The position numbers and the translations under genes were made by a program. Under the pieces are notes generated by a model, which saw only the letters and a program-made list of their open reading frames with translations, had not been told where the DNA came from and did no database searches. A stretch of DNA of 64,000 nucleotides from Parapedobacter tibetensis (GTDB lineage Bacteria > Bacteroidota > Bacteroidia > Sphingobacteriales > Sphingobacteriaceae): contig NZ_JAMXBE010000001.1 of NCBI RefSeq assembly GCF_024704835.1, positions 434,001 to 498,000 on the forward strand, written 5' to 3'. Shown piece by piece: positions 1 through 64,000 of the stretch (its first letter is position 1; every line of letters starts with the position of its first letter).

Positions 1-248
1 CCAGCAACAGCTACACTCGCTCCTGCAATTGGCTCTCCCTGCGCATCGGCAACCTTTCCTTGCACCACAATGGCGCCTTCTTGGGCAAACAAAGCGTTAC
101 TTGGAAACAATGTGGTCATCCATAAGACCACAAAAGATACCCTAAACAGGGTACGGCAAAAATAATTCAGTTTGTCTTGAAATCGTAGCGATTTCATTGC
201 TCCCATCCAAGAATCGCTTTGGATAAAAGCATTTGGCATTTGCATCAT
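1..248 (-). CDS. SusC-type TonB-dependent receptor, N-terminal fragment (cut by window edge)
   Basis: Reading the minus strand from ATG 248 gives 82 codons that run off the window. They hold a signal peptide (hydrophobic stretch ending LFAQE) followed by VVVQGKVADAQGEPIAGASV. That is the start of the carboxypeptidase-regulatory-like beta-sandwich domain that precedes the plug in SusC/RagA receptors. Possible starts are ATG 248, 245, 239 and 197. The one at 197 (MKSLRFQDK) gives the most usual signal-peptide length. Proteins of this family import glycan fragments or peptides with a SusD partner; the partner and substrate lie outside the window. The family call is good; the exact start is uncertain. 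Confidence 0.75.
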   Translation of the reverse strand, partial: MMQMPNAFIQSDSWMGAMKSLRFQDKLNYFCRTLFRVSFVVLWMTTLFPSNALFAQEGAIVVQGKVADAQGEPIAGASVAVA

Positions 249-1050
249 AATTGTGTGTTTTTTAGTGATGTAAAAGATTAATTGTGGTTGTTTTGTCTAC
301 CTGCGACAGGCATTAACGAATCATAAATAGCTCATAAAAATCTAATTTGGTTAAACATTTGGTTTCTAACTTCCTAAGTAATCCCTTAAAGCATATACGA
401 TAAGCAAGTCATATAGCATGTTGTACGAGCCTGAATTGCCAATCCCGTTGGAAAACAAGCACAGCGAGGACTGTAAAAGAGTGAGTTATCCGAATCCTAA
501 TGTGAAGCCAATATTAGTCGGGCATGCGCCGACTAACACCATGACTGATGTCAAAAAAATAGGCTTCACCAGAACGACTACTATGCAAGCATGTCCCTTG
601 CTGCACTAGGGCAAAACAAAGCAACACGATAGTTATTTATCGTTAAATAAACACTTATTACTTCCCTAAGAAAAAAAAGCATGATGACTCCAATCACCTC
701 CTTCATCTGTTCTAACGATGTGCGCTCGACGTTAACACTCCAGAAAAGGCTTATGAATTAGTTACGATGGTAAATGCGTGTGTGTGTGTTTTTAATTTGC
801 ATAACATGGTTCATAAGTAAGGCAATGATAATCGATTCTCTCCAAATAATCAAATTCTGTAAGCAAACAATTATTTATTTAATCGATAAAATACTGACAA
901 TCAATAAAATGAAAAGTAATTTAGTCGTTACAGAAAGTAACAACTCGTCGCCTTCATTGGCCTTATCCAATGTTTTCCAACCCACGGGTTTATCCACTGT
1001 CACCGTCAATACCTTGTTTTGGGCATAAGACGCAAGCATACCGGAAACGG
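249..1050. other. 800-bp non-coding gap between partial SusC and GH51
   Basis: No convincing intact gene is seen. Contents: an 8-bp perfect inverted repeat TTAGTCGG/CCGACTAA at 514-536 with a 7-nt loop and no T-run, a short GT-dinucleotide run near 778-788, and a 54-codon minus-strand ORF at 875-1039 listed separately. The left end should hold the promoter of the partial SusC gene, but I see no clear -7 element. Confidence 0.5.
875..1039 (-). pseudogene. Possible remnant of a second secreted arabinofuranosidase-like gene
   Basis: Starting 12 bp beyond the GH51 stop, on the same strand, a 54-codon ORF reads MLASYAQNKVLTVTVDKPVG and continues with GWKTLDKANEGDELLLSVT, then turns AT-rich and hydrophobic. 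The first part looks like a signal-peptide end (SYAQ) followed by the opening strand seen at the N-terminus of some secreted Bacteroidota GH51 arabinofuranosidases. I see no ribosome-binding context and no domain, so it is more likely a decayed 5' fragment than a working small gene. It could also be chance. Confidence 0.25.
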
Positions 1051-2622
1051 TTACTCCAATTCAAGCACCACCACCGAAAACGGCGGCAACGCTACCGAGA
1101 GCTTGTCGCCCTTGAGCGATGCACCGTCAAATACAGAAGGTTTTATCTTATCAGGATTATCGAATGAATTGAAGTCGCGCAGGTTGGCCGATGTTAATAT
1201 CCGTCCCGCGGCTTTGCCATATACTTTGTCAAGCGATAACTCAACCGCTTGGGTGGTATTGGGGTGTATATTTGTCAATGACACATGTGTTTTACCTAGT
1301 GAATCCACTGATGCGGAGACTGATACCGCTGGCAACTTTTCTTCCCCAAACACATAATCGCTACAATTGACCGTTACAGGGATGAGTGTAGCATCTTGGT
1401 GTACCTTGTACATTTCCATCACATGGTAAGTAGGCGTCAGTAATAGTTTGTTCCCTTCGGTAAGGATAACAGCTTGCAACACATTGATGGTTTGGGCCAG
1501 GTTGGCCATACGTACCCGTTCGGCGTGGTTATGGAAAATGTTGAGCGTTATTCCGGCAATCATGGCATCACGCATGGTGTTCTGTTGGAAAAGGAATCCT
1601 GGATTGGTTTCTGGCTCCACATCATACCAACCACCCCACTCGTCAACCACAAGTGCAACTTTTTTCTCCGTGTCGTATTTGTCCATAATGGCTGAATGCT
1701 TGGTCACCAGTTCTTCCATATGCCACGCAGACTTCATCGTCTTGAAATATTCCTCATCCGAAAACGTGGTGGAGGGGCCCTTTTCTTGCCAATCAATAAC
1801 AGCATAATGGTGTAAAGCCACCCCCTCCAGCAACTGATGGGGAATTTTCTTCATCAACGTTTCCGTCCAGTTGTAATCACTACTGTTGGCACCGGATGCG
1901 ATGCGAAATACACCGCCGGAATTATTCCAATTGGCCATAAATGTGGCATACCTCCGGTATACATCGGCGTAATAATCCGGCGTCATATTACCCCCACATC
2001 CCCATGCTTCGTTCCCTACGCCCCAGTATGTTACATTCCACGGCTTTTCCCGGCCGTTTTCCCGACGCAGATCGGCCATAGGGCTTTTGCCAGCATGATT
2101 TACATATTGCACCCAATCTGCCAGTTCCTGTACTTCCACACTGGCCACATTTCCGGCCAAATAAGGTTCGGTTCCCAGCAATTCGCACATGTTCAGGAAA
2201 TCATGGGTGCCAAAGCTGTTGTCTTCGGTTACCCCACCCCACCAGGTATTCACGATGGTTGGGCGATTATCCTTTGGACCGATGCCATCCTTCCAATGGT
2301 AGGTATCTGCAAAGCATCCGCCGGGCCAACGCAGGTTGGGGATGTTGAGTTTTTTGAGGGCTTCTATTACATCATTGCGTATACCTTCCGTATGCGGTAC
2401 GCTGGTATTGCCCTCACCCACATAAAACCCGTCGTAGATGCAGCGGCCGAGGTGTTCGGCAAAATGCCCATAAATGTGTTTGCTAATCGTGATATCCGAG
2501 CGTGTTGGTGCAAGTTGCACCGTATTGGCTTGCTGGGCAACTGCAACATGCCCGACTACCATGAAGGCAATACCCAATTTTGCTAATTTCCTTGTCTGAT
2601 TTCCTGAGAACAAATACATCAT
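1051..2622 (-). CDS. GH51 alpha-L-arabinofuranosidase, secreted
   Basis: A 523-residue protein with an N-terminal signal peptide (cleavage near VAVAQ, residues 24-30), so periplasmic or exported. GH51 enzymes release terminal alpha-L-arabinofuranose from arabinan, arabinoxylan or arabinogalactan with retention. Seen in the sequence: the acid/base motif GVGNEAWGCGG (Glu205) and the nucleophile region VVDEWGGWYD (Glu328), in a TIM barrel of about 40-390 followed by the family's C-terminal beta-sandwich ending PFSVVVLELE. The gene lies 14 bp downstream of the GH97 gene on the same strand, so they are probably co-transcribed. The arabinose it frees would feed the araBDA genes on the other side of the divergent promoter region. 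Length and motifs are normal for the family. Confidence 0.93.
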   Translation of the reverse strand: MMYLFSGNQTRKLAKLGIAFMVVGHVAVAQQANTVQLAPTRSDITISKHIYGHFAEHLGRCIYDGFYVGEGNTSVPHTEGIRNDVIEALKKLNIPNLRWPGGCFADTYHWKDGIGPKDNRPTIVNTWWGGVTEDNSFGTHDFLNMCELLGTEPYLAGNVASVEVQELADWVQYVNHAGKSPMADLRRENGREKPWNVTYWGVGNEAWGCGGNMTPDYYADVYRRYATFMANWNNSGGVFRIASGANSSDYNWTETLMKKIPHQLLEGVALHHYAVIDWQEKGPSTTFSDEEYFKTMKSAWHMEELVTKHSAIMDKYDTEKKVALVVDEWGGWYDVEPETNPGFLFQQNTMRDAMIAGITLNIFHNHAERVRMANLAQTINVLQAVILTEGNKLLLTPTYHVMEMYKVHQDATLIPVTVNCSDYVFGEEKLPAVSVSASVDSLGKTHVSLTNIHPNTTQAVELSLDKVYGKAAGRILTSANLRDFNSFDNPDKIKPSVFDGASLKGDKLSVALPPFSVVVLELE

Positions 2623-2636
2623 ATTTCGATTTTTAA

Positions 2637-4604
2637 TTATTCCAATACCATGATAAAGCCGCCATTGGGCTTCAGGTTTAGCGTGGTCTCCGCCAATGGG
2701 ACGATCGATTGGCTGAATGTGCCAAATTCTTGACCATCTGTTAATAACTTCGCCTTGATCATTCCATCAAACTGTCGTAGGTCGATCGTCATTTCTTTTT
2801 CCTTGGCCTCGCCGTTGATGCCTGCAATGTACCAGCGATTATCGGCACGACGAGCAATGACGACATCCTTGCCGGGGAAACCACTCACGAAGCGTACATC
2901 ATCCCATGAATTAGGCAAGGCACGAAGAAAATCCTGAATATTTTCAGGAATATGCTCCATTCCTTCTGGTGACTCCGCGTAGTGTTGTATGCCTGATAGG
3001 AACAGCACGCTAGTGGCCAATTCGAAAGCAGGTGTGGTTCGTCGTTTTACATGTGTATATATTTTGTGGAGGTTCATGGGTGTGAAGTCCATGGGGTCAA
3101 ATGCATTCCGCGTAAACGGTAGGATGGTAGCATGGGAGGCTTGCTTATCAGCATCTTCCTGTCCAAATGTAACCATCTCAAAACCACGGACGGCCTCCAC
3201 CGTCATTAGGTGGGGATAAGTACGTGACCAGCCACGGGGAAGGGTGGCCCCATGGAAATTGACCAACAAGCCATGTTTAGCCGCATCTTCCAAAATGGCG
3301 ATGTAGTATTGGATCACCGATTTCCCATCGCCCCCAAAAAAATCAATCTTTACGCCTTTGATCCCCATCGCTTTGATCCGCTTAAACTCTTCGTTTCGGC
3401 TTTCGGAAGTGAGGAATTTGTCTTTGGGTGTATAGTTCACCGTATTCCAACTGCCTGCGGAATTGTACCATAAAAGCAGACCCACATTTTTTGTGGCAGC
3501 ATAATCAGCAAGCTCCTTGATTTTTTCATATCCAATATTACGATCCCAATTGACGTCGATAAGGCAATATTGCCAGTTCATATCCGCAGCAAAATCGATG
3601 TATTTCTTTTGCTCTTCATACACGATGAAATCATCCTTCGAGTTGATCCAGCTCCACGCAGATTTGCCGGGTTTTAGCACATCTTCATCTATCACTATCG
3701 CCTTCTCTGCTAAATCAAGCCCTAATGTTGATTCCACAATCGTAGCCAATGAACCAATGGTGAGAACCCGCCATGGCGAATAGAATGGCCCGTCTGACAC
3801 GGGGAGTAAACCCCCTGATGGCATCACTTCCTTGGGGTCGGGGAATCCTATACGGTATTCGCCGTCAGGCGATTCCGGTCTTAGTCGGGTTGCACAATAA
3901 CGACCGTCCAGCCCGGATTCCGTGAGGAGTAACCATGTACTATCCACCTGAAACAAGGCCGGGTATATCCAACCTGTATTAGTCGATTCAGGTGTACCTA
4001 CCGGTATACCTTGCTCATAATGCTCTTCATAAGAGGGATTGGTCTGCTCCCAGCCGGATTTGGCAGGAGCTACGGGCTGTAGCCAAGCTTTGGCCGTTAT
4101 TGGCAACCGAAAAGATGTAAGCTCTTCCTTAATGATGATTCCTTGATTATCAGGGCCAATGAAATGATAGCGGAAAGCTATGCCATCATCCGAAACCTGA
4201 AAAACAAGATCGAACCCCTTGTCATCAGCATTCCGTAAGCGGAATACACGCTGATTGGCAGAATACCGATTCAGTCTTCGCTTTGCATTCAGCGTCTCGT
4301 ATGTGTCCACCACCTTTTCCGTTGATGATACACCAACTATGGTAAGTCCTGATGATAAATCCGCCTCTTCTTGGATAATGCCCAAGGATGAGTGCGCTAT
4401 TATCGTTTGCCCGTCCCTGGTCACTGAATACCAAAGGGCACCAATTGTATCTTCCCATATCGTTACACGTAGCCGGTTGCCTGGGCTCGATACGGCATAT
4501 TCCGTACTGGTTCTGGAAGTACAAGCTAATGCAATCATCCCACAAACTAGGATTGACAACCATTTATATTTTAATCTCAGCAAATGTGTCAACATATATG
4601 ACAT
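2637..4604 (-). CDS. GH97 glycosidase lipoprotein, probably retaining type (alpha-galactosidase/beta-L-arabinopyranosidase-like)
   Basis: A 655-residue lipoprotein; the signal peptide ends with lipobox LALAC (Cys28). GH97 enzymes have an N-terminal beta-sandwich (about 35-290), a TIM barrel (about 300-570) and a C-terminal beta domain. The motif GVKIDFFGGD puts an aspartate at 421, where retaining GH97 members carry their nucleophile; inverting SusB-type alpha-glucosidases lack it. Glu470 in MTVEAVRG is the other conserved acidic position. Retaining GH97 members are known as alpha-galactosidases, and some Bacteroides members act as beta-L-arabinopyranosidases. Position upstream of a GH51 gene and opposite araR makes an arabinose- or galactose-containing substrate likely (inference). 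It is first in the operon with the GH51 gene. A start at Met4 is also possible. Confidence 0.88.
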   Translation of the reverse strand: MSYMLTHLLRLKYKWLSILVCGMIALACTSRTSTEYAVSSPGNRLRVTIWEDTIGALWYSVTRDGQTIIAHSSLGIIQEEADLSSGLTIVGVSSTEKVVDTYETLNAKRRLNRYSANQRVFRLRNADDKGFDLVFQVSDDGIAFRYHFIGPDNQGIIIKEELTSFRLPITAKAWLQPVAPAKSGWEQTNPSYEEHYEQGIPVGTPESTNTGWIYPALFQVDSTWLLLTESGLDGRYCATRLRPESPDGEYRIGFPDPKEVMPSGGLLPVSDGPFYSPWRVLTIGSLATIVESTLGLDLAEKAIVIDEDVLKPGKSAWSWINSKDDFIVYEEQKKYIDFAADMNWQYCLIDVNWDRNIGYEKIKELADYAATKNVGLLLWYNSAGSWNTVNYTPKDKFLTSESRNEEFKRIKAMGIKGVKIDFFGGDGKSVIQYYIAILEDAAKHGLLVNFHGATLPRGWSRTYPHLMTVEAVRGFEMVTFGQEDADKQASHATILPFTRNAFDPMDFTPMNLHKIYTHVKRRTTPAFELATSVLFLSGIQHYAESPEGMEHIPENIQDFLRALPNSWDDVRFVSGFPGKDVVIARRADNRWYIAGINGEAKEKEMTIDLRQFDGMIKAKLLTDGQEFGTFSQSIVPLAETTLNLKPNGGFIMVLE

Positions 4605-5046
4605 TTAATTGGTTTATAACTATCCTGCATTCTAGCAGGCATTAATCGGGACGACTAAATTCGGGGAACTTTAGTTAATTGTCAAGAAAACAATTAAAAA
4701 AAATCACCCAACACTGTTTATATCAGCATAAAAACTTCATTTACAAATACTTAAAATTTAATATTCATCCATGTTTTGAACGCCCAGTTAATTGGGATGA
4801 CAAAATAATGTCACTACATGATAATTTACAACCATAAATAAAAGCAAAATCTGGTGCTTATTAGCTAATTTAGGGCAGATAATCCGCCCAGAATCGATTA
4901 TTTTTGTGTTGACACCTATTAATTAGCCCGTTGTTATCCTTATTTATTGTATCCTATTTGGAGAGCCGAATGACATGATGACACTGAATTTTTTCATAAA
5001 TAATTGTAACGTATCCATTTATCCATTATCATTGTAAGATAGAATT
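4605..5046. promoter_or_regulatory. Divergent regulatory region between GH97-GH51 and araR, with candidate AraR half-site
   Basis: This 442-bp AT-rich gap separates oppositely transcribed arabinose genes. TGTAACGTAT at 5005-5014 is a 10-nt match, in inverted orientation, to ATACGTTACA at 5798-5807 in front of araB, making it a candidate AraR site. TATTTTTG at 4899-4906 fits the Bacteroidota -7 element TAnnTTTG for araR, although no clear -33 TTTG is found. Inverted TGACA/TGTCA pairs occur at 4587-4603, across the GH97 start, and at 4798-4813; these may be chance in AT-rich DNA. Confidence 0.4.
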
Positions 5047-5739
5047 ATGACAAAATACATAAAACAGACCCGCATCCTGGTCGCAGTAGACTGCATCATC
5101 TTTGGATTTGATGGCTACGACCTCAAATTATTATTAATTAAAAGGGGATTTGACCCCGAAAAAGACAAGTGGAGCCTCATGGGTGGGTTCGTGCAATCCG
5201 ATGAAAACCCCGAGGATGCTGCGTCCCGTGTGCTTAAGCAGCTTACCGGGTTGAAAAACGTATACATGGAGCAGATGCTGGTTTTTGGCGAACCCGAACG
5301 CGACCCTATCGAAAGAACGGTCAGCATTACTTACTTCGCCCTTGTTGATATTAAAAAATATGAAAAACAACTCAGTGATGATTATCGCGCTGAATGGTTT
5401 TCGTTGAAACGTGTGCCAAAGCTCATCTTTGACCATGACCAAATGGTGGACCATGCCAAGCAAAAATTACGTTACAAAGCAGCCCTACATCCTATCTTGT
5501 TTGAATTGCTACCTGAAAAATTCACCATTCCCCAAATCATGACACTTTATGAACAGGTGTATGATGTGGAATTGGATAAACGTAACTTCACACGGAAGTT
5601 GCGTTCGACGGAGCTGCTGATCAAACAAATTGACAAGGACAAAGAAAACTCCAAGAAAGGCGCGTTTTATTATAAATTGGATAAAACTACCTACAAAGAA
5701 AAATTCACCAAGTTTCTGAACTTTGTGTCTAATCCTTGA
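5047..5739 (+). CDS. araR: AraR-type Nudix-fold transcriptional regulator of arabinose utilisation
   Basis: A 230-residue cytoplasmic protein with an N-terminal Nudix fold (about 1-140) and a C-terminal winged-helix DNA-binding part (about 145-230, from PILFELLPEKFTIPQIMTLYEQVYD on). This layout is that of NrtR-family regulators, of which Bacteroidota AraR proteins sense L-arabinose. The Nudix box (residues 47-69) keeps the opening Gly-x5-Glu and an Arg, but the catalytic Arg-Glu-x2-Glu-Glu core reads RVLKQLTG, so hydrolysis is not expected. That fits a sensor rather than an enzyme. It lies directly upstream of araBDA and divergent to GH97-GH51. The ATG is supported by homology beginning at once. 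The gene name is inferred from family plus context. Confidence 0.85.
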   Translation: MTKYIKQTRILVAVDCIIFGFDGYDLKLLLIKRGFDPEKDKWSLMGGFVQSDENPEDAASRVLKQLTGLKNVYMEQMLVFGEPERDPIERTVSITYFALVDIKKYEKQLSDDYRAEWFSLKRVPKLIFDHDQMVDHAKQKLRYKAALHPILFELLPEKFTIPQIMTLYEQVYDVELDKRNFTRKLRSTELLIKQIDKDKENSKKGAFYYKLDKTTYKEKFTKFLNFVSNP

Positions 5740-5964
5740 CGTTAGGAGACACACGAAATAGATAATAAATCCGATATTGTTTCGTTTTGAAAACGTATAC
5801 GTTACACGTGAATAATATGCTTATGCATTTTCAATACTCATTCAAAAGACCAATCCAAGCTTACCATAACAGAGGTTTTACCGGTAGATAATTTTTTATT
5901 AGCTGATTATCCTTTTAAATCTAAAAAATTAAATGTTATTTTGACACGAACAACCAAGTAAACG
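5740..5964 (+). promoter_or_regulatory. araB leader with perfect 12-bp palindrome, candidate AraR operator
   Basis: The 225-bp gap between araR and araB contains AACGTATACGTT at 5792-5803, a perfect palindrome that extends into ATACGTTACA (5798-5807), which recurs inverted before araR (5005-5014). A weaker relative, ACGTTACA, lies at 16773-16780 before the STN-type SusC gene. No terminator follows araR, so araR transcripts could read into araB, with this site giving separate control. Binding by AraR is inferred. Confidence 0.45.
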
Positions 5965-7638
5965 ATGAATACCAACTATGTAATCGGGGTGGATTTTGGG
6001 ACGGACTCTGTCCGTTCTGTAATGGTGAATACAGCAAATGGAAAAGAAATTGCCACCGCCGTGTTTGATTACCCACGTTGGCAAAACGGCCTATTTTGCA
6101 ATCCAACTAAAAACCAATTCAGGCAGCATCCGCTCGACTACATCGAAGGGCTCGAACATACCATACGCTCCTGTGTGGAACAAGCTGGGCCCGCTATTGC
6201 AGCCAATGTAGTAGGAATTTCCGTGGATACTACCGGCTCTACCCCCGTGGCTGTTGATGGACAGGGGGTTCCCTTGGCTTTGCTTCCCGAATTTTCAGAC
6301 AACCCCAATGCCATGTTTGTGCTTTGGAAGGACCACACTTCGGTGAATGAAGCGGAAAACATCAATTCCCATGCCCAAAAATTCGAAACGAATTACCTCC
6401 AGTATGTAGGTGGGATTTATTCCTCAGAGTGGTTTTGGGCCAAACTCCTGCACATCTTTAGGCAGGATGAGCAGGTGCGTCTTGCTACCCATTCATGGGT
6501 GGAGCACTGCGATTGGATACCTTTTCTTTTAACTGGAGGTGGGCATGTAGCTGGAATCAAACGGGGTGTTTGTTCCGCCGGACATAAATCGCTATGGGCA
6601 GCCGAATTTGGTGGGTTCCCGCCCAATGATTTCTTTGCATCGCTGGATCCGTTATTGGATGGATTCACGGCCAAATTGCCCCAAGAAACCTATACGGCAG
6701 ATCAGGCAGCAGGGACACTAAGCGCCGAATGGGCAGGCAAATTGGGCTTAACCACCGATGTCGTGGTAGGCATTGGGGCTTTTGATTGCCACATGGGCGC
6801 CGTGGGGGGACAGATTGAACCTTATTACCTCAGTAAAATCATTGGCACCTCCACCTGCGATATCTTGGTGGCGCCCAAGGATGAAATGCAAGATAAATTG
6901 GTCAAAGGGATCTGTGGGCAAGTGGATGGTTCGGTTATCCCCGGCATGATTGGGCTTGAAGCGGGGCAATCGGCTTTCGGCGATTGCTACGCCTGGTTCA
7001 AAGACCTGTTGGCATGGCCACTGGATACATTATTGGACATCATCCCCGGCCTAGATCAGGAGAAGATGGTGCAATTACGTACGCAAGTGGAAAATGGGAT
7101 ACTTACTGAGCTCAGCAAGCAAGCCGAACAGCTCCCCGTGTCAGAAGACAGTGAATTGGCCATCGATTGGCTAAACGGAAGGCGTACACCGGATGCCAAC
7201 CAATTCCTCAAAGGTGCCATCACAGGGCTTAACCTTGGCTCCGATGCTCCGCAGCTATTCCGGGCATTGGCAGAAGCCACTGCCTTCGGTGCCAAGAAAA
7301 TCGTAGATAGGTTCATTGACCAAGGCATTCCCGTAAAAGGGGTGATTGCCTTGGGTGGGATACCCCGGAAATCACCTTTCATCATGCAACTCATGGCCGA
7401 TGTTATCGGTATGCCCATCAAAGTGCATGGATCCGAACAAACCTGCGCTATTGGAGCCGCCATGTTTGCCGCGACAGCCGCAGGTGTTTTTGAGCGTGTG
7501 GAGGATGCGATGCATCAGATGGGACAAGGGTTTGATATGGAGTATATACCAAATCCCCAGCGCGTGGACATATATGCCAAGCGATACGTCCAATACACGC
7601 TACTTGGAAATTTCATTGAAGAACAGATTAACCCATAG
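5965..7638 (+). CDS. araB: Ribulokinase (L-ribulose to L-ribulose 5-phosphate)
   Basis: A 557-residue FGGY-family sugar kinase, cytoplasmic, phosphorylating L-ribulose with ATP in the second step of L-arabinose catabolism. The N-terminal phosphate-binding loop VIGVDFGTDSVRSV (residues 6-19) and the C-terminal FGGY-like segment with GVIALGGIPRKSPF are both present. Length is typical of AraB rather than xylulokinase. It is the first gene of araB-araD-araA-symporter; araD begins 9 bp after its stop, pointing to one transcript. A palindrome in its leader suggests control by the adjacent araR product. Confidence 0.95.
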   Translation: MNTNYVIGVDFGTDSVRSVMVNTANGKEIATAVFDYPRWQNGLFCNPTKNQFRQHPLDYIEGLEHTIRSCVEQAGPAIAANVVGISVDTTGSTPVAVDGQGVPLALLPEFSDNPNAMFVLWKDHTSVNEAENINSHAQKFETNYLQYVGGIYSSEWFWAKLLHIFRQDEQVRLATHSWVEHCDWIPFLLTGGGHVAGIKRGVCSAGHKSLWAAEFGGFPPNDFFASLDPLLDGFTAKLPQETYTADQAAGTLSAEWAGKLGLTTDVVVGIGAFDCHMGAVGGQIEPYYLSKIIGTSTCDILVAPKDEMQDKLVKGICGQVDGSVIPGMIGLEAGQSAFGDCYAWFKDLLAWPLDTLLDIIPGLDQEKMVQLRTQVENGILTELSKQAEQLPVSEDSELAIDWLNGRRTPDANQFLKGAITGLNLGSDAPQLFRALAEATAFGAKKIVDRFIDQGIPVKGVIALGGIPRKSPFIMQLMADVIGMPIKVHGSEQTCAIGAAMFAATAAGVFERVEDAMHQMGQGFDMEYIPNPQRVDIYAKRYVQYTLLGNFIEEQINP

Positions 7639-7647
7639 TCCGTCACC

Positions 7648-8349
7648 ATGAGCAACTATCAAGAAATCAAGCAAGCGGCTTACGAAAACAATATGCAATT
7701 ACCCCAACTCGGCCTCGTGTTATTCACCTTTGGCAATGCCAGCGTAGCTGACGCTGACGCGGGAGTATTCGCCATCAAACCGAGCGGGGTGGCTTATGAA
7801 GACCTTACGCCCGAAAAAATGGTTATCGTAGATTTTGATGGCAACGTCGTTGAGGGTGCGCTACGTCCTTCTTCAGATACCAAAACCCATGCCGTATTGT
7901 ATAAACATTGGCCGAAAATTGGGGGTGTTGTACACACGCATTCTACCTATGCTACCGCGTGGGCACAAAGCCAGCGCGACATCCCCATTTTCGGCACTAC
8001 ACATGCCGATCACCTAACTATAGATGTTCCTTGTGCCCCACCCATGGACGATGAGCGGATTACAGGCAACTACGAATATGAAACGGGGTTTCAAATACTC
8101 AACCATTTTGAAGAGCACCACCTCAATTATGAGGAAGTAGAAATGGTTTTGGTAGGTAACCATGCTCCCTTCACCTGGGGAAAAACGGGCGAAAAGGCCG
8201 TCTACAACAGCGCCGTATTGGAATATGTAGCTAAAATGGCATTGCTTACGGAACAAATCAATCCGAATGCACCACGGCTCAAGGATTCCTTGGTCAAAAA
8301 GCATTTTGAACGGAAGCATGGACCGGATTCCTATTATGGACAACGCTAA
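7648..8349 (+). CDS. araD: L-ribulose-5-phosphate 4-epimerase
   Basis: A 233-residue class II aldolase/adducin-fold enzyme that converts L-ribulose 5-phosphate to D-xylulose 5-phosphate, delivering arabinose carbon to the pentose phosphate pathway. The zinc-site motif VVHTHSTYATAWAQ and the following FGTTHADH are seen, with GNASVAD near the N-terminus and a later His in VLVGNHAPFTWG. Length matches AraD. It sits 9 bp after araB and 152 bp before araA, the latter gap holding a repeated sequence. Confidence 0.95.
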   Translation: MSNYQEIKQAAYENNMQLPQLGLVLFTFGNASVADADAGVFAIKPSGVAYEDLTPEKMVIVDFDGNVVEGALRPSSDTKTHAVLYKHWPKIGGVVHTHSTYATAWAQSQRDIPIFGTTHADHLTIDVPCAPPMDDERITGNYEYETGFQILNHFEEHHLNYEEVEMVLVGNHAPFTWGKTGEKAVYNSAVLEYVAKMALLTEQINPNAPRLKDSLVKKHFERKHGPDSYYGQR

Positions 8350-8501
8350 CCGCGGATTTGCAGATTCGCAGATTTGCAATAAGCGAATTAACGAATTAAC
8401 GAATCAGCAAATTGGCGAATAAGCGAATTAACGAAACCCGACTTAGGAGGGTTCATTGATACCTTTAAAGGCAAACAGGAAATCAATAATTAGCAAAAAA
8501 A
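8350..8501 (+). repeat. Short-word repeat region between araD and araA
   Basis: The gap is built from recurring words. The 18-mer AATAAGCGAATTAACGAA occurs at 8378-8395 and again at 8418-8435, exactly 40 bp apart, preceded by GCGGATTTGC/GATTCGC/GATTTGC variants at 8352-8378. GATTCGC and GCGAAT are inverted partners, so the transcript could fold between araD and araA. The same words appear inside the fecR coding sequence at 16235-16265. It could tune araA expression or be an inert intergenic repeat; nothing decides. Confidence 0.55.
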
Positions 8502-10001
8502 ATGATCGATCTTAAGAATTTAGAAGTATGGTTCCTCACGGGAAGCCAACACCTTTATGGGGAAGAAACCCTACGGCAGGCCGCTGCACATGCAGAAGAA
8601 ATAGCAAAATACCTTGACCAATCACCCCAATTTCCGGTGAAGGTAATTTTTAAGCCCATCGTCAAGACACCGGAAGAAATCTATGCCGCCCTTGCAGACG
8701 CAAACCATTCATCTGATTGCATCGGCGTCATCACGTGGATGCACACCTTCTCTCCTGCCAAGATGTGGATTAGGGGGTTGAATATCCTCCATAAACCCCT
8801 ATTGCACTTCCATACCCAATACAATAGAGACATCCCGTGGGAACGTATCGATATGGATTTCATGAACCTCAACCAAAGCGCACATGGCGACCGTGAATTT
8901 GGCCACATTGTTTCCAAATTGCGCATCAACCGCAAGGTAGTCACCGGTTTTTGGCAGGATGAAGACGTGATTGACCAAATCAATGTATGGACACGTGCCG
9001 CAGCAGCATGGCACGATTGGCAAGGGGCCCGCTTTGCCCGCTTCGGCGACAATATGCGTAATGTGGCCGTCACCGATGGCGACAAAACCGATGCAGAAGC
9101 CAAATTCGGGTTTGCTGTCAACACCTATGCCGTAGGAGATTTAGTGAACGTGATAAACACGGTCACGGAATCACAAATCGATACCTTGATAGCGGAATAC
9201 GAACAGACATATACCTTGGCTCCTAACATCTTGGCAAGTGGTGATAAGCGCCAAAACCTGCGCGATGCCGCCCAAATCGAAATCGGTTTACGGAAATTCC
9301 TAATCGATGGAGGGTTCAAAGGCTTTTCCAATACCTTTGAAGATTTACATGGCATGAAACAGCTGCCGGGTATTGCTACCCAACGGCTCATGCAAGCAGG
9401 GTACGGTTATGCGGGGGAAGGCGATTGGAAAACGGCAGCCTTGGTACGTGCCAGTAAAGTGATGGCTGCTGGACTACCTGGAGGCAATGCATTTATGGAA
9501 GATTATACCTATCATTTTAACCCTACAAATTCCTTGGTCCTGGGTGCTCATATGCTGGAGGTAGATCCTGCTTTAGCCAACGGGAAACCATCATTGGAAG
9601 TGCATCCTTTAGGCATTGGTGGCAAGGACGATCCCGCCCGTTTGGTCTTTAATGTCGGCGGTGGCCCCGCACTCAATGCCAGCCTTGTAGATATGGGCGA
9701 TCGGTTTAGGCTGCTCCTCAACGAGGTGGAAGCACAAGAGCCCGAGCAAGATATGCCCAGGCTGCCCGTAGCCCGGGTATTGTGGAAACCACTCCCCGAT
9801 ATGAAGACAGGGTGCACCGCATGGATTTATGCTGGAGGGGCCCACCATACCGTATACAGTCAGAACCTTTCTGCGGAGCATTTTCAGGATTTTGCAAGCA
9901 TGGCCAACATTGAACTGCTCTGCATAGGCAAAGACACACGCCTGGATGATTTCCGAAAAGAACTATTGTGGAATGAAGGATATTACAATAATAGACGTTA
10001 A
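8502..10001 (+). CDS. araA: L-arabinose isomerase
   Basis: A 499-residue cytoplasmic isomerase converting L-arabinose to L-ribulose with a divalent metal (Mn2+ in the family). Characteristic stretches seen are VWFLTGSQHLYGEETL at the N-terminus, FEDLHGMKQLPGIATQRLMQ and GYGYAGEGDWKTAAL in the middle (active-site glutamates in FED and GEGDWK), and LVLGAHMLEV with AGGAHHTVYS towards the end, supplying the histidines. Length is exactly that expected of AraA. It is third in the ara operon; the symporter follows after 41 bp. Confidence 0.97.
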   Translation: MIDLKNLEVWFLTGSQHLYGEETLRQAAAHAEEIAKYLDQSPQFPVKVIFKPIVKTPEEIYAALADANHSSDCIGVITWMHTFSPAKMWIRGLNILHKPLLHFHTQYNRDIPWERIDMDFMNLNQSAHGDREFGHIVSKLRINRKVVTGFWQDEDVIDQINVWTRAAAAWHDWQGARFARFGDNMRNVAVTDGDKTDAEAKFGFAVNTYAVGDLVNVINTVTESQIDTLIAEYEQTYTLAPNILASGDKRQNLRDAAQIEIGLRKFLIDGGFKGFSNTFEDLHGMKQLPGIATQRLMQAGYGYAGEGDWKTAALVRASKVMAAGLPGGNAFMEDYTYHFNPTNSLVLGAHMLEVDPALANGKPSLEVHPLGIGGKDDPARLVFNVGGGPALNASLVDMGDRFRLLLNEVEAQEPEQDMPRLPVARVLWKPLPDMKTGCTAWIYAGGAHHTVYSQNLSAEHFQDFASMANIELLCIGKDTRLDDFRKELLWNEGYYNNRR

Positions 10002-10042
10002 ATTTACCCGATTTATAAAACCTAATGTTATAAAAATAGATT

Positions 10043-11797
10043 ATGAAATTGCTTGAAACACTCGATTGGTTCGTCATCGCCATCTATTTTCTATTGATAG
10101 CTGGCATTGCCGCCTGGACGATGCGGAAGAAAAAAGATTCGGCACAGGAATATTTTCTGGCTGGCAAAAGCCTTGGCTGGTTTGTCATTGGCGCATCCAT
10201 CTTCGCATCCAATATCGGCTCCGAACACTTAGTCGGCTTGGCAGGGTCAGGGGCTACCGACGGTGTAGCGATGGCCCATTACGAGTTGCACGCCTGGTGC
10301 CTGCTGGTCCTAGCTTGGATATTGGTGCCTTTTTATATGCGTTCGAAGGTATTTACCATGCCAGAATTTCTAGAAAGAAGATTTTCCCCAACCGCAAGGA
10401 CCGTACTTTCGGCCATTTCGCTGGTCGCCTATGTGCTCACTAAGCTCGCCGTAGGTGTCTACGCAGGAGGAATGGTCTTCACGGTGCTCCTTCCTGAAGT
10501 AAGTTTCATGGGGCTGGATAGTTTCTGGGTGGGTTCGGTACTGATTATCATCCTTACTGGCATCTATACCGTATTGGGGGGCATGAAAGCGGTAGCCTAT
10601 ACCGAGGCTTTCCAAACCGTTGTCCTCATCCTTGGGTCGGCATTGGTGACCATCCTAGGGCTGCAAGCCATCGGTGGCTGGAGTGAGCTGAAATTGACGG
10701 TTGGCGACGAGATGTTTAACCTGTGGAAGCCATTGGTGCCTGAGGGTGTAGAAAGCACCTGGAGCCCAGTAAGGGAAACCGGGAAAATGGCATGGTACTT
10801 CAATGACAACTACCCTTGGGTGGGCATGCTTTTTTGTGCACCCATTATCGGTCTTTGGTACTGGACAACCGACCAGTACATTGTTCAGCGGGTGCTCGGT
10901 GCACCCGATGAAAAGACCGCACGGCGGGGCGCCATCGCTGCTGCATTTTTCAAATTGTTCCCTGTATTTATCTTCATCATCCCCGGTATCATTTGCTACG
11001 CCTTGGCTACCAGTGGCAAGCTACCGGCGCTCACCGCACAGCTGATTGGTCCCGATGGCGAAATCATCCGCGAAAGCGCCCAGCAGGCATTTCCTTTGAT
11101 GGTAGCACATGTGCTCCCCGTCGGAATCCGTGGGCTGGTGGTGGCAGGGCTGTTGGCAGCTCTGATGAGCTCCCTGGCTGGAGCTTTCAATGCTTCTTCT
11201 ACCCTATTTACCATCGATTTCTATTCGAGGCTTCGCCCCAATGTTTCACAGAAAAGGCTAGTCTGGGTAGGACGATTAGCCACCGTTATCATGATTATCA
11301 TTGGCTTGCTCTGGATTCCGGTCATACGTGGTGGCAAAGGCTTGTATGATTACCTCCAAGGTGTACAGGCCTATCTCGCTCCCCCAATTGCGGTGGTATT
11401 TTTCGCTGGGGTTTTTCACAAGCGGCTAAATTCAAAAGGGTGCTTGGCGGCGCTTTACACCGGCTTTCTTTTAGGCCTCATTAGGTTGGCCGTGGATACA
11501 CCGGTGAAATTGTATAGTGATTTTACCTATTCGCAAGGTTCGTTTTTATGGATCCTGAATAATATGTTTTTCCAATACTACAGTTTGGGCATTTTCTTGG
11601 TCAGCCTTGTGGTCATGTTCATTGTCAGCTACGCTACTGCAGCACCATCATATGCGAAAATAGAAGGGTTGACCTACGGTACCATTACCGATGAACACCG
11701 GAAGGAAAGCAAGGCCAGCTGGAGCAAATGGGAGGTATTAGCCTCTATACTTATCATTGTCCTTATTATAGCGGCATATGTGTATTTTAGCGGTTAA
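10043..11797 (+). CDS. Sodium:solute symporter (SSS/SGLT family), probable L-arabinose importer
   Basis: A 584-residue polytopic inner-membrane protein with about 14 hydrophobic segments from WFVIAIYFLLIAGIAAW to the C-terminal VLIIAAYVYF. SSS landmarks include EYFLAGKSLGWFVIGASIFASNIGSEHLVG, GIYTVLGGMKAVAYTEAFQT and ALMSSLAGAFNASSTLFT, typical of the SGLT/sugar branch. It is the last gene of araB-araD-araA, followed by a strong terminator, so L-arabinose driven by sodium is the probable cargo, as for AraT transporters of other Bacteroidota. Substrate is inferred from context only. Confidence 0.9.
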   Translation: MKLLETLDWFVIAIYFLLIAGIAAWTMRKKKDSAQEYFLAGKSLGWFVIGASIFASNIGSEHLVGLAGSGATDGVAMAHYELHAWCLLVLAWILVPFYMRSKVFTMPEFLERRFSPTARTVLSAISLVAYVLTKLAVGVYAGGMVFTVLLPEVSFMGLDSFWVGSVLIIILTGIYTVLGGMKAVAYTEAFQTVVLILGSALVTILGLQAIGGWSELKLTVGDEMFNLWKPLVPEGVESTWSPVRETGKMAWYFNDNYPWVGMLFCAPIIGLWYWTTDQYIVQRVLGAPDEKTARRGAIAAAFFKLFPVFIFIIPGIICYALATSGKLPALTAQLIGPDGEIIRESAQQAFPLMVAHVLPVGIRGLVVAGLLAALMSSLAGAFNASSTLFTIDFYSRLRPNVSQKRLVWVGRLATVIMIIIGLLWIPVIRGGKGLYDYLQGVQAYLAPPIAVVFFAGVFHKRLNSKGCLAALYTGFLLGLIRLAVDTPVKLYSDFTYSQGSFLWILNNMFFQYYSLGIFLVSLVVMFIVSYATAAPSYAKIEGLTYGTITDEHRKESKASWSKWEVLASILIIVLIIAAYVYFSG

Positions 11798-11822
11798 CAA
11801 CTGCTATGCTGTTTTGACAACG

Positions 11823-11866
11823 ACCAGAGGTACGGTTTTACCGTATCCTCTGGTTCACTTTTTTTG
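11823..11866 (+). terminator. Rho-independent terminator of the ara operon
   Basis: ACCAGAGG-TACGG, a TTTT loop and CCGTA-T-CCTCTGGT form a 13-bp stem with one bulged base, followed by TTCAC and a run of seven T. It begins 26 bp after the symporter stop, closing the araBDA-symporter transcript before the separate TIM-barrel gene. Confidence 0.85.
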
Positions 11867-11903
11867 AATCAAACGACTACTTTCGAGAATCAAAAATCCA
11901 AAC

Positions 11904-12896
11904 ATGAACACCGATAGAAGAATTTTCCTAAAGCAAGCCAGTGCAGCCCTTGCAACAGCTTACTTTGCCCCCTCCTTACTCTCCTGCTCCTCTCCAACAC
12001 CAAAAGGAGGGACTTCATTGCCCAGCGGCATCGGTATCCAACTCTATACCCTGCGCGATGTGTTGGATACAGACGTACAAAACACGATTGCTCGTGTGGC
12101 TGAAATCGGCTATGATCATGTGGAAACTTTTGGTCTGGAAATCAATGGACAAGGTGAACCCACGTTTTGGGGGACATCGCGTTCGGATCTGCGCAGCCTA
12201 TTGGAGCAATCTAGCTTGAAAACCTATAGTGGGCATTACGACCTTTCTGAATTCCTTACGCCGGGTGACGGCAACGAAGAGGCACTCAACATCTACATCG
12301 ATACTGCTGCAGAGCTGGGTCAACAGTACCTGATAGCACCCGTCCCGCCCATGATGCTCATCGATAGCCTTACAAGCGATGATTATCGCTTCATGGCCGA
12401 TCAGCTTAACAAAGCTGGGGAGCTCGCGGCCAAATCGGGTCTGAAAGTTGGTTACCATAACCATTTTTGGGAGTTTAGGACATTTGATGACGGGAGTAAA
12501 GGGATGGACATCTTGATCGAAAACACCGATGAAGAGCTGGTCGTGTTTGAGCTGGATTTGTTTTGGAGCGAGAAATCAGGCATAGATAGTACAACCTATT
12601 TCAAGAAGTATCCCGGCCGTTTCCCGCTATGGCATATCAAGGATATGGACAAACGCAATACGGTTCCGGTCACAGGCCCCGAGTACGATAAGAAACCCAT
12701 CATGGAACTCCTACCCGCGATTACCTATACAGAAGTGGGCACGGGGGCCATTGATTTCAAGAAAATCCTATCAGAACAAGAAACGGCTGGTTTGCAATAT
12801 GCTTTCGTTGAGCAAGACATCATCACCATTGACCCCTTTGAGAGTGTCAAGAAAAGCTACCAGTACGTCAATCAGGAATTGTTGGTTGGGCCTTAA
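11904..12896 (+). CDS. Exported sugar phosphate isomerase/epimerase-like TIM-barrel lipoprotein
   Basis: A 330-residue protein with twin-arginine motif DRRIFLK at residues 4-10 and lipobox LLSC (Cys28), so probably Tat-exported and lipid-anchored. From residue 40 it follows the xylose-isomerase-like TIM barrel fold: GIQLYTLRDVL, GYDHVETFGLE, metal-type residues in GYHNHFWEF, ELDLFW, WHIKDMD and the final FVEQD. Such proteins isomerise or epimerise sugars or keto-sugars, and exported members often accompany Gfo/Idh-type sugar oxidation genes. The exact substrate cannot be read. It stands alone after the ara terminator, convergent with the channel gene 18 bp away. Confidence 0.82.
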   Translation: MNTDRRIFLKQASAALATAYFAPSLLSCSSPTPKGGTSLPSGIGIQLYTLRDVLDTDVQNTIARVAEIGYDHVETFGLEINGQGEPTFWGTSRSDLRSLLEQSSLKTYSGHYDLSEFLTPGDGNEEALNIYIDTAAELGQQYLIAPVPPMMLIDSLTSDDYRFMADQLNKAGELAAKSGLKVGYHNHFWEFRTFDDGSKGMDILIENTDEELVVFELDLFWSEKSGIDSTTYFKKYPGRFPLWHIKDMDKRNTVPVTGPEYDKKPIMELLPAITYTEVGTGAIDFKKILSEQETAGLQYAFVEQDIITIDPFESVKKSYQYVNQELLVGP

Positions 12897-12914
12897 ACGA
12901 ATGGCACACCCCTT

Positions 12915-13538
12915 TTAGTTCTTCCTTTTGAAGGACTCGACCTTTTCGTTGATATATGATATGGCCGTGCCGAATGTGGCGATTCCACAGAAGATGAGCA
13001 CAGATGCCAACGCCTTCCCAGTGGTAGTCACCGGATAAAAATCGCCGTACCCTACCGTGGTGATGGTGATGTAACTCCACCATAATGCATTTTCGGCAGT
13101 AGTGATATTGCCCACACCCTGCTCCACGTATAATACTGCCGTTGTGCAAAGCACAAGGGTTGTATAGGAAGTGAATACCACGAAACCATATAATGTTGCC
13201 GCTCTATTGTGCTGGATAAATGCAATCAACAATTTAAAAGATTTGATGATCCGCAGCACCCGGAACACCCGGAAAATTCGGATGTAGCGGAACTCGGAAA
13301 CCATGGGAATGGATGACAGCAAGTCAAGCCAACCCGTTGTATAAAGGTATCTCACTTTATTCGGGGCTTGAAAAACCTGCCTGAAAAAATCAATCAGAAA
13401 AATGGCGCAAAGTGAAAAATCAAAGTATCCGATAAGCCGGTAGACTTCCGATGTTTCAGGGATGAAAAATGTAGCGGACAACAGAATGATGCTAAAAATC
13501 GACAATAATGCAATGACAATATTGAAAACACTCATCAA
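12915..13538 (-). CDS. Voltage-gated potassium channel (Kv type, six-TM)
   Basis: A 207-residue inner-membrane protein. Hydrophobic segments S1-S4 are followed by a pore loop with the selectivity filter TVGYGD (residues 161-166) and a last helix S6. S4 (about 84-102) carries arginines at near-regular three-residue spacing in RYIRIFRVFRVLRIIKSFK, the mark of a voltage sensor. There is no large C-terminal ligand domain; it ends NEKVESFKRKN. It lies 23 bp downstream of the aldose 1-epimerase gene on the same strand, so co-transcription is likely though no metabolic link is obvious. Perhaps it balances charge during sodium-coupled sugar uptake (speculative). Confidence 0.92.
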   Translation of the reverse strand: MMSVFNIVIALLSIFSIILLSATFFIPETSEVYRLIGYFDFSLCAIFLIDFFRQVFQAPNKVRYLYTTGWLDLLSSIPMVSEFRYIRIFRVFRVLRIIKSFKLLIAFIQHNRAATLYGFVVFTSYTTLVLCTTAVLYVEQGVGNITTAENALWWSYITITTVGYGDFYPVTTTGKALASVLIFCGIATFGTAISYINEKVESFKRKN

Positions 13539-13561
13539 TAGCTGTTCTATTCGCTTTTACA

Positions 13562-14716
13562 CTAATTTCTCCTAAATTTATATACCGTTCTGGTGCGATA
13601 TTCCGCCTTCGGTTCCAGTACCGTAGAAGGGAAATCCGGTTTGTTCGGTGCATCAGGAAAATGCTGGGTCTCCAAACAAAACGCCGACCGATAGCTGTAG
13701 GTTTTGCCTCCCTTCGCATGCTGTACATTGTCCATGAAATTGCCGCTATAAAACTGCAAACCTGGCTCTTCCGTCAAAATATCCATTACGATACCTGTCT
13801 TTGGACTTTCCACGGTAGCCACCAATTGCAGGCCAACATCTTTTTTCAGTACAAAATTATGGTCATACCCTTTCCCAAGCAATAGCTGGGCGTCTGTCGT
13901 GTCAATGCGCTGCCCGATGGCCGTAGGCTGGCGGAAATCAAATGGGGTGTTTTCCACCGGAGTAATTTCGCCAGTAGGGATCAGTGTTTCATCAACGGAT
14001 GTATACCCATCAGCCCGGATGGTGAGTATGTGATCAAGTATGGTGCTGTCGCCTTCGCCACTGAGGTTGAAATAAGCATGGTTGGTCAGGTTCACAATGG
14101 TCGCTTTATCCGTTGTGGCGTAGTAACTGATGTCAAGGGCATTATCCTTGGTCAACGTATAAACCACTGTAGTTTCCAACTTTCCTGGGTAGCCAGCATC
14201 GCCGTCGGGAGAGACGTATTGCAATTCCAAACTGCTATCGGTAACGCTCTTCACTTCCCATACTTTGGCAAAGAATCCATTAGTGCCCCCATGCAAGGTG
14301 TTGGTACCGTCGTTTAATTCCAATTGGTGTTGTTGACCTTCCAGCTCAAACTGCCCTTTGGCAATGCGGTTGCCATAGCGCCCCACAATGGCCCCATAGA
14401 ACCCTTCTCCTGGCTGCCGATAGGCCGCCAAATCAGTATATCCCAACACGACGTCCACCAAATCAGCATGCTTGTCCGGTACATGAAGGCTTACTACACG
14501 CGCACCATAATTCGTAATGGTCGCAACAGCCACACCATTCGTGAGGGTGTAAAGTTTCACGGAATCCCCATCGATTTCGGCTTCGAAATCAGCGGGAGAA
14601 ACGGTCAAAACAGCTATTCCTTCGGTGTCTGCGGTCTGTTCTTGAGGGGGATTGCAAGCTGACATTCCGGCTACCGCCAAGATCGCGGCCAATGATTTAT
14701 TTGCTTTGTTCTTCAT
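13562..14716 (-). CDS. galM: Aldose 1-epimerase (mutarotase), lipoprotein
   Basis: A 384-residue galactose-mutarotase-fold protein exported as a lipoprotein (lipobox GMSAC, Cys21). It interconverts alpha and beta anomers of aldoses outside the cytoplasm, which can speed uptake of sugars freed by glycosidases such as the GH51/GH97 pair. Family signatures seen: GRYGNRIAKGQFELEGQ, GTNTLHGGTNGF (catalytic His region), NLTNHAYFNLSG, and near the end CLETQHFPDAPN with the conserved glutamate. It is first in a two-gene unit with the potassium channel; a -7 element lies 39-46 bp upstream. Confidence 0.93.
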   Translation of the reverse strand: MKNKANKSLAAILAVAGMSACNPPQEQTADTEGIAVLTVSPADFEAEIDGDSVKLYTLTNGVAVATITNYGARVVSLHVPDKHADLVDVVLGYTDLAAYRQPGEGFYGAIVGRYGNRIAKGQFELEGQQHQLELNDGTNTLHGGTNGFFAKVWEVKSVTDSSLELQYVSPDGDAGYPGKLETTVVYTLTKDNALDISYYATTDKATIVNLTNHAYFNLSGEGDSTILDHILTIRADGYTSVDETLIPTGEITPVENTPFDFRQPTAIGQRIDTTDAQLLLGKGYDHNFVLKKDVGLQLVATVESPKTGIVMDILTEEPGLQFYSGNFMDNVQHAKGGKTYSYRSAFCLETQHFPDAPNKPDFPSTVLEPKAEYRTRTVYKFRRN

Positions 14717-14754
14717 TATCTTAAAGTAGGTTTATCCTTTAATTGTTATGTTGA

Positions 14755-14762
14755 CAAAGTTA
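14755..14762 (-). promoter_or_regulatory. Candidate -7 promoter element for galM
   Basis: On the minus strand this reads TAACTTTG, matching the Bacteroidota primary-sigma -7 consensus TAnnTTTG, 39 nt upstream of the galM ATG. A weak TTTAG at about the right distance for the -33 box lies near 14790. The 171-bp gap 14717-14887 is otherwise shared with the divergent sigma factor gene. Confidence 0.5.
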
Positions 14763-14887
14763 AAAGGAAAATCCATATAACATAGGCTAAATTTAAATCG
14801 CTTTTTCCGCACCGCATTCATCCTTACCAAAAGCCACACACTCTTTCCAATCATTTTTATTTATATTAGCCGACGTTTAGTAGAGAA

Positions 14888-15478
14888 ATGAGCAAACATC
14901 CCCCGATTTTTAACGAAAGAGACGCACTAATTCGATCCTCAACGGGAGATTCTCGCGCTTTCAAGCTCATTTTCGATCATTATAACTCCCGAGTTTACAC
15001 ATTTGCGTTAAAATACCTGAAATCAACCCAGCAAGCCGAAGAAGCAACACAAGAAATCTTCCTGAAACTATGGGAAAAGGGCGAATCACTGAGCGACATT
15101 GTAGATTTGGACAACTATATTTTCACTATCTCCCGTAATCATTCGTTCGATCAACTGCGAAGAATGAAAATCCGATCGAAATTGATGGTTGCCTTACCCA
15201 ATCATGATGATTATACGAACGAAACCGAGGAGACCATCATGCTCCACGACACACGCCGTATCCTAGAGGAAGCCATTGTGCAACTGCCCCCGCAACAAAA
15301 GCGTGTATATCAGCTTTGCCATCAGCAGGGCCTCAAATACGAGCAAGCCGCCGCGCAAATGAATCTATCGGCTCAAACTGTCCATCGCCACATGAAATTG
15401 GCGCTCCGTTTTTTGCGAAACTATCTCAAACAACATACGGAACTGGGTATCCTGATTGTCTTTCTTAAACTTTTTTAA
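14888..15478 (+). CDS. ECF RNA polymerase sigma factor (Bacteroidota expansion family)
   Basis: A 196-residue sigma-70 family protein. The region-2 signature AFKLIFDHYNSRVYTFALKYL with the helix containing NYIFTISRNHSFDQLRR, and a region-4 helix-turn-helix in QQGLKYEQAAAQMNLSAQTVHRHM, are evident; regions 1.1 and 3 are absent, as in ECF factors. It heads sigma - FecR - STN SusC - SusD, the standard cell-surface-signalling layout in which substrate binding to the receptor releases the sigma factor through the FecR anti-sigma. It should therefore drive the cluster at 16.9-25.3 kb. The fecR gene starts 63 bp later. Confidence 0.95.
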   Translation: MSKHPPIFNERDALIRSSTGDSRAFKLIFDHYNSRVYTFALKYLKSTQQAEEATQEIFLKLWEKGESLSDIVDLDNYIFTISRNHSFDQLRRMKIRSKLMVALPNHDDYTNETEETIMLHDTRRILEEAIVQLPPQQKRVYQLCHQQGLKYEQAAAQMNLSAQTVHRHMKLALRFLRNYLKQHTELGILIVFLKLF

Positions 15479-15541
15479 AAAATTTCATCATCTCATTGCC
15501 CCTAACCTGCGGCTGGTACGTCTTTATATAAAAAGACCCCC

Positions 15542-16762
15542 ATGGAGATTGACCAACGCATTATTTACTTGCACCGTCGTTACCTCACCGACTCCCTGTC
15601 AACGTCGGAAGCGCGGGAATGGGAACGGATCTTGTCAGATCCAAACTGCGAAGGGAAAATCAAAGCAATCATGCAGTCCACTTGGGCGGCTATTGACACC
15701 AAAAATCAGGAAGAACTTCCAACCGAGAAAGCCGGCACAATTTTCAGGGACATTACCCACTCACCTTCCGTGAAAAGCCGATTCCCATGGCTACGAGTGG
15801 CTGCGGTTTTTGTAGCCCTGCTTACCATCGGCTATTTCTTCTTGGACAACAAGACCGACAACGACCATCAAGCAGCTATACAATCAGATGTCCTTCCAGG
15901 AGGCCCTAAAGCTATGCTTACACTCACGGATGGACGGATGATCAATTTAAGTTCAAGCCATGAAGGAATTGTCGTAGGCGATGACATTACCTATGTAGAC
16001 GGAACCTTTGTGATCAGTCCGGAGTCAGACACTCGGATTCCGGACTCCCGACTTGTGACATTATCTACCCCCAAAGGCGGCACCTACAAGATCACCCTCG
16101 CCGACGGAACCAACGTTTGGCTGAATTCAGCAAGTACATTGAGGTACCCATCGCGGTTTAACGGCAATGAACGCGTTGTTGAGCTCGAAGGGGAAGCGTA
16201 TTTTGAAGTCGCTGCACAGGCCAAAAAAGCGAATAATCTGCGGATTAGCGAATCTGCGGATTCGCCTAGCGTGCCGTTCCGGGTAGTGAGTAAAGGCCAG
16301 CATGTGGAGGTTCTGGGCACTCAATTCAATATCGCCGCCTATCCGGATGAGCCGAACACCAAAACCACCTTGGTGGAAGGCAGTGTGCGGGTAACACCCT
16401 TGTCTGACCACCCCTTACCGAACACCATATTAAAGCCCGGACAGCAGAGCGTATCGTCAACCAAACGGCTCGATGTGATTGACGTTGATCCCCAAACGGA
16501 GTTAGCTTGGCGGAATGGTCGATTCAATTTTGACGGCAAGGACTTACGTCAAGTCATGGGCGAATTGGAACGTTGGTATGATATCGAAGTACACTATGAA
16601 GGCAGGATCCCAGCCATTGAATTCTTCGGCGGTGTCCATCGCAACAACAACCTCTCTACCGTCATGCATATTCTCGAAACCAATGGAATACGATACCGCC
16701 TCGAAAATGGGCAGAAACTGACCATATTATCACACATCGAAACAAATAGGAAGGAGGACTAA
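15542..16762 (+). CDS. FecR-family anti-sigma factor with DUF4974 C-terminus
   Basis: A 406-residue single-pass inner-membrane protein: cytoplasmic anti-sigma part (1-80), one membrane helix (about 82-100, FPWLRVAAVFVALLTIGYFF), then periplasmic FecR domain (about 170-280, including LSTPKGGTYKITLADGTNVWLNSAS and VEVLGTQFNI) and C-terminal STN-like DUF4974 (about 320-395). It relays the state of the outer-membrane receptor to the sigma factor. An unusual stretch at about residues 228-243 (NNLRISESADSPS) lies between EVAAQAKK and PFRVVS, where relatives have only a few residues. Its DNA is the same short-word repeat as in the araD-araA gap, so it looks like an in-frame repeat insertion. Confidence 0.93.
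   Translation: MEIDQRIIYLHRRYLTDSLSTSEAREWERILSDPNCEGKIKAIMQSTWAAIDTKNQEELPTEKAGTIFRDITHSPSVKSRFPWLRVAAVFVALLTIGYFFLDNKTDNDHQAAIQSDVLPGGPKAMLTLTDGRMINLSSSHEGIVVGDDITYVDGTFVISPESDTRIPDSRLVTLSTPKGGTYKITLADGTNVWLNSASTLRYPSRFNGNERVVELEGEAYFEVAAQAKKANNLRISESADSPSVPFRVVSKGQHVEVLGTQFNIAAYPDEPNTKTTLVEGSVRVTPLSDHPLPNTILKPGQQSVSSTKRLDVIDVDPQTELAWRNGRFNFDGKDLRQVMGELERWYDIEVHYEGRIPAIEFFGGVHRNNNLSTVMHILETNGIRYRLENGQKLTILSHIETNRKED
16235..16265 (+). repeat. Short repeat/hairpin inserted in fecR coding sequence
   Basis: AATCTGCGGATT occurs at 16235-16246 and again at 16251-16262. The segment also contains a 7-bp inverted repeat GCGAATC (16248-16254)/GATTCGC (16259-16265) with a 4-nt loop. The same words (GCGGATT, GATTCGC, GCGAAT) build the araD-araA intergenic repeat at 8350-8440. 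Confidence 0.55.
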
Positions 16763-16933
16763 TATACAGCAAACGTTACACAGTTTATATTACGGATAAC
16801 ATCATGTATCCCTTAGGTCAAATAAACAAATCAATAATCCAAACCGCCCAAACTTAGGTAAAAGTGCTGTTAAAAGCAATTTTACCGGTCTCGCATCGGC
16901 TATGAGTTTGCGGAAAACAAACGATGTAACTTA
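16763..16933 (+). promoter_or_regulatory. Probable ECF-sigma controlled promoter region of the STN SusC operon
   Basis: A 171-bp AT-rich gap between fecR and the receptor gene, where the partner sigma factor is expected to act. No consensus -7 TAnnTTTG is present, which is compatible with an ECF promoter. ACGTTACA at 16773-16780 resembles the candidate AraR word. The assignment rests on layout only. Confidence 0.3.
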
Positions 16934-19900
16934 ATGAATAAAAACCATGATTTCAGCGTCACCAAATGCGCTGTACTATGCTGTCTAATGGCGCTTTTCC
17001 AGTGGAGCTTTGCGGGCTATTCCCAAAGCATCACCTACCACGGAGAAAACAAACCACTACATCACGTGCTGCAAGCCATCAAGCAGCAAACCGATTACGA
17101 GGTCCTTGGCAGCAAGACCTTGATAGACAATGCCAAGCCGGTGAGCATCCAGGCCCAAGGCATGCCCTTGATTGAATTCCTCGGTCTCGTATTGCAAGAT
17201 CAGCAATTGACTTATCGCATGGTCGAAAAAACCATCATGTTGGAATTCCATCCCACACAGCCTGGAAACTCCACGCCTCGACAGGCACAGCAGCAACGCA
17301 TCACCGGCATAGTCTTGGGGAAAGACCAATTACCCCTTGCTGGTGCTACCATTGCCGTAAAAGGCGGACGCACCGTTACCTCTGACAAGGAAGGCAGGTT
17401 TACCCTTCAGGGGATACCCGAAGACAAAACCATTACCATCAGCTTTGTGGGATACGAAAAAACAGTCATCAAGATCCGCGATGGCGAAACCGATTACACG
17501 GTTGTGCTCATTGAAGAATCCAAAGAAATGGATGAGGTGGTTGTCACCGGTTACCAGATCATCAACCGCGACACCTACACCGGCACAGCCGTCACCAAAA
17601 CCGGTGAAGAGCTACAACAGGTCAATCCGCAGAATATCCTGCAAGCCATTCAGGTGTTCGATCCCTCGTTCCGATTGGCGGAAAACAACCTAGCTGGATC
17701 GAATCCGAATGCACTGCCTAACATTACCGTAAGGGGATCATCAGCCCTCCCTGCCGGAACGGATAGTGACGTATTAAGGCGCGACAACATCACCAGTACG
17801 GTAAACCTGCCTGCTTTTATCCTGGACGGATATGAGGTAAATGTCCAAAAAATCCTTGATCTGGACATGAACCGAGTCGCTTCCGTGACGCTCCTAAAAG
17901 ATGCAGCCGCCACAGCCGTCTACGGATCCCGCGCGGCAAACGGCGTGATGGTCATCACTACTAAAGCTCCCAAAGACGGCAAGCTACGCGTGACCTACAG
18001 CCATGAAACCAACATCAACGGACCGGATCTGAGCGACTACCAGGTATTGAACGCCGCTGAAAAGCTGGAATATGAGCTCCTTGCGGGTTTATACGAGGCA
18101 ACCACGGAAAATAGCCTCCCGCAAGATATGCTGGACCAAATGTACTACCGAAGAAAGGCCTACGTGGTCGGCGGCGTAGACACCTATTGGTTATCCCAAC
18201 CGGTGCGCACTGCGGTAGGTCAGAAGCACGGGCTTTTCGTGGAAGGCGGTTCGGAAGTGTTCCGCTATGGCGTGGACCTCCGCTACCAAACCCGTCCAGG
18301 TGTCATGAGGGGGTCGCACCGCAACCAATATTCGGGGAGCATGAACTTCAGCTACAGCCCAAACTCCAAAATCCGGTTTCAAAATGAGCTAGCCATCACG
18401 GTAGTAGATGCGCAGGAATCGCCTTATGGGAGCTTCGCCGAATACGTCCGGATGAATCCCTATTACCGGATGGCCGATGATCATGGCAACATCGTTCAGG
18501 TGCCCGACATGTGGGATAGATACAGCAGCAGCGAAGGCGTCGTCTCGGACAATATCCTAAACCCCCTATACAACGCCACGTTAAGCAGTTTCAACCGCAC
18601 TGGTTACAACGAAATCATCGACAACCTCTCCGGCGAATTCGAATTGGCTTCCGGCTTGCGGCTCCGTGGCCAGCTCAGTTTCACCAAGCGGCTCCACCAA
18701 TTGGATGACTATCGCTCACCCTTAGCCAATGAGTTCTATCATTACGAAGCTTCGCGGACCGACGAAAAGGGAAGCTATACGAGTGGCAATATTGACGAAC
18801 TATTCTGGGATGGCAACGTCCGCCTGAACTACATTAAGCAAATCGACGACCACAACATCAACTTTGTGGCAGGTGCCAACATCCGCACCGAACGGATGGA
18901 TGAACGCTCGTTTATCGCCATTGGCTTTCCGAACGATCGCTTCAGCAGCGTCGGCTTCGCCAGGGGATATGCCGAAGACGCTAGTCCGCGCAGCACCTTG
19001 GACGAATCCAGATTATTTGGCGTATTCGCAAGCACCAACTACGCTTTCCGTAACCGGTACCTGCTTGACGCGACCATCCGCACCGATGGGTCGTCCAAAT
19101 TCGGCAGCAATAACCGCACTGCACCTTTCTGGTCATTCGGGCTGGGCTGGAACGTTCACCAAGAACCCTGGTTCCAATCCAATGTGGTGAGCCTCTTGCG
19201 TCTGCGCTTTACCACCGGTCTGACCGGTTCCGTCCAGTTCTCACCCTATATGTCACGGACCACGTACGAATACCAGCAAGAAAACTGGTATTCTTCGGGT
19301 ATCGGCGCCATCGTGTCCAATTTCGGTAACAACAACCTGTCTTGGCAAAAGACACAGAACAGCGACATTGGGTTTGACCTTGGCCTCTTTCACGACAGGC
19401 TGATGTTGACTCCGCGCATTTACCGCCGACTCACCCGGGATATTCTGGCAGACATCAGCATTGCGCCTTCCTCCGGCTTCTCCTCCTACAAAGAGAACCT
19501 GGGCGATATGGAAAACCGCGGAGCGGAACTCAACCTGAGCTGGACAGCTGTCAGCAATCCAACATGGACGGTAACATTGATGGGCAACTTCGCCCACAAC
19601 ACCAACAAAATCGTACGGATTTCCAATGCGTTAAAGGCCTACAATGACCGGGTAAACGACGCACAGCAGCAAGTGCCGGAAACCGATGACGACGAAGACC
19701 TGCGTGGTGTCCCGCTATTGCGTTATAACGAAGGGCAATCGGTTGACGCCATCTACGCGGTGCCATCTTTGGGAATCGATCCGGAAAACGGACGGGAAAT
19801 CTACGTGAAAAGGGACGGCTCGCTCACGTACGATTGGGATGCCCGTGACATTACCGTGGTCGGCAATGCGACCCCAAAAGCAACGGGTTCCTTCGGAGGT

Positions 19901-20323
19901 ACCGTGCGTTATAAACAGTTCATGGTTGTCGCTTACTTCCAGACCCGTTTCGGAGGCGACCTATACAACCAAACACTGGTGGACCGTGTAGAGAATGCCG
20001 ATCCGCGCTACAACGTAGACCATCGTGTCTTCGAGGAAAAGTGGCAACAATCGGGCGACCACACCTTTTATAAGAACATTGCCGACCTGGGGGAAACCCG
20101 CGTTTCGTCGCGCTTCATCATGCCGGATAATGTGCTGACCCTGCAGTCGGTATTTTTATCCTACGACGTGGACCAAACGCTTGCCACAAAACTGTCATTG
20201 TCACGATTGCGCGTAGGGCTAACTGCCAACGATCTCTTCCGCTGGTCTTCAGTAGCACTCGAGCGTGGTATCAACTACCCATTCGCGCGTAGTGTAACGC
20301 TCTCCTTACAAGCTGCGTTTTAA
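16934..20323 (+). CDS. SusC/RagA TonB-dependent receptor with STN signalling domain
   Basis: A 1129-residue outer-membrane receptor. Order: signal peptide (to about residue 31, ending YSQS), secretin/TonB STN domain (about 32-105), carboxypeptidase-regulatory beta-sandwich (about 125-205, GIVLGKDQLPLAGATIAVKG), plug (about 210-340, with VTLLKDAAATAVYGSRAANGVMVITTK) and a C-terminal beta-barrel ending in aromatic-rich VTLSLQAAF. The STN domain marks receptors that signal through a FecR anti-sigma, which is encoded just upstream. Its SusD partner follows at once. It imports a ligand, probably an oligosaccharide or peptide, in a TonB-dependent way; nothing in it identifies the ligand. Confidence 0.95.
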   Translation: MNKNHDFSVTKCAVLCCLMALFQWSFAGYSQSITYHGENKPLHHVLQAIKQQTDYEVLGSKTLIDNAKPVSIQAQGMPLIEFLGLVLQDQQLTYRMVEKTIMLEFHPTQPGNSTPRQAQQQRITGIVLGKDQLPLAGATIAVKGGRTVTSDKEGRFTLQGIPEDKTITISFVGYEKTVIKIRDGETDYTVVLIEESKEMDEVVVTGYQIINRDTYTGTAVTKTGEELQQVNPQNILQAIQVFDPSFRLAENNLAGSNPNALPNITVRGSSALPAGTDSDVLRRDNITSTVNLPAFILDGYEVNVQKILDLDMNRVASVTLLKDAAATAVYGSRAANGVMVITTKAPKDGKLRVTYSHETNINGPDLSDYQVLNAAEKLEYELLAGLYEATTENSLPQDMLDQMYYRRKAYVVGGVDTYWLSQPVRTAVGQKHGLFVEGGSEVFRYGVDLRYQTRPGVMRGSHRNQYSGSMNFSYSPNSKIRFQNELAITVVDAQESPYGSFAEYVRMNPYYRMADDHGNIVQVPDMWDRYSSSEGVVSDNILNPLYNATLSSFNRTGYNEIIDNLSGEFELASGLRLRGQLSFTKRLHQLDDYRSPLANEFYHYEASRTDEKGSYTSGNIDELFWDGNVRLNYIKQIDDHNINFVAGANIRTERMDERSFIAIGFPNDRFSSVGFARGYAEDASPRSTLDESRLFGVFASTNYAFRNRYLLDATIRTDGSSKFGSNNRTAPFWSFGLGWNVHQEPWFQSNVVSLLRLRFTTGLTGSVQFSPYMSRTTYEYQQENWYSSGIGAIVSNFGNNNLSWQKTQNSDIGFDLGLFHDRLMLTPRIYRRLTRDILADISIAPSSGFSSYKENLGDMENRGAELNLSWTAVSNPTWTVTLMGNFAHNTNKIVRISNALKAYNDRVNDAQQQVPETDDDEDLRGVPLLRYNEGQSVDAIYAVPSLGIDPENGREIYVKRDGSLTYDWDARDITVVGNATPKATGSFGGTVRYKQFMVVAYFQTRFGGDLYNQTLVDRVENADPRYNVDHRVFEEKWQQSGDHTFYKNIADLGETRVSSRFIMPDNVLTLQSVFLSYDVDQTLATKLSLSRLRVGLTANDLFRWSSVALERGINYPFARSVTLSLQAAF

Positions 20324-20353
20324 GAACTTTTGGCTCAACTTGATTTGAAAACG

Positions 20354-21847
20354 ATGAACAAAATTACCATATCACTACTCGTAGTATTCCTCGCCAGCTT
20401 GGCATCTTGCAGTAAATGGCTGGACATCCAGCCTGAAACCCAGGTGGATCAGGAAGTGCTCTTTTCCACACCGGAGGGATTCGAAGAAGCACTACTTGGC
20501 GTCTATAGCCGCTGTGCGCAAGACAATCTTTACGGCAAGGAACTGACGATTGGCACACCGGAAGTACTGGCCCAGAATTATACCATCCGCGCCGATGATC
20601 CGCTCAGATACCTCCGGACACGCAACTTTGAATACAACAATGCGAACTTCATCCAGCGCAAGGACGGTATCTGGAAAGGGCTATATCATGCTGTTGCTAA
20701 CTGCAACTTGATCCTGGAACATATGGATGAAAAGGTCACGCTGTTCGCTCCTGGGCTTCATGATCTGATCAAAGGTGAAACACTCGCCCTACGCGCTTAC
20801 CTGCATTTCGACGCGCTACGGTTATTCGCTCCTTCATTTGCCAATAGCCCGAATGCTGCGGGAATTCCTTACGTGACCGCATATTCCAACCAGACGACGG
20901 TTATGTCAACCGTTACCGCGGCGCTTGACTCGGCCTTGCGTGACCTGGAAGCGGCCAAAGCCCTGTTGGCAAACGACCCCATCCGCGATGCGGGTTACAT
21001 TGTGGGTTATCCCACACAAACGGACTCAACCCTTAACACCGAAGAAAACAACCGGAACCTTTTCCTGCAGAACCGGCGGCACCGGATGAATTACTATGCC
21101 GTATGTGGAGCGCTGGCTAGGGTTTACCTCTACAAGAATGATAAGTCCAATGCCCTGCTGAACGCCCGGGAAGTGATCCAATCCGAAAAAATCCCTTGGA
21201 CAGCCATGGCCAATTTCTTAGCGGTGGACCAAGACAAGAAGGACCGCATCCTGTATAAGGAACTCGTATTTGGCTGGTATATCCCCAATATGGGCGATGC
21301 ATATAATCGTGATTGGTTCCGGGAAAACACAAGCGGCATGTACCTTAGCCAAGCTGTGACCCAAGCGATTTATGAAACAGCCGGTGTGGGCAGCACTGAT
21401 CAGCGCTACCGGCAATGGTATACGACCCGGTCCCAAAACAACGACTTCATCTCCATCATCGACAAATACCGGAGGAACACATTGAGCGATGCGGAAAATG
21501 CCAACATCCACTACCTGATGGCACCGGCCATCCGGTTGAGCGAGTTATATTACATCGCTGCAGAGTGTACCTACCCGACCGATCCGGAAGTGGCATTGGC
21601 ATATATCGATGCGGTACGCCAGCACCGCGGTATCGGCGAAACGTTATCCGTGGCTAATGAGTCGGCATTCAAAACCGAATTGCTGAAAGAGTACCGCAAA
21701 GAACTGTTGGCGGAAGGCCAGCTGTTTTATACCTATAAAAGGATGAACCAACCCATCCCCACCCAAAGTGGCAACGCGATACCGGCATCTAACGCCATTT
21801 TCGTTCTGCCGCTTCCCGACGATGAAATCATTTATGGAAACCGTTAA
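20354..21847 (+). CDS. SusD/RagB-family substrate-binding lipoprotein
   Basis: A 497-residue surface lipoprotein (lipobox SLASC, Cys19 from the start used here) that caps the preceding SusC barrel. Features: mature N-terminus SKWLDIQPETQVDQEVLFSTPEGFEEALLGVYS, tetratricopeptide-like helices (NLILEHMDE, GETLALRAYLHFDALRLFAPSF), and a C-terminal region with RLSELYYIAAECTY and RKELLAEGQLFYTYKRM. ATG 20354 is preferred to 20330 because it places the signal peptide at the N-terminus, leaving 30 bp after the SusC stop. It is in the sigma/FecR-controlled cluster. Confidence 0.94.
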   Translation: MNKITISLLVVFLASLASCSKWLDIQPETQVDQEVLFSTPEGFEEALLGVYSRCAQDNLYGKELTIGTPEVLAQNYTIRADDPLRYLRTRNFEYNNANFIQRKDGIWKGLYHAVANCNLILEHMDEKVTLFAPGLHDLIKGETLALRAYLHFDALRLFAPSFANSPNAAGIPYVTAYSNQTTVMSTVTAALDSALRDLEAAKALLANDPIRDAGYIVGYPTQTDSTLNTEENNRNLFLQNRRHRMNYYAVCGALARVYLYKNDKSNALLNAREVIQSEKIPWTAMANFLAVDQDKKDRILYKELVFGWYIPNMGDAYNRDWFRENTSGMYLSQAVTQAIYETAGVGSTDQRYRQWYTTRSQNNDFISIIDKYRRNTLSDAENANIHYLMAPAIRLSELYYIAAECTYPTDPEVALAYIDAVRQHRGIGETLSVANESAFKTELLKEYRKELLAEGQLFYTYKRMNQPIPTQSGNAIPASNAIFVLPLPDDEIIYGNR

Positions 21848-21859
21848 ATCCAGCACAAC

Positions 21860-22696
21860 ATGTATAACCACTCGATAAAGATATTTTTATACGCACTGGC
21901 CGGATTGCTCGTGTTCGGTTCCAGCTGTGAAAAAGCGGAACTTTACACCTATGACCATTCGGCTAATATTTATTTTGACTTTACAGACTCAATTACAGGC
22001 GAGTACGTAGACAGCATCACCTACACCTTTGCCTATGACATGACCAAGGCTCAGGACACGGTGTATATCCTCACCCGGTTATCGGGCATCCGCGTAGACC
22101 AGACACGATATTACACCGCGTACGTAGACCAAGACTCCTCCTCGGCCATAGCAGGAGAACACTATGAACCATTACAAGTTCAGTACCCGTTGCAAGCCAA
22201 CATAGGCTGGGCTTATTTACCCCTGATTATTTATAACACCGCTGATCTAGAGGGAACTACCGTTTCCCTGATTATTAAACTGAAAGCATCCGATGATTTC
22301 GGTATCGAAAACCCCGATCTCATCCGTGCCAAGGTGGTCTTTTCCGCTCGGCTGGAGGAACCGGGATGGTGGAATATGTGGTTAGGTGCGTACACCCGGA
22401 TCAAACATCAACTTTTTCTTCTCGTGACAGAACAGATCGAGCTGTCCACTGTCGGACAAGATGCTCCCAAAAACTTGTATTTCGTGAATCTGTTGACCAT
22501 GATGCTGAACAATCCGGTTACCTGGGTCGCTAACAATCCCGAGAAAGGCTATGTGCTGGATCCGGTTACGGAAGGCTCCACGGCAGCATACCATTTTTAC
22601 CATGTAGACAACCCTGCCCGGACGATACTGCTGCGATTTAATGCCGCTGCCGGTAGGTATTATTTTATTGACGAAAACGGAGAGGAGGTTAGATAA
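21860..22696 (+). CDS. DUF4843 lipoprotein
   Basis: A 278-residue lipoprotein (lipobox FGSSC, Cys23) starting 12 bp after the SusD stop. It reads ANIYFDFTDS, then TFAYDMTKAQDTVYILTRLSGIRVDQTRYYTAYVDQDSSSAIAGEHYEPL, the pattern of DUF4843: an N-terminal Ig-like part with a conserved AGEHYE followed by a C-terminal helical or beta region. Such proteins recur in SusC-SusD-DUF4843-PKD-TlpA clusters of Bacteroidota, presumably as accessory surface binding subunits; no function is established that I know of. It is followed after 1 bp by the PKD-like gene. Confidence 0.85.
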   Translation: MYNHSIKIFLYALAGLLVFGSSCEKAELYTYDHSANIYFDFTDSITGEYVDSITYTFAYDMTKAQDTVYILTRLSGIRVDQTRYYTAYVDQDSSSAIAGEHYEPLQVQYPLQANIGWAYLPLIIYNTADLEGTTVSLIIKLKASDDFGIENPDLIRAKVVFSARLEEPGWWNMWLGAYTRIKHQLFLLVTEQIELSTVGQDAPKNLYFVNLLTMMLNNPVTWVANNPEKGYVLDPVTEGSTAAYHFYHVDNPARTILLRFNAAAGRYYFIDENGEEVR

Positions 22697-22697
22697 T

Positions 22698-24116
22698 ATG
22701 AGATATATTCTTTCCATTAGTATAGTAGCGTTGCTGTTCGCAAGCTGTTATAAAGACAAAGGCAATTACGACATCAACATGCCGGAAATCCCGGTCGTAG
22801 GCAACCTCGACACGCTCTACGAAGCCATCGTGGGCGACAGCCTCATTATCGAACCCCAGGTGACAGCAGCTGCCGACGCAGATATTGAGCTGGAATGGAG
22901 TATTGGCGTACCGGAAGCGCCAGCGGGCGCTTACGAATTTCTGGGGTCGTCGCTCCGCATTGTATTCGGATTGCAAGCCAACCGATATACCGCCCGTCTA
23001 ACGGTACATAACAAAACCAACGGCATGCGGTATTTCCATACTTTTGTGATACAAGGAATTACAGAGTTTGTCCGGGGCACTACGGTCCTTAGCGTTGAAG
23101 ATGGCATCACCCGGTTTTCCTTTATCAAGCCAGATAGTACCGTACAGCCGCGCATCTACGAAGCAATCAATGGCAAACAGCTTCTGGACGAGCCCATTCA
23201 TCTCTTCTACATGAGCGACCTCGGTACGGGCGGTATGCCACTGGGTTATTGGCTCATCAGCCGGCACGGCGGTGTACGACTCAATGTAAGTACGATGCAG
23301 GAAGATCCGCTCTACCCAAACACCTTGGCGACCAACTTCTTTTCCCCTCCCGCCAACATGACGGTGGGTTCATTCCAGCAGTTTGAACGGGGCGTACTGA
23401 TGGGTATCGTCAATGGAAAGTTTTACGGGGGCACCACGAACACCTGGAACCAAGCGGCCACGTATGGCATGTTTGGTGGTTATGCCGACGGCGATTATGA
23501 ACTGGCTCCCACTTTCGTCATGAGTACCGTTGATAACAACACTAGCTTCATTGCCTTCGACCGCGAAAGACAGCAATTCCTACGGTTCAACCTCTATAAC
23601 GGACCCACCTATTTCGGCACCCAATACAGCGTAATTAATCCGGAAATCTTTGACCCGCTCCATGTGGGTATGGACCTGATCGATATGGTGCAAATCAATA
23701 ACGCCGACACCTATGCTTATGTCTCGGGTGAAGATGGAACGGTCTATGAGCTCCTATTCAACGTGAACTTTAACGGCCCATTCACCTTTACCCCCGGGCA
23801 TGAAAGGCCCTTTGTACGTCAGGAGTTGTTTGGTGAAAACACCAAACTATTAGCAGCGAGAAACGGGGTGATCTACATCGCCTCAGGCAGCAAGGTATAC
23901 CAGTACAACCCATTGAATGAAGAAGTGCGGGAGTTGAATACGCAATTCAATACACCAGTTACCATGATCAAGTTTACCGATGGAGAAAACACCCTCGTGG
24001 TCGGCTCAGGCACCAGCCTGTATTACCTCGCCATCCAAACCGGGCGTTTCGGCGACCTTACCGGGCAAATCGACGACATACCGGGGTATCCGGTAGATAT
24101 AGCTTTTAGGAATTGA
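22698..24116 (+). CDS. PKD-like family lipoprotein of the SusCD cluster
   Basis: A 472-residue lipoprotein (MRYILSISIVALLFASC, Cys17). ATG 22698, 1 bp after the DUF4843 stop, gives a proper signal peptide. The N-terminal half has Ig/PKD-like repeats (VVGNLDTLYEAIVGDSLIIEPQVT; AYEFLGSSLRIVFGLQANRYTARLTVHNKTNGMRY). The C-terminal half (about 160-470) has repeating beta motifs such as DTYAYVSGEDGTVYELLFN and GVIYIASGSKVYQYNPLNEEV, suggesting a beta-propeller. It is a likely surface-exposed ligand-binding accessory protein. Function unknown. Confidence 0.8.
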   Translation: MRYILSISIVALLFASCYKDKGNYDINMPEIPVVGNLDTLYEAIVGDSLIIEPQVTAAADADIELEWSIGVPEAPAGAYEFLGSSLRIVFGLQANRYTARLTVHNKTNGMRYFHTFVIQGITEFVRGTTVLSVEDGITRFSFIKPDSTVQPRIYEAINGKQLLDEPIHLFYMSDLGTGGMPLGYWLISRHGGVRLNVSTMQEDPLYPNTLATNFFSPPANMTVGSFQQFERGVLMGIVNGKFYGGTTNTWNQAATYGMFGGYADGDYELAPTFVMSTVDNNTSFIAFDRERQQFLRFNLYNGPTYFGTQYSVINPEIFDPLHVGMDLIDMVQINNADTYAYVSGEDGTVYELLFNVNFNGPFTFTPGHERPFVRQELFGENTKLLAARNGVIYIASGSKVYQYNPLNEEVRELNTQFNTPVTMIKFTDGENTLVVGSGTSLYYLAIQTGRFGDLTGQIDDIPGYPVDIAFRN

Positions 24117-24145
24117 ATCAAAAATTATAAAGTAACCAATAAATA

Positions 24146-25300
24146 ATGAAGATGAATAGTAAATTATTAAATATGTTGCTGGTCGCATTCGCAGCCGGTA
24201 CTGCCGTAGCCCAGGCACAGGAGGGCTTCAAGATTGCAGGCACGACACCTACTGCAAAAGATGGTTGCATGGTGTACTTTGATTACCAAGGTCTGGACGG
24301 CAGTCACAGCGACTCGACCATTGTTAAAGATGGTAAATTCGCCTTTGGGGGTGCGGTGACAGAACCCAATTTTGCCCGTATGATCCTAGACCATGAAGGG
24401 AAAGGAAAATACATGATCCAGAACATCGGTGACCGGTTGTATTTTTTCGTCGGTAACGAAAATTACCACATGGTCATTGCTGATTCCTTGAAGCGTGCCG
24501 ACATTACCGGATCGCCCCTACACGACGAGTATGTTGCCTTCCTTGATGAGATCGGGGGATGTTTTATGGCTATTATGGATGAAGCCGGCAAAACCGCCGC
24601 TTCCATATCCAATGATGATCCTAAGTTTAACGAAAAAATGAATGCGCTGCGGACAAAGTATGACACCATCTTGGAGAATCGCAGGCAAAAGGAACTCGCG
24701 TACGCGAAGAATAACCCCAGCTCCATTTTCGCTGCCGAGGCCCTGCGTGATGTAGCCAACACCCATCCACTCAGTGAGATCGAGCCAATCCTGGCTAACC
24801 TGTCGGAAGAGGTACGCAACCTGAGCATGGCAAAAGGGTTGGCCAGCCGCATCGAAGCTGAAAAAACCATTCAAATCGGCAACATCGCTCCGGATTTCAC
24901 GCAGTCGGATGTCGATGGCAACCCAATCAGCCTTTCAGACTTCCGCGGCCGCTATGTGCTGGTAGATTTTTGGGCAAGCTGGTGCGCCCCCTGCCGCGCC
25001 GAAAATCCCAACCTGAAAAAGGCGTATGAAAACCATAAAGACAAAGGGCTGGAAGTGCTGGCTGTTTCCTTGGATGACCAGAATACCAGGGGGGCTTGGT
25101 TGAAAGCCATCGAAACAGATGGGTTACCCTGGATCCATGTCTCCGATCTCAAAGGATGGAACAATGCCGTTGCCGTTCAATATGGCGTACGTGGCGTACC
25201 CCAAAACTACCTGGTAGATCCCGAAGGTAAAATCGTAGCTTCCAACCTGCGAGACGAACGGCTTCACACTGTGCTGGAAGAAGTATTTGGCAATCCCTAA
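24146..25300 (+). CDS. TlpA-like thioredoxin-fold protein with DUF4369-type N-terminus
   Basis: A 384-residue exported protein: signal peptide (to about AQAQ, residue 25), a DUF4369-like beta domain (about 28-130), a helical linker (135-235) and a TlpA/AhpC-TSA thioredoxin domain (245-384). Seen: IAPDFTQSDVDGNPISLSDFRGRYVLVDFWASWCAPC with redox cysteines Cys280 and Cys283, and the cis-proline loop GVRGVPQNYLVDPEG. Such proteins reduce disulfides or peroxides in the periplasm and often close SusC/SusD clusters of this type. It starts 29 bp after the PKD-like gene. Its partner is unknown. Confidence 0.9.
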   Translation: MKMNSKLLNMLLVAFAAGTAVAQAQEGFKIAGTTPTAKDGCMVYFDYQGLDGSHSDSTIVKDGKFAFGGAVTEPNFARMILDHEGKGKYMIQNIGDRLYFFVGNENYHMVIADSLKRADITGSPLHDEYVAFLDEIGGCFMAIMDEAGKTAASISNDDPKFNEKMNALRTKYDTILENRRQKELAYAKNNPSSIFAAEALRDVANTHPLSEIEPILANLSEEVRNLSMAKGLASRIEAEKTIQIGNIAPDFTQSDVDGNPISLSDFRGRYVLVDFWASWCAPCRAENPNLKKAYENHKDKGLEVLAVSLDDQNTRGAWLKAIETDGLPWIHVSDLKGWNNAVAVQYGVRGVPQNYLVDPEGKIVASNLRDERLHTVLEEVFGNP

Positions 25301-25426
25301 ACCTTGGTTTGCGATGCCCCCGCTTCAAACTTCTCTCGATGCTGCCATGTGTTCGGGGTTGTGGGACGCATCAATATCCAAGTAATATTAGCCAATATGT
25401 TATCGTTAAAATAAAAGCGCCTTAGC

Positions 25427-25434
25427 TACATTTG
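25427..25434 (+). promoter_or_regulatory. -7 promoter element for the DUF5695-like gene
   Basis: TACATTTG matches the Bacteroidota -7 consensus TAnnTTTG and would start transcription near 25441, 15 nt before ATG 25456. Its position also argues against TTG 25432 as the start codon. No good -33 TTTG is present. The preceding gap 25301-25426 shows no clear terminator. Confidence 0.45.
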
Positions 25435-25455
25435 TTGTTCAGAAACATCACGATC

Positions 25456-28206
25456 ATGTATATACTGAACACCAACTTTCTCCGACCTCTTTCTTTAACA
25501 GGCCTGGTATTTTGCATCACACTTTTGCTTCAGCTGCCATGCCTTGCCCAGTCACCATGGGAGCGTATTGCCCAGCGTCCGTCTACGTTGGGATTGGAAC
25601 AAGGTATCGACGAACTCACCATACCGCCTTTCAAACTCAAGCTCGTAAAAGCCTCCCAAACAGTGGCAGGGCTTATCCCCGTAGCCGATACGGCTTTCGA
25701 CTATACCCCTGATGAGCGGCTGGAGATGCGGGCAAAGGATGGCCTTTACCATTTGGGCGATATCAATTTCCGAATCAAAACCAATCAGAGCGAAGCATGG
25801 AAATCTTATTCCACCGCGACCAAAAGATCGCCGGTAGGCCCATTAGCCACTGCGGGCAATACCTTGGCCGCAGCTGATCTGGGGCCAACGTTACCTCCGG
25901 ATGCTCCAATTAGCGTGACACGTTTTTGGGAATCGGTGGATGGTCAGCTGGTGCTACGCTTTGAATTGACGAACAAGACAGGTGGAGAAATCGAGATTGG
26001 ATCATTGGGTATCCCTATGATTTTCAATAATATTCTGCAAGACAAACACCTGGATGAAGCCCATGCCGACAACGTGTTTTTCGATCCTTATATTGGTCAG
26101 GATGCCGGTTACCTACAAATCAATCGACTGCATGGTAATGGCCCCGTATTGTTGGTGCTACCCCATGAGAATGCGCCCTTCGAAGCTTACAATCCCTTGA
26201 ACGACGATCCTACTCCCCGCAGCATTGTATTCGAAGGTTTCCACGAGTGGATGATCCATAGCAAGGCCCACGCGGAAGCCGAATGGAAGGGTGTGGAACA
26301 ATGGAATGAATCGACTTCCACCCACCTCAAGGCCGGTGAATCCAAGAGCTTTGCCCTCAAGTTTGTCATGGCGCCTAGCATTCGCGAAATCGAGGGAACC
26401 CTCGCTACCCAAAAGCGCCCTGTGGCTGTTGGTATACCCGGCTATGTTGTTCCCCAGGATGTCCCTGCCAAGCTCTTCCTTCGTCACACCCATAAGGTAA
26501 CGTCAATAACCGCGTACCCAGCAGATGCGCTGATCATCGAAAAAGGTAAGCAGGCCAAAAGTGGCTGGGCGAACTATACCGTCAGGGGGAAAAATTGGGG
26601 AAGGGCAAGGCTCACCGTCACCTATGCTGATGGCCTCAAACAAACCATCAGCTACAAGGTCATCAAATCCGAGGCGGAAGTGGTGGCTGATTTGGGTCAT
26701 TTCCTTACCACTACACAATGGTATGAAAACGACAATGACCTCTTCGGCCGTTCCCCGTCCGTCATCAACTATGATTACGAGGCCAAGAAGCACCTCACCC
26801 AAGAGTCACGCGCATGGTATGCAGGGCTGAGCGATGAAGCAGGAGCCGGTAGTTGGCTTGCGGCCATCATGAAGCAGGTGCTGCAGCCCAACAAGACCGA
26901 GGTAGAAAAATTGAAACGCTTCGTCAATGAAACCCTTTGGGGCGGTATCCAGTACAACGAGGGCGAATTGCAATATGGTGTCAAAAAAAGTCTGTTTTTC
27001 TACGAACCCGATTCCATGCCTGCGGGCACCTACAGCGATACCATCAACTACCGTGGCTGGTCGGCCTGGCCTAAGAAGGAGGCAGACAACCCCGGACGAT
27101 CTTATAACTACCCACACGTCACGGCAGCACACTGGACGATGTACAGGCTGGCTCGCAACTATGTGGGCTTGGTCACTGAAACACCTTGGCAAACCTCCCT
27201 AGAACGGGCATACCACACCGCCATGGCCATGGTGAAACATGCGCCGTACTATGCGCAGTTCGGCCAGATGGAAGGCTCCATTTTCCTGTTGGTGCTCAAC
27301 GATCTTAAAGCGGAAGGACTTACCGACATGGCCAGCCAATTGGAAGCGGCCATGCGCAAACGTGCCGAGCATTGGCGTACACTGGCCTATCCCTTCGGCA
27401 GCGAGATGCCCTGGGATTCTACCGGGCAGGAAGAAGTATACTTATGGTCGCGCTACTTCGGTATTGACGACAAAGCGTTGGTGACTCTCAATGCCATCCT
27501 AGCCTACATGCCCACCCTACCCCATTGGGGGTACAACGGCAGTGCCCGCCGGTATTGGGATTTCGTGTATGGTGGCAAGCTTTCGCGCATCGAGCGGCAG
27601 CTGCACCATTATGGCTCGGCGCTCAACTCCATACCGGTGCTTACCCATTACCGAGACAACCCAGACGATTTTTACCTGCTCCGTGTGGGCCATGCAGGAG
27701 CCATGGGCGCACTAGCCAATATCACCGAAGATGGTTTCGGCCCGGCGGCGTTCCACTCTTACCCTGCTACATTGGCCATTGATGGGTATGCGGGCGACTA
27801 TGGCAGCGGTTTTTACGGCTACACGGTAAACGCTGGCACGTACATCACCCAGCATCCCGAATTTGGTTGGGTGGCCTTTAGTGGCATCCTCACGCAAAAA
27901 GGCGCGTGGATAACCACCAAGGTAACCACCGCTTCGCAAGCCAAAATCTTCATCGCTCCTATCGGCCTATGGATTACCGCGGATGCCGGCCGTATCGAGG
28001 AGGTGGCCTACAACGAAAAAACAGGTGAGGTGCGCATCACCTTCGCCGGGGCCGATGCGCATACGTCAAGCGCTTATCTCCAGTTGGCCGCTACGTCCGA
28101 ACATGCGAAATATTCCCTAGCTGGTTATGAAATAGACCAACGTGGACGGTATGAGGTGCCATTAACCGCAGCAAAGCAACTCATAACGGCATCCGCAGCA
28201 TTATAA
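25456..28206 (+). CDS. Large secreted glycosidase-like protein, probably DUF5695 family
   Basis: A 916-residue exported protein with a signal peptide ending CLAQ. The N-terminal half is beta-rich (LVLRFELTNKTGGEIEIGSLGIPMIFNN; DIPAKLFLRH-type strands), as in sugar-active sandwich domains. The C-terminal half (about 430-800) is helical with many aromatic and acidic residues (WYAGLSDEAGAGSW, YNYPHVTAAHWTMYRLARNY, MEGSIFLLVLNDL, EEVYLWSRYFGID), resembling an (alpha/alpha)6 barrel. I recall this arrangement as DUF5695, but cannot verify it here. A polysaccharide-degrading role is plausible. It stands between the sigma-controlled cluster and the convergent NmrA-like gene, whose stop it overlaps by 6 nt. 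Confidence 0.7.
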   Translation: MYILNTNFLRPLSLTGLVFCITLLLQLPCLAQSPWERIAQRPSTLGLEQGIDELTIPPFKLKLVKASQTVAGLIPVADTAFDYTPDERLEMRAKDGLYHLGDINFRIKTNQSEAWKSYSTATKRSPVGPLATAGNTLAAADLGPTLPPDAPISVTRFWESVDGQLVLRFELTNKTGGEIEIGSLGIPMIFNNILQDKHLDEAHADNVFFDPYIGQDAGYLQINRLHGNGPVLLVLPHENAPFEAYNPLNDDPTPRSIVFEGFHEWMIHSKAHAEAEWKGVEQWNESTSTHLKAGESKSFALKFVMAPSIREIEGTLATQKRPVAVGIPGYVVPQDVPAKLFLRHTHKVTSITAYPADALIIEKGKQAKSGWANYTVRGKNWGRARLTVTYADGLKQTISYKVIKSEAEVVADLGHFLTTTQWYENDNDLFGRSPSVINYDYEAKKHLTQESRAWYAGLSDEAGAGSWLAAIMKQVLQPNKTEVEKLKRFVNETLWGGIQYNEGELQYGVKKSLFFYEPDSMPAGTYSDTINYRGWSAWPKKEADNPGRSYNYPHVTAAHWTMYRLARNYVGLVTETPWQTSLERAYHTAMAMVKHAPYYAQFGQMEGSIFLLVLNDLKAEGLTDMASQLEAAMRKRAEHWRTLAYPFGSEMPWDSTGQEEVYLWSRYFGIDDKALVTLNAILAYMPTLPHWGYNGSARRYWDFVYGGKLSRIERQLHHYGSALNSIPVLTHYRDNPDDFYLLRVGHAGAMGALANITEDGFGPAAFHSYPATLAIDGYAGDYGSGFYGYTVNAGTYITQHPEFGWVAFSGILTQKGAWITTKVTTASQAKIFIAPIGLWITADAGRIEEVAYNEKTGEVRITFAGADAHTSSAYLQLAATSEHAKYSLAGYEIDQRGRYEVPLTAAKQLITASAAL

Positions 28207-28216
28207 GCTGCGGATG
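28190..28216. terminator. Perfect hairpin across two convergent stop codons
   Basis: CATCCGCAGC (28190-28199) and GCTGCGGATG (28207-28216) form a 10-bp perfect stem with a 7-nt loop. The loop contains both stop codons of the convergent genes, which overlap at 28201-28206. There is no clear T-run on either side, so it may slow or bound transcription rather than act as a classical terminator. Confidence 0.45.
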
Positions 28217-29052
28217 TAATCACTCGTTTTAAACCGCGGGCGGCCAAGCAAGTTTTCCAATTGGTCGTCCACTGCGGAAAACTCACCGATGCGAATACTT
28301 GCCGCCATACTTGCTATGAAATCAATCTCGCTTTGGGGGAGCCCGGTTTTCCCTAACTCCTCTTTATACGCTTCAGAAGGGATATCATGATGAGTAGCAT
28401 CCAAGCGTTTTTCCGATCTAAGCAGGGTCGCTATATCTGCGAAGGAAAAAGCTTCGTCACCAGTAATCCGGTAAGTCGCCTTATGATGCCCATCACCCGT
28501 GAGTACATTCGCTAATGCCTCGGCCATATCCGTCCGGGCAGCAAAACTGACCTTGCCTTCACCACTGGGGTAATAAATCTGGCCATCTTGTACGGCGCTG
28601 CCAATGAACATCGGAATGGTTTCCTGGTACATGCTGTTCCTAAAAAAGGTGTAGTCCAGCCCGCTGTCCTTGATCGCTTGTTCGGTAGTCGAGCAGATGC
28701 GGCCGGCACCGAACACCGCGTTGGGGCTAGGTGTCAGCGTGCTTGTATAGATAATCTTCTCCACGCCCGCCGCCTTAGCCGCTTTCACCACATTTAATTC
28801 ATGTTGTTGCCCCAATGCCCCCGTAGCGGACGCTGAAATCTGCAGTAGCTTTTCCACACCCGAAAATGCCCGAACCAAAGACTCAGGATCATCGTAATCG
28901 GCCTGCCGAATTGCGATACCGCTGTCGCGATACGACGTCAATTTTTTCGGATCCCTTACCACGGCTACTACCCGGTTTGGATCCATTTTCTTTGTTAAAT
29001 GGGAAAGGGTCAATTGCCCTAGATTTCCACTTGCTCCAGTTATTGCTATCAT
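28201..29052 (-). CDS. NmrA-like/QorB-type NAD(P)-binding oxidoreductase
   Basis: A 283-residue cytoplasmic atypical short-chain dehydrogenase. The nucleotide-binding motif GASGNLGQ follows the first strand (MIAITGASGN), then VVAVVRDPKKL, ADYDDPESLVRAFSGVEKLLQISASA, KIIYTSTLTPS and a C-terminal substrate region. Relatives are NAD(P)H:quinone oxidoreductases (QorB) and NmrA-type sensors. ATG 29052 is chosen because it puts the Rossmann strand at the N-terminus; the longer ORF to 29121 adds an unrelated hydrophobic tail. It lies 102 bp downstream of a TetR regulator on the same strand, so it is probably its main target. Confidence 0.88.
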   Translation of the reverse strand: MIAITGASGNLGQLTLSHLTKKMDPNRVVAVVRDPKKLTSYRDSGIAIRQADYDDPESLVRAFSGVEKLLQISASATGALGQQHELNVVKAAKAAGVEKIIYTSTLTPSPNAVFGAGRICSTTEQAIKDSGLDYTFFRNSMYQETIPMFIGSAVQDGQIYYPSGEGKVSFAARTDMAEALANVLTGDGHHKATYRITGDEAFSFADIATLLRSEKRLDATHHDIPSEAYKEELGKTGLPQSEIDFIASMAASIRIGEFSAVDDQLENLLGRPRFKTSDYIRSL

Positions 29053-29154
29053 TTTTAAATAATTTATCCAGCAAAAATAAGGGTGATAAAGTGAGCAAAA
29101 TTGAACAAAACCGACAACCACGTGTCAACGGATCGATAAACAATAGCCGTTTTT

Positions 29155-29811
29155 TTAATCCACGGGCGGCGAGTGAGATAAATCGCCATAGGCACAGTTC
29201 AAAACATGGCTTACGGCTTTTTGAATCCGTTTGAAGCCATCCGGTTCGTTGATATCAATTTCACAGAAAAGACTATCGGTTGCCTTAGCATGCAGTACCA
29301 AGTAGTATATACCACCCACCAATAAAGCTGCAATCGCCCGCAGGTCTACATCCTTTCCATCCAACTCCTTATCGGATAATGCGAAAAACGCCTTGCTTAG
29401 CTTTTCCCGTTCTTCGCAGACGTCGTACATGATTTCCGTACGCTCGCTGATTTGCCATAAAACGATTTTCTGCATTTCTTCATTATCATAGAAATACCGG
29501 AATTGGTTTAGGAGCAGCGTCTCCAATAGCTCTTTGGTGCCTTTACCACCGATTTCCTCTGCAAGGGTAGGTGCATTGCCAGCAGCAGCAACCCAATAGT
29601 CCTTTCCCTTGACATAGATTTCTATAAGGTTGTCTACCGTACCGAAGTATAGGGAGATTGCCCGGCGGCTCATCCCGGCAGCCTCTGCGATATTGGTTGC
29701 TGTCAATCCGGTGTATCCCTTGGTTTGGATGACCGTACCAACGGCATTTATAAGTTTGAGTTTCGATCGTTCCTTATCGTTGATTTTGCCCTGATATCTT
29801 TTCCTTGCCAT
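29155..29811 (-). CDS. TetR-family transcriptional regulator
   Basis: A 218-residue repressor-type protein with the TetR helix-turn-helix at about residues 12-58 (KLKLINAVGTVIQTKGYTGLTATNIAEAAGMSRRAISLYFGTVDNL) and an all-helical ligand domain after it. ATG 29811 (MARKRYQGK) is preferred to the upstream 29853. A 16-bp palindrome 20 nt upstream of this start is a likely autoregulatory operator. With the NmrA/QorB-like gene downstream it forms a small stress-response unit; the inducer is unknown, perhaps a quinone or electrophile (inference). Confidence 0.92.
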   Translation of the reverse strand: MARKRYQGKINDKERSKLKLINAVGTVIQTKGYTGLTATNIAEAAGMSRRAISLYFGTVDNLIEIYVKGKDYWVAAAGNAPTLAEEIGGKGTKELLETLLLNQFRYFYDNEEMQKIVLWQISERTEIMYDVCEEREKLSKAFFALSDKELDGKDVDLRAIAALLVGGIYYLVLHAKATDSLFCEIDINEPDGFKRIQKAVSHVLNCAYGDLSHSPPVD

Positions 29812-29830
29812 AGCATTATAGTTTAGTAAG

Positions 29831-29846
29831 TGCATAAAGTTATGCA
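29831..29846 (-). promoter_or_regulatory. Palindromic TetR operator
   Basis: TGCATAA-AG-TTATGCA is a perfect 7+7-bp inverted repeat with a 2-nt centre, the size typical of TetR-family operators. It lies 20 nt upstream of the regulator's ATG, where a bound repressor would block the promoter of the TetR-oxidoreductase pair. Confidence 0.65.
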
Positions 29847-29907
29847 TTACCATCTATTTTTTAACGATGGCTTATGGTTAAAGGTATGCCTAGGGGAGAA
29901 AAAAATG

Positions 29908-31392
29908 CTAAGCGTTTTTGGCAACCTCCCAGTATCCGCCTTTGTCAGGTCCGATTCTTTTGATAAGCCCTCCACGTTTTAGTTTATCCAGATCACGTTT
30001 TATGGTACTTCTGCTCACTCCCAAGCGCTCCCCTAAAGCCGCCCCTGAAATATAGGGGTCAGAAGCTATAAACGAAAGTATTTCATTGAGGCGTCTTTCT
30101 GGTTCATTTTCTGGTTCATTTTCTGGTTCATTTTCTGGTTCATTCGACAAAAAAGCAGGATGAATTGGCAACGTCGCTAAAAAACTCACCCGATTGACAT
30201 CGGTTTCAAAAACCGGCTCAGGAGACCCGTTGTTCTTCATTTCGCGGTATATTTTCGGAAAACCTGTTCCCCGTCCTTCCGTCAGGTCTAACTCTTTCAG
30301 GAAATCCCCAATACGGCGATTCCTGTAATCCCGGCTTACCACTCGCCCCGATTTAAGCGTTTCATTGGTAATGGGAGGCAGCGGACCGGGGAAACTGAGT
30401 ATTTCAATTTTATCGGGGTGTATATTGATTTCAATGCTGCTTTGGTGCTCATAGCTGCGATGATAATAGGCGTTAACAAGCGTTTCTTCTACGACCTCAA
30501 AGGGGAAATTATAAAACCGGTTGGCCTCAGCCCTACCTTTCACTTTCACCACTTTTTCAGCGATTACATTACTCTTGAGAAAATCCAGTGTAGTCCTTAT
30601 CTGGCGATGAATGGGGCCTTTAAACGTATGCTCAGTAAATTCTGTTCCTGTATCGTCTCTGAACTGGATAACTTCTGTGATTGCTCCGCGAAAGAACTGA
30701 TTGGGATTTGGGTTAAAGAACAGCAGGCCGGCATTTATTGGCCTTAGATATTCGGCCGGACCTTCAGCAATACGCATCCTGCGGCACAGGTCACCAAAAG
30801 GCATGGTAGTCGAAAGCTCAAACAAGTCGCTTTTTATTTCTTGCAGAAACTCTCTTATCAATCCCAGATCAAGGTCTTGCAGTGTGGCATGATGATTCAC
30901 GCGATCGTCAAAGGGAACAGTAGCTGCCAATTCCATTAATTGTTTGACCTCGACATGATTCGCCTTTACGGTTGTCGATCCTCGGCGAATATAATACTGC
31001 TTAGTTCCTTTCACTGACCACGAAACGGGAGCTTTGTAAGGTCTTGTTTGCCCTCCAGGCACCCATATGATAAAAATGGTTTTACCATTAAATTCAACAG
31101 GTTCGGTGACTGGGGAATAAAATGGATCAAGGGTATTAGTAAGCCTGACCAGCTCCTTTTGTATTCTGTCAATCTGGTTAGCTTTTAATCCAACAGGGGG
31201 AAATACGGGCACACCCTCCTGCTCAGCAATTCCGATAATGATATAGCCTCCGCCCCAATTGTTGACATCGTTTGCGAAAGCACACATGGTATGCAATACA
31301 TCCTCTGGATTCCAGCCTGTTTTGAATTCTATCCGGTCCCACTCGACGGTTTTACCGGTAATTAAATCGCGTATATTGATTGGGAGCGCCAT
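29908..31392 (-). CDS. AlbA_2-domain ATP-binding transcriptional regulator (RecG-like helicase-related family)
   Basis: A 494-residue protein. The N-terminal AlbA_2/Schlafen-type domain (about 1-135) reads DRIEFKTGWNPEDVLHTMCAFANDVNNWGGGYIIIGIAE, with YIRRGSTT. The central region (about 270-420) has an ATP-binding core seen in this family (NFPFEVVEETLVNAYYHRSYEHQSSIEINIHPDKIEILSFPGPLPP and LTEGRGTGFPKIYREMKNNG). A C-terminal DeoR-like winged helix (about 430-494) has SGAALGERLGVSRSTIKRDLDKLKRGGLIKRIG. A four-fold Asn-Glu-Pro-Glu repeat links the last two. ATG 31392 gives the usual N-terminus. Targets are unknown; such genes are often accessory or defence-adjacent. Confidence 0.85.
   Translation of the reverse strand: MALPINIRDLITGKTVEWDRIEFKTGWNPEDVLHTMCAFANDVNNWGGGYIIIGIAEQEGVPVFPPVGLKANQIDRIQKELVRLTNTLDPFYSPVTEPVEFNGKTIFIIWVPGGQTRPYKAPVSWSVKGTKQYYIRRGSTTVKANHVEVKQLMELAATVPFDDRVNHHATLQDLDLGLIREFLQEIKSDLFELSTTMPFGDLCRRMRIAEGPAEYLRPINAGLLFFNPNPNQFFRGAITEVIQFRDDTGTEFTEHTFKGPIHRQIRTTLDFLKSNVIAEKVVKVKGRAEANRFYNFPFEVVEETLVNAYYHRSYEHQSSIEINIHPDKIEILSFPGPLPPITNETLKSGRVVSRDYRNRRIGDFLKELDLTEGRGTGFPKIYREMKNNGSPEPVFETDVNRVSFLATLPIHPAFLSNEPENEPENEPENEPERRLNEILSFIASDPYISGAALGERLGVSRSTIKRDLDKLKRGGLIKRIGPDKGGYWEVAKNA
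30099..30144. repeat. 12-bp tandem repeat inside the AlbA_2 gene
   Basis: CTGGTTCATTTT is repeated 3.8 times without mismatch, encoding four Asn-Glu-Pro-Glu units in the linker before the winged helix. The 12-bp period keeps frame, so copy-number change would only vary linker length. Confidence 0.9.
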
Positions 31393-31460
31393 CAGGTTCA
31401 AAAAATAAGCTACGCAGCAAATATGCGTATTTTTTCTCCGTAACAACGGCTTTTTTAACG

Positions 31461-31581
31461 GATTTAGCGCTTCGCTTAAATTTATTTCGCAGGGATAGCC
31501 GGAAGCTTATCAAAAGAAATTTGACGAAGGTGCAGCCAAAAAGAGACATAAAAAACTTATTCGATAAATCTTAAACAGGCT
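31461..31581. repeat. Dispersed intergenic repeat, copy A
   Basis: The segment containing TTTCGCAGGGATAGCCGGAAGC (from 31485), GAAGGTGCAGCCAAAAAGAG and ATAAATCTTAAACAGGCTCT is nearly identical to parts of 62148-62322. Copy A lacks a roughly 60-bp central block found in copy B. It abuts the stop of the oxoamine synthase gene and fills the gap to the AlbA_2 gene. It is likely a miniature transposon-like or remnant insertion element; no transposase is visible. Confidence 0.7.
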
Positions 31582-32742
31582 CTAAGCGTCTTTGGCTATT
31601 TTAAGTTTCCGGTTTACGTAATCGAATGCGTTGAGGGCCTTGTCCAAATGCTCGCGGGTATGCGTGGCCATAAGGCTTGTCCGTATACGGGCATCCTTTC
31701 GGGAAACTCCGGGATAGACGATGCAGTTGGCATATACCCCCGCATTGAATAACAACCGTGCAACTTTTTCAGTTTTATGGGCATCCCCTATTTTTATGGG
31801 TATTATTGGGGAAGCTGTAATGCCGATGTCCAATTTCATATCCAACAGGCCCTGTTTGTAATATGCGACATTATCCGCAAGTTTCTTGCGCCATTCGGGT
31901 TCCTCGTCTATCAGGTCAATGGCTTTAAGCAACCCCACAGCGGCGGGTGTGGATGTGGACGAAAAGACCTGCTGCCGCGATTGGAATCTAAGGTAGTTTA
32001 CCATTTCAGGTTTGGCGACTATGAACCCACCGATGTGGGCAAAGGCTTTGCTCAGTGTGCCGGAGATAATATCTACTTCATCAAGCAGGTCGAAAAGCTC
32101 GATACACCCCCTACCCCGCTCCCCAATAACACCTATGCCATGCGCATCATCCACCATAAGATATGCGCCGTACTGTTTTGTCAGGGCATGGATTTCATCC
32201 ATTTTCGCAAAGTCGCCATCCTGTGAATATACCCCGTCTATAATCACGAGACGCGTCAGGTACTTCGCTTGTGCATCGGCCAATGCTCTTTCAAGATGAA
32301 CGAGGCTGTTGTGCGGAAACCGCTTGGTGTTCGTACCCATCAACCCTTCATACACTGAGGCGTGAACGGCCATATCCACGATGGCGCAATCATCACTTTT
32401 CATCAGAGCCAAGAGGGTTGAGCTATTGGCGGTATAGCCCGTGGTGTACACCAAGCAAGAGCCTGTTGGCCGACCGAAAAAATGTGACAGACTGTCTTCG
32501 AGTTGCACATGATATTCATGGTGACCACCTATAAGCGGGGATGCTCCCGCACCAGCGCCATATTTTTTGATTCCCTCAATGGCGGCAGCCTTGACTTTCG
32601 GATGTTGCGTGAAGTTAAGGTAATCATTCGACACCAAGCTGACACAGGTTTTCCATTCGTAGTAGTATGGCGACAGTACTTCCACAACAGGGCCGCAGCC
32701 TTTGGTGATAAAACGGAAGTTCATCTGGTCGTGTCCAAGCAT
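31582..32742 (-). CDS. Alpha-oxoamine synthase family PLP enzyme (BioF/KBL/serine palmitoyltransferase-like), N-terminus interrupted
   Basis: A 386-residue fold-type I PLP enzyme when read from ATG 32742. Motifs: SNDYLNFTQHPKVKAAAIEGIKKYGAGAGASPLIGGHHEYH, YTTGYTANSS, VDDAHGIGVIGERGRGC and the PLP-lysine motif GTLSKAFAHIGGF. Such enzymes condense an amino acid with an acyl-CoA (glycine acetyltransferase, 8-amino-7-oxononanoate synthase, serine palmitoyltransferase); which reaction is used here is not decided. The family-typical N-terminus continues upstream in the same frame to ATG 32856 but holds a TAA at codon 30, so the gene is either broken or restarts at 32742. Restart would lose 38 residues outside the PLP core. 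The last bases abut dispersed repeat copy A. Confidence 0.85.
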   Translation of the reverse strand: MLGHDQMNFRFITKGCGPVVEVLSPYYYEWKTCVSLVSNDYLNFTQHPKVKAAAIEGIKKYGAGAGASPLIGGHHEYHVQLEDSLSHFFGRPTGSCLVYTTGYTANSSTLLALMKSDDCAIVDMAVHASVYEGLMGTNTKRFPHNSLVHLERALADAQAKYLTRLVIIDGVYSQDGDFAKMDEIHALTKQYGAYLMVDDAHGIGVIGERGRGCIELFDLLDEVDIISGTLSKAFAHIGGFIVAKPEMVNYLRFQSRQQVFSSTSTPAAVGLLKAIDLIDEEPEWRKKLADNVAYYKQGLLDMKLDIGITASPIIPIKIGDAHKTEKVARLLFNAGVYANCIVYPGVSRKDARIRTSLMATHTREHLDKALNAFDYVNRKLKIAKDA

Positions 32743-32856
32743 GTGGTCGGTAAAATCTGCAAAAATTTATGCCCTCTGGAATGCGTCAAGGCCATGGATT
32801 TCTTCAAAATCCTTGAAACTTGCCTTTGTAAAATCAATGTTGTGGGTGGTCGGCAT
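32743..32856 (-). pseudogene. Interrupted N-terminal codons of the oxoamine synthase (in-frame TAA)
   Basis: From ATG 32856 the frame reads MPTTHNIDFTKASFKDFEEI, HGLDAFQRA, stop (TAA, 32767-32769), IFADFTDH, then the main ORF. Both sides look like one continuous family N-terminus, and a single base change from CAA or GAA would explain the stop. Total length without it, 424 residues, fits this family. Sequencing error, recent nonsense mutation or translational restart are all possible. Confidence 0.75.
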
Positions 32857-32890
32857 AAAACAGCAAATTAACTGATAATCAAATATGGCA

Positions 32891-32916
32891 TAATATTCCC
32901 ATTAGCGGGAATAATT
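32891..32916. promoter_or_regulatory. Palindromic operator, copy 1
   Basis: TATTCCC-attagc-GGGAATA is a perfect 7-bp inverted repeat with 6-nt centre, extended imperfectly to 10 bp each side. It lies 35 nt upstream of the oxoamine synthase start at 32856. A close copy is centred 65 bp away at 32956-32982. Confidence 0.6.
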
Positions 32917-32955
32917 TAAACCATTATATTTTTCGGTAACAGACAAATTACGACT

Positions 32956-32982
32956 ACAATATCCCACAAGCGGGAATATTGT
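32956..32982. promoter_or_regulatory. Palindromic operator, copy 2
   Basis: ACAATAT-CCC-acaagc-GGGAATATTGT repeats the palindrome of copy 1 with one missing T in the left arm and the same partial centre (a-agc), in the same orientation. The two sites lie in the divergent 238-bp region between the oxoamine synthase and the outer-membrane protein, and are about six helical turns apart. They suggest cooperative binding of one dimeric regulator, not identified here. Confidence 0.6.
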
Positions 32983-33124
32983 TTAAATTAGTGGCGTATA
33001 TTATCAGTTGTTTTAATATCAAATTAATTATAGGCTTAAATAATAGCCACAACCAAGAATTACAGTGATTAATCACCAATAACAATCAAATCCTATGAAA
33101 AAAATTTATCACCGTAAGGCCATT

Positions 33125-33817
33125 ATGAATTATAAGAAATTACTTTCCTTGCTTGCTTTAATAAATGTTGCCGAAATTTGTTGCGCTCAGATAGAATGGG
33201 ATGTAAGAGCCGGCTTGAATTATTCCAATATTTCCGCCAAAGACCAGGACGGGAGGAAAGCAAGCACATCATCCGTGCCGGGAATATATCTGGGACTTGG
33301 CGCAGCCATCCATTTTTCCGAAGAGTTTACCCTTAGTCCCGCCCTTGTATACGCAAAACGGGGTTTTAAGCAGAAAGGATCATCACATATTGGTTGGGGC
33401 GATGATTTTGAAGCCAAGGTTTCGTATATTGAATTGCCTGTTGATTTCTTATACAGTCCGAAAATCGGCCCCGGTATGCTTTTGCTGGCGGTGGGGCCGT
33501 ATGTGGGCTACGGAGCCGGAGGCAGATGGACAACGAGCGGAACCGTGCTGATTGGCGATGTCGTGATAGAGGGAAAAGGCGATATAGCTTTCCAAAACGA
33601 CGCATCCCATAGCGCCGACATGAACACTCATGTTTTTGCGAAACCTTGGGATTATGGAGCACATTTCAAGATCGGATACGCACTTTTCAACCAATATTCC
33701 GTATCGTTTGATATGCAACAGGGCATAGCAGATCTACAGCCAAGATGGGCAGATTATAGACCCGAAAGTACGGTAAGAAACAGATCTTTCGGTGTGTCAG
33801 TCGGCTATAGGTTTTAG
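33125..33817 (+). CDS. Outer-membrane beta-barrel protein (porin-like)
   Basis: A 230-residue exported protein. The signal peptide MNYKKLLSLLALINVAEICCAQ supports ATG 33125 over 33095. The mature part alternates amphipathic strands (WDVRAGLNYSNISAK, GIYLGLGAAIHFSEEFTLSPALVYAKRGFK, VSYIELPVDFLYSPKIGPGMLLLAVGPYVGYGAGG) and ends FGVSVGYRF, a C-terminal aromatic barrel signature. This is the outer-membrane beta-barrel (OmpA-barrel/PorT-like) type common in Bacteroidota; no OmpA peptidoglycan domain is attached. It is divergent from the oxoamine synthase gene across the twin palindromes. Function unknown. Confidence 0.85.
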   Translation: MNYKKLLSLLALINVAEICCAQIEWDVRAGLNYSNISAKDQDGRKASTSSVPGIYLGLGAAIHFSEEFTLSPALVYAKRGFKQKGSSHIGWGDDFEAKVSYIELPVDFLYSPKIGPGMLLLAVGPYVGYGAGGRWTTSGTVLIGDVVIEGKGDIAFQNDASHSADMNTHVFAKPWDYGAHFKIGYALFNQYSVSFDMQQGIADLQPRWADYRPESTVRNRSFGVSVGYRF

Positions 33818-33903
33818 CTTGGTGGAATCGTTTAAATTGTCAGGGCTAGGTTGGTTGTCAGAACGTAAAGTTTGCCCCCAATTGACATTTAATTCACATT
33901 CCC

Positions 33904-34530
33904 ATGTATAGATACTTTTTATCATTTGTTGTCTTAATTTCTTTCAGTTTTGTAAGTTGCGAAAGCGACCCGGCAGAACCCCTGGATCGGGAAGTCCATA
34001 TTGAGGAAGTTACCCCAATGTATATGGCGGAAGGGGGAACGATTACCGTGAAAGGATATGGGTTTACCTCAATAGAATCGGAAAACAAAATCGAGATCAA
34101 CGGAATACCGGCAGATTTCAGAATCCGTGTGGGTGAGGCCGAAGTGACTGTTCCTGACGGAACATTCACCGTAAACCCGTATGAGGCGACAATTGTGTTT
34201 GAAAATATCAGCGGTAACCGGGATACTGCGGTTTTTTATTACGAAAAGTATCCACGGGTATATGAATTCCATCCGGCACGGGCTTATGTCGGCGAGACCA
34301 TCACCATCGAGGGAGACTACCTGGACACAAATACGAACAACACAGAGATATTGTTTTCCTCAAGTACCTCAGAACTTATCAGCGCAGAGATTGTAAGCAT
34401 GGATAATTACACCATCGATGTCAGGGTGCCGGCCGGGGCTGAGTCAGGTTCGGTCTATTATGTTACCCGAATGATCGGGGAAGAAAAAGTGGTGTTAAGA
34501 GACCTCGGTTCACTGACGGTCAAAGAATAA
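33904..34530 (+). CDS. IPT/TIG-domain lipoprotein
   Basis: A 208-residue lipoprotein (lipobox SFVSC, Cys19) with two Ig-like IPT/TIG domains. The first (about 30-115) reads VTPMYMAEGGTITVKGYGFTSIESENKIEINGIPADF, the second (about 118-206) HPARAYVGETITIEGDYLDTNTNNTEILFSS. The repeated G-x-tva-G-x-gF pattern is the family mark. Likely surface-exposed and binding-related. It starts 86 bp after the barrel gene on the same strand and may be co-transcribed. No enzymatic motif is present. Confidence 0.85.
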   Translation: MYRYFLSFVVLISFSFVSCESDPAEPLDREVHIEEVTPMYMAEGGTITVKGYGFTSIESENKIEINGIPADFRIRVGEAEVTVPDGTFTVNPYEATIVFENISGNRDTAVFYYEKYPRVYEFHPARAYVGETITIEGDYLDTNTNNTEILFSSSTSELISAEIVSMDNYTIDVRVPAGAESGSVYYVTRMIGEEKVVLRDLGSLTVKE

Positions 34531-34618
34531 GCGCAGTATAATACACCGCAAAGTTTCTACCGAGGTGCGACGGCCATGTGCATTTCCAGTTTGGCGACAA
34601 TGAATCTCCAAACTGCGA

Positions 34619-35434
34619 CTATCCGATGCGTTGGGGAAAATTCGGCAATGTTTCGATGAGTGTTTTGCGGTATTGCTTCGGCGAAAGGTCGGTAAAGGCT
34701 CTAAAGGTGCGGATGAAGTGCGATTGGTCTGCATAGCCATGGGCAAAGGCCACTTCGGTGAGGCTGTCAAACCGGCCGGTGCGGATGTGTTCGAGGGCCG
34801 ACTGGAATTGACATATACGCGAGAACAATTTAGGGGCGATACCGACCGCTTGCTGGAACTTGCGTTCGATACCCCGTTCAGAAATGCGCAAGTCACCCCG
34901 TAATTCCCGCAGGCTCAGCAGCCCATCTGCCCGCTGTATCTGCTTCATTGCATAAACGGCTTCCGCATCTTGCTTGGCCTGATTTCGTAACACGCACTCA
35001 TACAGATAGTCGCCCAGCAGTGCCACCCGTGCATCCATACGCCCGGTGTTCAACAGGCATTCCACCAGTGCTTTTCCTTTAAAGCTATCCAATAGGCAGA
35101 GATCTACACAGCCATCCGTAAGCTCATGGGCATCAAGTCCGAATATCGCTTGCAGGGCATTCGGAAAGAAAAATATCCCGACAGTGCGAAAGCGGGCCGA
35201 CATTGCGATTTGGGTTGGCTTCACCGACTGTCCGTAGATATAGGCTGTTGGCAAATTGCGCTCCCCCTGCTGGGCTTGTACACCATCGATCTGTTGAAAT
35301 ATCAGCCCGGGTGAACCATCTGCCACCGTTGTGAATGCCACGTTCCGTTGCGGATCGCCATTGCTTTCCAGCGACCAGAAGTACTGGACATAGGGCGTCA
35401 AGACCAAGGGCGGGGCGATTATCCTGTACTCCAT
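34619..35434 (-). CDS. AraC-family transcriptional regulator
   Basis: A 271-residue protein with an N-terminal sensing part (IIAPPLVLTPYVQYFWSLES; DGSPGLIFQQ; MSARFRTVGIFFFPNALQAIFGLDAHEL), a DUF6597-like N-terminus found in many Bacteroidota AraC proteins. Two C-terminal helix-turn-helices follow (about 165-260: LSLRELRGDLRISERGIERKFQQAVGIAPKLFSRICQF and LTEVAFAHGYADQSHFIRTFRAFTDLSPKQYRKT). It is convergent with the TIG gene. A TATCTTTG -7 box only 5 nt upstream of the ATG suggests a leaderless transcript or a slightly later start. Targets unknown; not obviously linked to arabinose. Confidence 0.92.
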   Translation of the reverse strand: MEYRIIAPPLVLTPYVQYFWSLESNGDPQRNVAFTTVADGSPGLIFQQIDGVQAQQGERNLPTAYIYGQSVKPTQIAMSARFRTVGIFFFPNALQAIFGLDAHELTDGCVDLCLLDSFKGKALVECLLNTGRMDARVALLGDYLYECVLRNQAKQDAEAVYAMKQIQRADGLLSLRELRGDLRISERGIERKFQQAVGIAPKLFSRICQFQSALEHIRTGRFDSLTEVAFAHGYADQSHFIRTFRAFTDLSPKQYRKTLIETLPNFPQRIG

Positions 35435-35438
35435 TTTC

Positions 35439-35446
35439 CAAAGATA
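35439..35446 (-). promoter_or_regulatory. -7 promoter element overlapping the AraC-family gene start
   Basis: Minus strand TATCTTTG is an excellent match to TAnnTTTG. It ends 5 nt before the ATG at 35434, which would put the transcript start at or just past the start codon. Confidence 0.4.
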
Positions 35447-35526
35447 ATGAGAATCTGAGGAATGTTACTATTTGTAAATCACTCCTTATTAATAGTGACT
35501 ATCTACCGTTGAAAGGCACAAACAAG

Positions 35527-35554
35527 GTCGGGGCATGGCTGTAGATGCCCCGAC
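35527..35554 (-). terminator. Terminator of the ThuA/PVC operon
   Basis: GTCGGGGCAT and ATGCCCCGAC form a perfect 10-bp stem with an 8-nt loop. It begins 6 bp beyond the stop of the giant lipoprotein gene on the minus strand and is followed there by a T-rich stretch (CTTGTTTGTG). Confidence 0.7.
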
Positions 35555-35560
35555 TGTATG

Positions 35561-38500
35561 CTATTTCGTCACCGTCATCACCCCGTGCATGATGCGCCAA
35601 TGTCCTGGGAACGTACACACATACGGATATTCCCCCGGTGTGGATGGCACCGTAAACGTCAGTTCGTATCGTTCTTCCGGATTAATCAGTGGCGTACTAA
35701 ACAACACGTCTGGCGTACTGGGGATATATTGCATTTCCACACCGTTCGGTTGCTTGGCCAAATCGTCCGCGGCCTGTCCTACTTTCTCTAAGGTTCCTGG
35801 TTTCAAGATCAAGAGGTTGTGCTGCATATGGTCGGGGTTTTCAAATATGATTTTCAGCGTTTTGCCAGCCTTAGCGGTAAAATTGGTGACATCATACTTC
35901 ATCTCTCCCACGATCGCCTTTATGGTGATCTCTTCATCGGCCACCAATGCCTCGCCTTTCTCTTCCATCTTCGTGTTTACGATGACCAAGCGTACATTCT
36001 CCAATCTTCCGGAGAAATGGAAATCATCTGGATAATCCCCCACATTTTGGATTCGTGGCGCATTCCGATCCCACTGCCGTTGTCTATTGTGTCCTACACG
36101 GATAAAGCCCCCCGGCAGTTCGGGAAACAAACCCGCGCTTTTACCTTCCGCAACTTGTTTGCCATCGATGGACAAGGTCATGTTTCCTTCCGCGAGCAGG
36201 GAAGCTTTCACCTTAAATTCCGATGGCAACGAGTCTACGGAATTGATGATGGTTTTCCTTCCTTTTTGGTTTACTTGAAAATATACCTTACCATCTTTGA
36301 GAAATACCGCATATCCATCGCGGTTATCCCCATGTGACATCAGCACACCTTCCGATAAAATACGGCGCATTTCGGGTCTTTTTACATCGGCTACAAAACT
36401 GATCTCTTGATTGGTGAAATCCGGTATCTGCCGGCCCCCTATCGTGCCTCCGCGTTCGGTACTTAATGGTAGGACCACCATCTTGTCTCCTGCAACAATA
36501 CGTTCAACCAATGATCCATCAGTGTTCGACAAATCGGGATGCCCATATTTTTGGTGGTATTCGCCAAGGAACGATTGCCGATGTACGGCACCTGCAATCA
36601 GCAATGCATGGGAAACCCATTTATCTCCCACATTTTCCGCTTGCTGTACGGCATCAAAAATCACTTTTCCAGTTTCCACAGTGGGTGCGGCATCTGAAAG
36701 GGCTAAGAAGCCTGCCAAAAGGACGCGCAAATCGTCGTCGCTCATGACGCCCGATGAAATAAGTTGTTGGATGACTTCCGGTTTGCCGGTAGGCAATACC
36801 TGAATGGCTGCCTTCCTCACCCCGGGAGCAGGATGCTTCAAGGCATCAATGACCACAGCGAGACTTTTTTCATCTGAGCCATCGAGCAGACCTAAACCAT
36901 GCAGTGCCCAAATCGCATGCATGGCCGCTCCATTAACGTTCACTTCATCTGTTGATTGGTCAGCGATCAGTTTGTGTAAACCGTTGGCTGCATTTTTATC
37001 GGCCGACTCAACCAGCAACCGCTGTGCTGTCAACCGCCAAAACATATTATCGCTTTTCAGCGCGCTGACCAACGTGCTTGATTTATCTGCATTTAATGTA
37101 TAGGGCTTGTATCGCTTGGCATCCTCGTGTACCAACCGGTATATACGTCCCCGTGTATTATCCCGCAAGGGATCGATGTAAGCGTTGCCTTCCCCATTTT
37201 CAAAGCCTTCAGGAGTGGGGTTATGCTGGATGATGAAGTTATACCAATCAAGCACCCAAAGCGAGCCATCTGGCCCAACCTTGGCGTCTACTGGCCCAAA
37301 CCAATTGTCCGAGCTGGCAATCACATTCCAGCCGTCTCCCTTTTCCTTAAATCCGGCGCCCACTTGCTCCAAAATATGGCGGTGCACCAGCCTTCCCGTA
37401 GGTTCGGAAATGAACGCCACCCTGTTCCAGTATTCCTTGGGGAAAGACCGTGCAGTATAGAGGCTATGGCCGGCCGCGGCGGTAAATCCACCGTGCACAT
37501 CCACTTGGCGAAGTTCCTTGGTAAGCACATGCATGCCATAATGGGCGTCAATCTTTTCGATACCTCGCTCATTGAGGTTCGCCTTTTCGTAATAACGAGC
37601 AGGTATGGCAAAAAAGTCGCTATGCTCGTTATTAGCCGTAGAAATGAACACATCAAATTCTTCCGAAAACCCAAGCCCCCATGTATTGTTGGAAGTAGGC
37701 CCGAGGTATTCGAAATGCTTCGCTCCGGAATCAAAGTGGTATACACCTGCCCCAAATTTGAATTGCTTTCCACCGACTACGCCTTCAAATCCAGAGTAAC
37801 CTACGGTACCCCAAATTTTGTTATCCAGCCCATACCGCAGATTAGATGGACCGGCATGCGTATCAAAGGTACCCCATCCGTCGATTAATACTTCGCGCAC
37901 ATCAGCCTTGTCATCCCCGTCGGTATCCTTGAAGAACAAAAAATGTGGCGCTTGGGCTACGATGATACCCCCATTGGCAAACGTAAACGCTGTAGGGATA
38001 TTCAGCCCATCCGCAAATACGGTAAACTTATCCGCTTTGCCATCATTGTCGGTATCTTCACAGATCGTAATCCGGTCGTCGCCTTCTCCCTTATCATTCC
38101 TTATGGTATTCGGGTAATCAACGGTTTCGACAATCCACAACCTTCCTTTTTCATCCCAATCCATTGCAATGGGCTTCCTGATATCCGGCTCACTGGCAAA
38201 AAGTTCCAGTTTGAACCCTACGGGTACCTGCACCAATGTTTGGGATTCTTCTGGGGTAAGGGGCAATTGATATTTCGGAGCGGGATCACGCCGCTCATAA
38301 TTAGGCATTTTGGCCTCTTCGTAGGTAGGTTGTGCAATGCTGAAGCCTTCCAACTTCTTTACGGCCTCATCACCTATCGCCCACATGATGCCATTCTTTA
38401 CCAGCTTCAAGAATCCCGGATTTCTAAATGTCCGTTCATCATGGCCGAATGCGGTGTAAAATACCCTTCCTTTGCCATATTCCTTTACCCATGTATAGGG

Positions 38501-39076
38501 TTCCCGATGGGTGCTATCTACGCGTTCCATCAATACCTCGATGTCGTCGGCAATAAGATCATGTACGTAGGTTTCATCCCATTCGGTTTCGAAAGGCTCC
38601 ACCCCCTCCATTGCGGGATGGTCAGGCTTTACGATCTCAGCGGAAAACGCACCGCCGCCATGGCTCTTGAATTGCCCACCGATAAGGGCGACCACTTCCG
38701 GCGAATTGCGGAAGCAGAACGAGGCGGAATGCAGGGGAATGAAGCCCTTGCCCGAAGCCACATAGTCCAGCAACGCTTTCTCCTGTCCTGGAGAAATGGT
38801 ATCGTGGTTGGCATAGAGTATCAAGCCATCGTATCGATGCAAATCATCCCTCATAAGGTCGTCAGGATCGGTCGAATAGGTAATGTTTATACCTTCTGGA
38901 AAATATTCCTGTGCGAATATTTCAGCCAGTTTTTCTGAATCATGGTGCTTGCTCTCATGGCCTAGGAAAAAGATCTCTAGCCTTCTAGGCCCTTCATCCT
39001 TGCGCTTTTGGCTATTGCAGCTCAAAAGGAACAAAGGAACCATCAATAGCAGCAAGTAGTTGAATAGCTTGTTCAT
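35561..39076 (-). CDS. Giant lipoprotein: ThuA domain + PVC-type beta-propeller + HEAT + concanavalin-like + azurin-like copper domain
   Basis: A 1171-residue lipoprotein (lipobox FLLSC, Cys20). Order seen: ThuA trehalose-utilisation fold (about 32-245, from RLEIFFLGHESKHHDSEKLAEIFA to GRVFYTAFGHDERTFRNPGFLKLV); membrane-bound-dehydrogenase-type propeller (about 285-660, FKLELFASEPDIRKPIAMDWDEKGRLWIVETVDYPN); HEAT-like helices (about 690-860); a laminin-G-like domain (about 920-1050); and a C-terminal cupredoxin (about 1075-1171). The cupredoxin keeps MQHNLLIL and Cys1154-x4-His1159-x3-Met1163, the exact azurin ligand spacing, so it should bind type-1 copper and carry electrons. No CxxCH haem motif is present. 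It is last in a TonB/MFS/epimerase/Gfo-Idh operon; a sugar-oxidation role is inferred. Confidence 0.85.
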   Translation of the reverse strand: MNKLFNYLLLLMVPLFLLSCNSQKRKDEGPRRLEIFFLGHESKHHDSEKLAEIFAQEYFPEGINITYSTDPDDLMRDDLHRYDGLILYANHDTISPGQEKALLDYVASGKGFIPLHSASFCFRNSPEVVALIGGQFKSHGGGAFSAEIVKPDHPAMEGVEPFETEWDETYVHDLIADDIEVLMERVDSTHREPYTWVKEYGKGRVFYTAFGHDERTFRNPGFLKLVKNGIMWAIGDEAVKKLEGFSIAQPTYEEAKMPNYERRDPAPKYQLPLTPEESQTLVQVPVGFKLELFASEPDIRKPIAMDWDEKGRLWIVETVDYPNTIRNDKGEGDDRITICEDTDNDGKADKFTVFADGLNIPTAFTFANGGIIVAQAPHFLFFKDTDGDDKADVREVLIDGWGTFDTHAGPSNLRYGLDNKIWGTVGYSGFEGVVGGKQFKFGAGVYHFDSGAKHFEYLGPTSNNTWGLGFSEEFDVFISTANNEHSDFFAIPARYYEKANLNERGIEKIDAHYGMHVLTKELRQVDVHGGFTAAAGHSLYTARSFPKEYWNRVAFISEPTGRLVHRHILEQVGAGFKEKGDGWNVIASSDNWFGPVDAKVGPDGSLWVLDWYNFIIQHNPTPEGFENGEGNAYIDPLRDNTRGRIYRLVHEDAKRYKPYTLNADKSSTLVSALKSDNMFWRLTAQRLLVESADKNAANGLHKLIADQSTDEVNVNGAAMHAIWALHGLGLLDGSDEKSLAVVIDALKHPAPGVRKAAIQVLPTGKPEVIQQLISSGVMSDDDLRVLLAGFLALSDAAPTVETGKVIFDAVQQAENVGDKWVSHALLIAGAVHRQSFLGEYHQKYGHPDLSNTDGSLVERIVAGDKMVVLPLSTERGGTIGGRQIPDFTNQEISFVADVKRPEMRRILSEGVLMSHGDNRDGYAVFLKDGKVYFQVNQKGRKTIINSVDSLPSEFKVKASLLAEGNMTLSIDGKQVAEGKSAGLFPELPGGFIRVGHNRQRQWDRNAPRIQNVGDYPDDFHFSGRLENVRLVIVNTKMEEKGEALVADEEITIKAIVGEMKYDVTNFTAKAGKTLKIIFENPDHMQHNLLILKPGTLEKVGQAADDLAKQPNGVEMQYIPSTPDVLFSTPLINPEERYELTFTVPSTPGEYPYVCTFPGHWRIMHGVMTVTK

Positions 39077-39121
39077 TTTATTGTTTGATTGACGTTTATC
39101 GATTTAAAAAATAGTAGCCCA

Positions 39122-40255
39122 TCATTTATTCCCCAACGTAAAATCCGGCAACCGGATGATTTCACCACCTTTCAGTGCAGATTCATGGGCCAAAATACCG
39201 ACACACGTGATGTTGGCGGATTGGCGGGCATTCGGGAACGGTTGACGACCAGCCACTAACGCGCTGATAAATTCATGAACCAGATGGGGATGGGAGCCTC
39301 CGTGGCCAGCTCCTTGCGTAAAGGAAAGGTGTTGGTTATCATCCTCATCATAAACCCCGCCAGTAGTAAACCGTTGAATGGGTTCCGGCAATAAATGGGC
39401 ATAATCCGGGCATTCGACTTCTTGCGGGATTTCGGACTCTGGCTTCTTGGCCGTATGGACAATCAGGGGCTGGCCTTCAATCAAAGGCCATTCTACAGCT
39501 TTCTTTGAACCGTATACCTCGAAGCTCTCCCGATACTGCCGGGCTGTGTCAAACAACGAACGGTACACATGGGCGCTTAAATCTGAATCCTTGAATTTGA
39601 TATGAGCCGTTTCTACGGCAAAAGGCGAATTATAGTGATGATGTAGCGCTTCGCTAATGGTGCCGGATCCAAAGCACGATACATATTCGGCTTCATTGCG
39701 GGTGAGCCCCAACACCGGCCCCACACAATGCGTGGCATAATGCATGGGCGGCAAACCTGGCCAATAGTTAGGCCATCCGTCCATATCCTGCTGGTGGCTT
39801 GCCTTCAGGAACTGAACCTTGCCCAATTCCCCATTCTCATACATCTCCTTCATGAAGAGAAATTCTCGGGCATATACCACGGTTTCCATCATCATGTAGG
39901 TCAACCCCGTCTCTTCCACCGCTTCAACCAATTGCCGGCATTCTTCCACGGTGGTGGCCATCGGCACCGTACAGGCCACGTGCTTGCCGGCCCTCAATGC
40001 CTTCAGGGATTGTTCCGCATGGTTGGGGATGGGTGTATTGATGTGTACCGCATCAACTTGCTCGTCCTTCAGCAATTCATCGTAGTCTTGGTAACGTTTT
40101 TCGATGCCAAACTCATCACCAATTTTATTCAGGCTGTCTGCATTCCGTTGGCAAATGGCATACATATTGGCATTCGGATGTTTTTGGTAGATCGGGATAA
40201 ATTCTGCACCGAAACCAAGCCCGATAATCGCCACATTAATCTTTTTTTCATTCAT
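39122..40255 (-). CDS. Gfo/Idh/MocA-family NAD(P)-dependent oxidoreductase
   Basis: A 377-residue cytoplasmic protein without signal peptide. Rossmann motif VAIIGLGFGAEF at the N-terminus, then CQRNADSLNKIGDEFGIEKRYQDYDELLKDEQVDAVHINTPIPNHAEQSLKALRAGKHVACTVPMATTVEECRQLVEAVE, with the family E/V-x-P dyad as VPMA rather than EKP. A C-terminal alpha/beta domain follows (GGSHPHLVHEFISALVAGRQPFPNARQSANITCVGILAHESALKGG). These enzymes oxidise sugar hydroxyls, for example to 3-keto sugars. The EKP lysine is replaced here, so a non-classical mechanism or a dehydratase/isomerase role is possible. It lies between the ThuA/PVC gene (45 bp) and the epimerase gene (85 bp, hairpin). Confidence 0.9.
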   Translation of the reverse strand: MNEKKINVAIIGLGFGAEFIPIYQKHPNANMYAICQRNADSLNKIGDEFGIEKRYQDYDELLKDEQVDAVHINTPIPNHAEQSLKALRAGKHVACTVPMATTVEECRQLVEAVEETGLTYMMMETVVYAREFLFMKEMYENGELGKVQFLKASHQQDMDGWPNYWPGLPPMHYATHCVGPVLGLTRNEAEYVSCFGSGTISEALHHHYNSPFAVETAHIKFKDSDLSAHVYRSLFDTARQYRESFEVYGSKKAVEWPLIEGQPLIVHTAKKPESEIPQEVECPDYAHLLPEPIQRFTTGGVYDEDDNQHLSFTQGAGHGGSHPHLVHEFISALVAGRQPFPNARQSANITCVGILAHESALKGGEIIRLPDFTLGNK

Positions 40256-40279
40256 AGTTATTACTTACTTTTTGTTGTT

Positions 40280-40338
40280 GAACGCGGATGACACGGATTA
40301 AACTGATGATCACTGATTTATCTGTGTCGTCTGCGTTC
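40280..40338. repeat. Intergenic hairpin repeat between epimerase and Gfo/Idh genes
   Basis: GAACGCGGATGACACGGAT (40280-40298) pairs with ATCTGTGTCGTCTGCGTTC (40320-40338). The three departures from perfect complementarity in the right arm are all of the kind that keep G-U pairs in one strand's RNA. It fills most of the 85-bp gap inside the operon, resembling the extragenic palindromes seen between co-transcribed genes, and could set transcript stability or partial termination. Confidence 0.7.
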
Positions 40339-40340
40339 CA

Positions 40341-41207
40341 TTAATTACCTGTTATCCATTTTTTCAAAAAAACATTCCCGTCACGTGCGAATGCGTCCTG
40401 GTCATCAGCCAAGTTACGCCAAATACACACCGCGCCTGCCAATTCCTTATTTTCAGGTGTGAAGCTTTCTATCGATACCGTACCGGTATAGCCAATGCCC
40501 GTCAAACCACCGTAGTAAGCATCCCAGCTCGCATTTCCTGTGCCTGGCGTTCCTCGGTAATTTTCAGACACCTGTACATGGATGAGCTTATCACCTGCTT
40601 TACGGATGGCCTGTTCGGGATCGGGTTCCTCGATATTCATGTGGAACATATCTAAGCATACCTTCGCCGCCGGGTGGTCGATGTCATTGATAAGGCGAAG
40701 CACATCGTCGACGTTGTTCACCAAATCCGATTCAAAACGGTTCAACGGCTCCAATGCGATGTCAAGTCCTTTCGAAGCTGCCATGTCACAGACCGTGCGG
40801 AGGTTCGTTACCGCCCGCTGCCATTCGATGGCCCGCTGATCGGGCGAAACCATACGCGCTTTTCCCACGGCCGAATACATGGGGCCTGCGAAAAACCCAG
40901 CGCCAAGCGCCGCCGTGATCTCCAGGCATTCCGCGATGTATTCCAACGCATTTCTTTGCAGGCTTTCATCATCGCTCGTCAAATCCCTGGTACTACCAAA
41001 TGCCCCGCAGATAACCACCTCCAGGTTGTTTTTCTGTAATTCCTGCTTGATTGCTTGCACATCTAGCAACTTCGGGTCTTCCACCGCGATCTCTATGGTA
41101 TCATACCCGAATGCTGCAGCTTTGCGAAACAACTCCGCGGCCTCTCCCGTATGAAATGGCGATGTCCAAAGCCAGGTGCTTACGCCTAGTTTTACGTTTA
41201 ATGTCAT
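40341..41207 (-). CDS. Sugar isomerase/epimerase TIM barrel, ketose 3-epimerase-like
   Basis: A 288-residue cytoplasmic TIM barrel. ATG 41207 (MTLNVKLGVSTWLWTSPF) is preferred to 41288 because the fold starts there and the longer form overlaps the MFS gene. Metal and catalytic positions of the D-tagatose/D-psicose 3-epimerase family are recognisable: ALEPLNRFESDLVN (Glu), KVCLDMFHMNIEE (Asp), HVQVSENYRGTPGTGNASW (His, with the substrate loop) and VSIESFTPENKEL (Glu). It probably epimerises or isomerises a ketose or 3-keto sugar formed or imported with the neighbouring Gfo/Idh and MFS products. It begins 34 bp after the MFS stop. Confidence 0.87.
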   Translation of the reverse strand: MTLNVKLGVSTWLWTSPFHTGEAAELFRKAAAFGYDTIEIAVEDPKLLDVQAIKQELQKNNLEVVICGAFGSTRDLTSDDESLQRNALEYIAECLEITAALGAGFFAGPMYSAVGKARMVSPDQRAIEWQRAVTNLRTVCDMAASKGLDIALEPLNRFESDLVNNVDDVLRLINDIDHPAAKVCLDMFHMNIEEPDPEQAIRKAGDKLIHVQVSENYRGTPGTGNASWDAYYGGLTGIGYTGTVSIESFTPENKELAGAVCIWRNLADDQDAFARDGNVFLKKWITGN

Positions 41208-41241
41208 ATAAAGAATAAAGTTAACTAATGGGCACCCTAAT

Positions 41242-42786
41242 TTATGTATCTGAAGCCGTGTAATCCAATACTTTGGCCTTATATCCACCCTTTCGTTTGA
41301 AATAGAGGATCAGCAACAAATAAGCGATAAGCATGATGATCGGAAACACGACGATATCCCGCAATGCAACCTTTTTTGAAGTCTCCTGTATAGCTCCTAT
41401 TGTCTCTTTATCGTCCTGAGGGGCTTTCTCGTATTTGTCAAAATCAAGCGCTCGGTAATCGCCAAATAAACTTGTTTTCTCTTCTGTCAGGTAAGTATCA
41501 TACAGGGAAGTCTGATGCTCCACGTCATACTTGGCGATATTGGTATCTGCCCGTTTATCCTGCAGGAATCCCAACACTCCTGCGCCAATCACCCCCGCAC
41601 TGATCATGCCCAATCCAGCGATGACATTCAGCGTAAGTGCTCCGCCTTTCGGGAATTGCTCAGACACAACACCTAGCATCAGTGGCCACAAGTAGGATTT
41701 GCCAAAGGCATAGATGGTGGCCGCTATCAAAATTGAAACGCCCACCGAAAAGGATAAATAATACAGGCCTATCGAAGCGACGAAAGCACTTAAGGCCAAC
41801 AAGCCCAAAGGCGAAATACGGTGGATGATGGAACCTGAAAACAGCCTCATGACTAACATGATGGCCGATGTGTAAACCAGTACCCAACCACCTTGCAGTC
41901 CCAGCTTTTCCATTTCTGAAGCCATCAAACTACTGATCCAGCTATCTGTACCCAGTTCTGTAATGGCCAAAGGTATCATCACCAATAATAAAACAATAAA
42001 TAGTGGACGTCCCCAACTTTTCACATACAATCCATAGCCTATGGCGATAATCAACGTGGCGATAATGCTTACCCAAGTTCCCCATCCGAATACTTCACCC
42101 AACTGGAATACCACCAAGGCCGTAATCAACAGTGCACCGATACCCCCCATTTCCTTTAACATCTCCAGGTAAGATACCCCGGCTTGCACCCGTTCGTTGG
42201 CGGCAAACTTTCGTGTAACCATCATTCCCCCATATAACAGGGTAGGGATGAATATCAATCCAATTTTCAGCTCCCAAGCGGTTTCAGGGCCCCAAGCCAA
42301 GGCTAGCAATCCGCCCAATACCAAACCTCCTGGCCATCCTGCATGTAAGATGCTCAGCCATTTCGTTTTCTGCTTCGGGAACATCGTGGCAACAACGGGA
42401 TTCACAACGGCTTCTACAATACCATTGCCCAGCGCCATCATGAATGTGCCGACGTACAACATCCAATACCCCGTGGCGAAGATGGTAAGTAAAGCCGAAG
42501 CCACGTGGAAAATAAATGCGAAAGCCATGGAAGTTTTGTAACCTATCTTATCTACGATCAAGCTGAACAACACAATGCTGATGGCGAAAGGCCATAAGCC
42601 TACACCTGCTATCTCACCCAATTGGGTCTGTGTCAACTGGAACTCTGCGCCCCAATCGGTAAGTACAAATGCGCGTAGCACAAACCCAAAGGAAGTGGCT
42701 ACCAATGCAAAGACACAGGCATAAAATAACAGCATATCCGGCTTATCTTTGGATATTTTTGCAGCTTTGGGAATCTCTTCTGACAT
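41242..42786 (-). CDS. MFS sugar permease
   Basis: A 514-residue polytopic inner-membrane protein with about 12 hydrophobic segments and a long cytoplasmic loop near residues 420-470 (FLQDKRADTNIAKYDVEHQTSLYDTYLTEEKTSLFGDYRALDFDKY). The N-terminus reads MLLFYACVFALVATSFGFVLRAFVLTDWGAEFQLTQTQLGEIAG, with LIVDKIGYKTSM as the loop-2/3 motif, features of MFS carriers found next to Gfo/Idh genes. It would bring the sugar taken up by the adjacent TonB receptor into the cytoplasm. The substrate is not readable. Confidence 0.9.
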   Translation of the reverse strand: MSEEIPKAAKISKDKPDMLLFYACVFALVATSFGFVLRAFVLTDWGAEFQLTQTQLGEIAGVGLWPFAISIVLFSLIVDKIGYKTSMAFAFIFHVASALLTIFATGYWMLYVGTFMMALGNGIVEAVVNPVVATMFPKQKTKWLSILHAGWPGGLVLGGLLALAWGPETAWELKIGLIFIPTLLYGGMMVTRKFAANERVQAGVSYLEMLKEMGGIGALLITALVVFQLGEVFGWGTWVSIIATLIIAIGYGLYVKSWGRPLFIVLLLVMIPLAITELGTDSWISSLMASEMEKLGLQGGWVLVYTSAIMLVMRLFSGSIIHRISPLGLLALSAFVASIGLYYLSFSVGVSILIAATIYAFGKSYLWPLMLGVVSEQFPKGGALTLNVIAGLGMISAGVIGAGVLGFLQDKRADTNIAKYDVEHQTSLYDTYLTEEKTSLFGDYRALDFDKYEKAPQDDKETIGAIQETSKKVALRDIVVFPIIMLIAYLLLILYFKRKGGYKAKVLDYTASDT

Positions 42787-42955
42787 AACTTGATAAATTG
42801 TTTATAATATTTGGTTGTATTGCATGGCTAAGATAGGTTTTTTAATCCTCACCGCCACACCTATTAATTAACAAATGCTGACTGTATATTATCTTATTTA
42901 TGGTCGTTTTCTTAAATTAATGGAATAATAGTCTGGTTTTCCCAAGATAATCGGA

Positions 42956-45337
42956 CTATAATCCAAACCTCTTCCTCACCGTCACCCCATAGGTAACAGG
43001 CCGTCCAAGATGCACCGCACCGAAATCATACGCATAATCGGCATAGCGTTTATCCGCAAGATTCTGCCCCCAGAGGATGAGCTCATAACCTTGTCGACTA
43101 TATCCCACATTGGCGTTAAGCAAGCTATAGCCCCCTTGTTCCAAGGTGTTTTCCACGTCAAAATATTGATGGCCTAAGAATTTACCATAAACCCCCAGTT
43201 GGATGTTTTGCCCACCGGACATTCCCAAGGGGATGGTGTATTGCCCGCCTAAAAAGCCCGTCCATTCCGGGGTGAATACCGGACGGTTGCCTTCCAACTG
43301 CACATTCCCATCTTCGCCAACGGTATTCAAGTCCAGGTAGCGTGCATGAGTAAACGCGGTGTTTCCCCATAAGCTCAAATTGGGCACGATACGTACTGCG
43401 ACCTCCAATTCAACGCCCATGCTTTCCATGCGGCCTGTATTTTGGGTCACGGTAATGGCATCCGGCAACAGCAGTGTGGGCACCTGCGCGTCATTTACTT
43501 TGGTATAAAAGGCTGCGAGGTTGAGCTGGATACGCTGGTCAAGGAACGTATTCTTGGAGCCGATTTCAAAGTTATTGCTGTACTCCGGATCAAACGACCG
43601 CAGGGGTGCCTCTCCGGGATCGGAGGACAGCTGGGAAATGCCTCCCGCGCGGAAACCCCTGGCATAACTTCCGTAAACATGATGCGTTTCATCAAATGCA
43701 TACTTAAGGCTGGCGCTTGGTGTAATCGCATTGAAATCGGCCGATGCCGAAGTATCTGCCTGGGTGACCATGAGCGGCCCACCATCCGGCTGGAATTCGC
43801 CCTTACCTTGCTGCTTTACGTACTCGTAATCATACCTCAGCCCTATCTGCAGCTCCAGCCCATCCACGATGTGATAACCCGCTTGCCCAAACACGGCAAG
43901 GCCTTTGCTCTCCCCGGTATTCGTCAATATACTGGTCGCATTGGGAGGCGCGCCCATGAGAGCGGCATCCGCCCCAAAATGCGTTCCCTGTTTTACCGGG
44001 CTGTCTTGGTGAAATAAATAAGCTCCTGCGGCCCAGTTAAACGGCGATTCCTTAGCGGTCGCGGATGACAGCCTTAGCTCCTGCGTGAAGACCTTCACGT
44101 TGTTCCAGTCTTTGCCGTAGTCATTGATTACGGATATCGCGTCTAAAGGCGAGAAGTCCCCATCGATAGGGTCTTCATAATATCGGTAATTGGATTGGAA
44201 GGTTGTTTGTGAGCTAAAATTAAGCGCATCGCCAAAGTGGTTGATGGAGAGTGATGCATTACGCGATTCGTCCTTCATTTTAGTCTTGGCATTCTGGTTC
44301 AAGTGGAATGGTGTTTCAAAAGCATTGTCCATTCCCATGACCAATGGGAATGCGCCTTGATTACGGTTGGAAACGTGTTTGAAGTTCAATGTCATGGCCC
44401 ACTTGGGATTAAGCAGGTATTTTAGGTAGTAGTTGCCAAACACGTTGTGCTGCTGGTCGTAATGCGTGTCGTCAAAATCGTTGGTATAGAATCCATCCAG
44501 CTTGTTGAACACACCCGAGGCACCAAAAAACAGCTTATCCGCAACGATGGGTGCACGAACGCCCAACACGTATCGCTGTTGACCATGGTTTCCTAAATTC
44601 GCCTCTGCGACTCCATTAACGTTGTTCGTCGGCTGTTTGGTGATGATGTTAATCACACCCGCCATGGCATTGCGCCCATACAATGTGCCCTGCGGACCGC
44701 GCAGCACCTCTATCCGTTCCACATCCTGCAAATATGGGATGTAAGTGTCCAATCCGAATTGGTTTACCCCATCCAGGTAGGTAGCCACCGCTTGGTTGTA
44801 GGAGGTGGTGGCTATCCCACGTATGGAAGTCACGTTCCGGTTGTCGCCGGGGTTGGCAATATTCACGTTGGGCACCAAAGCTGTTATGTCCATGACGTTC
44901 CAGATGTATTGATCTTCGACCTGCTTGGCATTTACAACGGATAGGCTAGCGGGAATATCTTGCGGATCGCTTTCCATTTTGTGGGCCGTAACAATGGCCT
45001 CATCCAATCGGTTGCTGATGCCCGATAGCTGAATATCAAGGGAGATATCCTGGTTCAGTACGACTGTCCGGTTTTCAGTGGCATACCCGAGGGCGCTTAT
45101 CCGGATTATATGCGAACCATATGGGACACGCTCAACTAAAAAATTACCCTCCTCATCGGTTGACGTAGCCAGGTTGGAATTTAACAATTGTATACTGGCA
45201 CCAGAAATGCCTACACCCCCTTGATTGGCGACCTTCCCTTTAATGGCCGCATATTGTGCCATGGTTGTGGACGAACAGATTAAGAGCATGAGAAACAACA
45301 AATAACGAAAGGTAATCTTCGGGCAAATGAGATGCAT
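42956..45337 (-). CDS. TonB-dependent receptor (non-SusC type) with carboxypeptidase-regulatory N-terminus
   Basis: A 793-residue outer-membrane receptor: signal peptide ending TTMAQ (about residue 28), a CarboxypepD_reg-like domain (30-110, IKGKVANQGGVGISGASIQLLNS), plug (about 120-235, DIPASLSVVNAKQVEDQYIWNVMDITALVPNV; VERIEVLRGPQGTLYGRNAMAGVINIITKQP) and a 22-strand type barrel ending VTYGVTVRKRFGL. It is shorter than SusC proteins and has no SusD partner, resembling receptors used for small sugars or secondary metabolites. First gene of the five-gene minus-strand operon ending at the ThuA/PVC lipoprotein. The MFS gene starts 169 bp downstream. Confidence 0.92.
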   Translation of the reverse strand: MHLICPKITFRYLLFLMLLICSSTTMAQYAAIKGKVANQGGVGISGASIQLLNSNLATSTDEEGNFLVERVPYGSHIIRISALGYATENRTVVLNQDISLDIQLSGISNRLDEAIVTAHKMESDPQDIPASLSVVNAKQVEDQYIWNVMDITALVPNVNIANPGDNRNVTSIRGIATTSYNQAVATYLDGVNQFGLDTYIPYLQDVERIEVLRGPQGTLYGRNAMAGVINIITKQPTNNVNGVAEANLGNHGQQRYVLGVRAPIVADKLFFGASGVFNKLDGFYTNDFDDTHYDQQHNVFGNYYLKYLLNPKWAMTLNFKHVSNRNQGAFPLVMGMDNAFETPFHLNQNAKTKMKDESRNASLSINHFGDALNFSSQTTFQSNYRYYEDPIDGDFSPLDAISVINDYGKDWNNVKVFTQELRLSSATAKESPFNWAAGAYLFHQDSPVKQGTHFGADAALMGAPPNATSILTNTGESKGLAVFGQAGYHIVDGLELQIGLRYDYEYVKQQGKGEFQPDGGPLMVTQADTSASADFNAITPSASLKYAFDETHHVYGSYARGFRAGGISQLSSDPGEAPLRSFDPEYSNNFEIGSKNTFLDQRIQLNLAAFYTKVNDAQVPTLLLPDAITVTQNTGRMESMGVELEVAVRIVPNLSLWGNTAFTHARYLDLNTVGEDGNVQLEGNRPVFTPEWTGFLGGQYTIPLGMSGGQNIQLGVYGKFLGHQYFDVENTLEQGGYSLLNANVGYSRQGYELILWGQNLADKRYADYAYDFGAVHLGRPVTYGVTVRKRFGL

Positions 45338-45439
45338 GGATATGGTTATTGAACGTGAATGAGTGAACGCTAGTTAATTTAATCAATGTAATCACTATGA
45401 TAATGGGGCCGAATTTACTACAAAAAAAGCTTGAAACCA

Positions 45440-45474
45440 ACAAGGCCATACTGTGGATTTCAATATGGCCTTGT
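45440..45474 (-). terminator. Terminator downstream of the SusC-SusD pair
   Basis: ACAAGGCCATA and TATGGCCTTGT form a perfect 11-bp stem with a 13-nt loop, 24 bp beyond the SusD stop. On the minus strand TGGTTTCAAGC and then seven T follow; on the plus strand CA and seven T follow immediately. It separates the SusCD pair from the TonB receptor operon. Confidence 0.8.
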
Positions 45475-45497
45475 CATTTTTTTGAGACATGCTGTAC

Positions 45498-47102
45498 TCA
45501 ATAACCCGCATTCTGCGTCAAGTTGGGATTTTTGGTCAGCTCCGCAAAAGGAATGGGAAAAAGTGTGCGTGTTTGCGCTTGCGCATGTGGTCGGTGATTA
45601 AACCATGTTTTGGTTTGGAATACCCCGAATCGGATCAGGTCCTGCCGGCGGCGGGCCTCTGCGGCAAACTCCCAGCCCAATTCATCCAGAAACCTGCCGT
45701 ATTGGATGTCCGCACCACCATTCATGCCATCCACCGAGCCATCTTTATTCTGCCAACCGTAATTATAGCTGCTACCTAGTAAAAGCTGTGGGCCGGTGAC
45801 TGTCGCTTTCGCCGGGTTATCTTTGAATGCCCGTTGCCGAACTTCGGTGACCAATGTAGCCGCAGCAATGGCGTTGCCTGTGCGTAGCAGTGCCTCGGCC
45901 TTCATCATCAATACATCGGCATACCGAAACATCGGATAATCATTATCCAGGTTATTCGTTGCGCCTCGTTTGATTTCGTATTTGCCTATTCGATACCCTG
46001 CATTGCTCGGGGCGACAGTACCGTCGCCACCGATCCCCGGCACCGGTTTTACATAATTGATCACTTCATTGCCTGTTGTTGCGTGGTACTGCGGACCTTG
46101 TATCCACGTATCATAAAGCCTCATATCATCCGGGTCATAGGTATCGATAAATTGCGGGACGGCACAATTTCCGCCCCAAGGGCCCGCAGACATACTATAT
46201 ACCAGCCTGCTTAGCGGATCAAGGGTTTTCATATGGATTTGGCTACCTGTACCATAAATCTCGTCATACGGCACAGCAAACATGATTTCACCAGAATTTT
46301 CATTGGTGTATGTGAATACGTCTGAATAATTCATATCCAATGAGTATGCGTCGCTATCGATGATGTCATTGGCTTCTTGGATGACCTTTTCCCATTGTGG
46401 TGAGCCGGTATATACCGCTGCATTCAGATAGATCTTGGTCAACAAGGCCTTCGCTGCCCAGCGGTTCATCCGCCCGTACATCGGCCCGACATCTTCTGAC
46501 AATAGCGGCAACGCTTCTGTCAATTCCATAACGATAAAATCATATACCTCCTGCCGTGTACTTTGCTCGGGTAACGACGCATCTCGATAATCCGTTACAA
46601 TGGGAACATTACCGTGATTGTCCAACAGCAGGTAGTAGGCCAATGCACGTGCAGCCCTCAATTCGGCGATGGCATTCCTTCCCACTTCCTCCGGCAGCGG
46701 CAATGCACCATCTTCGATTTGCATGATCACGCGGTTTGCCCGGCTGATTGCTGAATACGCCTGGTTCCAGGTATTGGTGGGCTGCCACTGCTCGGATGTC
46801 CAATTGTGCTGGTGCATCCGACGGAAAGTTCCCCCATCATCCCATCCATTTGGCCGCACCGGCGTAATGATGATGTCGGCAGATTCTTCCTGCAGGTCGA
46901 AATACCCTTGCCAGCCAAACATCAGTGTTCTGAATGGCGCATATACGGGAGCCAAAATAAAAGGCAAGTCCCGTTCCGTGGGGTTAAAATTCTTTTCCAG
47001 TATTTCTGAATAAACTTCTTCATCCAAGTTTGTACACGAACTGATACCAGCTCCAAAGGCAATCGTCGATGCCAAAGTAAAAGCAATTATTTTAGTCTTC
47101 AT
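45498..47102 (-). CDS. SusD/RagB-family substrate-binding lipoprotein
   Basis: A 534-residue surface lipoprotein (lipobox ISSC, Cys23). The mature N-terminus TNLDEEVYSEILEKNFNPTERDLPFILAPVYAPFRTLMFGWQGYFDLQEESADIIITPVRPNGWDDGG and the helix AIAELRAARALAYYLLLDNHGNVPIVTDY, then RYADVLMMKAEALLRTGNAIAAATLVTEVRQRAF and ELGWEFAAEARRRQDLIRFG, are the standard SusD landmarks. It partners the SusC encoded 30 bp upstream and binds the glycan on the cell surface. The ligand is unknown; co-regulation with a beta-L-arabinofuranosidase gene is suggested by promoter similarity. Confidence 0.95.
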   Translation of the reverse strand: MKTKIIAFTLASTIAFGAGISSCTNLDEEVYSEILEKNFNPTERDLPFILAPVYAPFRTLMFGWQGYFDLQEESADIIITPVRPNGWDDGGTFRRMHQHNWTSEQWQPTNTWNQAYSAISRANRVIMQIEDGALPLPEEVGRNAIAELRAARALAYYLLLDNHGNVPIVTDYRDASLPEQSTRQEVYDFIVMELTEALPLLSEDVGPMYGRMNRWAAKALLTKIYLNAAVYTGSPQWEKVIQEANDIIDSDAYSLDMNYSDVFTYTNENSGEIMFAVPYDEIYGTGSQIHMKTLDPLSRLVYSMSAGPWGGNCAVPQFIDTYDPDDMRLYDTWIQGPQYHATTGNEVINYVKPVPGIGGDGTVAPSNAGYRIGKYEIKRGATNNLDNDYPMFRYADVLMMKAEALLRTGNAIAAATLVTEVRQRAFKDNPAKATVTGPQLLLGSSYNYGWQNKDGSVDGMNGGADIQYGRFLDELGWEFAAEARRRQDLIRFGVFQTKTWFNHRPHAQAQTRTLFPIPFAELTKNPNLTQNAGY

Positions 47103-47132
47103 GAGTAATTCTTTTTAACGTTCAACCATGGG

Positions 47133-50093
47133 TTAGAAAACGAGATTCAATCCTACTGTATATGTACGGGTATTGGGGTACTTGTCACGATGGTCAATGC
47201 CCGGTGAAAACGTGAAGTTCTGGTTGCCGATTGTCCCCATATTTACGGCTTCGGGATCAATCCCTTTATATCCCGTAAACGTATATAAGTTAAGTCCCGA
47301 AACATAAACCCTGAGGTTACTGACTCCTTTAATCATATTGGGTCTGAAGGTATAGCCCAATGTCACATTATCGATTTTCAGGTAATCGGCATCTTCAATG
47401 TAGTGTGAAACATAGACCAGGTCATTGTCCAGCTGTTTGCCATATACTGGATCATACGCCGTTTTCAGGACATTATACGCCTTATTTACAGGGTTTTCAT
47501 AGTACAGTCGCTGCATGTTAAGCACCTGATGGCCAAAAGCCCCCCGGAAGTTCACTGCAAAATCAAACCGTTGAATATTGATGGAGTTATTCCAGCCCAA
47601 GTTATACTTCGGGATACCATTACCATAATATTGGCGGTCTTCCGGGGTGGCATCGCCGATCGGAATGGTTTCCCCATCTTTGTTTTCCACCAACCATTTG
47701 CCATTGTCATCTACGCCCACGCTCTTCAACACAAAAAACTGCCCGATAGGTCCGCCAACCCGAACACGGTGTGTGCTCACCTGTATCGGCTCGCCGGTAT
47801 GCCCCCAGTCAAAGAATTCCTGCGTCACGTTAAACTGGTCATTAGATAAATTCACCAACTCATTTTTATTGGTGGAAAAGGTCACATTCGTATTCCACTT
47901 TATGGTTTCCGTATCCACGGCTTTTACATTCACCAACGCTTCAAATCCCGAGTTTTTCATGGTTCCAGCGTTCAACATCATGCTACTGTATAAGTAGGGT
48001 GGTGTTGGCACGCCAAAGCTATACAGCAGATCTTTCACTGTGCGCGTATAGTAGTCAAGGGCACCTGTCAAGCGGTCGTTAAAGAATCCAAAATCCAACC
48101 CCACATTCCACTCCTCCTTTTTCTCCCAGCGCAGATCGGGATTGAAATTGCGTGCCGGCACAAAGCCCGGTACCCATTCGCCATTGATGAACGCACCTTG
48201 TGTGATATCGAAATTATAACTGGTTTGTGACTGGTAAGAGCTGGATGCGATGGTACCCGTCACCCCAAATCCCGCGCGCAGTTTAAAGTTAGATACAAAT
48301 TCCACTGGTTGCATAAACTCTTCATTGGCCAAGTTCCAACCCACCGAAAACGCTGGGAAGGTACCCCACTGGTAGTTTTCTCCAAAGGTGGATGAACCCT
48401 CCCGTCGTACGCTAGCCATTGCCATGTAGCGATTTTTCCATACGTAGTTAACCCTTCCAAAAAAACCAGCCAATTGCCATTTATTCTTGTCGCTTTCCAT
48501 CGTGGCCAGCCCCTCTCTCAGTCCCATACCCGTTTGCAACCGGTTATAGGTATAATCGTCATTGGGGAAATTGAAATTATATACGCTAAACGATTCCCCA
48601 ACGTTATGCTGCCAGCTGTATCCACCCAAAAGCGTCAGGTGATGGTCACCAAAATTCTTATTGTAATTGGCCGTGAGCTCCAGCAGGTTTTCTTCGTTTG
48701 AAGCGGTAGCGCGATTGGCTGTTCCGTTCAAGCTATTCTTCGTTGTATTCACGTGTTGAAAACTCGTGGCATCACCCGTAAGGTTGTTGCTCAACACACG
48801 CGACAGCAACATCTTCAAACTCAAATCGCCGATGGGTCGATAATCCAACGATCCGCTGAAACGGGTTTCACGGAATATCCGATCGTCTATCGTTTCATGA
48901 ATGATGCCCAATGGATTATCATACATATAGGCATTGCCTTCTTTCCAAGTCCCATCTGGATTCTTGATGGGTTCTGTCGGATTACGGATCATTGCCTGAC
49001 GCCAAGCCCAGCCACCAGCGCCCCCTTGTTTCGATGTCAAACTTTGGTTGATTACCTGCAAGTTAGTTCTAAGCTTACCATCAAACATATCGTGGTTGAG
49101 ATCAGCCCTGAAATTTAGCCGCTCTTGGCCCGATTTCAGGAAAATACCTTCCCAATTCCGGTAATTCAGCGAGCCCGTGAAATTAGTGCGCGAACTTCCG
49201 CCAAAAAACGTCAAATTATGGTTATGGCTTATGGGGTTTTGCAACACCTCATCGATCCAGTTTGTATTACCACTGGAATCTCCATAAGCATATCCCTCCG
49301 CAATCAACCGCCGATAGTCATTGGCATCCATCATCTCAGGCTTCCTGAAAATGGTCTGCACATTCGCATAGTTATTGTATTCGATGGAGGTACGGGGTTC
49401 GGCACTACGGTTTTTTCGGGTAGTAATCAGTACCACCCCTCCCGTTGCCCGTGTGCCGTAGATAGCCGCAGCGGAACCATCTTTGAGCACATCGACGGAT
49501 TCGATGTCCTCTGGAGCAACCGTAGCGATATTACCCGGAATACCGTCGATAAGCACCAGTGGGTTCTGGGAGCCATTGATTGAATTGAGGCCTCTCAGGT
49601 TAATCTGTGTGGTAGCGTTCGGGTCGCCATTCGGTGTGGTTATCCGAAGGCCGGCTACTTTACCTTGTATCAACTGAGCCGCATCGCGCACCGTACCTTT
49701 GGTAAAATCCTCGGCATTTACCCGAGCGATGGCGCTCGTCACCTCACCCTTTCGTTGCGTACCATACCCTACCACCACCACTTCTTCCAAGGTTTCCTCA
49801 CTCGGCATCAACCGGATGGTCAGTGTGGTTTGGTCAGTGAGATTAAACGTTTGTGATACAAATCCTAATGCGGTTGCTTCGAGGACGGCGGGCGACGCGT
49901 ATTGAATGGTAAAATCGCCCGACTCATTGGTGGACGTAATGCTTTGTGTATCCTTTATAGCAATGGATACCCCAGCCAACGGAATACCTGTTTCATCCAA
50001 TACTTTCCCCCGTAGGGTTATGCTTTGCTGGGCCATGCCCTCATAGCAGCATAGCATGCATAACATGAAATAATAGATTGGTAACTTTTTCAT
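47133..50093 (-). CDS. SusC/RagA TonB-dependent glycan receptor
   Basis: A 986-residue outer-membrane receptor. ATG 50093 (MKKLPIYYFMLCMLCCYEGMAQQ) is chosen because it begins the signal peptide; the ORF extends to 50153 with no sensible N-terminus. Domains: CarboxypepD_reg-like (about 25-105, LRGKVLDETGIPLAGVSIAIKDT), TonB-box region EEVVVVGYGTQRKGEVTSAI, plug (about 115-235, VDVLKDGSAAAIYGTRATGGVVLITTRKN) and C-terminal barrel ending TYTVGLNLVF. No STN domain, so it is not FecR-coupled. Its promoter carries the element shared with the GH127-type gene, 144 nt upstream of this ATG. Confidence 0.95.
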   Translation of the reverse strand: MKKLPIYYFMLCMLCCYEGMAQQSITLRGKVLDETGIPLAGVSIAIKDTQSITSTNESGDFTIQYASPAVLEATALGFVSQTFNLTDQTTLTIRLMPSEETLEEVVVVGYGTQRKGEVTSAIARVNAEDFTKGTVRDAAQLIQGKVAGLRITTPNGDPNATTQINLRGLNSINGSQNPLVLIDGIPGNIATVAPEDIESVDVLKDGSAAAIYGTRATGGVVLITTRKNRSAEPRTSIEYNNYANVQTIFRKPEMMDANDYRRLIAEGYAYGDSSGNTNWIDEVLQNPISHNHNLTFFGGSSRTNFTGSLNYRNWEGIFLKSGQERLNFRADLNHDMFDGKLRTNLQVINQSLTSKQGGAGGWAWRQAMIRNPTEPIKNPDGTWKEGNAYMYDNPLGIIHETIDDRIFRETRFSGSLDYRPIGDLSLKMLLSRVLSNNLTGDATSFQHVNTTKNSLNGTANRATASNEENLLELTANYNKNFGDHHLTLLGGYSWQHNVGESFSVYNFNFPNDDYTYNRLQTGMGLREGLATMESDKNKWQLAGFFGRVNYVWKNRYMAMASVRREGSSTFGENYQWGTFPAFSVGWNLANEEFMQPVEFVSNFKLRAGFGVTGTIASSSYQSQTSYNFDITQGAFINGEWVPGFVPARNFNPDLRWEKKEEWNVGLDFGFFNDRLTGALDYYTRTVKDLLYSFGVPTPPYLYSSMMLNAGTMKNSGFEALVNVKAVDTETIKWNTNVTFSTNKNELVNLSNDQFNVTQEFFDWGHTGEPIQVSTHRVRVGGPIGQFFVLKSVGVDDNGKWLVENKDGETIPIGDATPEDRQYYGNGIPKYNLGWNNSINIQRFDFAVNFRGAFGHQVLNMQRLYYENPVNKAYNVLKTAYDPVYGKQLDNDLVYVSHYIEDADYLKIDNVTLGYTFRPNMIKGVSNLRVYVSGLNLYTFTGYKGIDPEAVNMGTIGNQNFTFSPGIDHRDKYPNTRTYTVGLNLVF

Positions 50094-50209
50094 ATCTATC
50101 AGATTTGATTTAAAATTAAATGAAGCCAAAGCATCGCTGCTCACCACCCTCAATATGCTATTGACTAGCTATAATTGGTTCTTTAATTGTCTTTATGACA
50201 ACATATATG

Positions 50210-50258
50210 CAAATTTAGGCAGGCTCACGGAACCAGACTAACCACATATTGGCGGATG
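50210..50258 (-). promoter_or_regulatory. SusC promoter with shared 22-bp activator element
   Basis: Minus strand: CATCCGCCAATAT-GT-GGTTAGT (50258-50237), then 19 nt, then TAAATTTG (50217-50210), a TAnnTTTG -7 box. The same element with the same 19-nt spacing precedes the GH127-type gene at 62086-62038. Upstream, both copies also share a TGTTAA word. The element covers the place of a -33 box, as expected for an activator-dependent promoter. Confidence 0.7.
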
Positions 50259-50502
50259 TAAACCATAAATTAACATGGGTGGTTTTGCTGATGTAGGAAA
50301 GGTAAGCTGTGGTATGAATGGGGGTGCACGGTTTTCTGTTTTCTCGCGAAGGCGCAAAGTCGCCAAGCTTGCCTTTTTGACACAAGAGGGATTGGCTGGC
50401 GATCAAACACTGCTCCAATACGGACAATATACCTATACCACACTAATTGAAACGTGGCTAATACGTGGATAAAGGGTGGATAAACCGTGGCCTATCCCTA
50501 TC
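50259..50502. other. Non-coding stretch upstream of the SusC promoter
   Basis: No gene is seen. Around 50340-50375 the sequence TTTTCTCGCGAAGGCGCAAAGTCGCCAAGC contains repeated GCGAAGGCGCAAAG-like words common in intergenic repeats. The region separates the HlyD-like remnant from the SusC promoter. Confidence 0.4.
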
Positions 50503-50658
50503 TTAATACCCACTCAACACCAACCGGATATTCCTCATTAACCGTTGCAGCAACGAGGCGTCTCCCGTAATGATCTCAGCGGTTCCCAGCATCCCTACGG
50601 TCAGTTGGATGTATTTAGTCGAAAGATGCTTTTTGTAATATGCTTTCTCTATTCTATG
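50503..50658 (-). pseudogene. 3' remnant of an HlyD-family membrane fusion protein gene
   Basis: Reading minus from 50640 gives YYKKHLSTKYIQLTVGMLG and onward GMLGTAEIITGDASLLQRL, then MRNIRLVLSGY and a TAA at 50503-50505. This is the C-terminal strand and helix of HlyD/bacteriocin-secretion membrane fusion proteins (pattern GMxGTAEIITxxxxLLxRL). The frame is closed upstream by TAA at 50659-50661 and has no start, and the remnant overlaps the stop of the DUF6055/DUF4859 gene. It is therefore a leftover 3' end whose body was lost, probably when the present locus arrived. Confidence 0.8.
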
Positions 50659-52526
50659 TTAACATTGAATACAAACGTAGCCTGAACCGTGCTACCCGAT
50701 TCGTATTCATAGACCAATGCCTGCTTGATTATGTAAGTTGTTCCGGCTGTTGTTTGACCGGGGTATTGCCCGATGGAGAACATAAAATTAGATTCATTGT
50801 ATTCCGAGAAAACCCTTGCCTCGCTTCCCCAATTGACGACGTCGCCATTGGCATCAAACCAATGGCCATAACCATTGGCGGTGGCGGTGGCATTGAGGGC
50901 CCCATTGCTTTCCACGGCATAAAACTGGATACTGCTGCCCAACAGCTCCGCTATTTGGCTGGGCTGGAGCACAAAGGCCGTTGCTAATTGGCTCTGGCTG
51001 ACACTCACTGACGCACCGGTATAATTCGCCGCATCAAACGGGAAACTAACGTCATACGTAAACGTGACATCCTGCGGCTCATCGTCCTCATCAAAGGAAA
51101 GGTAGCCCACCACGTTCGTATTAGTCACCTTGATTTTGTATGGCCATTGCTCATCGTTGGTTTCATCATCGTCCCAAGGGTGCGGTGCATAGGTGGTGGG
51201 GGCACCGGTGACGATAAACCACAGCTTGCTGCAATTTTGCGGCACGGTGAATGGTACGTTATTATTGGTGCCACTCATCATATTGCCATACACGCGGGTG
51301 CCATTTTCCAGCAATGCGATATAACCATGGCGCCACCCCGCCCTACTGGGATTGCTTATCGGGTTAAAACCTGCTTCATTGACCAATCCGGTAAAGGCAA
51401 TGGAGACTTCCGTTCCTGCTGCGGGTACTTCCAGTGGGATGACATTATACCCCGTGGTTCCAGGGCAACGGTCGTACGTCACCCGCAAGCTCCCGTCCGT
51501 AAGCGCATCGAATTTATAGGTATGCACACCAATGTAGTTTTGTCCAATGCTCCGGATGGCGTCCAAATCCCACGTCGCCAATTTGCTGGCGGCATCATAG
51601 ATTTCGTCATTCAATTGTGCATTGGAAATACCCGTGATGCGCATGTAAGCCTGCATCGGGTCTTCGGGTTGCTGGGCTTCCCGCCAAATCCTTCCCACGA
51701 TATCGATGCCATGCTTATCCGCCCAGTAATGGTGGATGAAATAATTGGCATAGCGGTACCACTCGTGGATTTGATGCCGATGGCAGTTTTGGGTATAGAC
51801 CGAGAAATGGTGGGACGCAAAATTTTCCTGGGGATAGCTTTGGTAAGCCTGCCACTGGGCGGTCTGTTCCCAAAACCCATTACCCCCGTTGCCGCCGAAT
51901 CCGTAACGGAAGCCATGGGCACTACCCAAGTCGCAACGTACCTGATACTGGAAACTGTGCCCGATCTCGTGGGCAATGGTAGCGCCTACTGGCTGGGCGG
52001 TATTCGGACTGATCCACAGGGCCCCGATAACATCGTCATATCCCGCACCGAACGCCATCCATTCCGTGGTGTAATGCAAGAAAATCATCATTTTATACTG
52101 GTCGAGCTTTGACTGTCCCACACCCCTTTCGGCAAACTTGAGCGTGTCCACATTCAGGGCATAGAACCCTTCGGCCTTTTCGAGTAAATCATCGATATCC
52201 ACGCGATAGGCCGAAGGCACACCTTCCGTATTGGGATCATGGTTGCCATAACCCGCGCCCCAAAACACGATGAAATGGTCGGATTGTCGGCTCCGGTGAT
52301 AGCTCCATATACTGGTGCTGTCGTCAAAGTCCATGTTTTGGAATTCCTGTGGGATGTAGATGGCCAGGGTGTCTTCCAATGTTTCTTCCAGAGGGGTCTT
52401 GGGGCCCATATTCGTTTCCTTACAGGACATAAAGAACAGTAAAGAAGCCATGGCAGTTATGACTGTAAATAAAAATAAATTTAATATGCCGGCAGCATAT
52501 GACTTGTTGTAGCGTATTGTTTCCAT
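50649..52526 (-). CDS. Lipoprotein with DUF6055-like HExxH domain and C-terminal DUF4859
   Basis: A 625-residue lipoprotein. ATG 52526 is preferred to GTG 52547; the lipobox is FFMSC (Cys35). The N-terminal half (about 60-390) contains HFIVFWGAGYGNHDP and the gluzincin-like motif IAHEIGHSFQYQ (His186, Glu187, His190), followed by WEQTAQWQAYQSYP and YANYFIHHYWADKHG, matching my memory of DUF6055, a zinc-peptidase-like family. The last 135 residues are a DUF4859 domain (FTYDVSFPFDAANYTGASVS to the end), about 70 percent identical to the one in the FAS1 gene two genes upstream. It is probably surface-exposed; glycoprotein-directed proteolysis or glycan binding is plausible. Confidence 0.75.
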   Translation of the reverse strand: METIRYNKSYAAGILNLFLFTVITAMASLLFFMSCKETNMGPKTPLEETLEDTLAIYIPQEFQNMDFDDSTSIWSYHRSRQSDHFIVFWGAGYGNHDPNTEGVPSAYRVDIDDLLEKAEGFYALNVDTLKFAERGVGQSKLDQYKMMIFLHYTTEWMAFGAGYDDVIGALWISPNTAQPVGATIAHEIGHSFQYQVRCDLGSAHGFRYGFGGNGGNGFWEQTAQWQAYQSYPQENFASHHFSVYTQNCHRHQIHEWYRYANYFIHHYWADKHGIDIVGRIWREAQQPEDPMQAYMRITGISNAQLNDEIYDAASKLATWDLDAIRSIGQNYIGVHTYKFDALTDGSLRVTYDRCPGTTGYNVIPLEVPAAGTEVSIAFTGLVNEAGFNPISNPSRAGWRHGYIALLENGTRVYGNMMSGTNNNVPFTVPQNCSKLWFIVTGAPTTYAPHPWDDDETNDEQWPYKIKVTNTNVVGYLSFDEDDEPQDVTFTYDVSFPFDAANYTGASVSVSQSQLATAFVLQPSQIAELLGSSIQFYAVESNGALNATATANGYGHWFDANGDVVNWGSEARVFSEYNESNFMFSIGQYPGQTTAGTTYIIKQALVYEYESGSTVQATFVFNVNIE

Positions 52527-52568
52527 GGTGGATATATTTGTTTTCACATTATAGCAGCATATATTCTT

Positions 52569-53546
52569 TTATAAGGGTTTCCTGACCACATTTTTCAACC
52601 GGTAGGTAACGGTATAAGTACCACTCAAAAAATAGGTAATGGTACTTACCGGATTCAGGTTTCTGCCTATATCCGTTGCATTACCTACCACGCGGTAGTA
52701 GGTGATGCCATCATTCCAAGTAGCGTTCGCAACATTGATCTGCTTAAGCAGCGGATAATTCAGCCCTGTAAACGGATATTGATATTCGATGGACGTATCG
52801 GTCACTTCCTCAGAAAAGTAAGGCGACCAATTCGAAAACGTGGGTCTATCGCCTCTTTTGATGATCTCACCTGCTTGGGGATTGAACGGTCGGCCGTTTT
52901 TATCTACCCATTTGAAAATAATCTTGTTCTCCGTGGTCGCTTCCCGCTCGACCACAATTTCAAGGGATTGGTCAGCACCCACAAAGTTATCCTCAATCCC
53001 GAAGGTTGAAGTGGTCATTGCTTGATACGAAATCGAATGCGTAGCTGCCGACCGTAAGCGGATATCCAAGGCCTCATTGATTACTCGGGCGCCCCTGCTA
53101 TTCGTTACTTCAACATCAATCGTATACAAGCCGGTATCGATATTGGTGGTGGCCCTCGTCAAGCCTACCCTGCCACCTATTTCATTGATCATGATGGCGG
53201 GCGATTTACCTACGTCAATCTTCTCCATTACCTTTTCCAAGGTGTTATCGTCATTCGTAATCTCTGCCAAATAAACAGGCACGTCATACTCCTGCAAAAA
53301 TTCGGTGGCTTCACGCCCTGTTTTTTTATCGCGTATACTGAGGAGCTTGACCTGAACCGGAGAAGTACTCCCATCCAAAATAAGGGATCCAGTATAGAGC
53401 ACCTGACCTTGCGTAGCTTCCAACGTCCGCAAATTATAGGTGATATAGTCACTGATATAGCCGGATTCGACTTTGGAACAACTTCCGACAGCCGCCACTA
53501 AACCTATTAGGCTTATGAGCGGAAACAACTTATTTATCTTCTGCAT
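52569..53546 (-). CDS. DUF5007-like lipoprotein
   Basis: A 325-residue lipoprotein (lipobox AVGSC, Cys23) with SKVESGYISDYITYNLRTLEATQGQVLYTGSLILDGSTSPVQVKLLSIRDKKTGREATEFLQ, then beta-rich repeats and a C-terminal SGTYTVTYRLKNVVRKPL. This resembles DUF5007, found beside SusC/SusD and fasciclin genes in Bacteroidota; the assignment is from memory. No catalytic motif. Spacing to neighbours on both sides is small (16 and 42 bp), so it belongs to the same transcript. Likely a surface glycan-binding or scaffold subunit. Confidence 0.7.
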   Translation of the reverse strand: MQKINKLFPLISLIGLVAAVGSCSKVESGYISDYITYNLRTLEATQGQVLYTGSLILDGSTSPVQVKLLSIRDKKTGREATEFLQEYDVPVYLAEITNDDNTLEKVMEKIDVGKSPAIMINEIGGRVGLTRATTNIDTGLYTIDVEVTNSRGARVINEALDIRLRSAATHSISYQAMTTSTFGIEDNFVGADQSLEIVVEREATTENKIIFKWVDKNGRPFNPQAGEIIKRGDRPTFSNWSPYFSEEVTDTSIEYQYPFTGLNYPLLKQINVANATWNDGITYYRVVGNATDIGRNLNPVSTITYFLSGTYTVTYRLKNVVRKPL

Positions 53547-53562
53547 ATGCTTTGCTTTTTAT

Positions 53563-54681
53563 TCATTCTATCGTTATGTTAAACACAAACGTCACCCGGA
53601 TCATCTCAAAACCCGCCTCATACGCCATGGCCTGTTTGATGGTATATTCATTCCCCGCTGCAGTCTGCCCGGGAAATTGCCCGATATTGAAGGTGAAGTT
53701 GGCTTCATCATACTCGCAAAATAACCGGGCATCGGCACCCCAATTGATCACATTTCCATTGGCATCAAACCAATGTCCGTAACCGTTTGCTGTTGTGGTG
53801 GCATTGAGTTCTCCGTTACTTTCCACGGCGTAGAACTTAATGGTATTACCCAAAAGGTCGGGTATTTCACTGGCTTCGAGCCCAAAGGCCGTGGCCAACT
53901 CATTTTGGTCAATGCTTACCGATGCACCCGAATAGTTGGCGGCATCAAAAGGAAAGGCTACGTCGTAGTTCCATGTCGAGTTCTGGACACTAAGCGGCGG
54001 ATAAAAATCGGCTATAAAATTATGGCTATTGGCCAACACATTGATCACCGTTCCGGTGGAGGTAATGATACCTGAAGTCTGACACCTAATCCGCAAATCG
54101 GTCTCGTCACCCTCAGGCGTTGTGACCACCCCATCGCTATTTACCTGGTCTTGTTCGCCCCGGATCTGTACATAATATAGGTAATAGATGGGTTGGAAGG
54201 ACCATTGGCCTGGTGGCTGAAGTTGCCTATGATAGCTAAAACCCGGAATTCCAGAGGCATTGGCTATCGGGGTATACTGCGTATTGGCGGTCGTGGGGCC
54301 ATGGTTCCCGTCGTTGTAAATATAAGTCCGCAGTGAATCGACGTTAACCGCTTCCAGCATTTGTGCCAATGAATAGGTGGCATTTTCATCCCTAATCAAT
54401 AATTCCGCCCATTTCCGGTTGTAAAACCGCTTGATGGAATAGTTGGTTGGAGCAAAGAAAGTCGATGCATTGTTAATCTCATCTTTCAGTCCAAAATGGT
54501 CAATCACAATGATGAGGGTATCGAACAGCCCTGCAGGGTGCTGCGCCAGATAATCGTAAGTGGTTAGGTTTACCCTGGCCTCGTGCACGCCCTCATCCGT
54601 CAGGTAGCTTTCCTTCTTGCAGGAATACAAGCATAGCATTCCTGATAGGGAAATTAATAAAATAAAAAATAGCTTTCTCAT
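53563..54681 (-). CDS. Fasciclin (FAS1) lipoprotein with C-terminal DUF4859
   Basis: A 372-residue lipoprotein (lipobox CLYSC, Cys21). A FAS1-like N-terminal domain (about 35-230) shows TTYDYLAQHPAGLFDTLIIVIDHFGLKDEINNASTFFAPTNYSIKRF, the typical fasciclin sequence with TFFAPTN. Residues about 238-372 are a DUF4859 domain (YDVAFPFDAANYSGASVSIDQNELATAFGLE; ANGYGHWFDANGNVINWG) very close to that of the DUF6055 protein. FAS1 proteins mediate adhesion or glycan binding. It starts 21 bp after the SusD stop, as part of the SusC-SusD-FAS1-DUF5007-DUF6055 run. Confidence 0.83.
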   Translation of the reverse strand: MRKLFFILLISLSGMLCLYSCKKESYLTDEGVHEARVNLTTYDYLAQHPAGLFDTLIIVIDHFGLKDEINNASTFFAPTNYSIKRFYNRKWAELLIRDENATYSLAQMLEAVNVDSLRTYIYNDGNHGPTTANTQYTPIANASGIPGFSYHRQLQPPGQWSFQPIYYLYYVQIRGEQDQVNSDGVVTTPEGDETDLRIRCQTSGIITSTGTVINVLANSHNFIADFYPPLSVQNSTWNYDVAFPFDAANYSGASVSIDQNELATAFGLEASEIPDLLGNTIKFYAVESNGELNATTTANGYGHWFDANGNVINWGADARLFCEYDEANFTFNIGQFPGQTAAGNEYTIKQAMAYEAGFEMIRVTFVFNITIE

Positions 54682-54702
54682 ATCATTCGTTCAAATGGTC
54701 AA

Positions 54703-56178
54703 TTACATATTCACAGTACTCCAGTAAGGGGTCTGCCGTAGTTGTTTGTTTAGGCTGAGCAAGCTGGGGTCAAACGGCCAATAATGCTTTCCAGCTTCGA
54801 ACTGACTGGAAGTCATCTTAGCTCCGAACTTCATGGTTCCGTTGTACCGTGCCAAACGAACCAAGTCGAAAAAACGATGTCCCTCCAGGAACAATTCTCT
54901 TCCGCGCTCCTCGATAATGGCTTCAAACAGGTCGCCGCTGTTGTCCCAAACGTCCAGCCCTGCCTTTTCGCGCACTTCATTGAGTATGATCACGGCTGCG
55001 GATTCATTACCGGTAGCCGCCAGTGCTTCGGCTTCCAGTAGCCGGATATCCGCATAGCGGAAAATGATGATGTTGTTTTTGAAGATGGCTATGGCAGATC
55101 CCGTCTCATTGGTATAGGTCACGTTGGCATATTTCGTGCAAATGACCGCCTCCGTACTCAACGTTCGGTTGAAAACGCTCCGCAGACGCAGGTCATCATC
55201 TCCATACAGCTCACCCATCCGGGTATGGGAAATCACCAATCCCGGCAATCCCGTCCTTCCCCGCAGATACGGCGCCATCAGCGTGAAATTACCAATGCCC
55301 TGGATCGTACCTTCGTTGGCCGCGTTTTGGGAAACCTCGAATATCCCTTCTGTCGACTGTCCCTTGTAGATGCCGTGATAGCTGGCGCTGTCTCTTGATA
55401 CATACGTGTAGTTTCCTTGCTGCGCTACCATGTTGGCGGCCGTAGCACAGGAGGCATAATCCCCTTGCCAGGCATACACATGCGCTGCCAACGCATACAA
55501 TGCCCCTAAATTGGCACGAATAGCCCGGTCACGGGCTGAAGCATAGCCCCAGCTCAGCAGGCCACTAGCCGCTTCAATATCCGAAAGACATTGGGCCAGG
55601 ATTTGACTGGTGGTTGCAGCAGGAAAATCTTCGGCATCCACCACATTCACGGAACGGGTCACCAAGGGAACCCCTCCCCATACCCTCGCCATATAAAAAT
55701 AGGTGAACGCCCGCATGTAGTATGCCTCGCCAAGGTATCGACCCCGTACTTCTTCGCTCGAAAAAGCATCGGCTGGCATCTCCGCTACATAGTGCAACAC
55801 CCTATTGGCCTGGTCAATGACCCGATAGAATAGATCATATCGTCGCAGGCGAAGCATAGGATTCCACGTTTCCGATGCAGGGACTGCAAGTGACCAAGTC
55901 ATATTGGCGACAAAGCTATAAGGCCAAGCGGTTACTGTACTGAATTCATCCGAAGGCAAATCGCCATAAGCATAATGCGTCATGCCATCGGAATAATTCA
56001 AGGCTTGCCGCAACAGGGCATAGGTGGCTGTCACGGCCGAATTGGCATCGGCTTCCGTCTTCCAAAAACTATCATCAATCGGATAGCTTTGAGGCTCCAA
56101 ATCCAAAAAATCACTGCACGAGCTACATAAGTATAAGGTAGCTATACAGCTATATAGTGCTAATATTTTTCTTATCAT
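54703..56178 (-). CDS. SusD/RagB-family substrate-binding lipoprotein
   Basis: A 491-residue surface lipoprotein (lipobox LCSSC, Cys21) with mature start SDFLDLEPQSYPIDDSFWKTEADANSAVTATYALLRQ, the helical signature YLGEAYYMRAFTYFYMARVWGGVPLVTRSVNVVDAEDFPAAT, and the C-terminal RYADIRLLEAEALAATGNESAAVIILNEVREKAGL and EERGRELFLEGHRFFDLVRLARYNG. All are standard SusD. It starts 11 bp after the SusC stop. First binding subunit of the five-gene cluster whose other members are FAS1, DUF5007 and DUF6055 lipoproteins. Confidence 0.95.
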   Translation of the reverse strand: MIRKILALYSCIATLYLCSSCSDFLDLEPQSYPIDDSFWKTEADANSAVTATYALLRQALNYSDGMTHYAYGDLPSDEFSTVTAWPYSFVANMTWSLAVPASETWNPMLRLRRYDLFYRVIDQANRVLHYVAEMPADAFSSEEVRGRYLGEAYYMRAFTYFYMARVWGGVPLVTRSVNVVDAEDFPAATTSQILAQCLSDIEAASGLLSWGYASARDRAIRANLGALYALAAHVYAWQGDYASCATAANMVAQQGNYTYVSRDSASYHGIYKGQSTEGIFEVSQNAANEGTIQGIGNFTLMAPYLRGRTGLPGLVISHTRMGELYGDDDLRLRSVFNRTLSTEAVICTKYANVTYTNETGSAIAIFKNNIIIFRYADIRLLEAEALAATGNESAAVIILNEVREKAGLDVWDNSGDLFEAIIEERGRELFLEGHRFFDLVRLARYNGTMKFGAKMTSSQFEAGKHYWPFDPSLLSLNKQLRQTPYWSTVNM

Positions 56179-56189
56179 GGTCTGTGGTA

Positions 56190-59100
56190 TTAAAATGATA
56201 AATCGACTCCAAACGTGAATTTCTTTGGTATGGGGTATCCGTTCCCTGTGGAATAGCCATTTGGCTGGACCGCTTCGGGGTCTGGTGTATCAGACCAAGA
56301 GCGGATATAGAGGTTATCCAGCATGCCGAAAAATCGAATAGATCGGCATTTCAGATTGTCGACCCATTGCTGTGGCAGGTTATAACCCAATTGGACGTTT
56401 TTCAGCCTCACGAAGCTGGCATTCTCTACAAAATAGCTTTGCGCGATATGCCAATTATCCACCGTATTGGAAAATAAGTTTGGGTAACGAGTCTGGTCGC
56501 CCGGCTGTAACCAAAAATCGGAAACGCTGAAGTCTCCTGCAATAGCAGAATTGCTTCCCCAGGTCCCAAATAAATTGGAAGATCCGGCATCTTGAAGCCG
56601 GTCCGACAGGTACCCGTTCCAGAGGTTCCTTCCCTCAATGAACGTAATCAATACCTGCAGGGTAAACCCTTTGTAGGCAAAATTATTGGTCAACCCGCCG
56701 GTAATCCTGGGATTGGGATCGCCCATCGACACCTTATCCAAGTAGTCAATGATGTAATCCCCATTCACATCCACGGGGTCTGGATCACCCGCCTTATAAA
56801 ATTGCCCCGTCAGTCCGCTTCGTAACCGGTCGCCAGTAAGGGGGTCAATGGGCACATCGGCATCGGCAGCAAAAACACCGTTCACCTGCCAGACCTGGAA
56901 GGGGAACATCGGTTGCCCCACATTGAGGGTACGCTCCATCCAAGGCGGCCCTACACGGAACTCCCGGCCGTCATTGGGCAACTTGACCACCTTATTTTTA
57001 TTGTACGCGATGTTGAAATTGGTATACCATTGGAAAGCCGACTGGGGGTTCATGTTCACGGAATTGATGGTTAACTCCACCCCGCTATTGCGGATATCCA
57101 CAAAATTGCTGATAATGTTCGAAAAGCCTGTAATGATTGGGGCCGGCGCTTCGAATACCATGCTTCTAGACTCCCGCATGTAATAATCTGCGGTGATCGT
57201 CAATCTGTCCCGGATAAAATTGGCATCCAGGCCGATATTGAACTGCGGTGTACGTTCCCATTTGATATTAGCCGCTGATGCCGGGTTGTTGTAATTCGGA
57301 TAGGTTACTAAGGTGCCATTGTATGTGGAACCAGACACATTGTCCCCATTGTCCAATCGGGAGCCTACATAACCGGCGTTGAAGCCCAAGTTGGTATATT
57401 GGGCATAATAACTGCCCGGGTCAAGCCCGGTGAGGCCGTAGCTCGACCTGACTTTAAGAAAGGAAACTACATCAGTCAACGGTTCGAAAAACGGCTCTTC
57501 GGACAAAACCCATCCAGCGGAGATAGCTGGGAATATACCCCATCGATTATCGCGGCTGTAACGTGAGGATGCATCCTGCCGATAACTTGCCTGCAGCAAA
57601 TAACGTCCTTTATAGTCATAACCCAGGCGGCCAAACAACGACACCCTTGCCCGTTCTTCCAAGCTTGTCCAACCATATAAATCCGGCCCAGATGGAATCC
57701 CAGATATAGTCTTGATGATGGTGCTGTTATCGCTCCATCCTTGCTGGTATCGATCATTTCTATTGTTCTTTTCCATACCGTATCCCAATACGCCTGACAG
57801 GTTATGGTTTTCTTTCAAGGTTTTATAATAATTGAAGAAACTCTCCAATTCCCAGCGTTGGTTTTGGTATACCCAACTTTGGGCACGGTTACGACCATTC
57901 CCTGTAATCAGTCCGGGCTGGAAAAGATCGCGGGTATTGTTATTAATGTTGTAGGAGAACTGCGTGCGGAACGACAACTCCGGCACAAACAGCTGCTTGA
58001 TGGTCACCGCGGTATTCCCATTGATGCTCGTCGTCTTGTCATCGTCCATCAAATCGTCGTACCGACCGGTGTGAACAGCCCGTTCCGCATCGGTTATTTG
58101 CCAGAAAGAAGATGGGAATCCCCATGTCGTAAAGGGGAATTTACTCCCAAAAACACCTTCGCCTGAACCATGTTTAGCCTTCGTCAGCCCTGCAAACAAG
58201 TTGGTTTCAATCTGGACATTCTTGGTCGGATTGGCTTGCAGGAAAATACGTGGTGTGACATTGTCATTTTCATAACCAATCATTACGCCTTCTTCATAAT
58301 ACCGTTGGACGGAGAGCCTATAGATGAAGGTTTCCGTGGATGCTCCAACACTCGCGTTGATGTTATTCACGCGGGCTGCACGCAGAAACATGCCCTGCCA
58401 ATCGGTATTGTTATTGAAAGCTGTATTCAAGCTATCCGTCAGCATCATGCTGATTTGGTCATTATTAAACCAATTGTATTGGCCTCCTCCATACAGCAAT
58501 GCCATTTTGAGGCGCCGTTCTTCCGCCCCTACTTGGATGGGTTTCATGGCAGGCCTATTGGCCACACCCATATAAGCCGAAACACGGACTTCCGGCTTAG
58601 CACCCATTGGCCGTTTGGTCTTTACGATAATCACCCCATTGGCTGCACGTGCCCCATAGATTGCTGATGCCGACGCATCTTTCAGAATATCCACGGATTC
58701 GATATCGTTGGGGTTGATGGATTGCAAGGGGTTAGCCCCATAAGCCGACCTGAAGTCATTCACGTCATAGATAATGTTATCGATCACATATAGGGGAGCA
58801 GTGATGGCATTATCGGCTAATCTAACGTTGCTGCTTCCGCGGATGTTGACCAAGTTGTTTGTTCCTGGCTCACCCGAAGTACTCAACACGGTCATTCCCG
58901 CTACACGGCCTTGTAACATCGCATCAAAAGTGGCATAGGGTGTGTTTTCAAACTCCTTGCCTTTTACCGAGGCAATGGCACCTGTTGTTTTCCGCCGCTG
59001 GATGTCTTGGTAGCCAATCACCACCACTTCATCGAGACCACTGAGGCTTTCTTGCAACACAATCACGTACGAAGGTTGGTCGGTTATCTTAATCGATATT

Positions 59101-59327
59101 CGCTCAAACCCAACCAATGAAACTTCAATTACCTCTCCAGTTGACGCTTGAATATTAAATACGCCTCTATCGTCGGTCTGGGTTACCCGGTTTGTTCCTT
59201 TAACCTGTACCGTCGCGGACGATAAGGGCTCACCTCGGTCATCCTTCACCTCACCGGTCTTGATCTGCGCCATAAGCGCAAACGGTATTAGGATGACACA
59301 TAATAAAATAGTGAATTTTCTCTCCAT
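56190..59327 (-). CDS. SusC/RagA TonB-dependent glycan receptor
   Basis: A 1045-residue outer-membrane receptor: signal peptide (MERKFTILLCVILIPFALMAQ), CarboxypepD_reg-like domain (about 22-100, TGEVKDDRGEPLSSATVQVKG), TonB-box region LDEVVVIGYQDIQRRKTTGAIASV, plug (about 105-240, ESVDILKDASASAIYGARAANGVIIVKTKRP) and a C-terminal barrel ending KFTFGVDLSF. No STN domain. Heads the SusC-SusD-FAS1-DUF5007-DUF6055 operon. The 357-bp upstream gap has no clear -7 box; a weak relative of the shared activator element lies at 59505-59523. Confidence 0.95.
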   Translation of the reverse strand: MERKFTILLCVILIPFALMAQIKTGEVKDDRGEPLSSATVQVKGTNRVTQTDDRGVFNIQASTGEVIEVSLVGFERISIKITDQPSYVIVLQESLSGLDEVVVIGYQDIQRRKTTGAIASVKGKEFENTPYATFDAMLQGRVAGMTVLSTSGEPGTNNLVNIRGSSNVRLADNAITAPLYVIDNIIYDVNDFRSAYGANPLQSINPNDIESVDILKDASASAIYGARAANGVIIVKTKRPMGAKPEVRVSAYMGVANRPAMKPIQVGAEERRLKMALLYGGGQYNWFNNDQISMMLTDSLNTAFNNNTDWQGMFLRAARVNNINASVGASTETFIYRLSVQRYYEEGVMIGYENDNVTPRIFLQANPTKNVQIETNLFAGLTKAKHGSGEGVFGSKFPFTTWGFPSSFWQITDAERAVHTGRYDDLMDDDKTTSINGNTAVTIKQLFVPELSFRTQFSYNINNNTRDLFQPGLITGNGRNRAQSWVYQNQRWELESFFNYYKTLKENHNLSGVLGYGMEKNNRNDRYQQGWSDNSTIIKTISGIPSGPDLYGWTSLEERARVSLFGRLGYDYKGRYLLQASYRQDASSRYSRDNRWGIFPAISAGWVLSEEPFFEPLTDVVSFLKVRSSYGLTGLDPGSYYAQYTNLGFNAGYVGSRLDNGDNVSGSTYNGTLVTYPNYNNPASAANIKWERTPQFNIGLDANFIRDRLTITADYYMRESRSMVFEAPAPIITGFSNIISNFVDIRNSGVELTINSVNMNPQSAFQWYTNFNIAYNKNKVVKLPNDGREFRVGPPWMERTLNVGQPMFPFQVWQVNGVFAADADVPIDPLTGDRLRSGLTGQFYKAGDPDPVDVNGDYIIDYLDKVSMGDPNPRITGGLTNNFAYKGFTLQVLITFIEGRNLWNGYLSDRLQDAGSSNLFGTWGSNSAIAGDFSVSDFWLQPGDQTRYPNLFSNTVDNWHIAQSYFVENASFVRLKNVQLGYNLPQQWVDNLKCRSIRFFGMLDNLYIRSWSDTPDPEAVQPNGYSTGNGYPIPKKFTFGVDLSF

Positions 59328-59684
59328 ATTGCTTAATTTAGTTAGTACATAAATGATCGGTTAATATTCATATAATGTCTATTCGACAATTATTGTATTA
59401 TAGTGCTTGATCAACAGCATTCTCGCGATAAAAACCTCCGCTTATGCTAGATTTTAATTGGTCGTTAGTTTAAGTTGCTAAATTGCGTCGTTTTGTTTCA
59501 CCATCCTAAACATATTTTCGCCAGTGATAACCAAAAATTGACGTAATAATTAAGCCTTTGGCAAGACCAGATGGGCAAATGGTTAATGATTGAATTCGGA
59601 ATCGCTGAATGCTAATAATGGATTATGAAGTATCGCGTTTTATATTTAAAGTAGCTATTACCCATTGAATCAATTACCAAAAAG
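59328..59684 (-). promoter_or_regulatory. Upstream region of the second SusC operon
   Basis: A 357-bp AT-rich gap after the GH127-type gene. CTAAACATATTTTCGCC near 59507-59523 partly resembles the plus-strand form of the shared element (CTAAC...ATATTGGCGG) but lacks the strict core and a -7 box at the right distance. No terminator for the upstream gene is apparent, so read-through from it is possible. Confidence 0.3.
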
Positions 59685-62006
59685 CTACCGCTTCACCGTC
59701 CTCGCTGCAAAGAGTGGCCCTCCGCGACTACCGGTATGGGGTGCGATTTTCACGTTAATGTGTTGCTTGTCTTTCGTCAGGTCTTCCGGGATATCGTATT
59801 GGATGGAAAGGAACGATCCGTCCTTGATACCACTGATATTCTGCGTGGCTATGGTCTGCCCATCTACTTGGATATCGAACGTCTTGCTTCCTGTATATCC
59901 ACCCCAATATTCAAACACCAGTGCCATGGGTTGCGCTGGGAGGACTTTCATGTCAAAGCCAAACCATCCGCCACGCTCGGCCTGCCGGGCTTTTCGATCC
60001 TGCATCTGCACAACATGCGCATCCCCCCCTTCGTAATGGTGATCACGCTCCGGCTGCATCTCACCCAGTTGGAAAAAATCATAGGTGATGGATTCGATCC
60101 GTGCATATGCTGTCTTCTCGGCTTCATAGGTAGCCTGTAATTCCTTCCACTCTTGTTGGTTGAACACATCCCAATATACTGAATACCGCTTGTCATGTGT
60201 CACATAAAAAGGCTTCATCTCCACGTCCCGCGGTTTGCCCACACCTTGGGTACTAAAGGTGTTCGGGCCGTCAGCAGTCTCTATCCAAGCTTTGGGATTA
60301 CGATCTTCCGTAAAAAATACCGGTACGAAATCCGAATCTTTTGCCTTGGGGTCGTCTACTTCGCCCAACTCTCCGGCCATCACCACCGGTCCATATAACA
60401 CCGCAAGCCGCGTATGGTCATCGGGCATTTCCTCGGTACGTAACGTGAAGGGCAATTCCACTTCTACATGATCACCGTCCTTCCATGTACGCGATAACGT
60501 GACGAAACTTCCCGGTGTTTCCCCATGTTGGTACTCCTCACCATTCACCCGTATTGTTATACCTTGCTCTGCCCAATAGGGATAACGGATTTTTACGTCG
60601 AAGCGCTGCGATTCTTCCAAATTAAAGGTAAACGCTGTTCCCTGCTGTTGGGGATAAGCTGTTTCCTGACGTAACGTTAGTCCCTTATCCTCCCATGAAA
60701 GTTCGGACGCCATATACTGGGTGATGTAGAGTTCGTCATCATTATGGTAATAGATATGCCCGGCATATTTGGCGTGATTTTCCATCCCTGTACCTACACA
60801 GCAGGTAAAACCAAACGGATTCTGGTAATGCTTATGGCCGCCCATCTCCAGGGAAAGGTTGTAAATGACGTGACCAGTCAACGGATGCTGCGACGCTAGA
60901 ATCTGGTTGAATAACGCCCGTTCGTAGTAATCCGCAACTTCGGCGCTTGGCTCCCATTGGAAAATCCTATCCGAGAGCTTCAGCATGTTGTATACATTGC
61001 AGGTCTCCGTGGTTTCATCGCTCAGCCGCTTACTGAGCTTATCCGGTTGCCCGAAATACTCGTGGTTGGCATTTCCTCCCGTTACATAAGAGTGATGGTG
61101 AACTACCCGATCCCAAAAGAATTTTGCAGCCTGGTAGTCTTCTTCGTTTCCAGTGGCCTGATAACGCTTCACCAACCCAATTACTTTGGGTATCTGCGTA
61201 TTGGCATGTAGCCCGGCCAGTGAATCCCGGCCCTGGACCAAGTTATCCAACACAGCCTTGTGATAGAAGGCGCCAGCCATATCGAGGTATTTTTTATCTT
61301 GCGTATGGTTATATAAATCCACCAATGACTCATTCATCCCGCCATGCTCACAATGCAATACCTGCTGCATCTGCTCGTCCGTCAAGGGTTCGATGACCGT
61401 ACCTATCCAATCGGCAAAGCGGGTGGCTACGGTAAGCGCCTTTTCGTTGTCCAACAACGTATATGCATCATGGAGACCTGCCAGTACTTTATGATGCGTA
61501 TAGAACGGTGCCCAGATGCCATTAAGGTCAAAACCCTGTGAGCGGATATCCCCCTTGGCTATTTCGTTCTCAAAAACCTCCTTGCCATTGTCAAACGCAC
61601 CGAGGTAGCCGTCGCCGTCTGCTTCTTGGCATAAGGCGAGTTCATCCACGATGTAGTTGGCACGGATCCTAAACTCCTCGTTTCCCGTACTTAAGTACAT
61701 CAATGCACAAGCTGATAGGTAATGCCCCAAGCTATGTCCAGCCAGTGATTGAGCCTCCCAGCCCCCGTAATGTTCCGCCTTGGGTTCCAATCCCGCATTC
61801 TTCCGAAACCGCGCCAGAAAACGGTCGGGCTCATAGGCCAATAGGATTCTCTCATTCAGTTCGGTGGCATCCTTAAAGGGGCCGTCAAGTAACTTCACTG
61901 CCGTCAGTGGGAAGCTTGTGACTTCTTTCAGGTTTTCATTCGTGTTTGAACAAGCTGCGGCCACCACCGCAGCCGCTACGATTATCATTTTAGTCAATAT
62001 GTTCAT
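59685..62006 (-). CDS. GH127/GH146-type beta-L-arabinofuranosidase lipoprotein (DUF1680 clan)
   Basis: A 773-residue lipoprotein (AAVVAAAC, Cys19). An (alpha/alpha)6 barrel (about 60-440) is followed by beta-sandwich domains. The zinc-thiolate active site of cysteine glycosidases in this clan is visible: Glu334-x-Cys336 in TTETCNVYNMLKLSD and the cysteine pair Cys402-Cys403 in FTCCVGTGMENHAKY. These match the Glu-x-Cys...Cys-Cys pattern of the known Bifidobacterium enzyme, with the second cysteine type acting as nucleophile; Glu316 (NHEYFG) is a candidate acid/base. Known members remove beta-L-arabinofuranose from hydroxyproline-linked arabinans or from plant arabinan. Its promoter shares an element with the SusC at 50.1 kb. 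GH127 and GH146 cannot be separated by eye. Confidence 0.88.
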   Translation of the reverse strand: MNILTKMIIVAAAVVAAACSNTNENLKEVTSFPLTAVKLLDGPFKDATELNERILLAYEPDRFLARFRKNAGLEPKAEHYGGWEAQSLAGHSLGHYLSACALMYLSTGNEEFRIRANYIVDELALCQEADGDGYLGAFDNGKEVFENEIAKGDIRSQGFDLNGIWAPFYTHHKVLAGLHDAYTLLDNEKALTVATRFADWIGTVIEPLTDEQMQQVLHCEHGGMNESLVDLYNHTQDKKYLDMAGAFYHKAVLDNLVQGRDSLAGLHANTQIPKVIGLVKRYQATGNEEDYQAAKFFWDRVVHHHSYVTGGNANHEYFGQPDKLSKRLSDETTETCNVYNMLKLSDRIFQWEPSAEVADYYERALFNQILASQHPLTGHVIYNLSLEMGGHKHYQNPFGFTCCVGTGMENHAKYAGHIYYHNDDELYITQYMASELSWEDKGLTLRQETAYPQQQGTAFTFNLEESQRFDVKIRYPYWAEQGITIRVNGEEYQHGETPGSFVTLSRTWKDGDHVEVELPFTLRTEEMPDDHTRLAVLYGPVVMAGELGEVDDPKAKDSDFVPVFFTEDRNPKAWIETADGPNTFSTQGVGKPRDVEMKPFYVTHDKRYSVYWDVFNQQEWKELQATYEAEKTAYARIESITYDFFQLGEMQPERDHHYEGGDAHVVQMQDRKARQAERGGWFGFDMKVLPAQPMALVFEYWGGYTGSKTFDIQVDGQTIATQNISGIKDGSFLSIQYDIPEDLTKDKQHINVKIAPHTGSRGGPLFAARTVKR

Positions 62007-62037
62007 AGTAATAGCAATCTTGCCTACCCTTAATATA

Positions 62038-62086
62038 CAAAGGTAGTACGGCCAACACGTTGAAACTAACCGTATATTGGCGGATG
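62038..62086 (-). promoter_or_regulatory. GH127-type gene promoter with shared 22-bp activator element
   Basis: Minus strand: CATCCGCCAATAT-AC-GGTTAGT (62086-62065), 19 nt, then TACCTTTG (62045-62038), a TAnnTTTG -7 box. Transcription would start near 62032, about 26 nt before the ATG. Element and spacing equal those before the SusC gene at 50210-50258. Confidence 0.72.
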
Positions 62087-62147
62087 CAGTTCGGAATTTA
62101 ACAGAGAGTTAATCCGTAGCCCCAAGAGGAAAGGAATTACCTTCGGT

Positions 62148-62322
62148 GAGCTCACTTCGTTCGGTTTCGCAGGGATAGCCGGAAGCTATCGCGAGAAATT
62201 TAACGAAGGTGCAGCCAAAAAGAGGCATAAAATACCGAGCCGCCAAAATGCGGCGAGCTCCCATCAACCATTAAAAATGAAAATGCTGATGGAATTATTA
62301 GATAAATTTTAAACGGGCTCTT
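62148..62322. repeat. Dispersed intergenic repeat, copy B
   Basis: TTTCGCAGGGATAGCCGGAAGC begins at 62165 and GAAGGTGCAGCCAAAAAGAG follows, as in copy A. After a roughly 60-bp block absent from copy A (62234-62293, with GAGCCGCCAAAATGCGGCGAGCTC, itself an imperfect palindrome), ATAAATTTTAAACGGGCTCT (62302-62321) rejoins. No coding function is visible. Confidence 0.7.
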
Positions 62323-62348
62323 AGACGTTTTGGTGTTGGTTGCAAACA

Positions 62349-62402
62349 GGAAAGCCTAAACACTATTCATTTAAAAGAACAGAATAACATTTAGGCTTTT
62401 CC
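62349..62402 (-). terminator. Hairpin downstream of the aldo/keto reductase gene
   Basis: GGAAA-GCCTAAA (62349-62360) pairs with TTTAGGCTTTTCC (62390-62402), a 12-bp stem with one bulge and a 29-nt loop, 16 bp beyond the reductase stop. There is no long T-run (TGTTTGC follows on the minus strand), so termination is plausible but not certain. Confidence 0.5.
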
Positions 62403-62418
62403 GAATAGATATTACGGT

Positions 62419-63417
62419 TTATCGTTCTCCAACCCAATGTGGATAAATGGAGGTTGGGGCTGTGATTGCATTCAATTCATTAAGATGTTCCATCGAGAGA
62501 GACCAACCGACAGCATCTAAATTTTCTATCAGTTGCTGTTCGTTCCTTGCACCAATGACAATATTGGAAACAGTATCTTGTTGTACCAACCAGTTGAGCG
62601 CAACCTGCGAAATGGTCTTGCCTGTTTCGTTGGCTATCCGTTCCAAAGCATCCACGACCGTATATAGATATTCGTCATCCACGGGTGGTGAGCCTACTGC
62701 TCCGCCTGATTGTATTCGTCCATCGGCAAGTGGTTGGTTTCTTCTTATTTTTCCTGTCAGCCTGCCCCAACCGAGTGGGCTCCATACCATTAAGCCCATA
62801 TCCTGGTCTTTTATCAACGGCATCAATTCCTGTTCGTAATCACGTCCGATTAACGAATAGTAGCCCTGATAAATAACATATTTCTCCAAGTTGTGCTTTT
62901 CCGAAACGGATAACGATTTCATCAGTTGCCATGCAGTAAAATTGGAACAACCAATATACCTAACCTTTCCACTCGACACCAAATTGTCCAGTGTTCTCAA
63001 CGTTTCTTCGAGAGGTGTATGGCTGTCAAAACCGTGCATAAAGTACACATCAATATAATCCGTACCCAAACGTTTAAGGCTGTCATTTACGGCATTTGTG
63101 ATATGAAAACGTGACGAACCCCTATCGTTCACCTTATCGCTCATGGTATATGTTGCTTTAGTGGCGACGATAGTTTCATGTCTTCTTCCTTTTAGAGCCT
63201 CTCCAAGCACTTCTTCAGAAGCACCCTGCGAATACACATTAGCCGTGTCGAAGAAATTGATGCCGCTGTCCAAACAGATGTCAACCAATCGTGAAGCTTC
63301 TTTTACATCCGTCTGCCCCCAACGTTGAAAGAACTCGTTCGTACCGCCAAATGTGCCTGTACCTAAACTTAAAACAGGAACTTGCAATCCTGAATTTCCT
63401 AATTTTCTGTATTCCAT
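62419..63417 (-). CDS. Aldo/keto reductase
   Basis: A 332-residue cytoplasmic NADPH-type oxidoreductase of the AKR superfamily. Seen: MEYRKLGNSGLQVPVLSLGTGTFGG, the catalytic-tetrad regions DSGINFFDTANVYSQGASEEVLGEAL (Asp, Tyr) and IVATKATY (Lys), IDVYFMHGFDSHTPLEETLRTLDNLVSSGKVRYIGCSNF (His), and the C-terminal cofactor loop NIVIGARNEQQLIENLDAV. Length is typical. It reduces aldehydes or ketones; substrate unknown. It starts 19 bp after the epimerase-like gene and is probably co-transcribed with it. Confidence 0.93.
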   Translation of the reverse strand: MEYRKLGNSGLQVPVLSLGTGTFGGTNEFFQRWGQTDVKEASRLVDICLDSGINFFDTANVYSQGASEEVLGEALKGRRHETIVATKATYTMSDKVNDRGSSRFHITNAVNDSLKRLGTDYIDVYFMHGFDSHTPLEETLRTLDNLVSSGKVRYIGCSNFTAWQLMKSLSVSEKHNLEKYVIYQGYYSLIGRDYEQELMPLIKDQDMGLMVWSPLGWGRLTGKIRRNQPLADGRIQSGGAVGSPPVDDEYLYTVVDALERIANETGKTISQVALNWLVQQDTVSNIVIGARNEQQLIENLDAVGWSLSMEHLNELNAITAPTSIYPHWVGER

Positions 63418-63436
63418 AATACTTGTCGTTTTTTAC

Positions 63437-64000
63437 TTATTTTGTCTGTAATGTTATCCAATCCTTTATAGAAATAGCATCGGGTTTCCATCCCAATAGC
63501 TTTCTTGCGTGAACGGCTCTTACACGGCTGTTTGAACCCAAAGCGTATTTAGCCCAATCGCCTAATTCCGCCAATGCTTCATCGGCATCCCACGAAATAA
63601 TTTTTCCGTCAAACCCCAACGCTTTACTGACATAAACCGCAATTTCCTTATAAGAAGCCTCTCCGTTTTCGACATAGAAATAGGAAGCAGTCGGGGCTTT
63701 TTCCAAAGCAAGGGCATAGAGATGTGCCAAATCTTCAATATGCACATTTGACCACCTGTTTACACCTTTGCCCACGTAAACACCCGCATTCATTTCTTTT
63801 GATTTTCGGAAGACAACGGGTAATTGGTCGCTTTCCTCATTCAGACCTAAACAGTCGCCGTATATCATGGACGGAGCGATGACGATGGTTCGTATTCCTT
63901 TAGTGATGCCTGCTATCCGTATATCATTGTTAATGCTTACCCGTTCCTTACGTACATCCATTGGTGTAAACAACGTTTCCTCATCGAATACCTGTAAATT
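63437..64000 (-). CDS. NAD-dependent epimerase/dehydratase family protein, C-terminal part (cut by window edge)
   Basis: The open frame continues through the right edge (NLQVFDEETLFTPMDVRKERVSINN), so the start and the Rossmann glycine motif lie outside. The visible 187 residues show TIVIAPSMIYGDCLG, RWSNVHIEDLAHLYALALEKA, SYFYVENGEASYKEIAVYVSKALG and a C-terminal GWKPDAISIKDWI. These are the substrate-side elements of extended short-chain dehydrogenases (NAD-dependent epimerase/dehydratase type). It is the upstream partner of the aldo/keto reductase gene. Substrate unknown. Confidence 0.85.
   Translation of the reverse strand, partial: NLQVFDEETLFTPMDVRKERVSINNDIRIAGITKGIRTIVIAPSMIYGDCLGLNEESDQLPVVFRKSKEMNAGVYVGKGVNRWSNVHIEDLAHLYALALEKAPTASYFYVENGEASYKEIAVYVSKALGFDGKIISWDADEALAELGDWAKYALGSNSRVRAVHARKLLGWKPDAISIKDWITLQTK

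Follow-up and report, generated by a model that had tools for sequence, protein, structure and literature searches.

Two promoters read from the minus strand of a 64,000-nt stretch of the Parapedobacter tibetensis genome (GCF_024704835.1, NZ_JAMXBE010000001.1, positions 434,001-498,000 of the forward strand; here called the window) share a 22-bp element, one of them preceding a SusC/SusD pair and the other a GH127/GH146-type gene (Table 1). Which factor would read this element, and which genes and substrate would it tie together? We searched the species' own genome (G000; 5,982,706 bp) and a comparison set of 200 genomes, among them P. pyrenivorans (G004).

Table 1. Promoters and genes considered in this study (window coordinates unless a contig is given)
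Feature	Coordinates	Strand	Details
Promoter 1	50210..50275	-	Half-site A 50275-50259, B 50254-50238, 20 nt, box TAAATTTG 50217-50210; precedes SusC2/SusD2
Promoter 2	62038..62103	-	Half-site A 62103-62087, B 62082-62066, 20 nt, box TACCTTTG 62045-62038; precedes GH127/GH146-type gene
Promoter 3	59478..59543	-	Half-sites 59543-59527 and 59522-59506, 20 nt, degenerate box CAATTTAG 59485-59478; precedes SusC1/SusD1
Promoter 4 (marginal)	25369..25434	+	Half-sites 25369-25385 and 25390-25406, 20 nt, box TACATTTG 25427-25434; precedes DUF5695 gene
SusC2, SusC/RagA family TonB-linked outer-membrane protein	47133..50093	-	Pfam; NCBIfam TIGR04056, 715.7 bits
SusD2 lipoprotein	45498..47102	-	PF07980/PF14322
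SusC1	56190..59327	-	NCBIfam TIGR04056, 710.5 bits
SusD1-like protein	54703..56178	-	NanU/SusD exception models matched below cut-offs; sits after SusC1
Three genes after SusD1	50649..54681	-	53563-54681 DUF4859; 52569-53546 no Pfam family; 50649-52547 DUF6055 + DUF4859
GH127-fold beta-L-arabinofuranosidase-type enzyme (predicted)	59685..62006	-	PF07944, 425.5 bits
DUF5695 protein	25432..28206	+	PF18951, 1317.7 bits
L-arabinose catabolism genes	5965..10001	+	Ribulokinase 5965-7638, AraD 7648-8349, L-arabinose isomerase 8502-10001; NCBIfam above cut-off
AraC-family gene, one-component	G000:C1:582909-583784		About 85 kb past the window; cupin domain + HTH_18

Two promoters share an element at a fixed distance from the -7 box

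A preliminary description had placed copies of the element at 50258-50237 and 62086-62065 of the minus strand, each 19 nt from a TAnnTTTG box and each with a TGTTAA word upstream. A check of the coordinates bore this out: the copies read CATCCGCCAATAT-GT-GGTTAGT and CATCCGCCAATAT-AC-GGTTAGT, respectively, the gap to the boxes TAAATTTG and TACCTTTG is exact in both, and the TGTTAA words are identically spaced (50275-50270 and 62103-62098). The TAnnTTTG sequence is the -7 box of Bacteroidetes primary-sigma promoters, by the consensus given in passages of PMC7366714 and PMC9723704. No TTTG is present near -33 in the two promoters, this position being taken by GGTTAG, the end of half-site B in Table 1; a -33 motif is not found in all Bacteroidetes, according to a passage of PMC7366714.

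With up to 3 mismatches allowed, the window contains 2 matches to the element against 0.01 expected, and two matches were obtained in 0/100 shuffles. The genome-wide search that the preliminary description had proposed recovered the 18-bp core twice at ≤1 mismatch in 5,982,706 bp, namely, as the two window copies, and four times at ≤2 mismatches, the same number as a reversed-pattern control. Over the 200 genomes, there were 20 matches to the core: P. pyrenivorans and the own genome contributed 2 each, and the other 16 lay outside the genus, none of them with TAnnTTTG at 20 nt. A pattern combining half-site B and the box (≤2 mismatches) matched in 71/120 genomes, the reversed control also matching in many, and its follow-up was limited to matches in the genus, G043, and G021. 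An Rfam search gave no match at the gathering threshold.

Conserved spacing could also reflect the -33 box and upstream sequence of a strong ordinary promoter, copied by recent duplication, and GGTTAG does end at -33 of a Bacteroidetes promoter (box from -12 to -5 in a passage of PMC9723704). We consider this highly improbable: GGTTAG-N8-34-TAnnTTTG occurs 20 times in the own genome against 52 for the reversed pattern, so that GGTTAG is not enriched and a generic -33 box was rejected; the sites precede nonhomologous genes; and the stretch between operator and box (columns 38 to 57) is not conserved among sites, which argues against duplication.

The element belongs to a direct repeat with a 21-bp period

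The TGTTAA word opens half-site A of a direct repeat whose period is 21 bp and whose second half-site lies inside the 22-bp element. This element is the promoter-proximal part of a larger, 38-bp predicted AraC-type operator, in which the 17-bp half-sites NGTTAAWTTNYGGTTTR and NGYCAATATNYGGTTAG follow each other in the same orientation; the operator ends 20 nt before the -7 box. When offsets were scanned over 14 sites, leaving one out each time, the score of the half-B matrix peaked exactly at -21 (mean, 1.7 versus -20.0 [SD, 2.6] at other offsets; z, 8.3), the next-best direct offset being -32 (mean, -10.3) and the best inverted offset scoring -13.7. Direct half-sites about 21 bp apart and a fixed position relative to the promoter, two features of AraC-family operators, were both found. 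An OmpR/PhoB-type response regulator or a LytTR regulator might instead recognize four GTTA-like boxes spaced 11, 10, and 11 bp apart, since GTT-like words repeat at about 10.5-bp phasing and a LytTR pair is encoded at G000:C1:513613-517907. However, self-similarity at 21 bp (1.7) far exceeds that at 10, 11, and 32 bp (-8.2, -12.6, and -10.3, respectively), which fits the AraC pattern of two unlike sub-boxes in each half-site, and we give the four-box reading very little chance.

The box stands at 20 nt in 6/6 sites found without requiring it (2 in the window, 3 in G004, and 1 in G005); the G004 site at 678146 was chosen from 6-mismatch matches with the box in view, and 6 further sites came from a pattern that fixes the spacing. 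Among 74 other repeats scoring >16, the box lies at 20 nt in 18, at 21 nt in 3, and at 19 nt in 2, while 51 have no box within 40 nt and no other spacing was seen; several of these loci were fetched by the box-including models R1 and R2, which favors 20 nt. Hydroxyproline promoters (see below), except that of G058, were retrieved through protein similarity and do not carry this bias. The layout recurs in related species and supports, as an inference, the earlier proposal of a single activator, in the sense of one kind of DNA-binding activator, that would contact polymerase at both promoters.

Further copies occur in the window and in related species

A comparison of orthologous promoters, also proposed earlier, showed that promoter 1 is conserved in G004:C1 (668459-668524) and G005:C16 (213517-213582) and promoter 2 in G004:C1 (688940-689005). 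Two more copies were absent from the preliminary description. Promoter 3, a third and weaker copy scoring 27.1, is weak on its own given its E values (R1, 0.013; R2, 0.065); the promoters of SusC1 orthologues in G004 (678146) and G005 (194951) carry the repeat too, each with an exact box. The three genes that follow SusD1 have homologues in G004 and G005, where the gene order is kept. The marginal promoter 4 ranks 30th among 1286 TAnnTTTG boxes, and homologues of the DUF5695 protein found by BLAST in G004, G022, and G057 are preceded by similar box-anchored repeats (ranks 25, 17, and 31, respectively). The true start of the DUF5695 gene is probably an ATG downstream of 25432.

The enzyme downstream of promoter 2 has a GH127-fold catalytic domain (PF07944; 5opj), its nearest solved structures being 5opj (E, 2e-138) and then the beta-L-arabinofuranosidase 8k7x. 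Its match to 3wkw, which we take to be the structure of HypBA1, is distant (E, 1e-12), and the closest structure is not of the HypBA1 type. GH127-fold enzymes act on other substrates too, as a passage of PMC5698469 reports.

In related species, SusC, GH127-type, DUF885, and permease genes have the operator upstream, and their clusters also contain S9-peptidase genes; in more distant genera, a promoter match was mostly not found. Model R1, trained on 13 SusC/GH127-type sites, ranked these first when run over the 200 genomes. The best other match, G058:C44:116440 (E, 6.8e-5), is the promoter of a hydroxyproline operon; the second, G022:C117:113489 (E, 1.0e-4), stands before a SusC gene whose cluster also has DUF5695, S9, permease, and DUF885 genes; and the third, G004:C2:641536 (E, 3.4e-4), is without a good half-site A or regulon-like neighbors. 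In the own genome, R2 detected an out-of-sample site at C45:425633 (E, 3.5e-4) upstream of an aminopeptidase P (Xaa-Pro) and DPP-IV pair. G014 encodes a SusC 52% identical to SusC2, together with its SusD, on the same strand as and after DHDPS, Pro_racemase, DAO, S9, and DUF885 genes.

Several sites were kept out of the 13-site model: G004:C2:641536, G004:C2:693673, G000:C45:392207, and G021:C40:81005, which have no good half-site A; G004:C3:7798 and 203734, G005:C11:2531, and the matches in G001, G002, G006, and G007; and the weak permease site G043:C54:24346, which was included in the offset scan. Some R1 match at E ≤0.5 was present in 163/200 genomes, which is noise. R2 also gave matches with E values of 0.002 to 0.01 at G005:C14:410686, G067:C3:462039, and G003:C14:513892, the first and last of which are repeats without a box.

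A hydroxyproline operon with the same architecture adjoins an AraC-family gene

The same architecture is found upstream of a trans-4-hydroxyproline catabolic operon, directly downstream of the AraC-family gene of Table 1. In the own genome, the AraC protein exceeds the cut-offs of PF12833 (74.6 bits), PF00165 (54.4), AraC_binding (28.5), and Cupin_2 (27.7). The operon comprises genes for a DHDPS-family deaminase, an aldehyde dehydrogenase, a 4-hydroxyproline epimerase, and an FAD oxidoreductase, and the own-genome Pro_racemase protein passes the 4-hydroxyproline epimerase cut-off (586 versus 376 bits). The AraC gene directly precedes the DHDPS-family gene in 10 genomes, and the intervening gap contains the repeat in 10/10, with the box 20 nt on in nine and 21 nt on in one. 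With half-site matrices built from the 13 SusC/GH127-type sites alone, the nine promoters with the box at 20 nt ranked 11 to 51 of 1286 TAnnTTTG boxes, and shifting them by 1 to 6 nt abolished the score (mean, from 15.6 to -16.5 or less). The own-genome promoter scores 11.6 (rank 36), below those of G003 to G005 and G058, and that of G043 scores 3.6. The hydroxyproline operons of G070 and G014 differ in gene order and carry only weaker repeats (8.5 with the box at 20 nt and 18.8 with the box at 19 nt, respectively).

An orthologue of the AraC protein (bits >260) was detected in 11 of the 16 genomes tested, and the LhpR-type arrangement, with the AraC-family gene beside hydroxyproline catabolic genes, was found in 11/11 (within 4 kb of a Pro_racemase gene). 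The best half-site within 250 bp upstream had a median score of 15.6 for these orthologues (n = 11) against 7.4 for 35 control AraC genes, for which the distance was taken from the match start, a point inside the gene in several (Mann-Whitney P = 2.4e-5; the genomes are related, so this and the following P values overstate independence). R1 matches with E ≤1.1e-4 occur in 7 genomes, all within the 45/200 having the orthologue (2e-5 ignoring kinship), and within the genus in 4/5 genomes with the orthologue versus 0/4 without it (P = 0.04). G002 has the AraC gene and the hydroxyproline operon, yet it has no R1 match at E ≤0.5. At 21 further orthologue loci outside Parapedobacter (of 54 places; ±1.5 kb), a high-scoring box-anchored repeat was present in only 2 (P = 0.66 versus 49 controls), and the repeat without a box was weakly enriched (P = 0.019); the controls of both comparisons include one AraC gene beside a hydroxyproline operon, in G014. 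Control AraC paralogues have similar 21-bp repeats near their own genes, so this motif type is family-wide.

The candidate that most likely controls the sites, as judged from the DNA, is this AraC-family protein. The preliminary description had noted that the window encodes no HTCS and had left the factor without a name; the factor need not be an HTCS, and a one-component AraC protein outside the window is the better candidate.

Other regulators of the AraC type

Were an HTCS to read the sites, their likeness to the hydroxyproline promoters would reflect family-wide AraC recognition only. Predicted Bacteroides HTCS operators are indeed direct repeats about 21 bp apart (in a passage of PMC3878776), and the own genome has HTCS genes, two of them 23 and 56 kb from the sites, at G000:C1:519158-523282 (HTH_18 confirmed) and 424598-428689 (31% identical to the first). 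However, both adjoin other SusC/SusD-like genes; the ORF lists of G004:C1:620-740 kb and G005:C16:125-255 kb contain no HTCS-type gene, with 0 matches in a Y_Y_Y search there; and the sites accompany hydroxyproline and proline-peptidase genes, beyond glycan genes. A regulator with sensor, kinase, receiver, and HTH_18 parts co-located with the sites was not found in these G004 and G005 regions; in G000, the two genes lie at the distances given above. We judge an HTCS unlikely.

The promoter-proximal end of the half-sites is mostly GGRTGG or GGAAGG at hydroxyproline operons versus GGTTAG at SusC/GH127 sites, which leaves room for a second regulator of this family at the SusC/GH127 sites, the two paralogues having related operators. 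A 294-aa AraC paralogue, encoded beside orthologues of the genes at 40341-45337 of the window, has its own 21-bp repeat upstream and was initially taken as the candidate regulator. Its presence in members of the genus that lack strong sites (G002, G006, G007, and G008) led us to set it aside; it was not found in G001. Control of the SusC/GH127 sites by another one-component member seems doubtful, as the hydroxyproline promoter of G058 scores 36.2 by the SusC/GH127 matrix, inside the training range of 35.7 to 53.2, and R1 matches at E ≤1.1e-4 occur only in genomes with the hydroxyproline-operon AraC protein.

A predicted regulon for hydroxyproline-rich glycoproteins

What can be read in the sequence is the repeat with its period and spacing, the fact that related species conserve it, its occurrence at the hydroxyproline operon, and the gene families; binding, ligand, activation, and substrate are what we infer. 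Hydroxyproline or an early metabolite would bind the cupin domain of the AraC protein and switch it on. Two half-sites 21 bp apart would place two DNA-binding domains on one helix face, from about -70 to -33, and the bound activator would touch polymerase at the place normally taken by a -33 box (class II activation). The activated protein would then turn on the adjacent hydroxyproline operon and distant units: in the window, both SusCD systems and the beta-L-arabinofuranosidase; elsewhere, DUF885, DPP-IV/S9, aminopeptidase P, and permease genes. As an outcome, hydroxyproline-rich plant glycoproteins (extensin-like) would be taken up, deglycosylated, and digested in a coordinated way.

The link previously drawn between the SusCD pair and beta-L-arabinofuranosides holds insofar as SusCD is tied to the GH127-type enzyme. 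Since the two are also connected with hydroxyproline catabolism and with proline-specific peptidases, the substrate is likely to be a hydroxyproline glycoprotein and not a plain beta-L-arabinofuranoside. On balance, we consider it probable that an activator controls a regulon for hydroxyproline-rich, beta-L-arabinofuranosylated plant glycoproteins, with the hydroxyproline-operon AraC protein as candidate regulator. That one hydroxyproline-sensing AraC protein of Sphingobacteriaceae would run the whole of it (SusCD, beta-L-arabinofuranosidase, DUF885, proline-specific peptidases, amino-acid permease, and the 4-hydroxyproline pathway) has, in our estimate, about an even chance. If so, a polysaccharide-utilization-type system would be switched by the amino acid that anchors the glycan and not by a sugar, which would show glycan-type loci under an amino-acid-side signal; SusCD pairs and the DUF885, DUF6055, DUF4859, and DUF5695 genes would then have hydroxyproline-rich plant glycoproteins as their assigned substrate class. 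A likeness between promoters thereby becomes an operator of defined layout with a named candidate regulator and a testable regulon. Topic searches of the open-access literature, with subscription journals mostly outside their scope, found no paper on such a system or such SusCD use in Bacteroidota.

Comparison with known systems

At the E. coli araBAD promoter, araI1-I2 is a pair of 17-bp half-sites repeated directly at a distance of 21 bp, and the half-site closer to the promoter element touches it; the operator described here differs in sequence, sigma-factor promoter, and ligand. The type of element had been thought undescribed, which does not hold, as tandem direct repeats of about 21 bp are published for predicted Bacteroides HTCS operators, HTCS_Man having two 16-bp sites with a 5-bp spacer (passages of PMC3878776). 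By layout, the two resemble each other: a tandem direct repeat of about 21 bp before SusC/SusD operons and an AraC-type DNA-binding domain (PMC3878776). In contrast to HTCS systems, the candidate is a one-component AraC protein whose gene adjoins amino-acid catabolic genes, and the predicted regulon includes peptidase and hydroxyproline genes. LhpR of Pseudomonas aeruginosa, an AraC-family activator of hydroxyproline genes (cited in a passage of PMC6608401), is similar in family and target genes (4-hydroxyproline epimerase, deaminase, and dehydrogenase; PMC6608401), whereas the regulon predicted here adds outer-membrane SusCD, glycosidase, and proline-specific peptidase genes. Lastly, in the hypBA1-hypBA2-hypAA system of Bifidobacterium longum and Xanthomonas, a GH127-fold beta-L-arabinofuranosidase acts on the hydroxyproline-linked arabinofuranosides of extensin (a passage of PMC6085000); the window likewise encodes a GH127-fold beta-L-arabinofuranosidase-type enzyme, but in another phylum and under a different, predicted regulation.

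The shared element is part of a larger, probable operator

The preliminary description reported a 22-bp element common to the promoters of SusC2/SusD2 and of the GH127/GH146-type gene, and both copies lie where it placed them, each exactly 19 nt before a TAnnTTTG box (-7 box). Two matches in the window compare with 0.01 expected, and the observation of a shared element stands. Its 18-bp core occurs twice at up to one mismatch in the whole P. tibetensis genome (5.98 Mb), and at two mismatches the genome held 4 matches versus 4 in the control, i.e., no excess. That GGTTAG before TAnnTTTG is a general promoter feature of this genome was ruled out by 20 matches versus 52 in the reversed control.

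The nearest named relative that we found was Parapedobacter pyrenivorans (G004; 78% identity over the GH127-type protein), whose orthologous promoters keep the element and its spacing. There it lies at four promoters of one region, with 19 nt to the box at each by the same count, ahead of orthologues of SusC2, SusC1 (from the window's other SusCD pair), and the GH127-type gene and of a fourth SusC gene. Immediately 5' of the SusC1 operator in this species, and overlapping it, is a long near-perfect inverted repeat, TTAACATAGG...CCTATGTTAA. When the pattern was reduced to the proximal half and the box, 120 relatives yielded many scattered matches, with good further ones at loci for SusC and peptidases in G005, G003, and G043.

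In the aligned sites, a second half-site lies exactly 21 bp upstream of the proximal one, and the element is part of a larger operator: NGTTAAWTTNYGGTTTR, 4 bp, NGYCAATATNYGGTTAG, 20 nt, and the box. A leave-one-out scan of 14 sites gave a mean score of 1.7 at offset -21 versus -20.0 (SD, 2.6) at other offsets; the peak was also present in the 8 sites of G005, G003, and G043 alone, in whose discovery the upstream half played no part. The 20-nt stretch between repeat and box showed no conservation, which rules out a recent copying of the whole promoter. With the box placed at -12 to -5 (PMC9723704), the repeat spans about -70 to -33. The SusC2 orthologue of G005, in two frames, looks broken, and its promoter has kept the operator.

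A candidate regulator beside the hydroxyproline operon

Of 16 genomes tested, 11 had an orthologue (more than 260 bits) of a P. tibetensis AraC-family gene, always within 4 kb of a Pro_racemase gene; in G014, a twelfth genome encoding Pro_racemase, the AraC gene beside it is a more distant one. The orthologue lies directly 5' of the DHDPS gene of the trans-4-hydroxyproline (Hyp) operon in 10 genomes, and all 10 gaps contain a repeat of 21-bp period (TGTTAATATATGCATAGCATT GATTAATTAGCGGGTGG in P. pyrenivorans); nine of them place the box at 20 nt and one (G002) at 21 nt. In G070 and G014, gene order at the Hyp operon differs and the repeats are weaker. Scored with half-sites derived solely from the 13 SusC/GH127-type sites, those nine Hyp promoters with the box at 20 nt ranked 11 to 51 of 1286 boxes in the DNA retrieved, and the signal was lost on a shift by one to six bases. 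Half-sites such as GGTTAAAATATGGTTAT are frequent upstream of the AraC gene itself, where the best scores had a median of 15.6 (n = 11), compared with 7.4 for 35 AraC genes outside this group (P = 2.4e-5, uncorrected for kinship); G043, G058, and G070 scored low.

With R2, a model of the 13 sites plus 9 Hyp-operon sites, the best E values (rough, as for all our models) were 0.04 to 0.27, or noise, in the 5 of 16 genomes without the orthologue and only 0.014 and 0.016 in G002 and G070, which both have it. At further AraC loci outside the genus, a high-scoring box-anchored repeat occurred only in G076 and G116 of 21 (21 of 54 places); the regulator and promoter may be arranged otherwise there, or the motif may have drifted. 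The Hyp and SusC/GH127 site classes are unlike at the promoter-proximal end. Paralogous AraC genes have similar repeats (e.g., window 42894-42857), so which protein acts at which site is inferred. G004, G005, G008, and G002 have a repeat near-identical to that example close to a 294-aa AraC paralogue, and the window copy is probably the operator of this paralogue.

Altogether, we consider it very likely that the element is an AraC-type operator and, with less assurance, probable that its regulator is the AraC-family neighbour of the Hyp operon, which would most likely act by class II activation.

Features and their locations (G000, P. tibetensis; window, G000:C1:434001-498000; other G numbers, other genomes; C, contig; L, fetched locus)
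Feature	Location	Strand	Remark
Element before SusC2/SusD2	window 50258-50237	-	
Element before GH127/GH146-type gene	window 62086-62065	-	
Candidate AraC-family regulator gene	G000:C1:582909-583784		
Different 21-bp direct repeat, AGATAATATACAGTCAGCATT TGTTAATTAATAGGTGT	window 42857-42894	-	before MFS gene 41242-42786
Orthologue of 294-aa AraC paralogue	G000:C6:7049-7912		
R1 match	G058:C44:116440		E 6.8e-5 (rough)
R1 match	G022:C117:113489		E 1.0e-4 (rough)
R1 match	G004:C2:641536		E 3.4e-4 (rough)
R2 match	G000:C45:425633-425696		E 3.5e-4 (rough)
Repeat before DUF885-permease-S9 unit	G000:C1:508171		box at 20 nt
Operator 5' of GH97 gene	G005:C16:187919-187984 (L092)		
Repeat in another genus	G096:C2:544292 (L117)		box at 20 nt
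21-bp repeats without -7 box	G005:C14:410682 (L261); G003:C14:513892 (L262)		
Inverted repeat	G004:C1 about 678195-678250 (L026)		
SusC2 orthologue	G005:C16:213748-216695 (L093)		
L-arabinose genes	window 4842-10001	+	whole region; the genes follow gene 5047-5739
Weak 21-bp repeat	window 4842		before gene 5047-5739; box at 19 nt
1171-aa protein	window 35561-39076		

Content of the putative regulon

Searching 200 genomes with R1, the model of the 13 SusC/GH127-type sites, recovered all training sites at E below 1e-8. The best two further matches lie in G058 and G022. The one in G058 is the promoter that serves DHDPS-family, aldehyde dehydrogenase, Pro_racemase, DAO, DUF885, permease, and S9 genes, and an AraC-family gene is its immediate 5' neighbour; the one in G022 precedes a SusC gene whose cluster also contains DUF5695, S9, permease, and DUF885 genes. 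The third, in P. pyrenivorans, does not fit the regulon. The 7 genomes with R1 matches at E up to 1.1e-4 (rough values) all carry the AraC orthologue, which 45 of the 200 have.

Catabolism of trans-4-hydroxyproline involves a DHDPS-type deaminase, an aldehyde dehydrogenase, an epimerase, and a D-Hyp dehydrogenase (PMC6608401). The P. tibetensis epimerase exceeded the 4-hydroxyproline epimerase cut-off (586 versus 376 bits). The aldehyde dehydrogenase, DHDPS-family, and FAD-oxidase proteins fell below every specific NCBIfam cut-off, so the deaminase, aldehyde dehydrogenase, and oxidase steps are assigned from family and context. The best P. tibetensis R2 match outside training precedes aminopeptidase P and DPP-IV genes, with a box (TACTTTTA) one letter off; the repeat before the DUF885-permease-S9 unit has a poor distal half. 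The DHDPS, Pro_racemase, DAO, S9, and DUF885 genes of G014 have SusC and SusD genes downstream on the same strand, separated from them by 257 nt; this SusC is 52% identical to SusC2. Whether these genes form one hydroxyproline-glycoprotein regulon we regard as evenly balanced.

Several other loci were observed. In G005, a strong operator directly 5' of a GH97 gene suggests that the regulon there may include a further glycosidase. The repeat in G096 is good (rank 12 of 1286), and those without a -7 box in G005 and G003 score high and have no evident regulon link. Within the window, the gene preceding the L-arabinose genes matches an NrtR-type repressor below the cut-off and is possibly an AraR; the repeat before it scores 8.4. 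The 1171-aa protein combines ThuA and DUF7133 with a plastocyanin-like copper domain, and its homologues have the same gene neighbours in each of G003, G004, and G005.

Substrate and comparison with known systems

The preliminary description linked the SusCD pair to beta-L-arabinofuranosides. The solved structures nearest to the GH127-type enzyme are 5opj and 8k7x. Anhydrogalactosidases also have the GH127 fold, as does an aceric acid hydrolase (PMC5698469), and thus extensin is a putative substrate that we infer from the Hyp and proline-peptidase genes that co-occur and from the extensin-type glycans on which HypBA1 is known to be used (PMC6085000).

The element had also been thought undescribed. 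This may hold for the particular element, of which literature searches made by topic rather than by motif letters returned no description. It does not hold for its kind, because motifs predicted for hybrid two-component regulators (HTCS) of Bacteroides are described in PMC3878776 as direct repeats at an average distance of 21 bp, one example having two 16-bp sites and a 5-bp spacer. A direct repeat at a distance of about 21 bp is thus common to those HTCS motifs and to the operator reported here.
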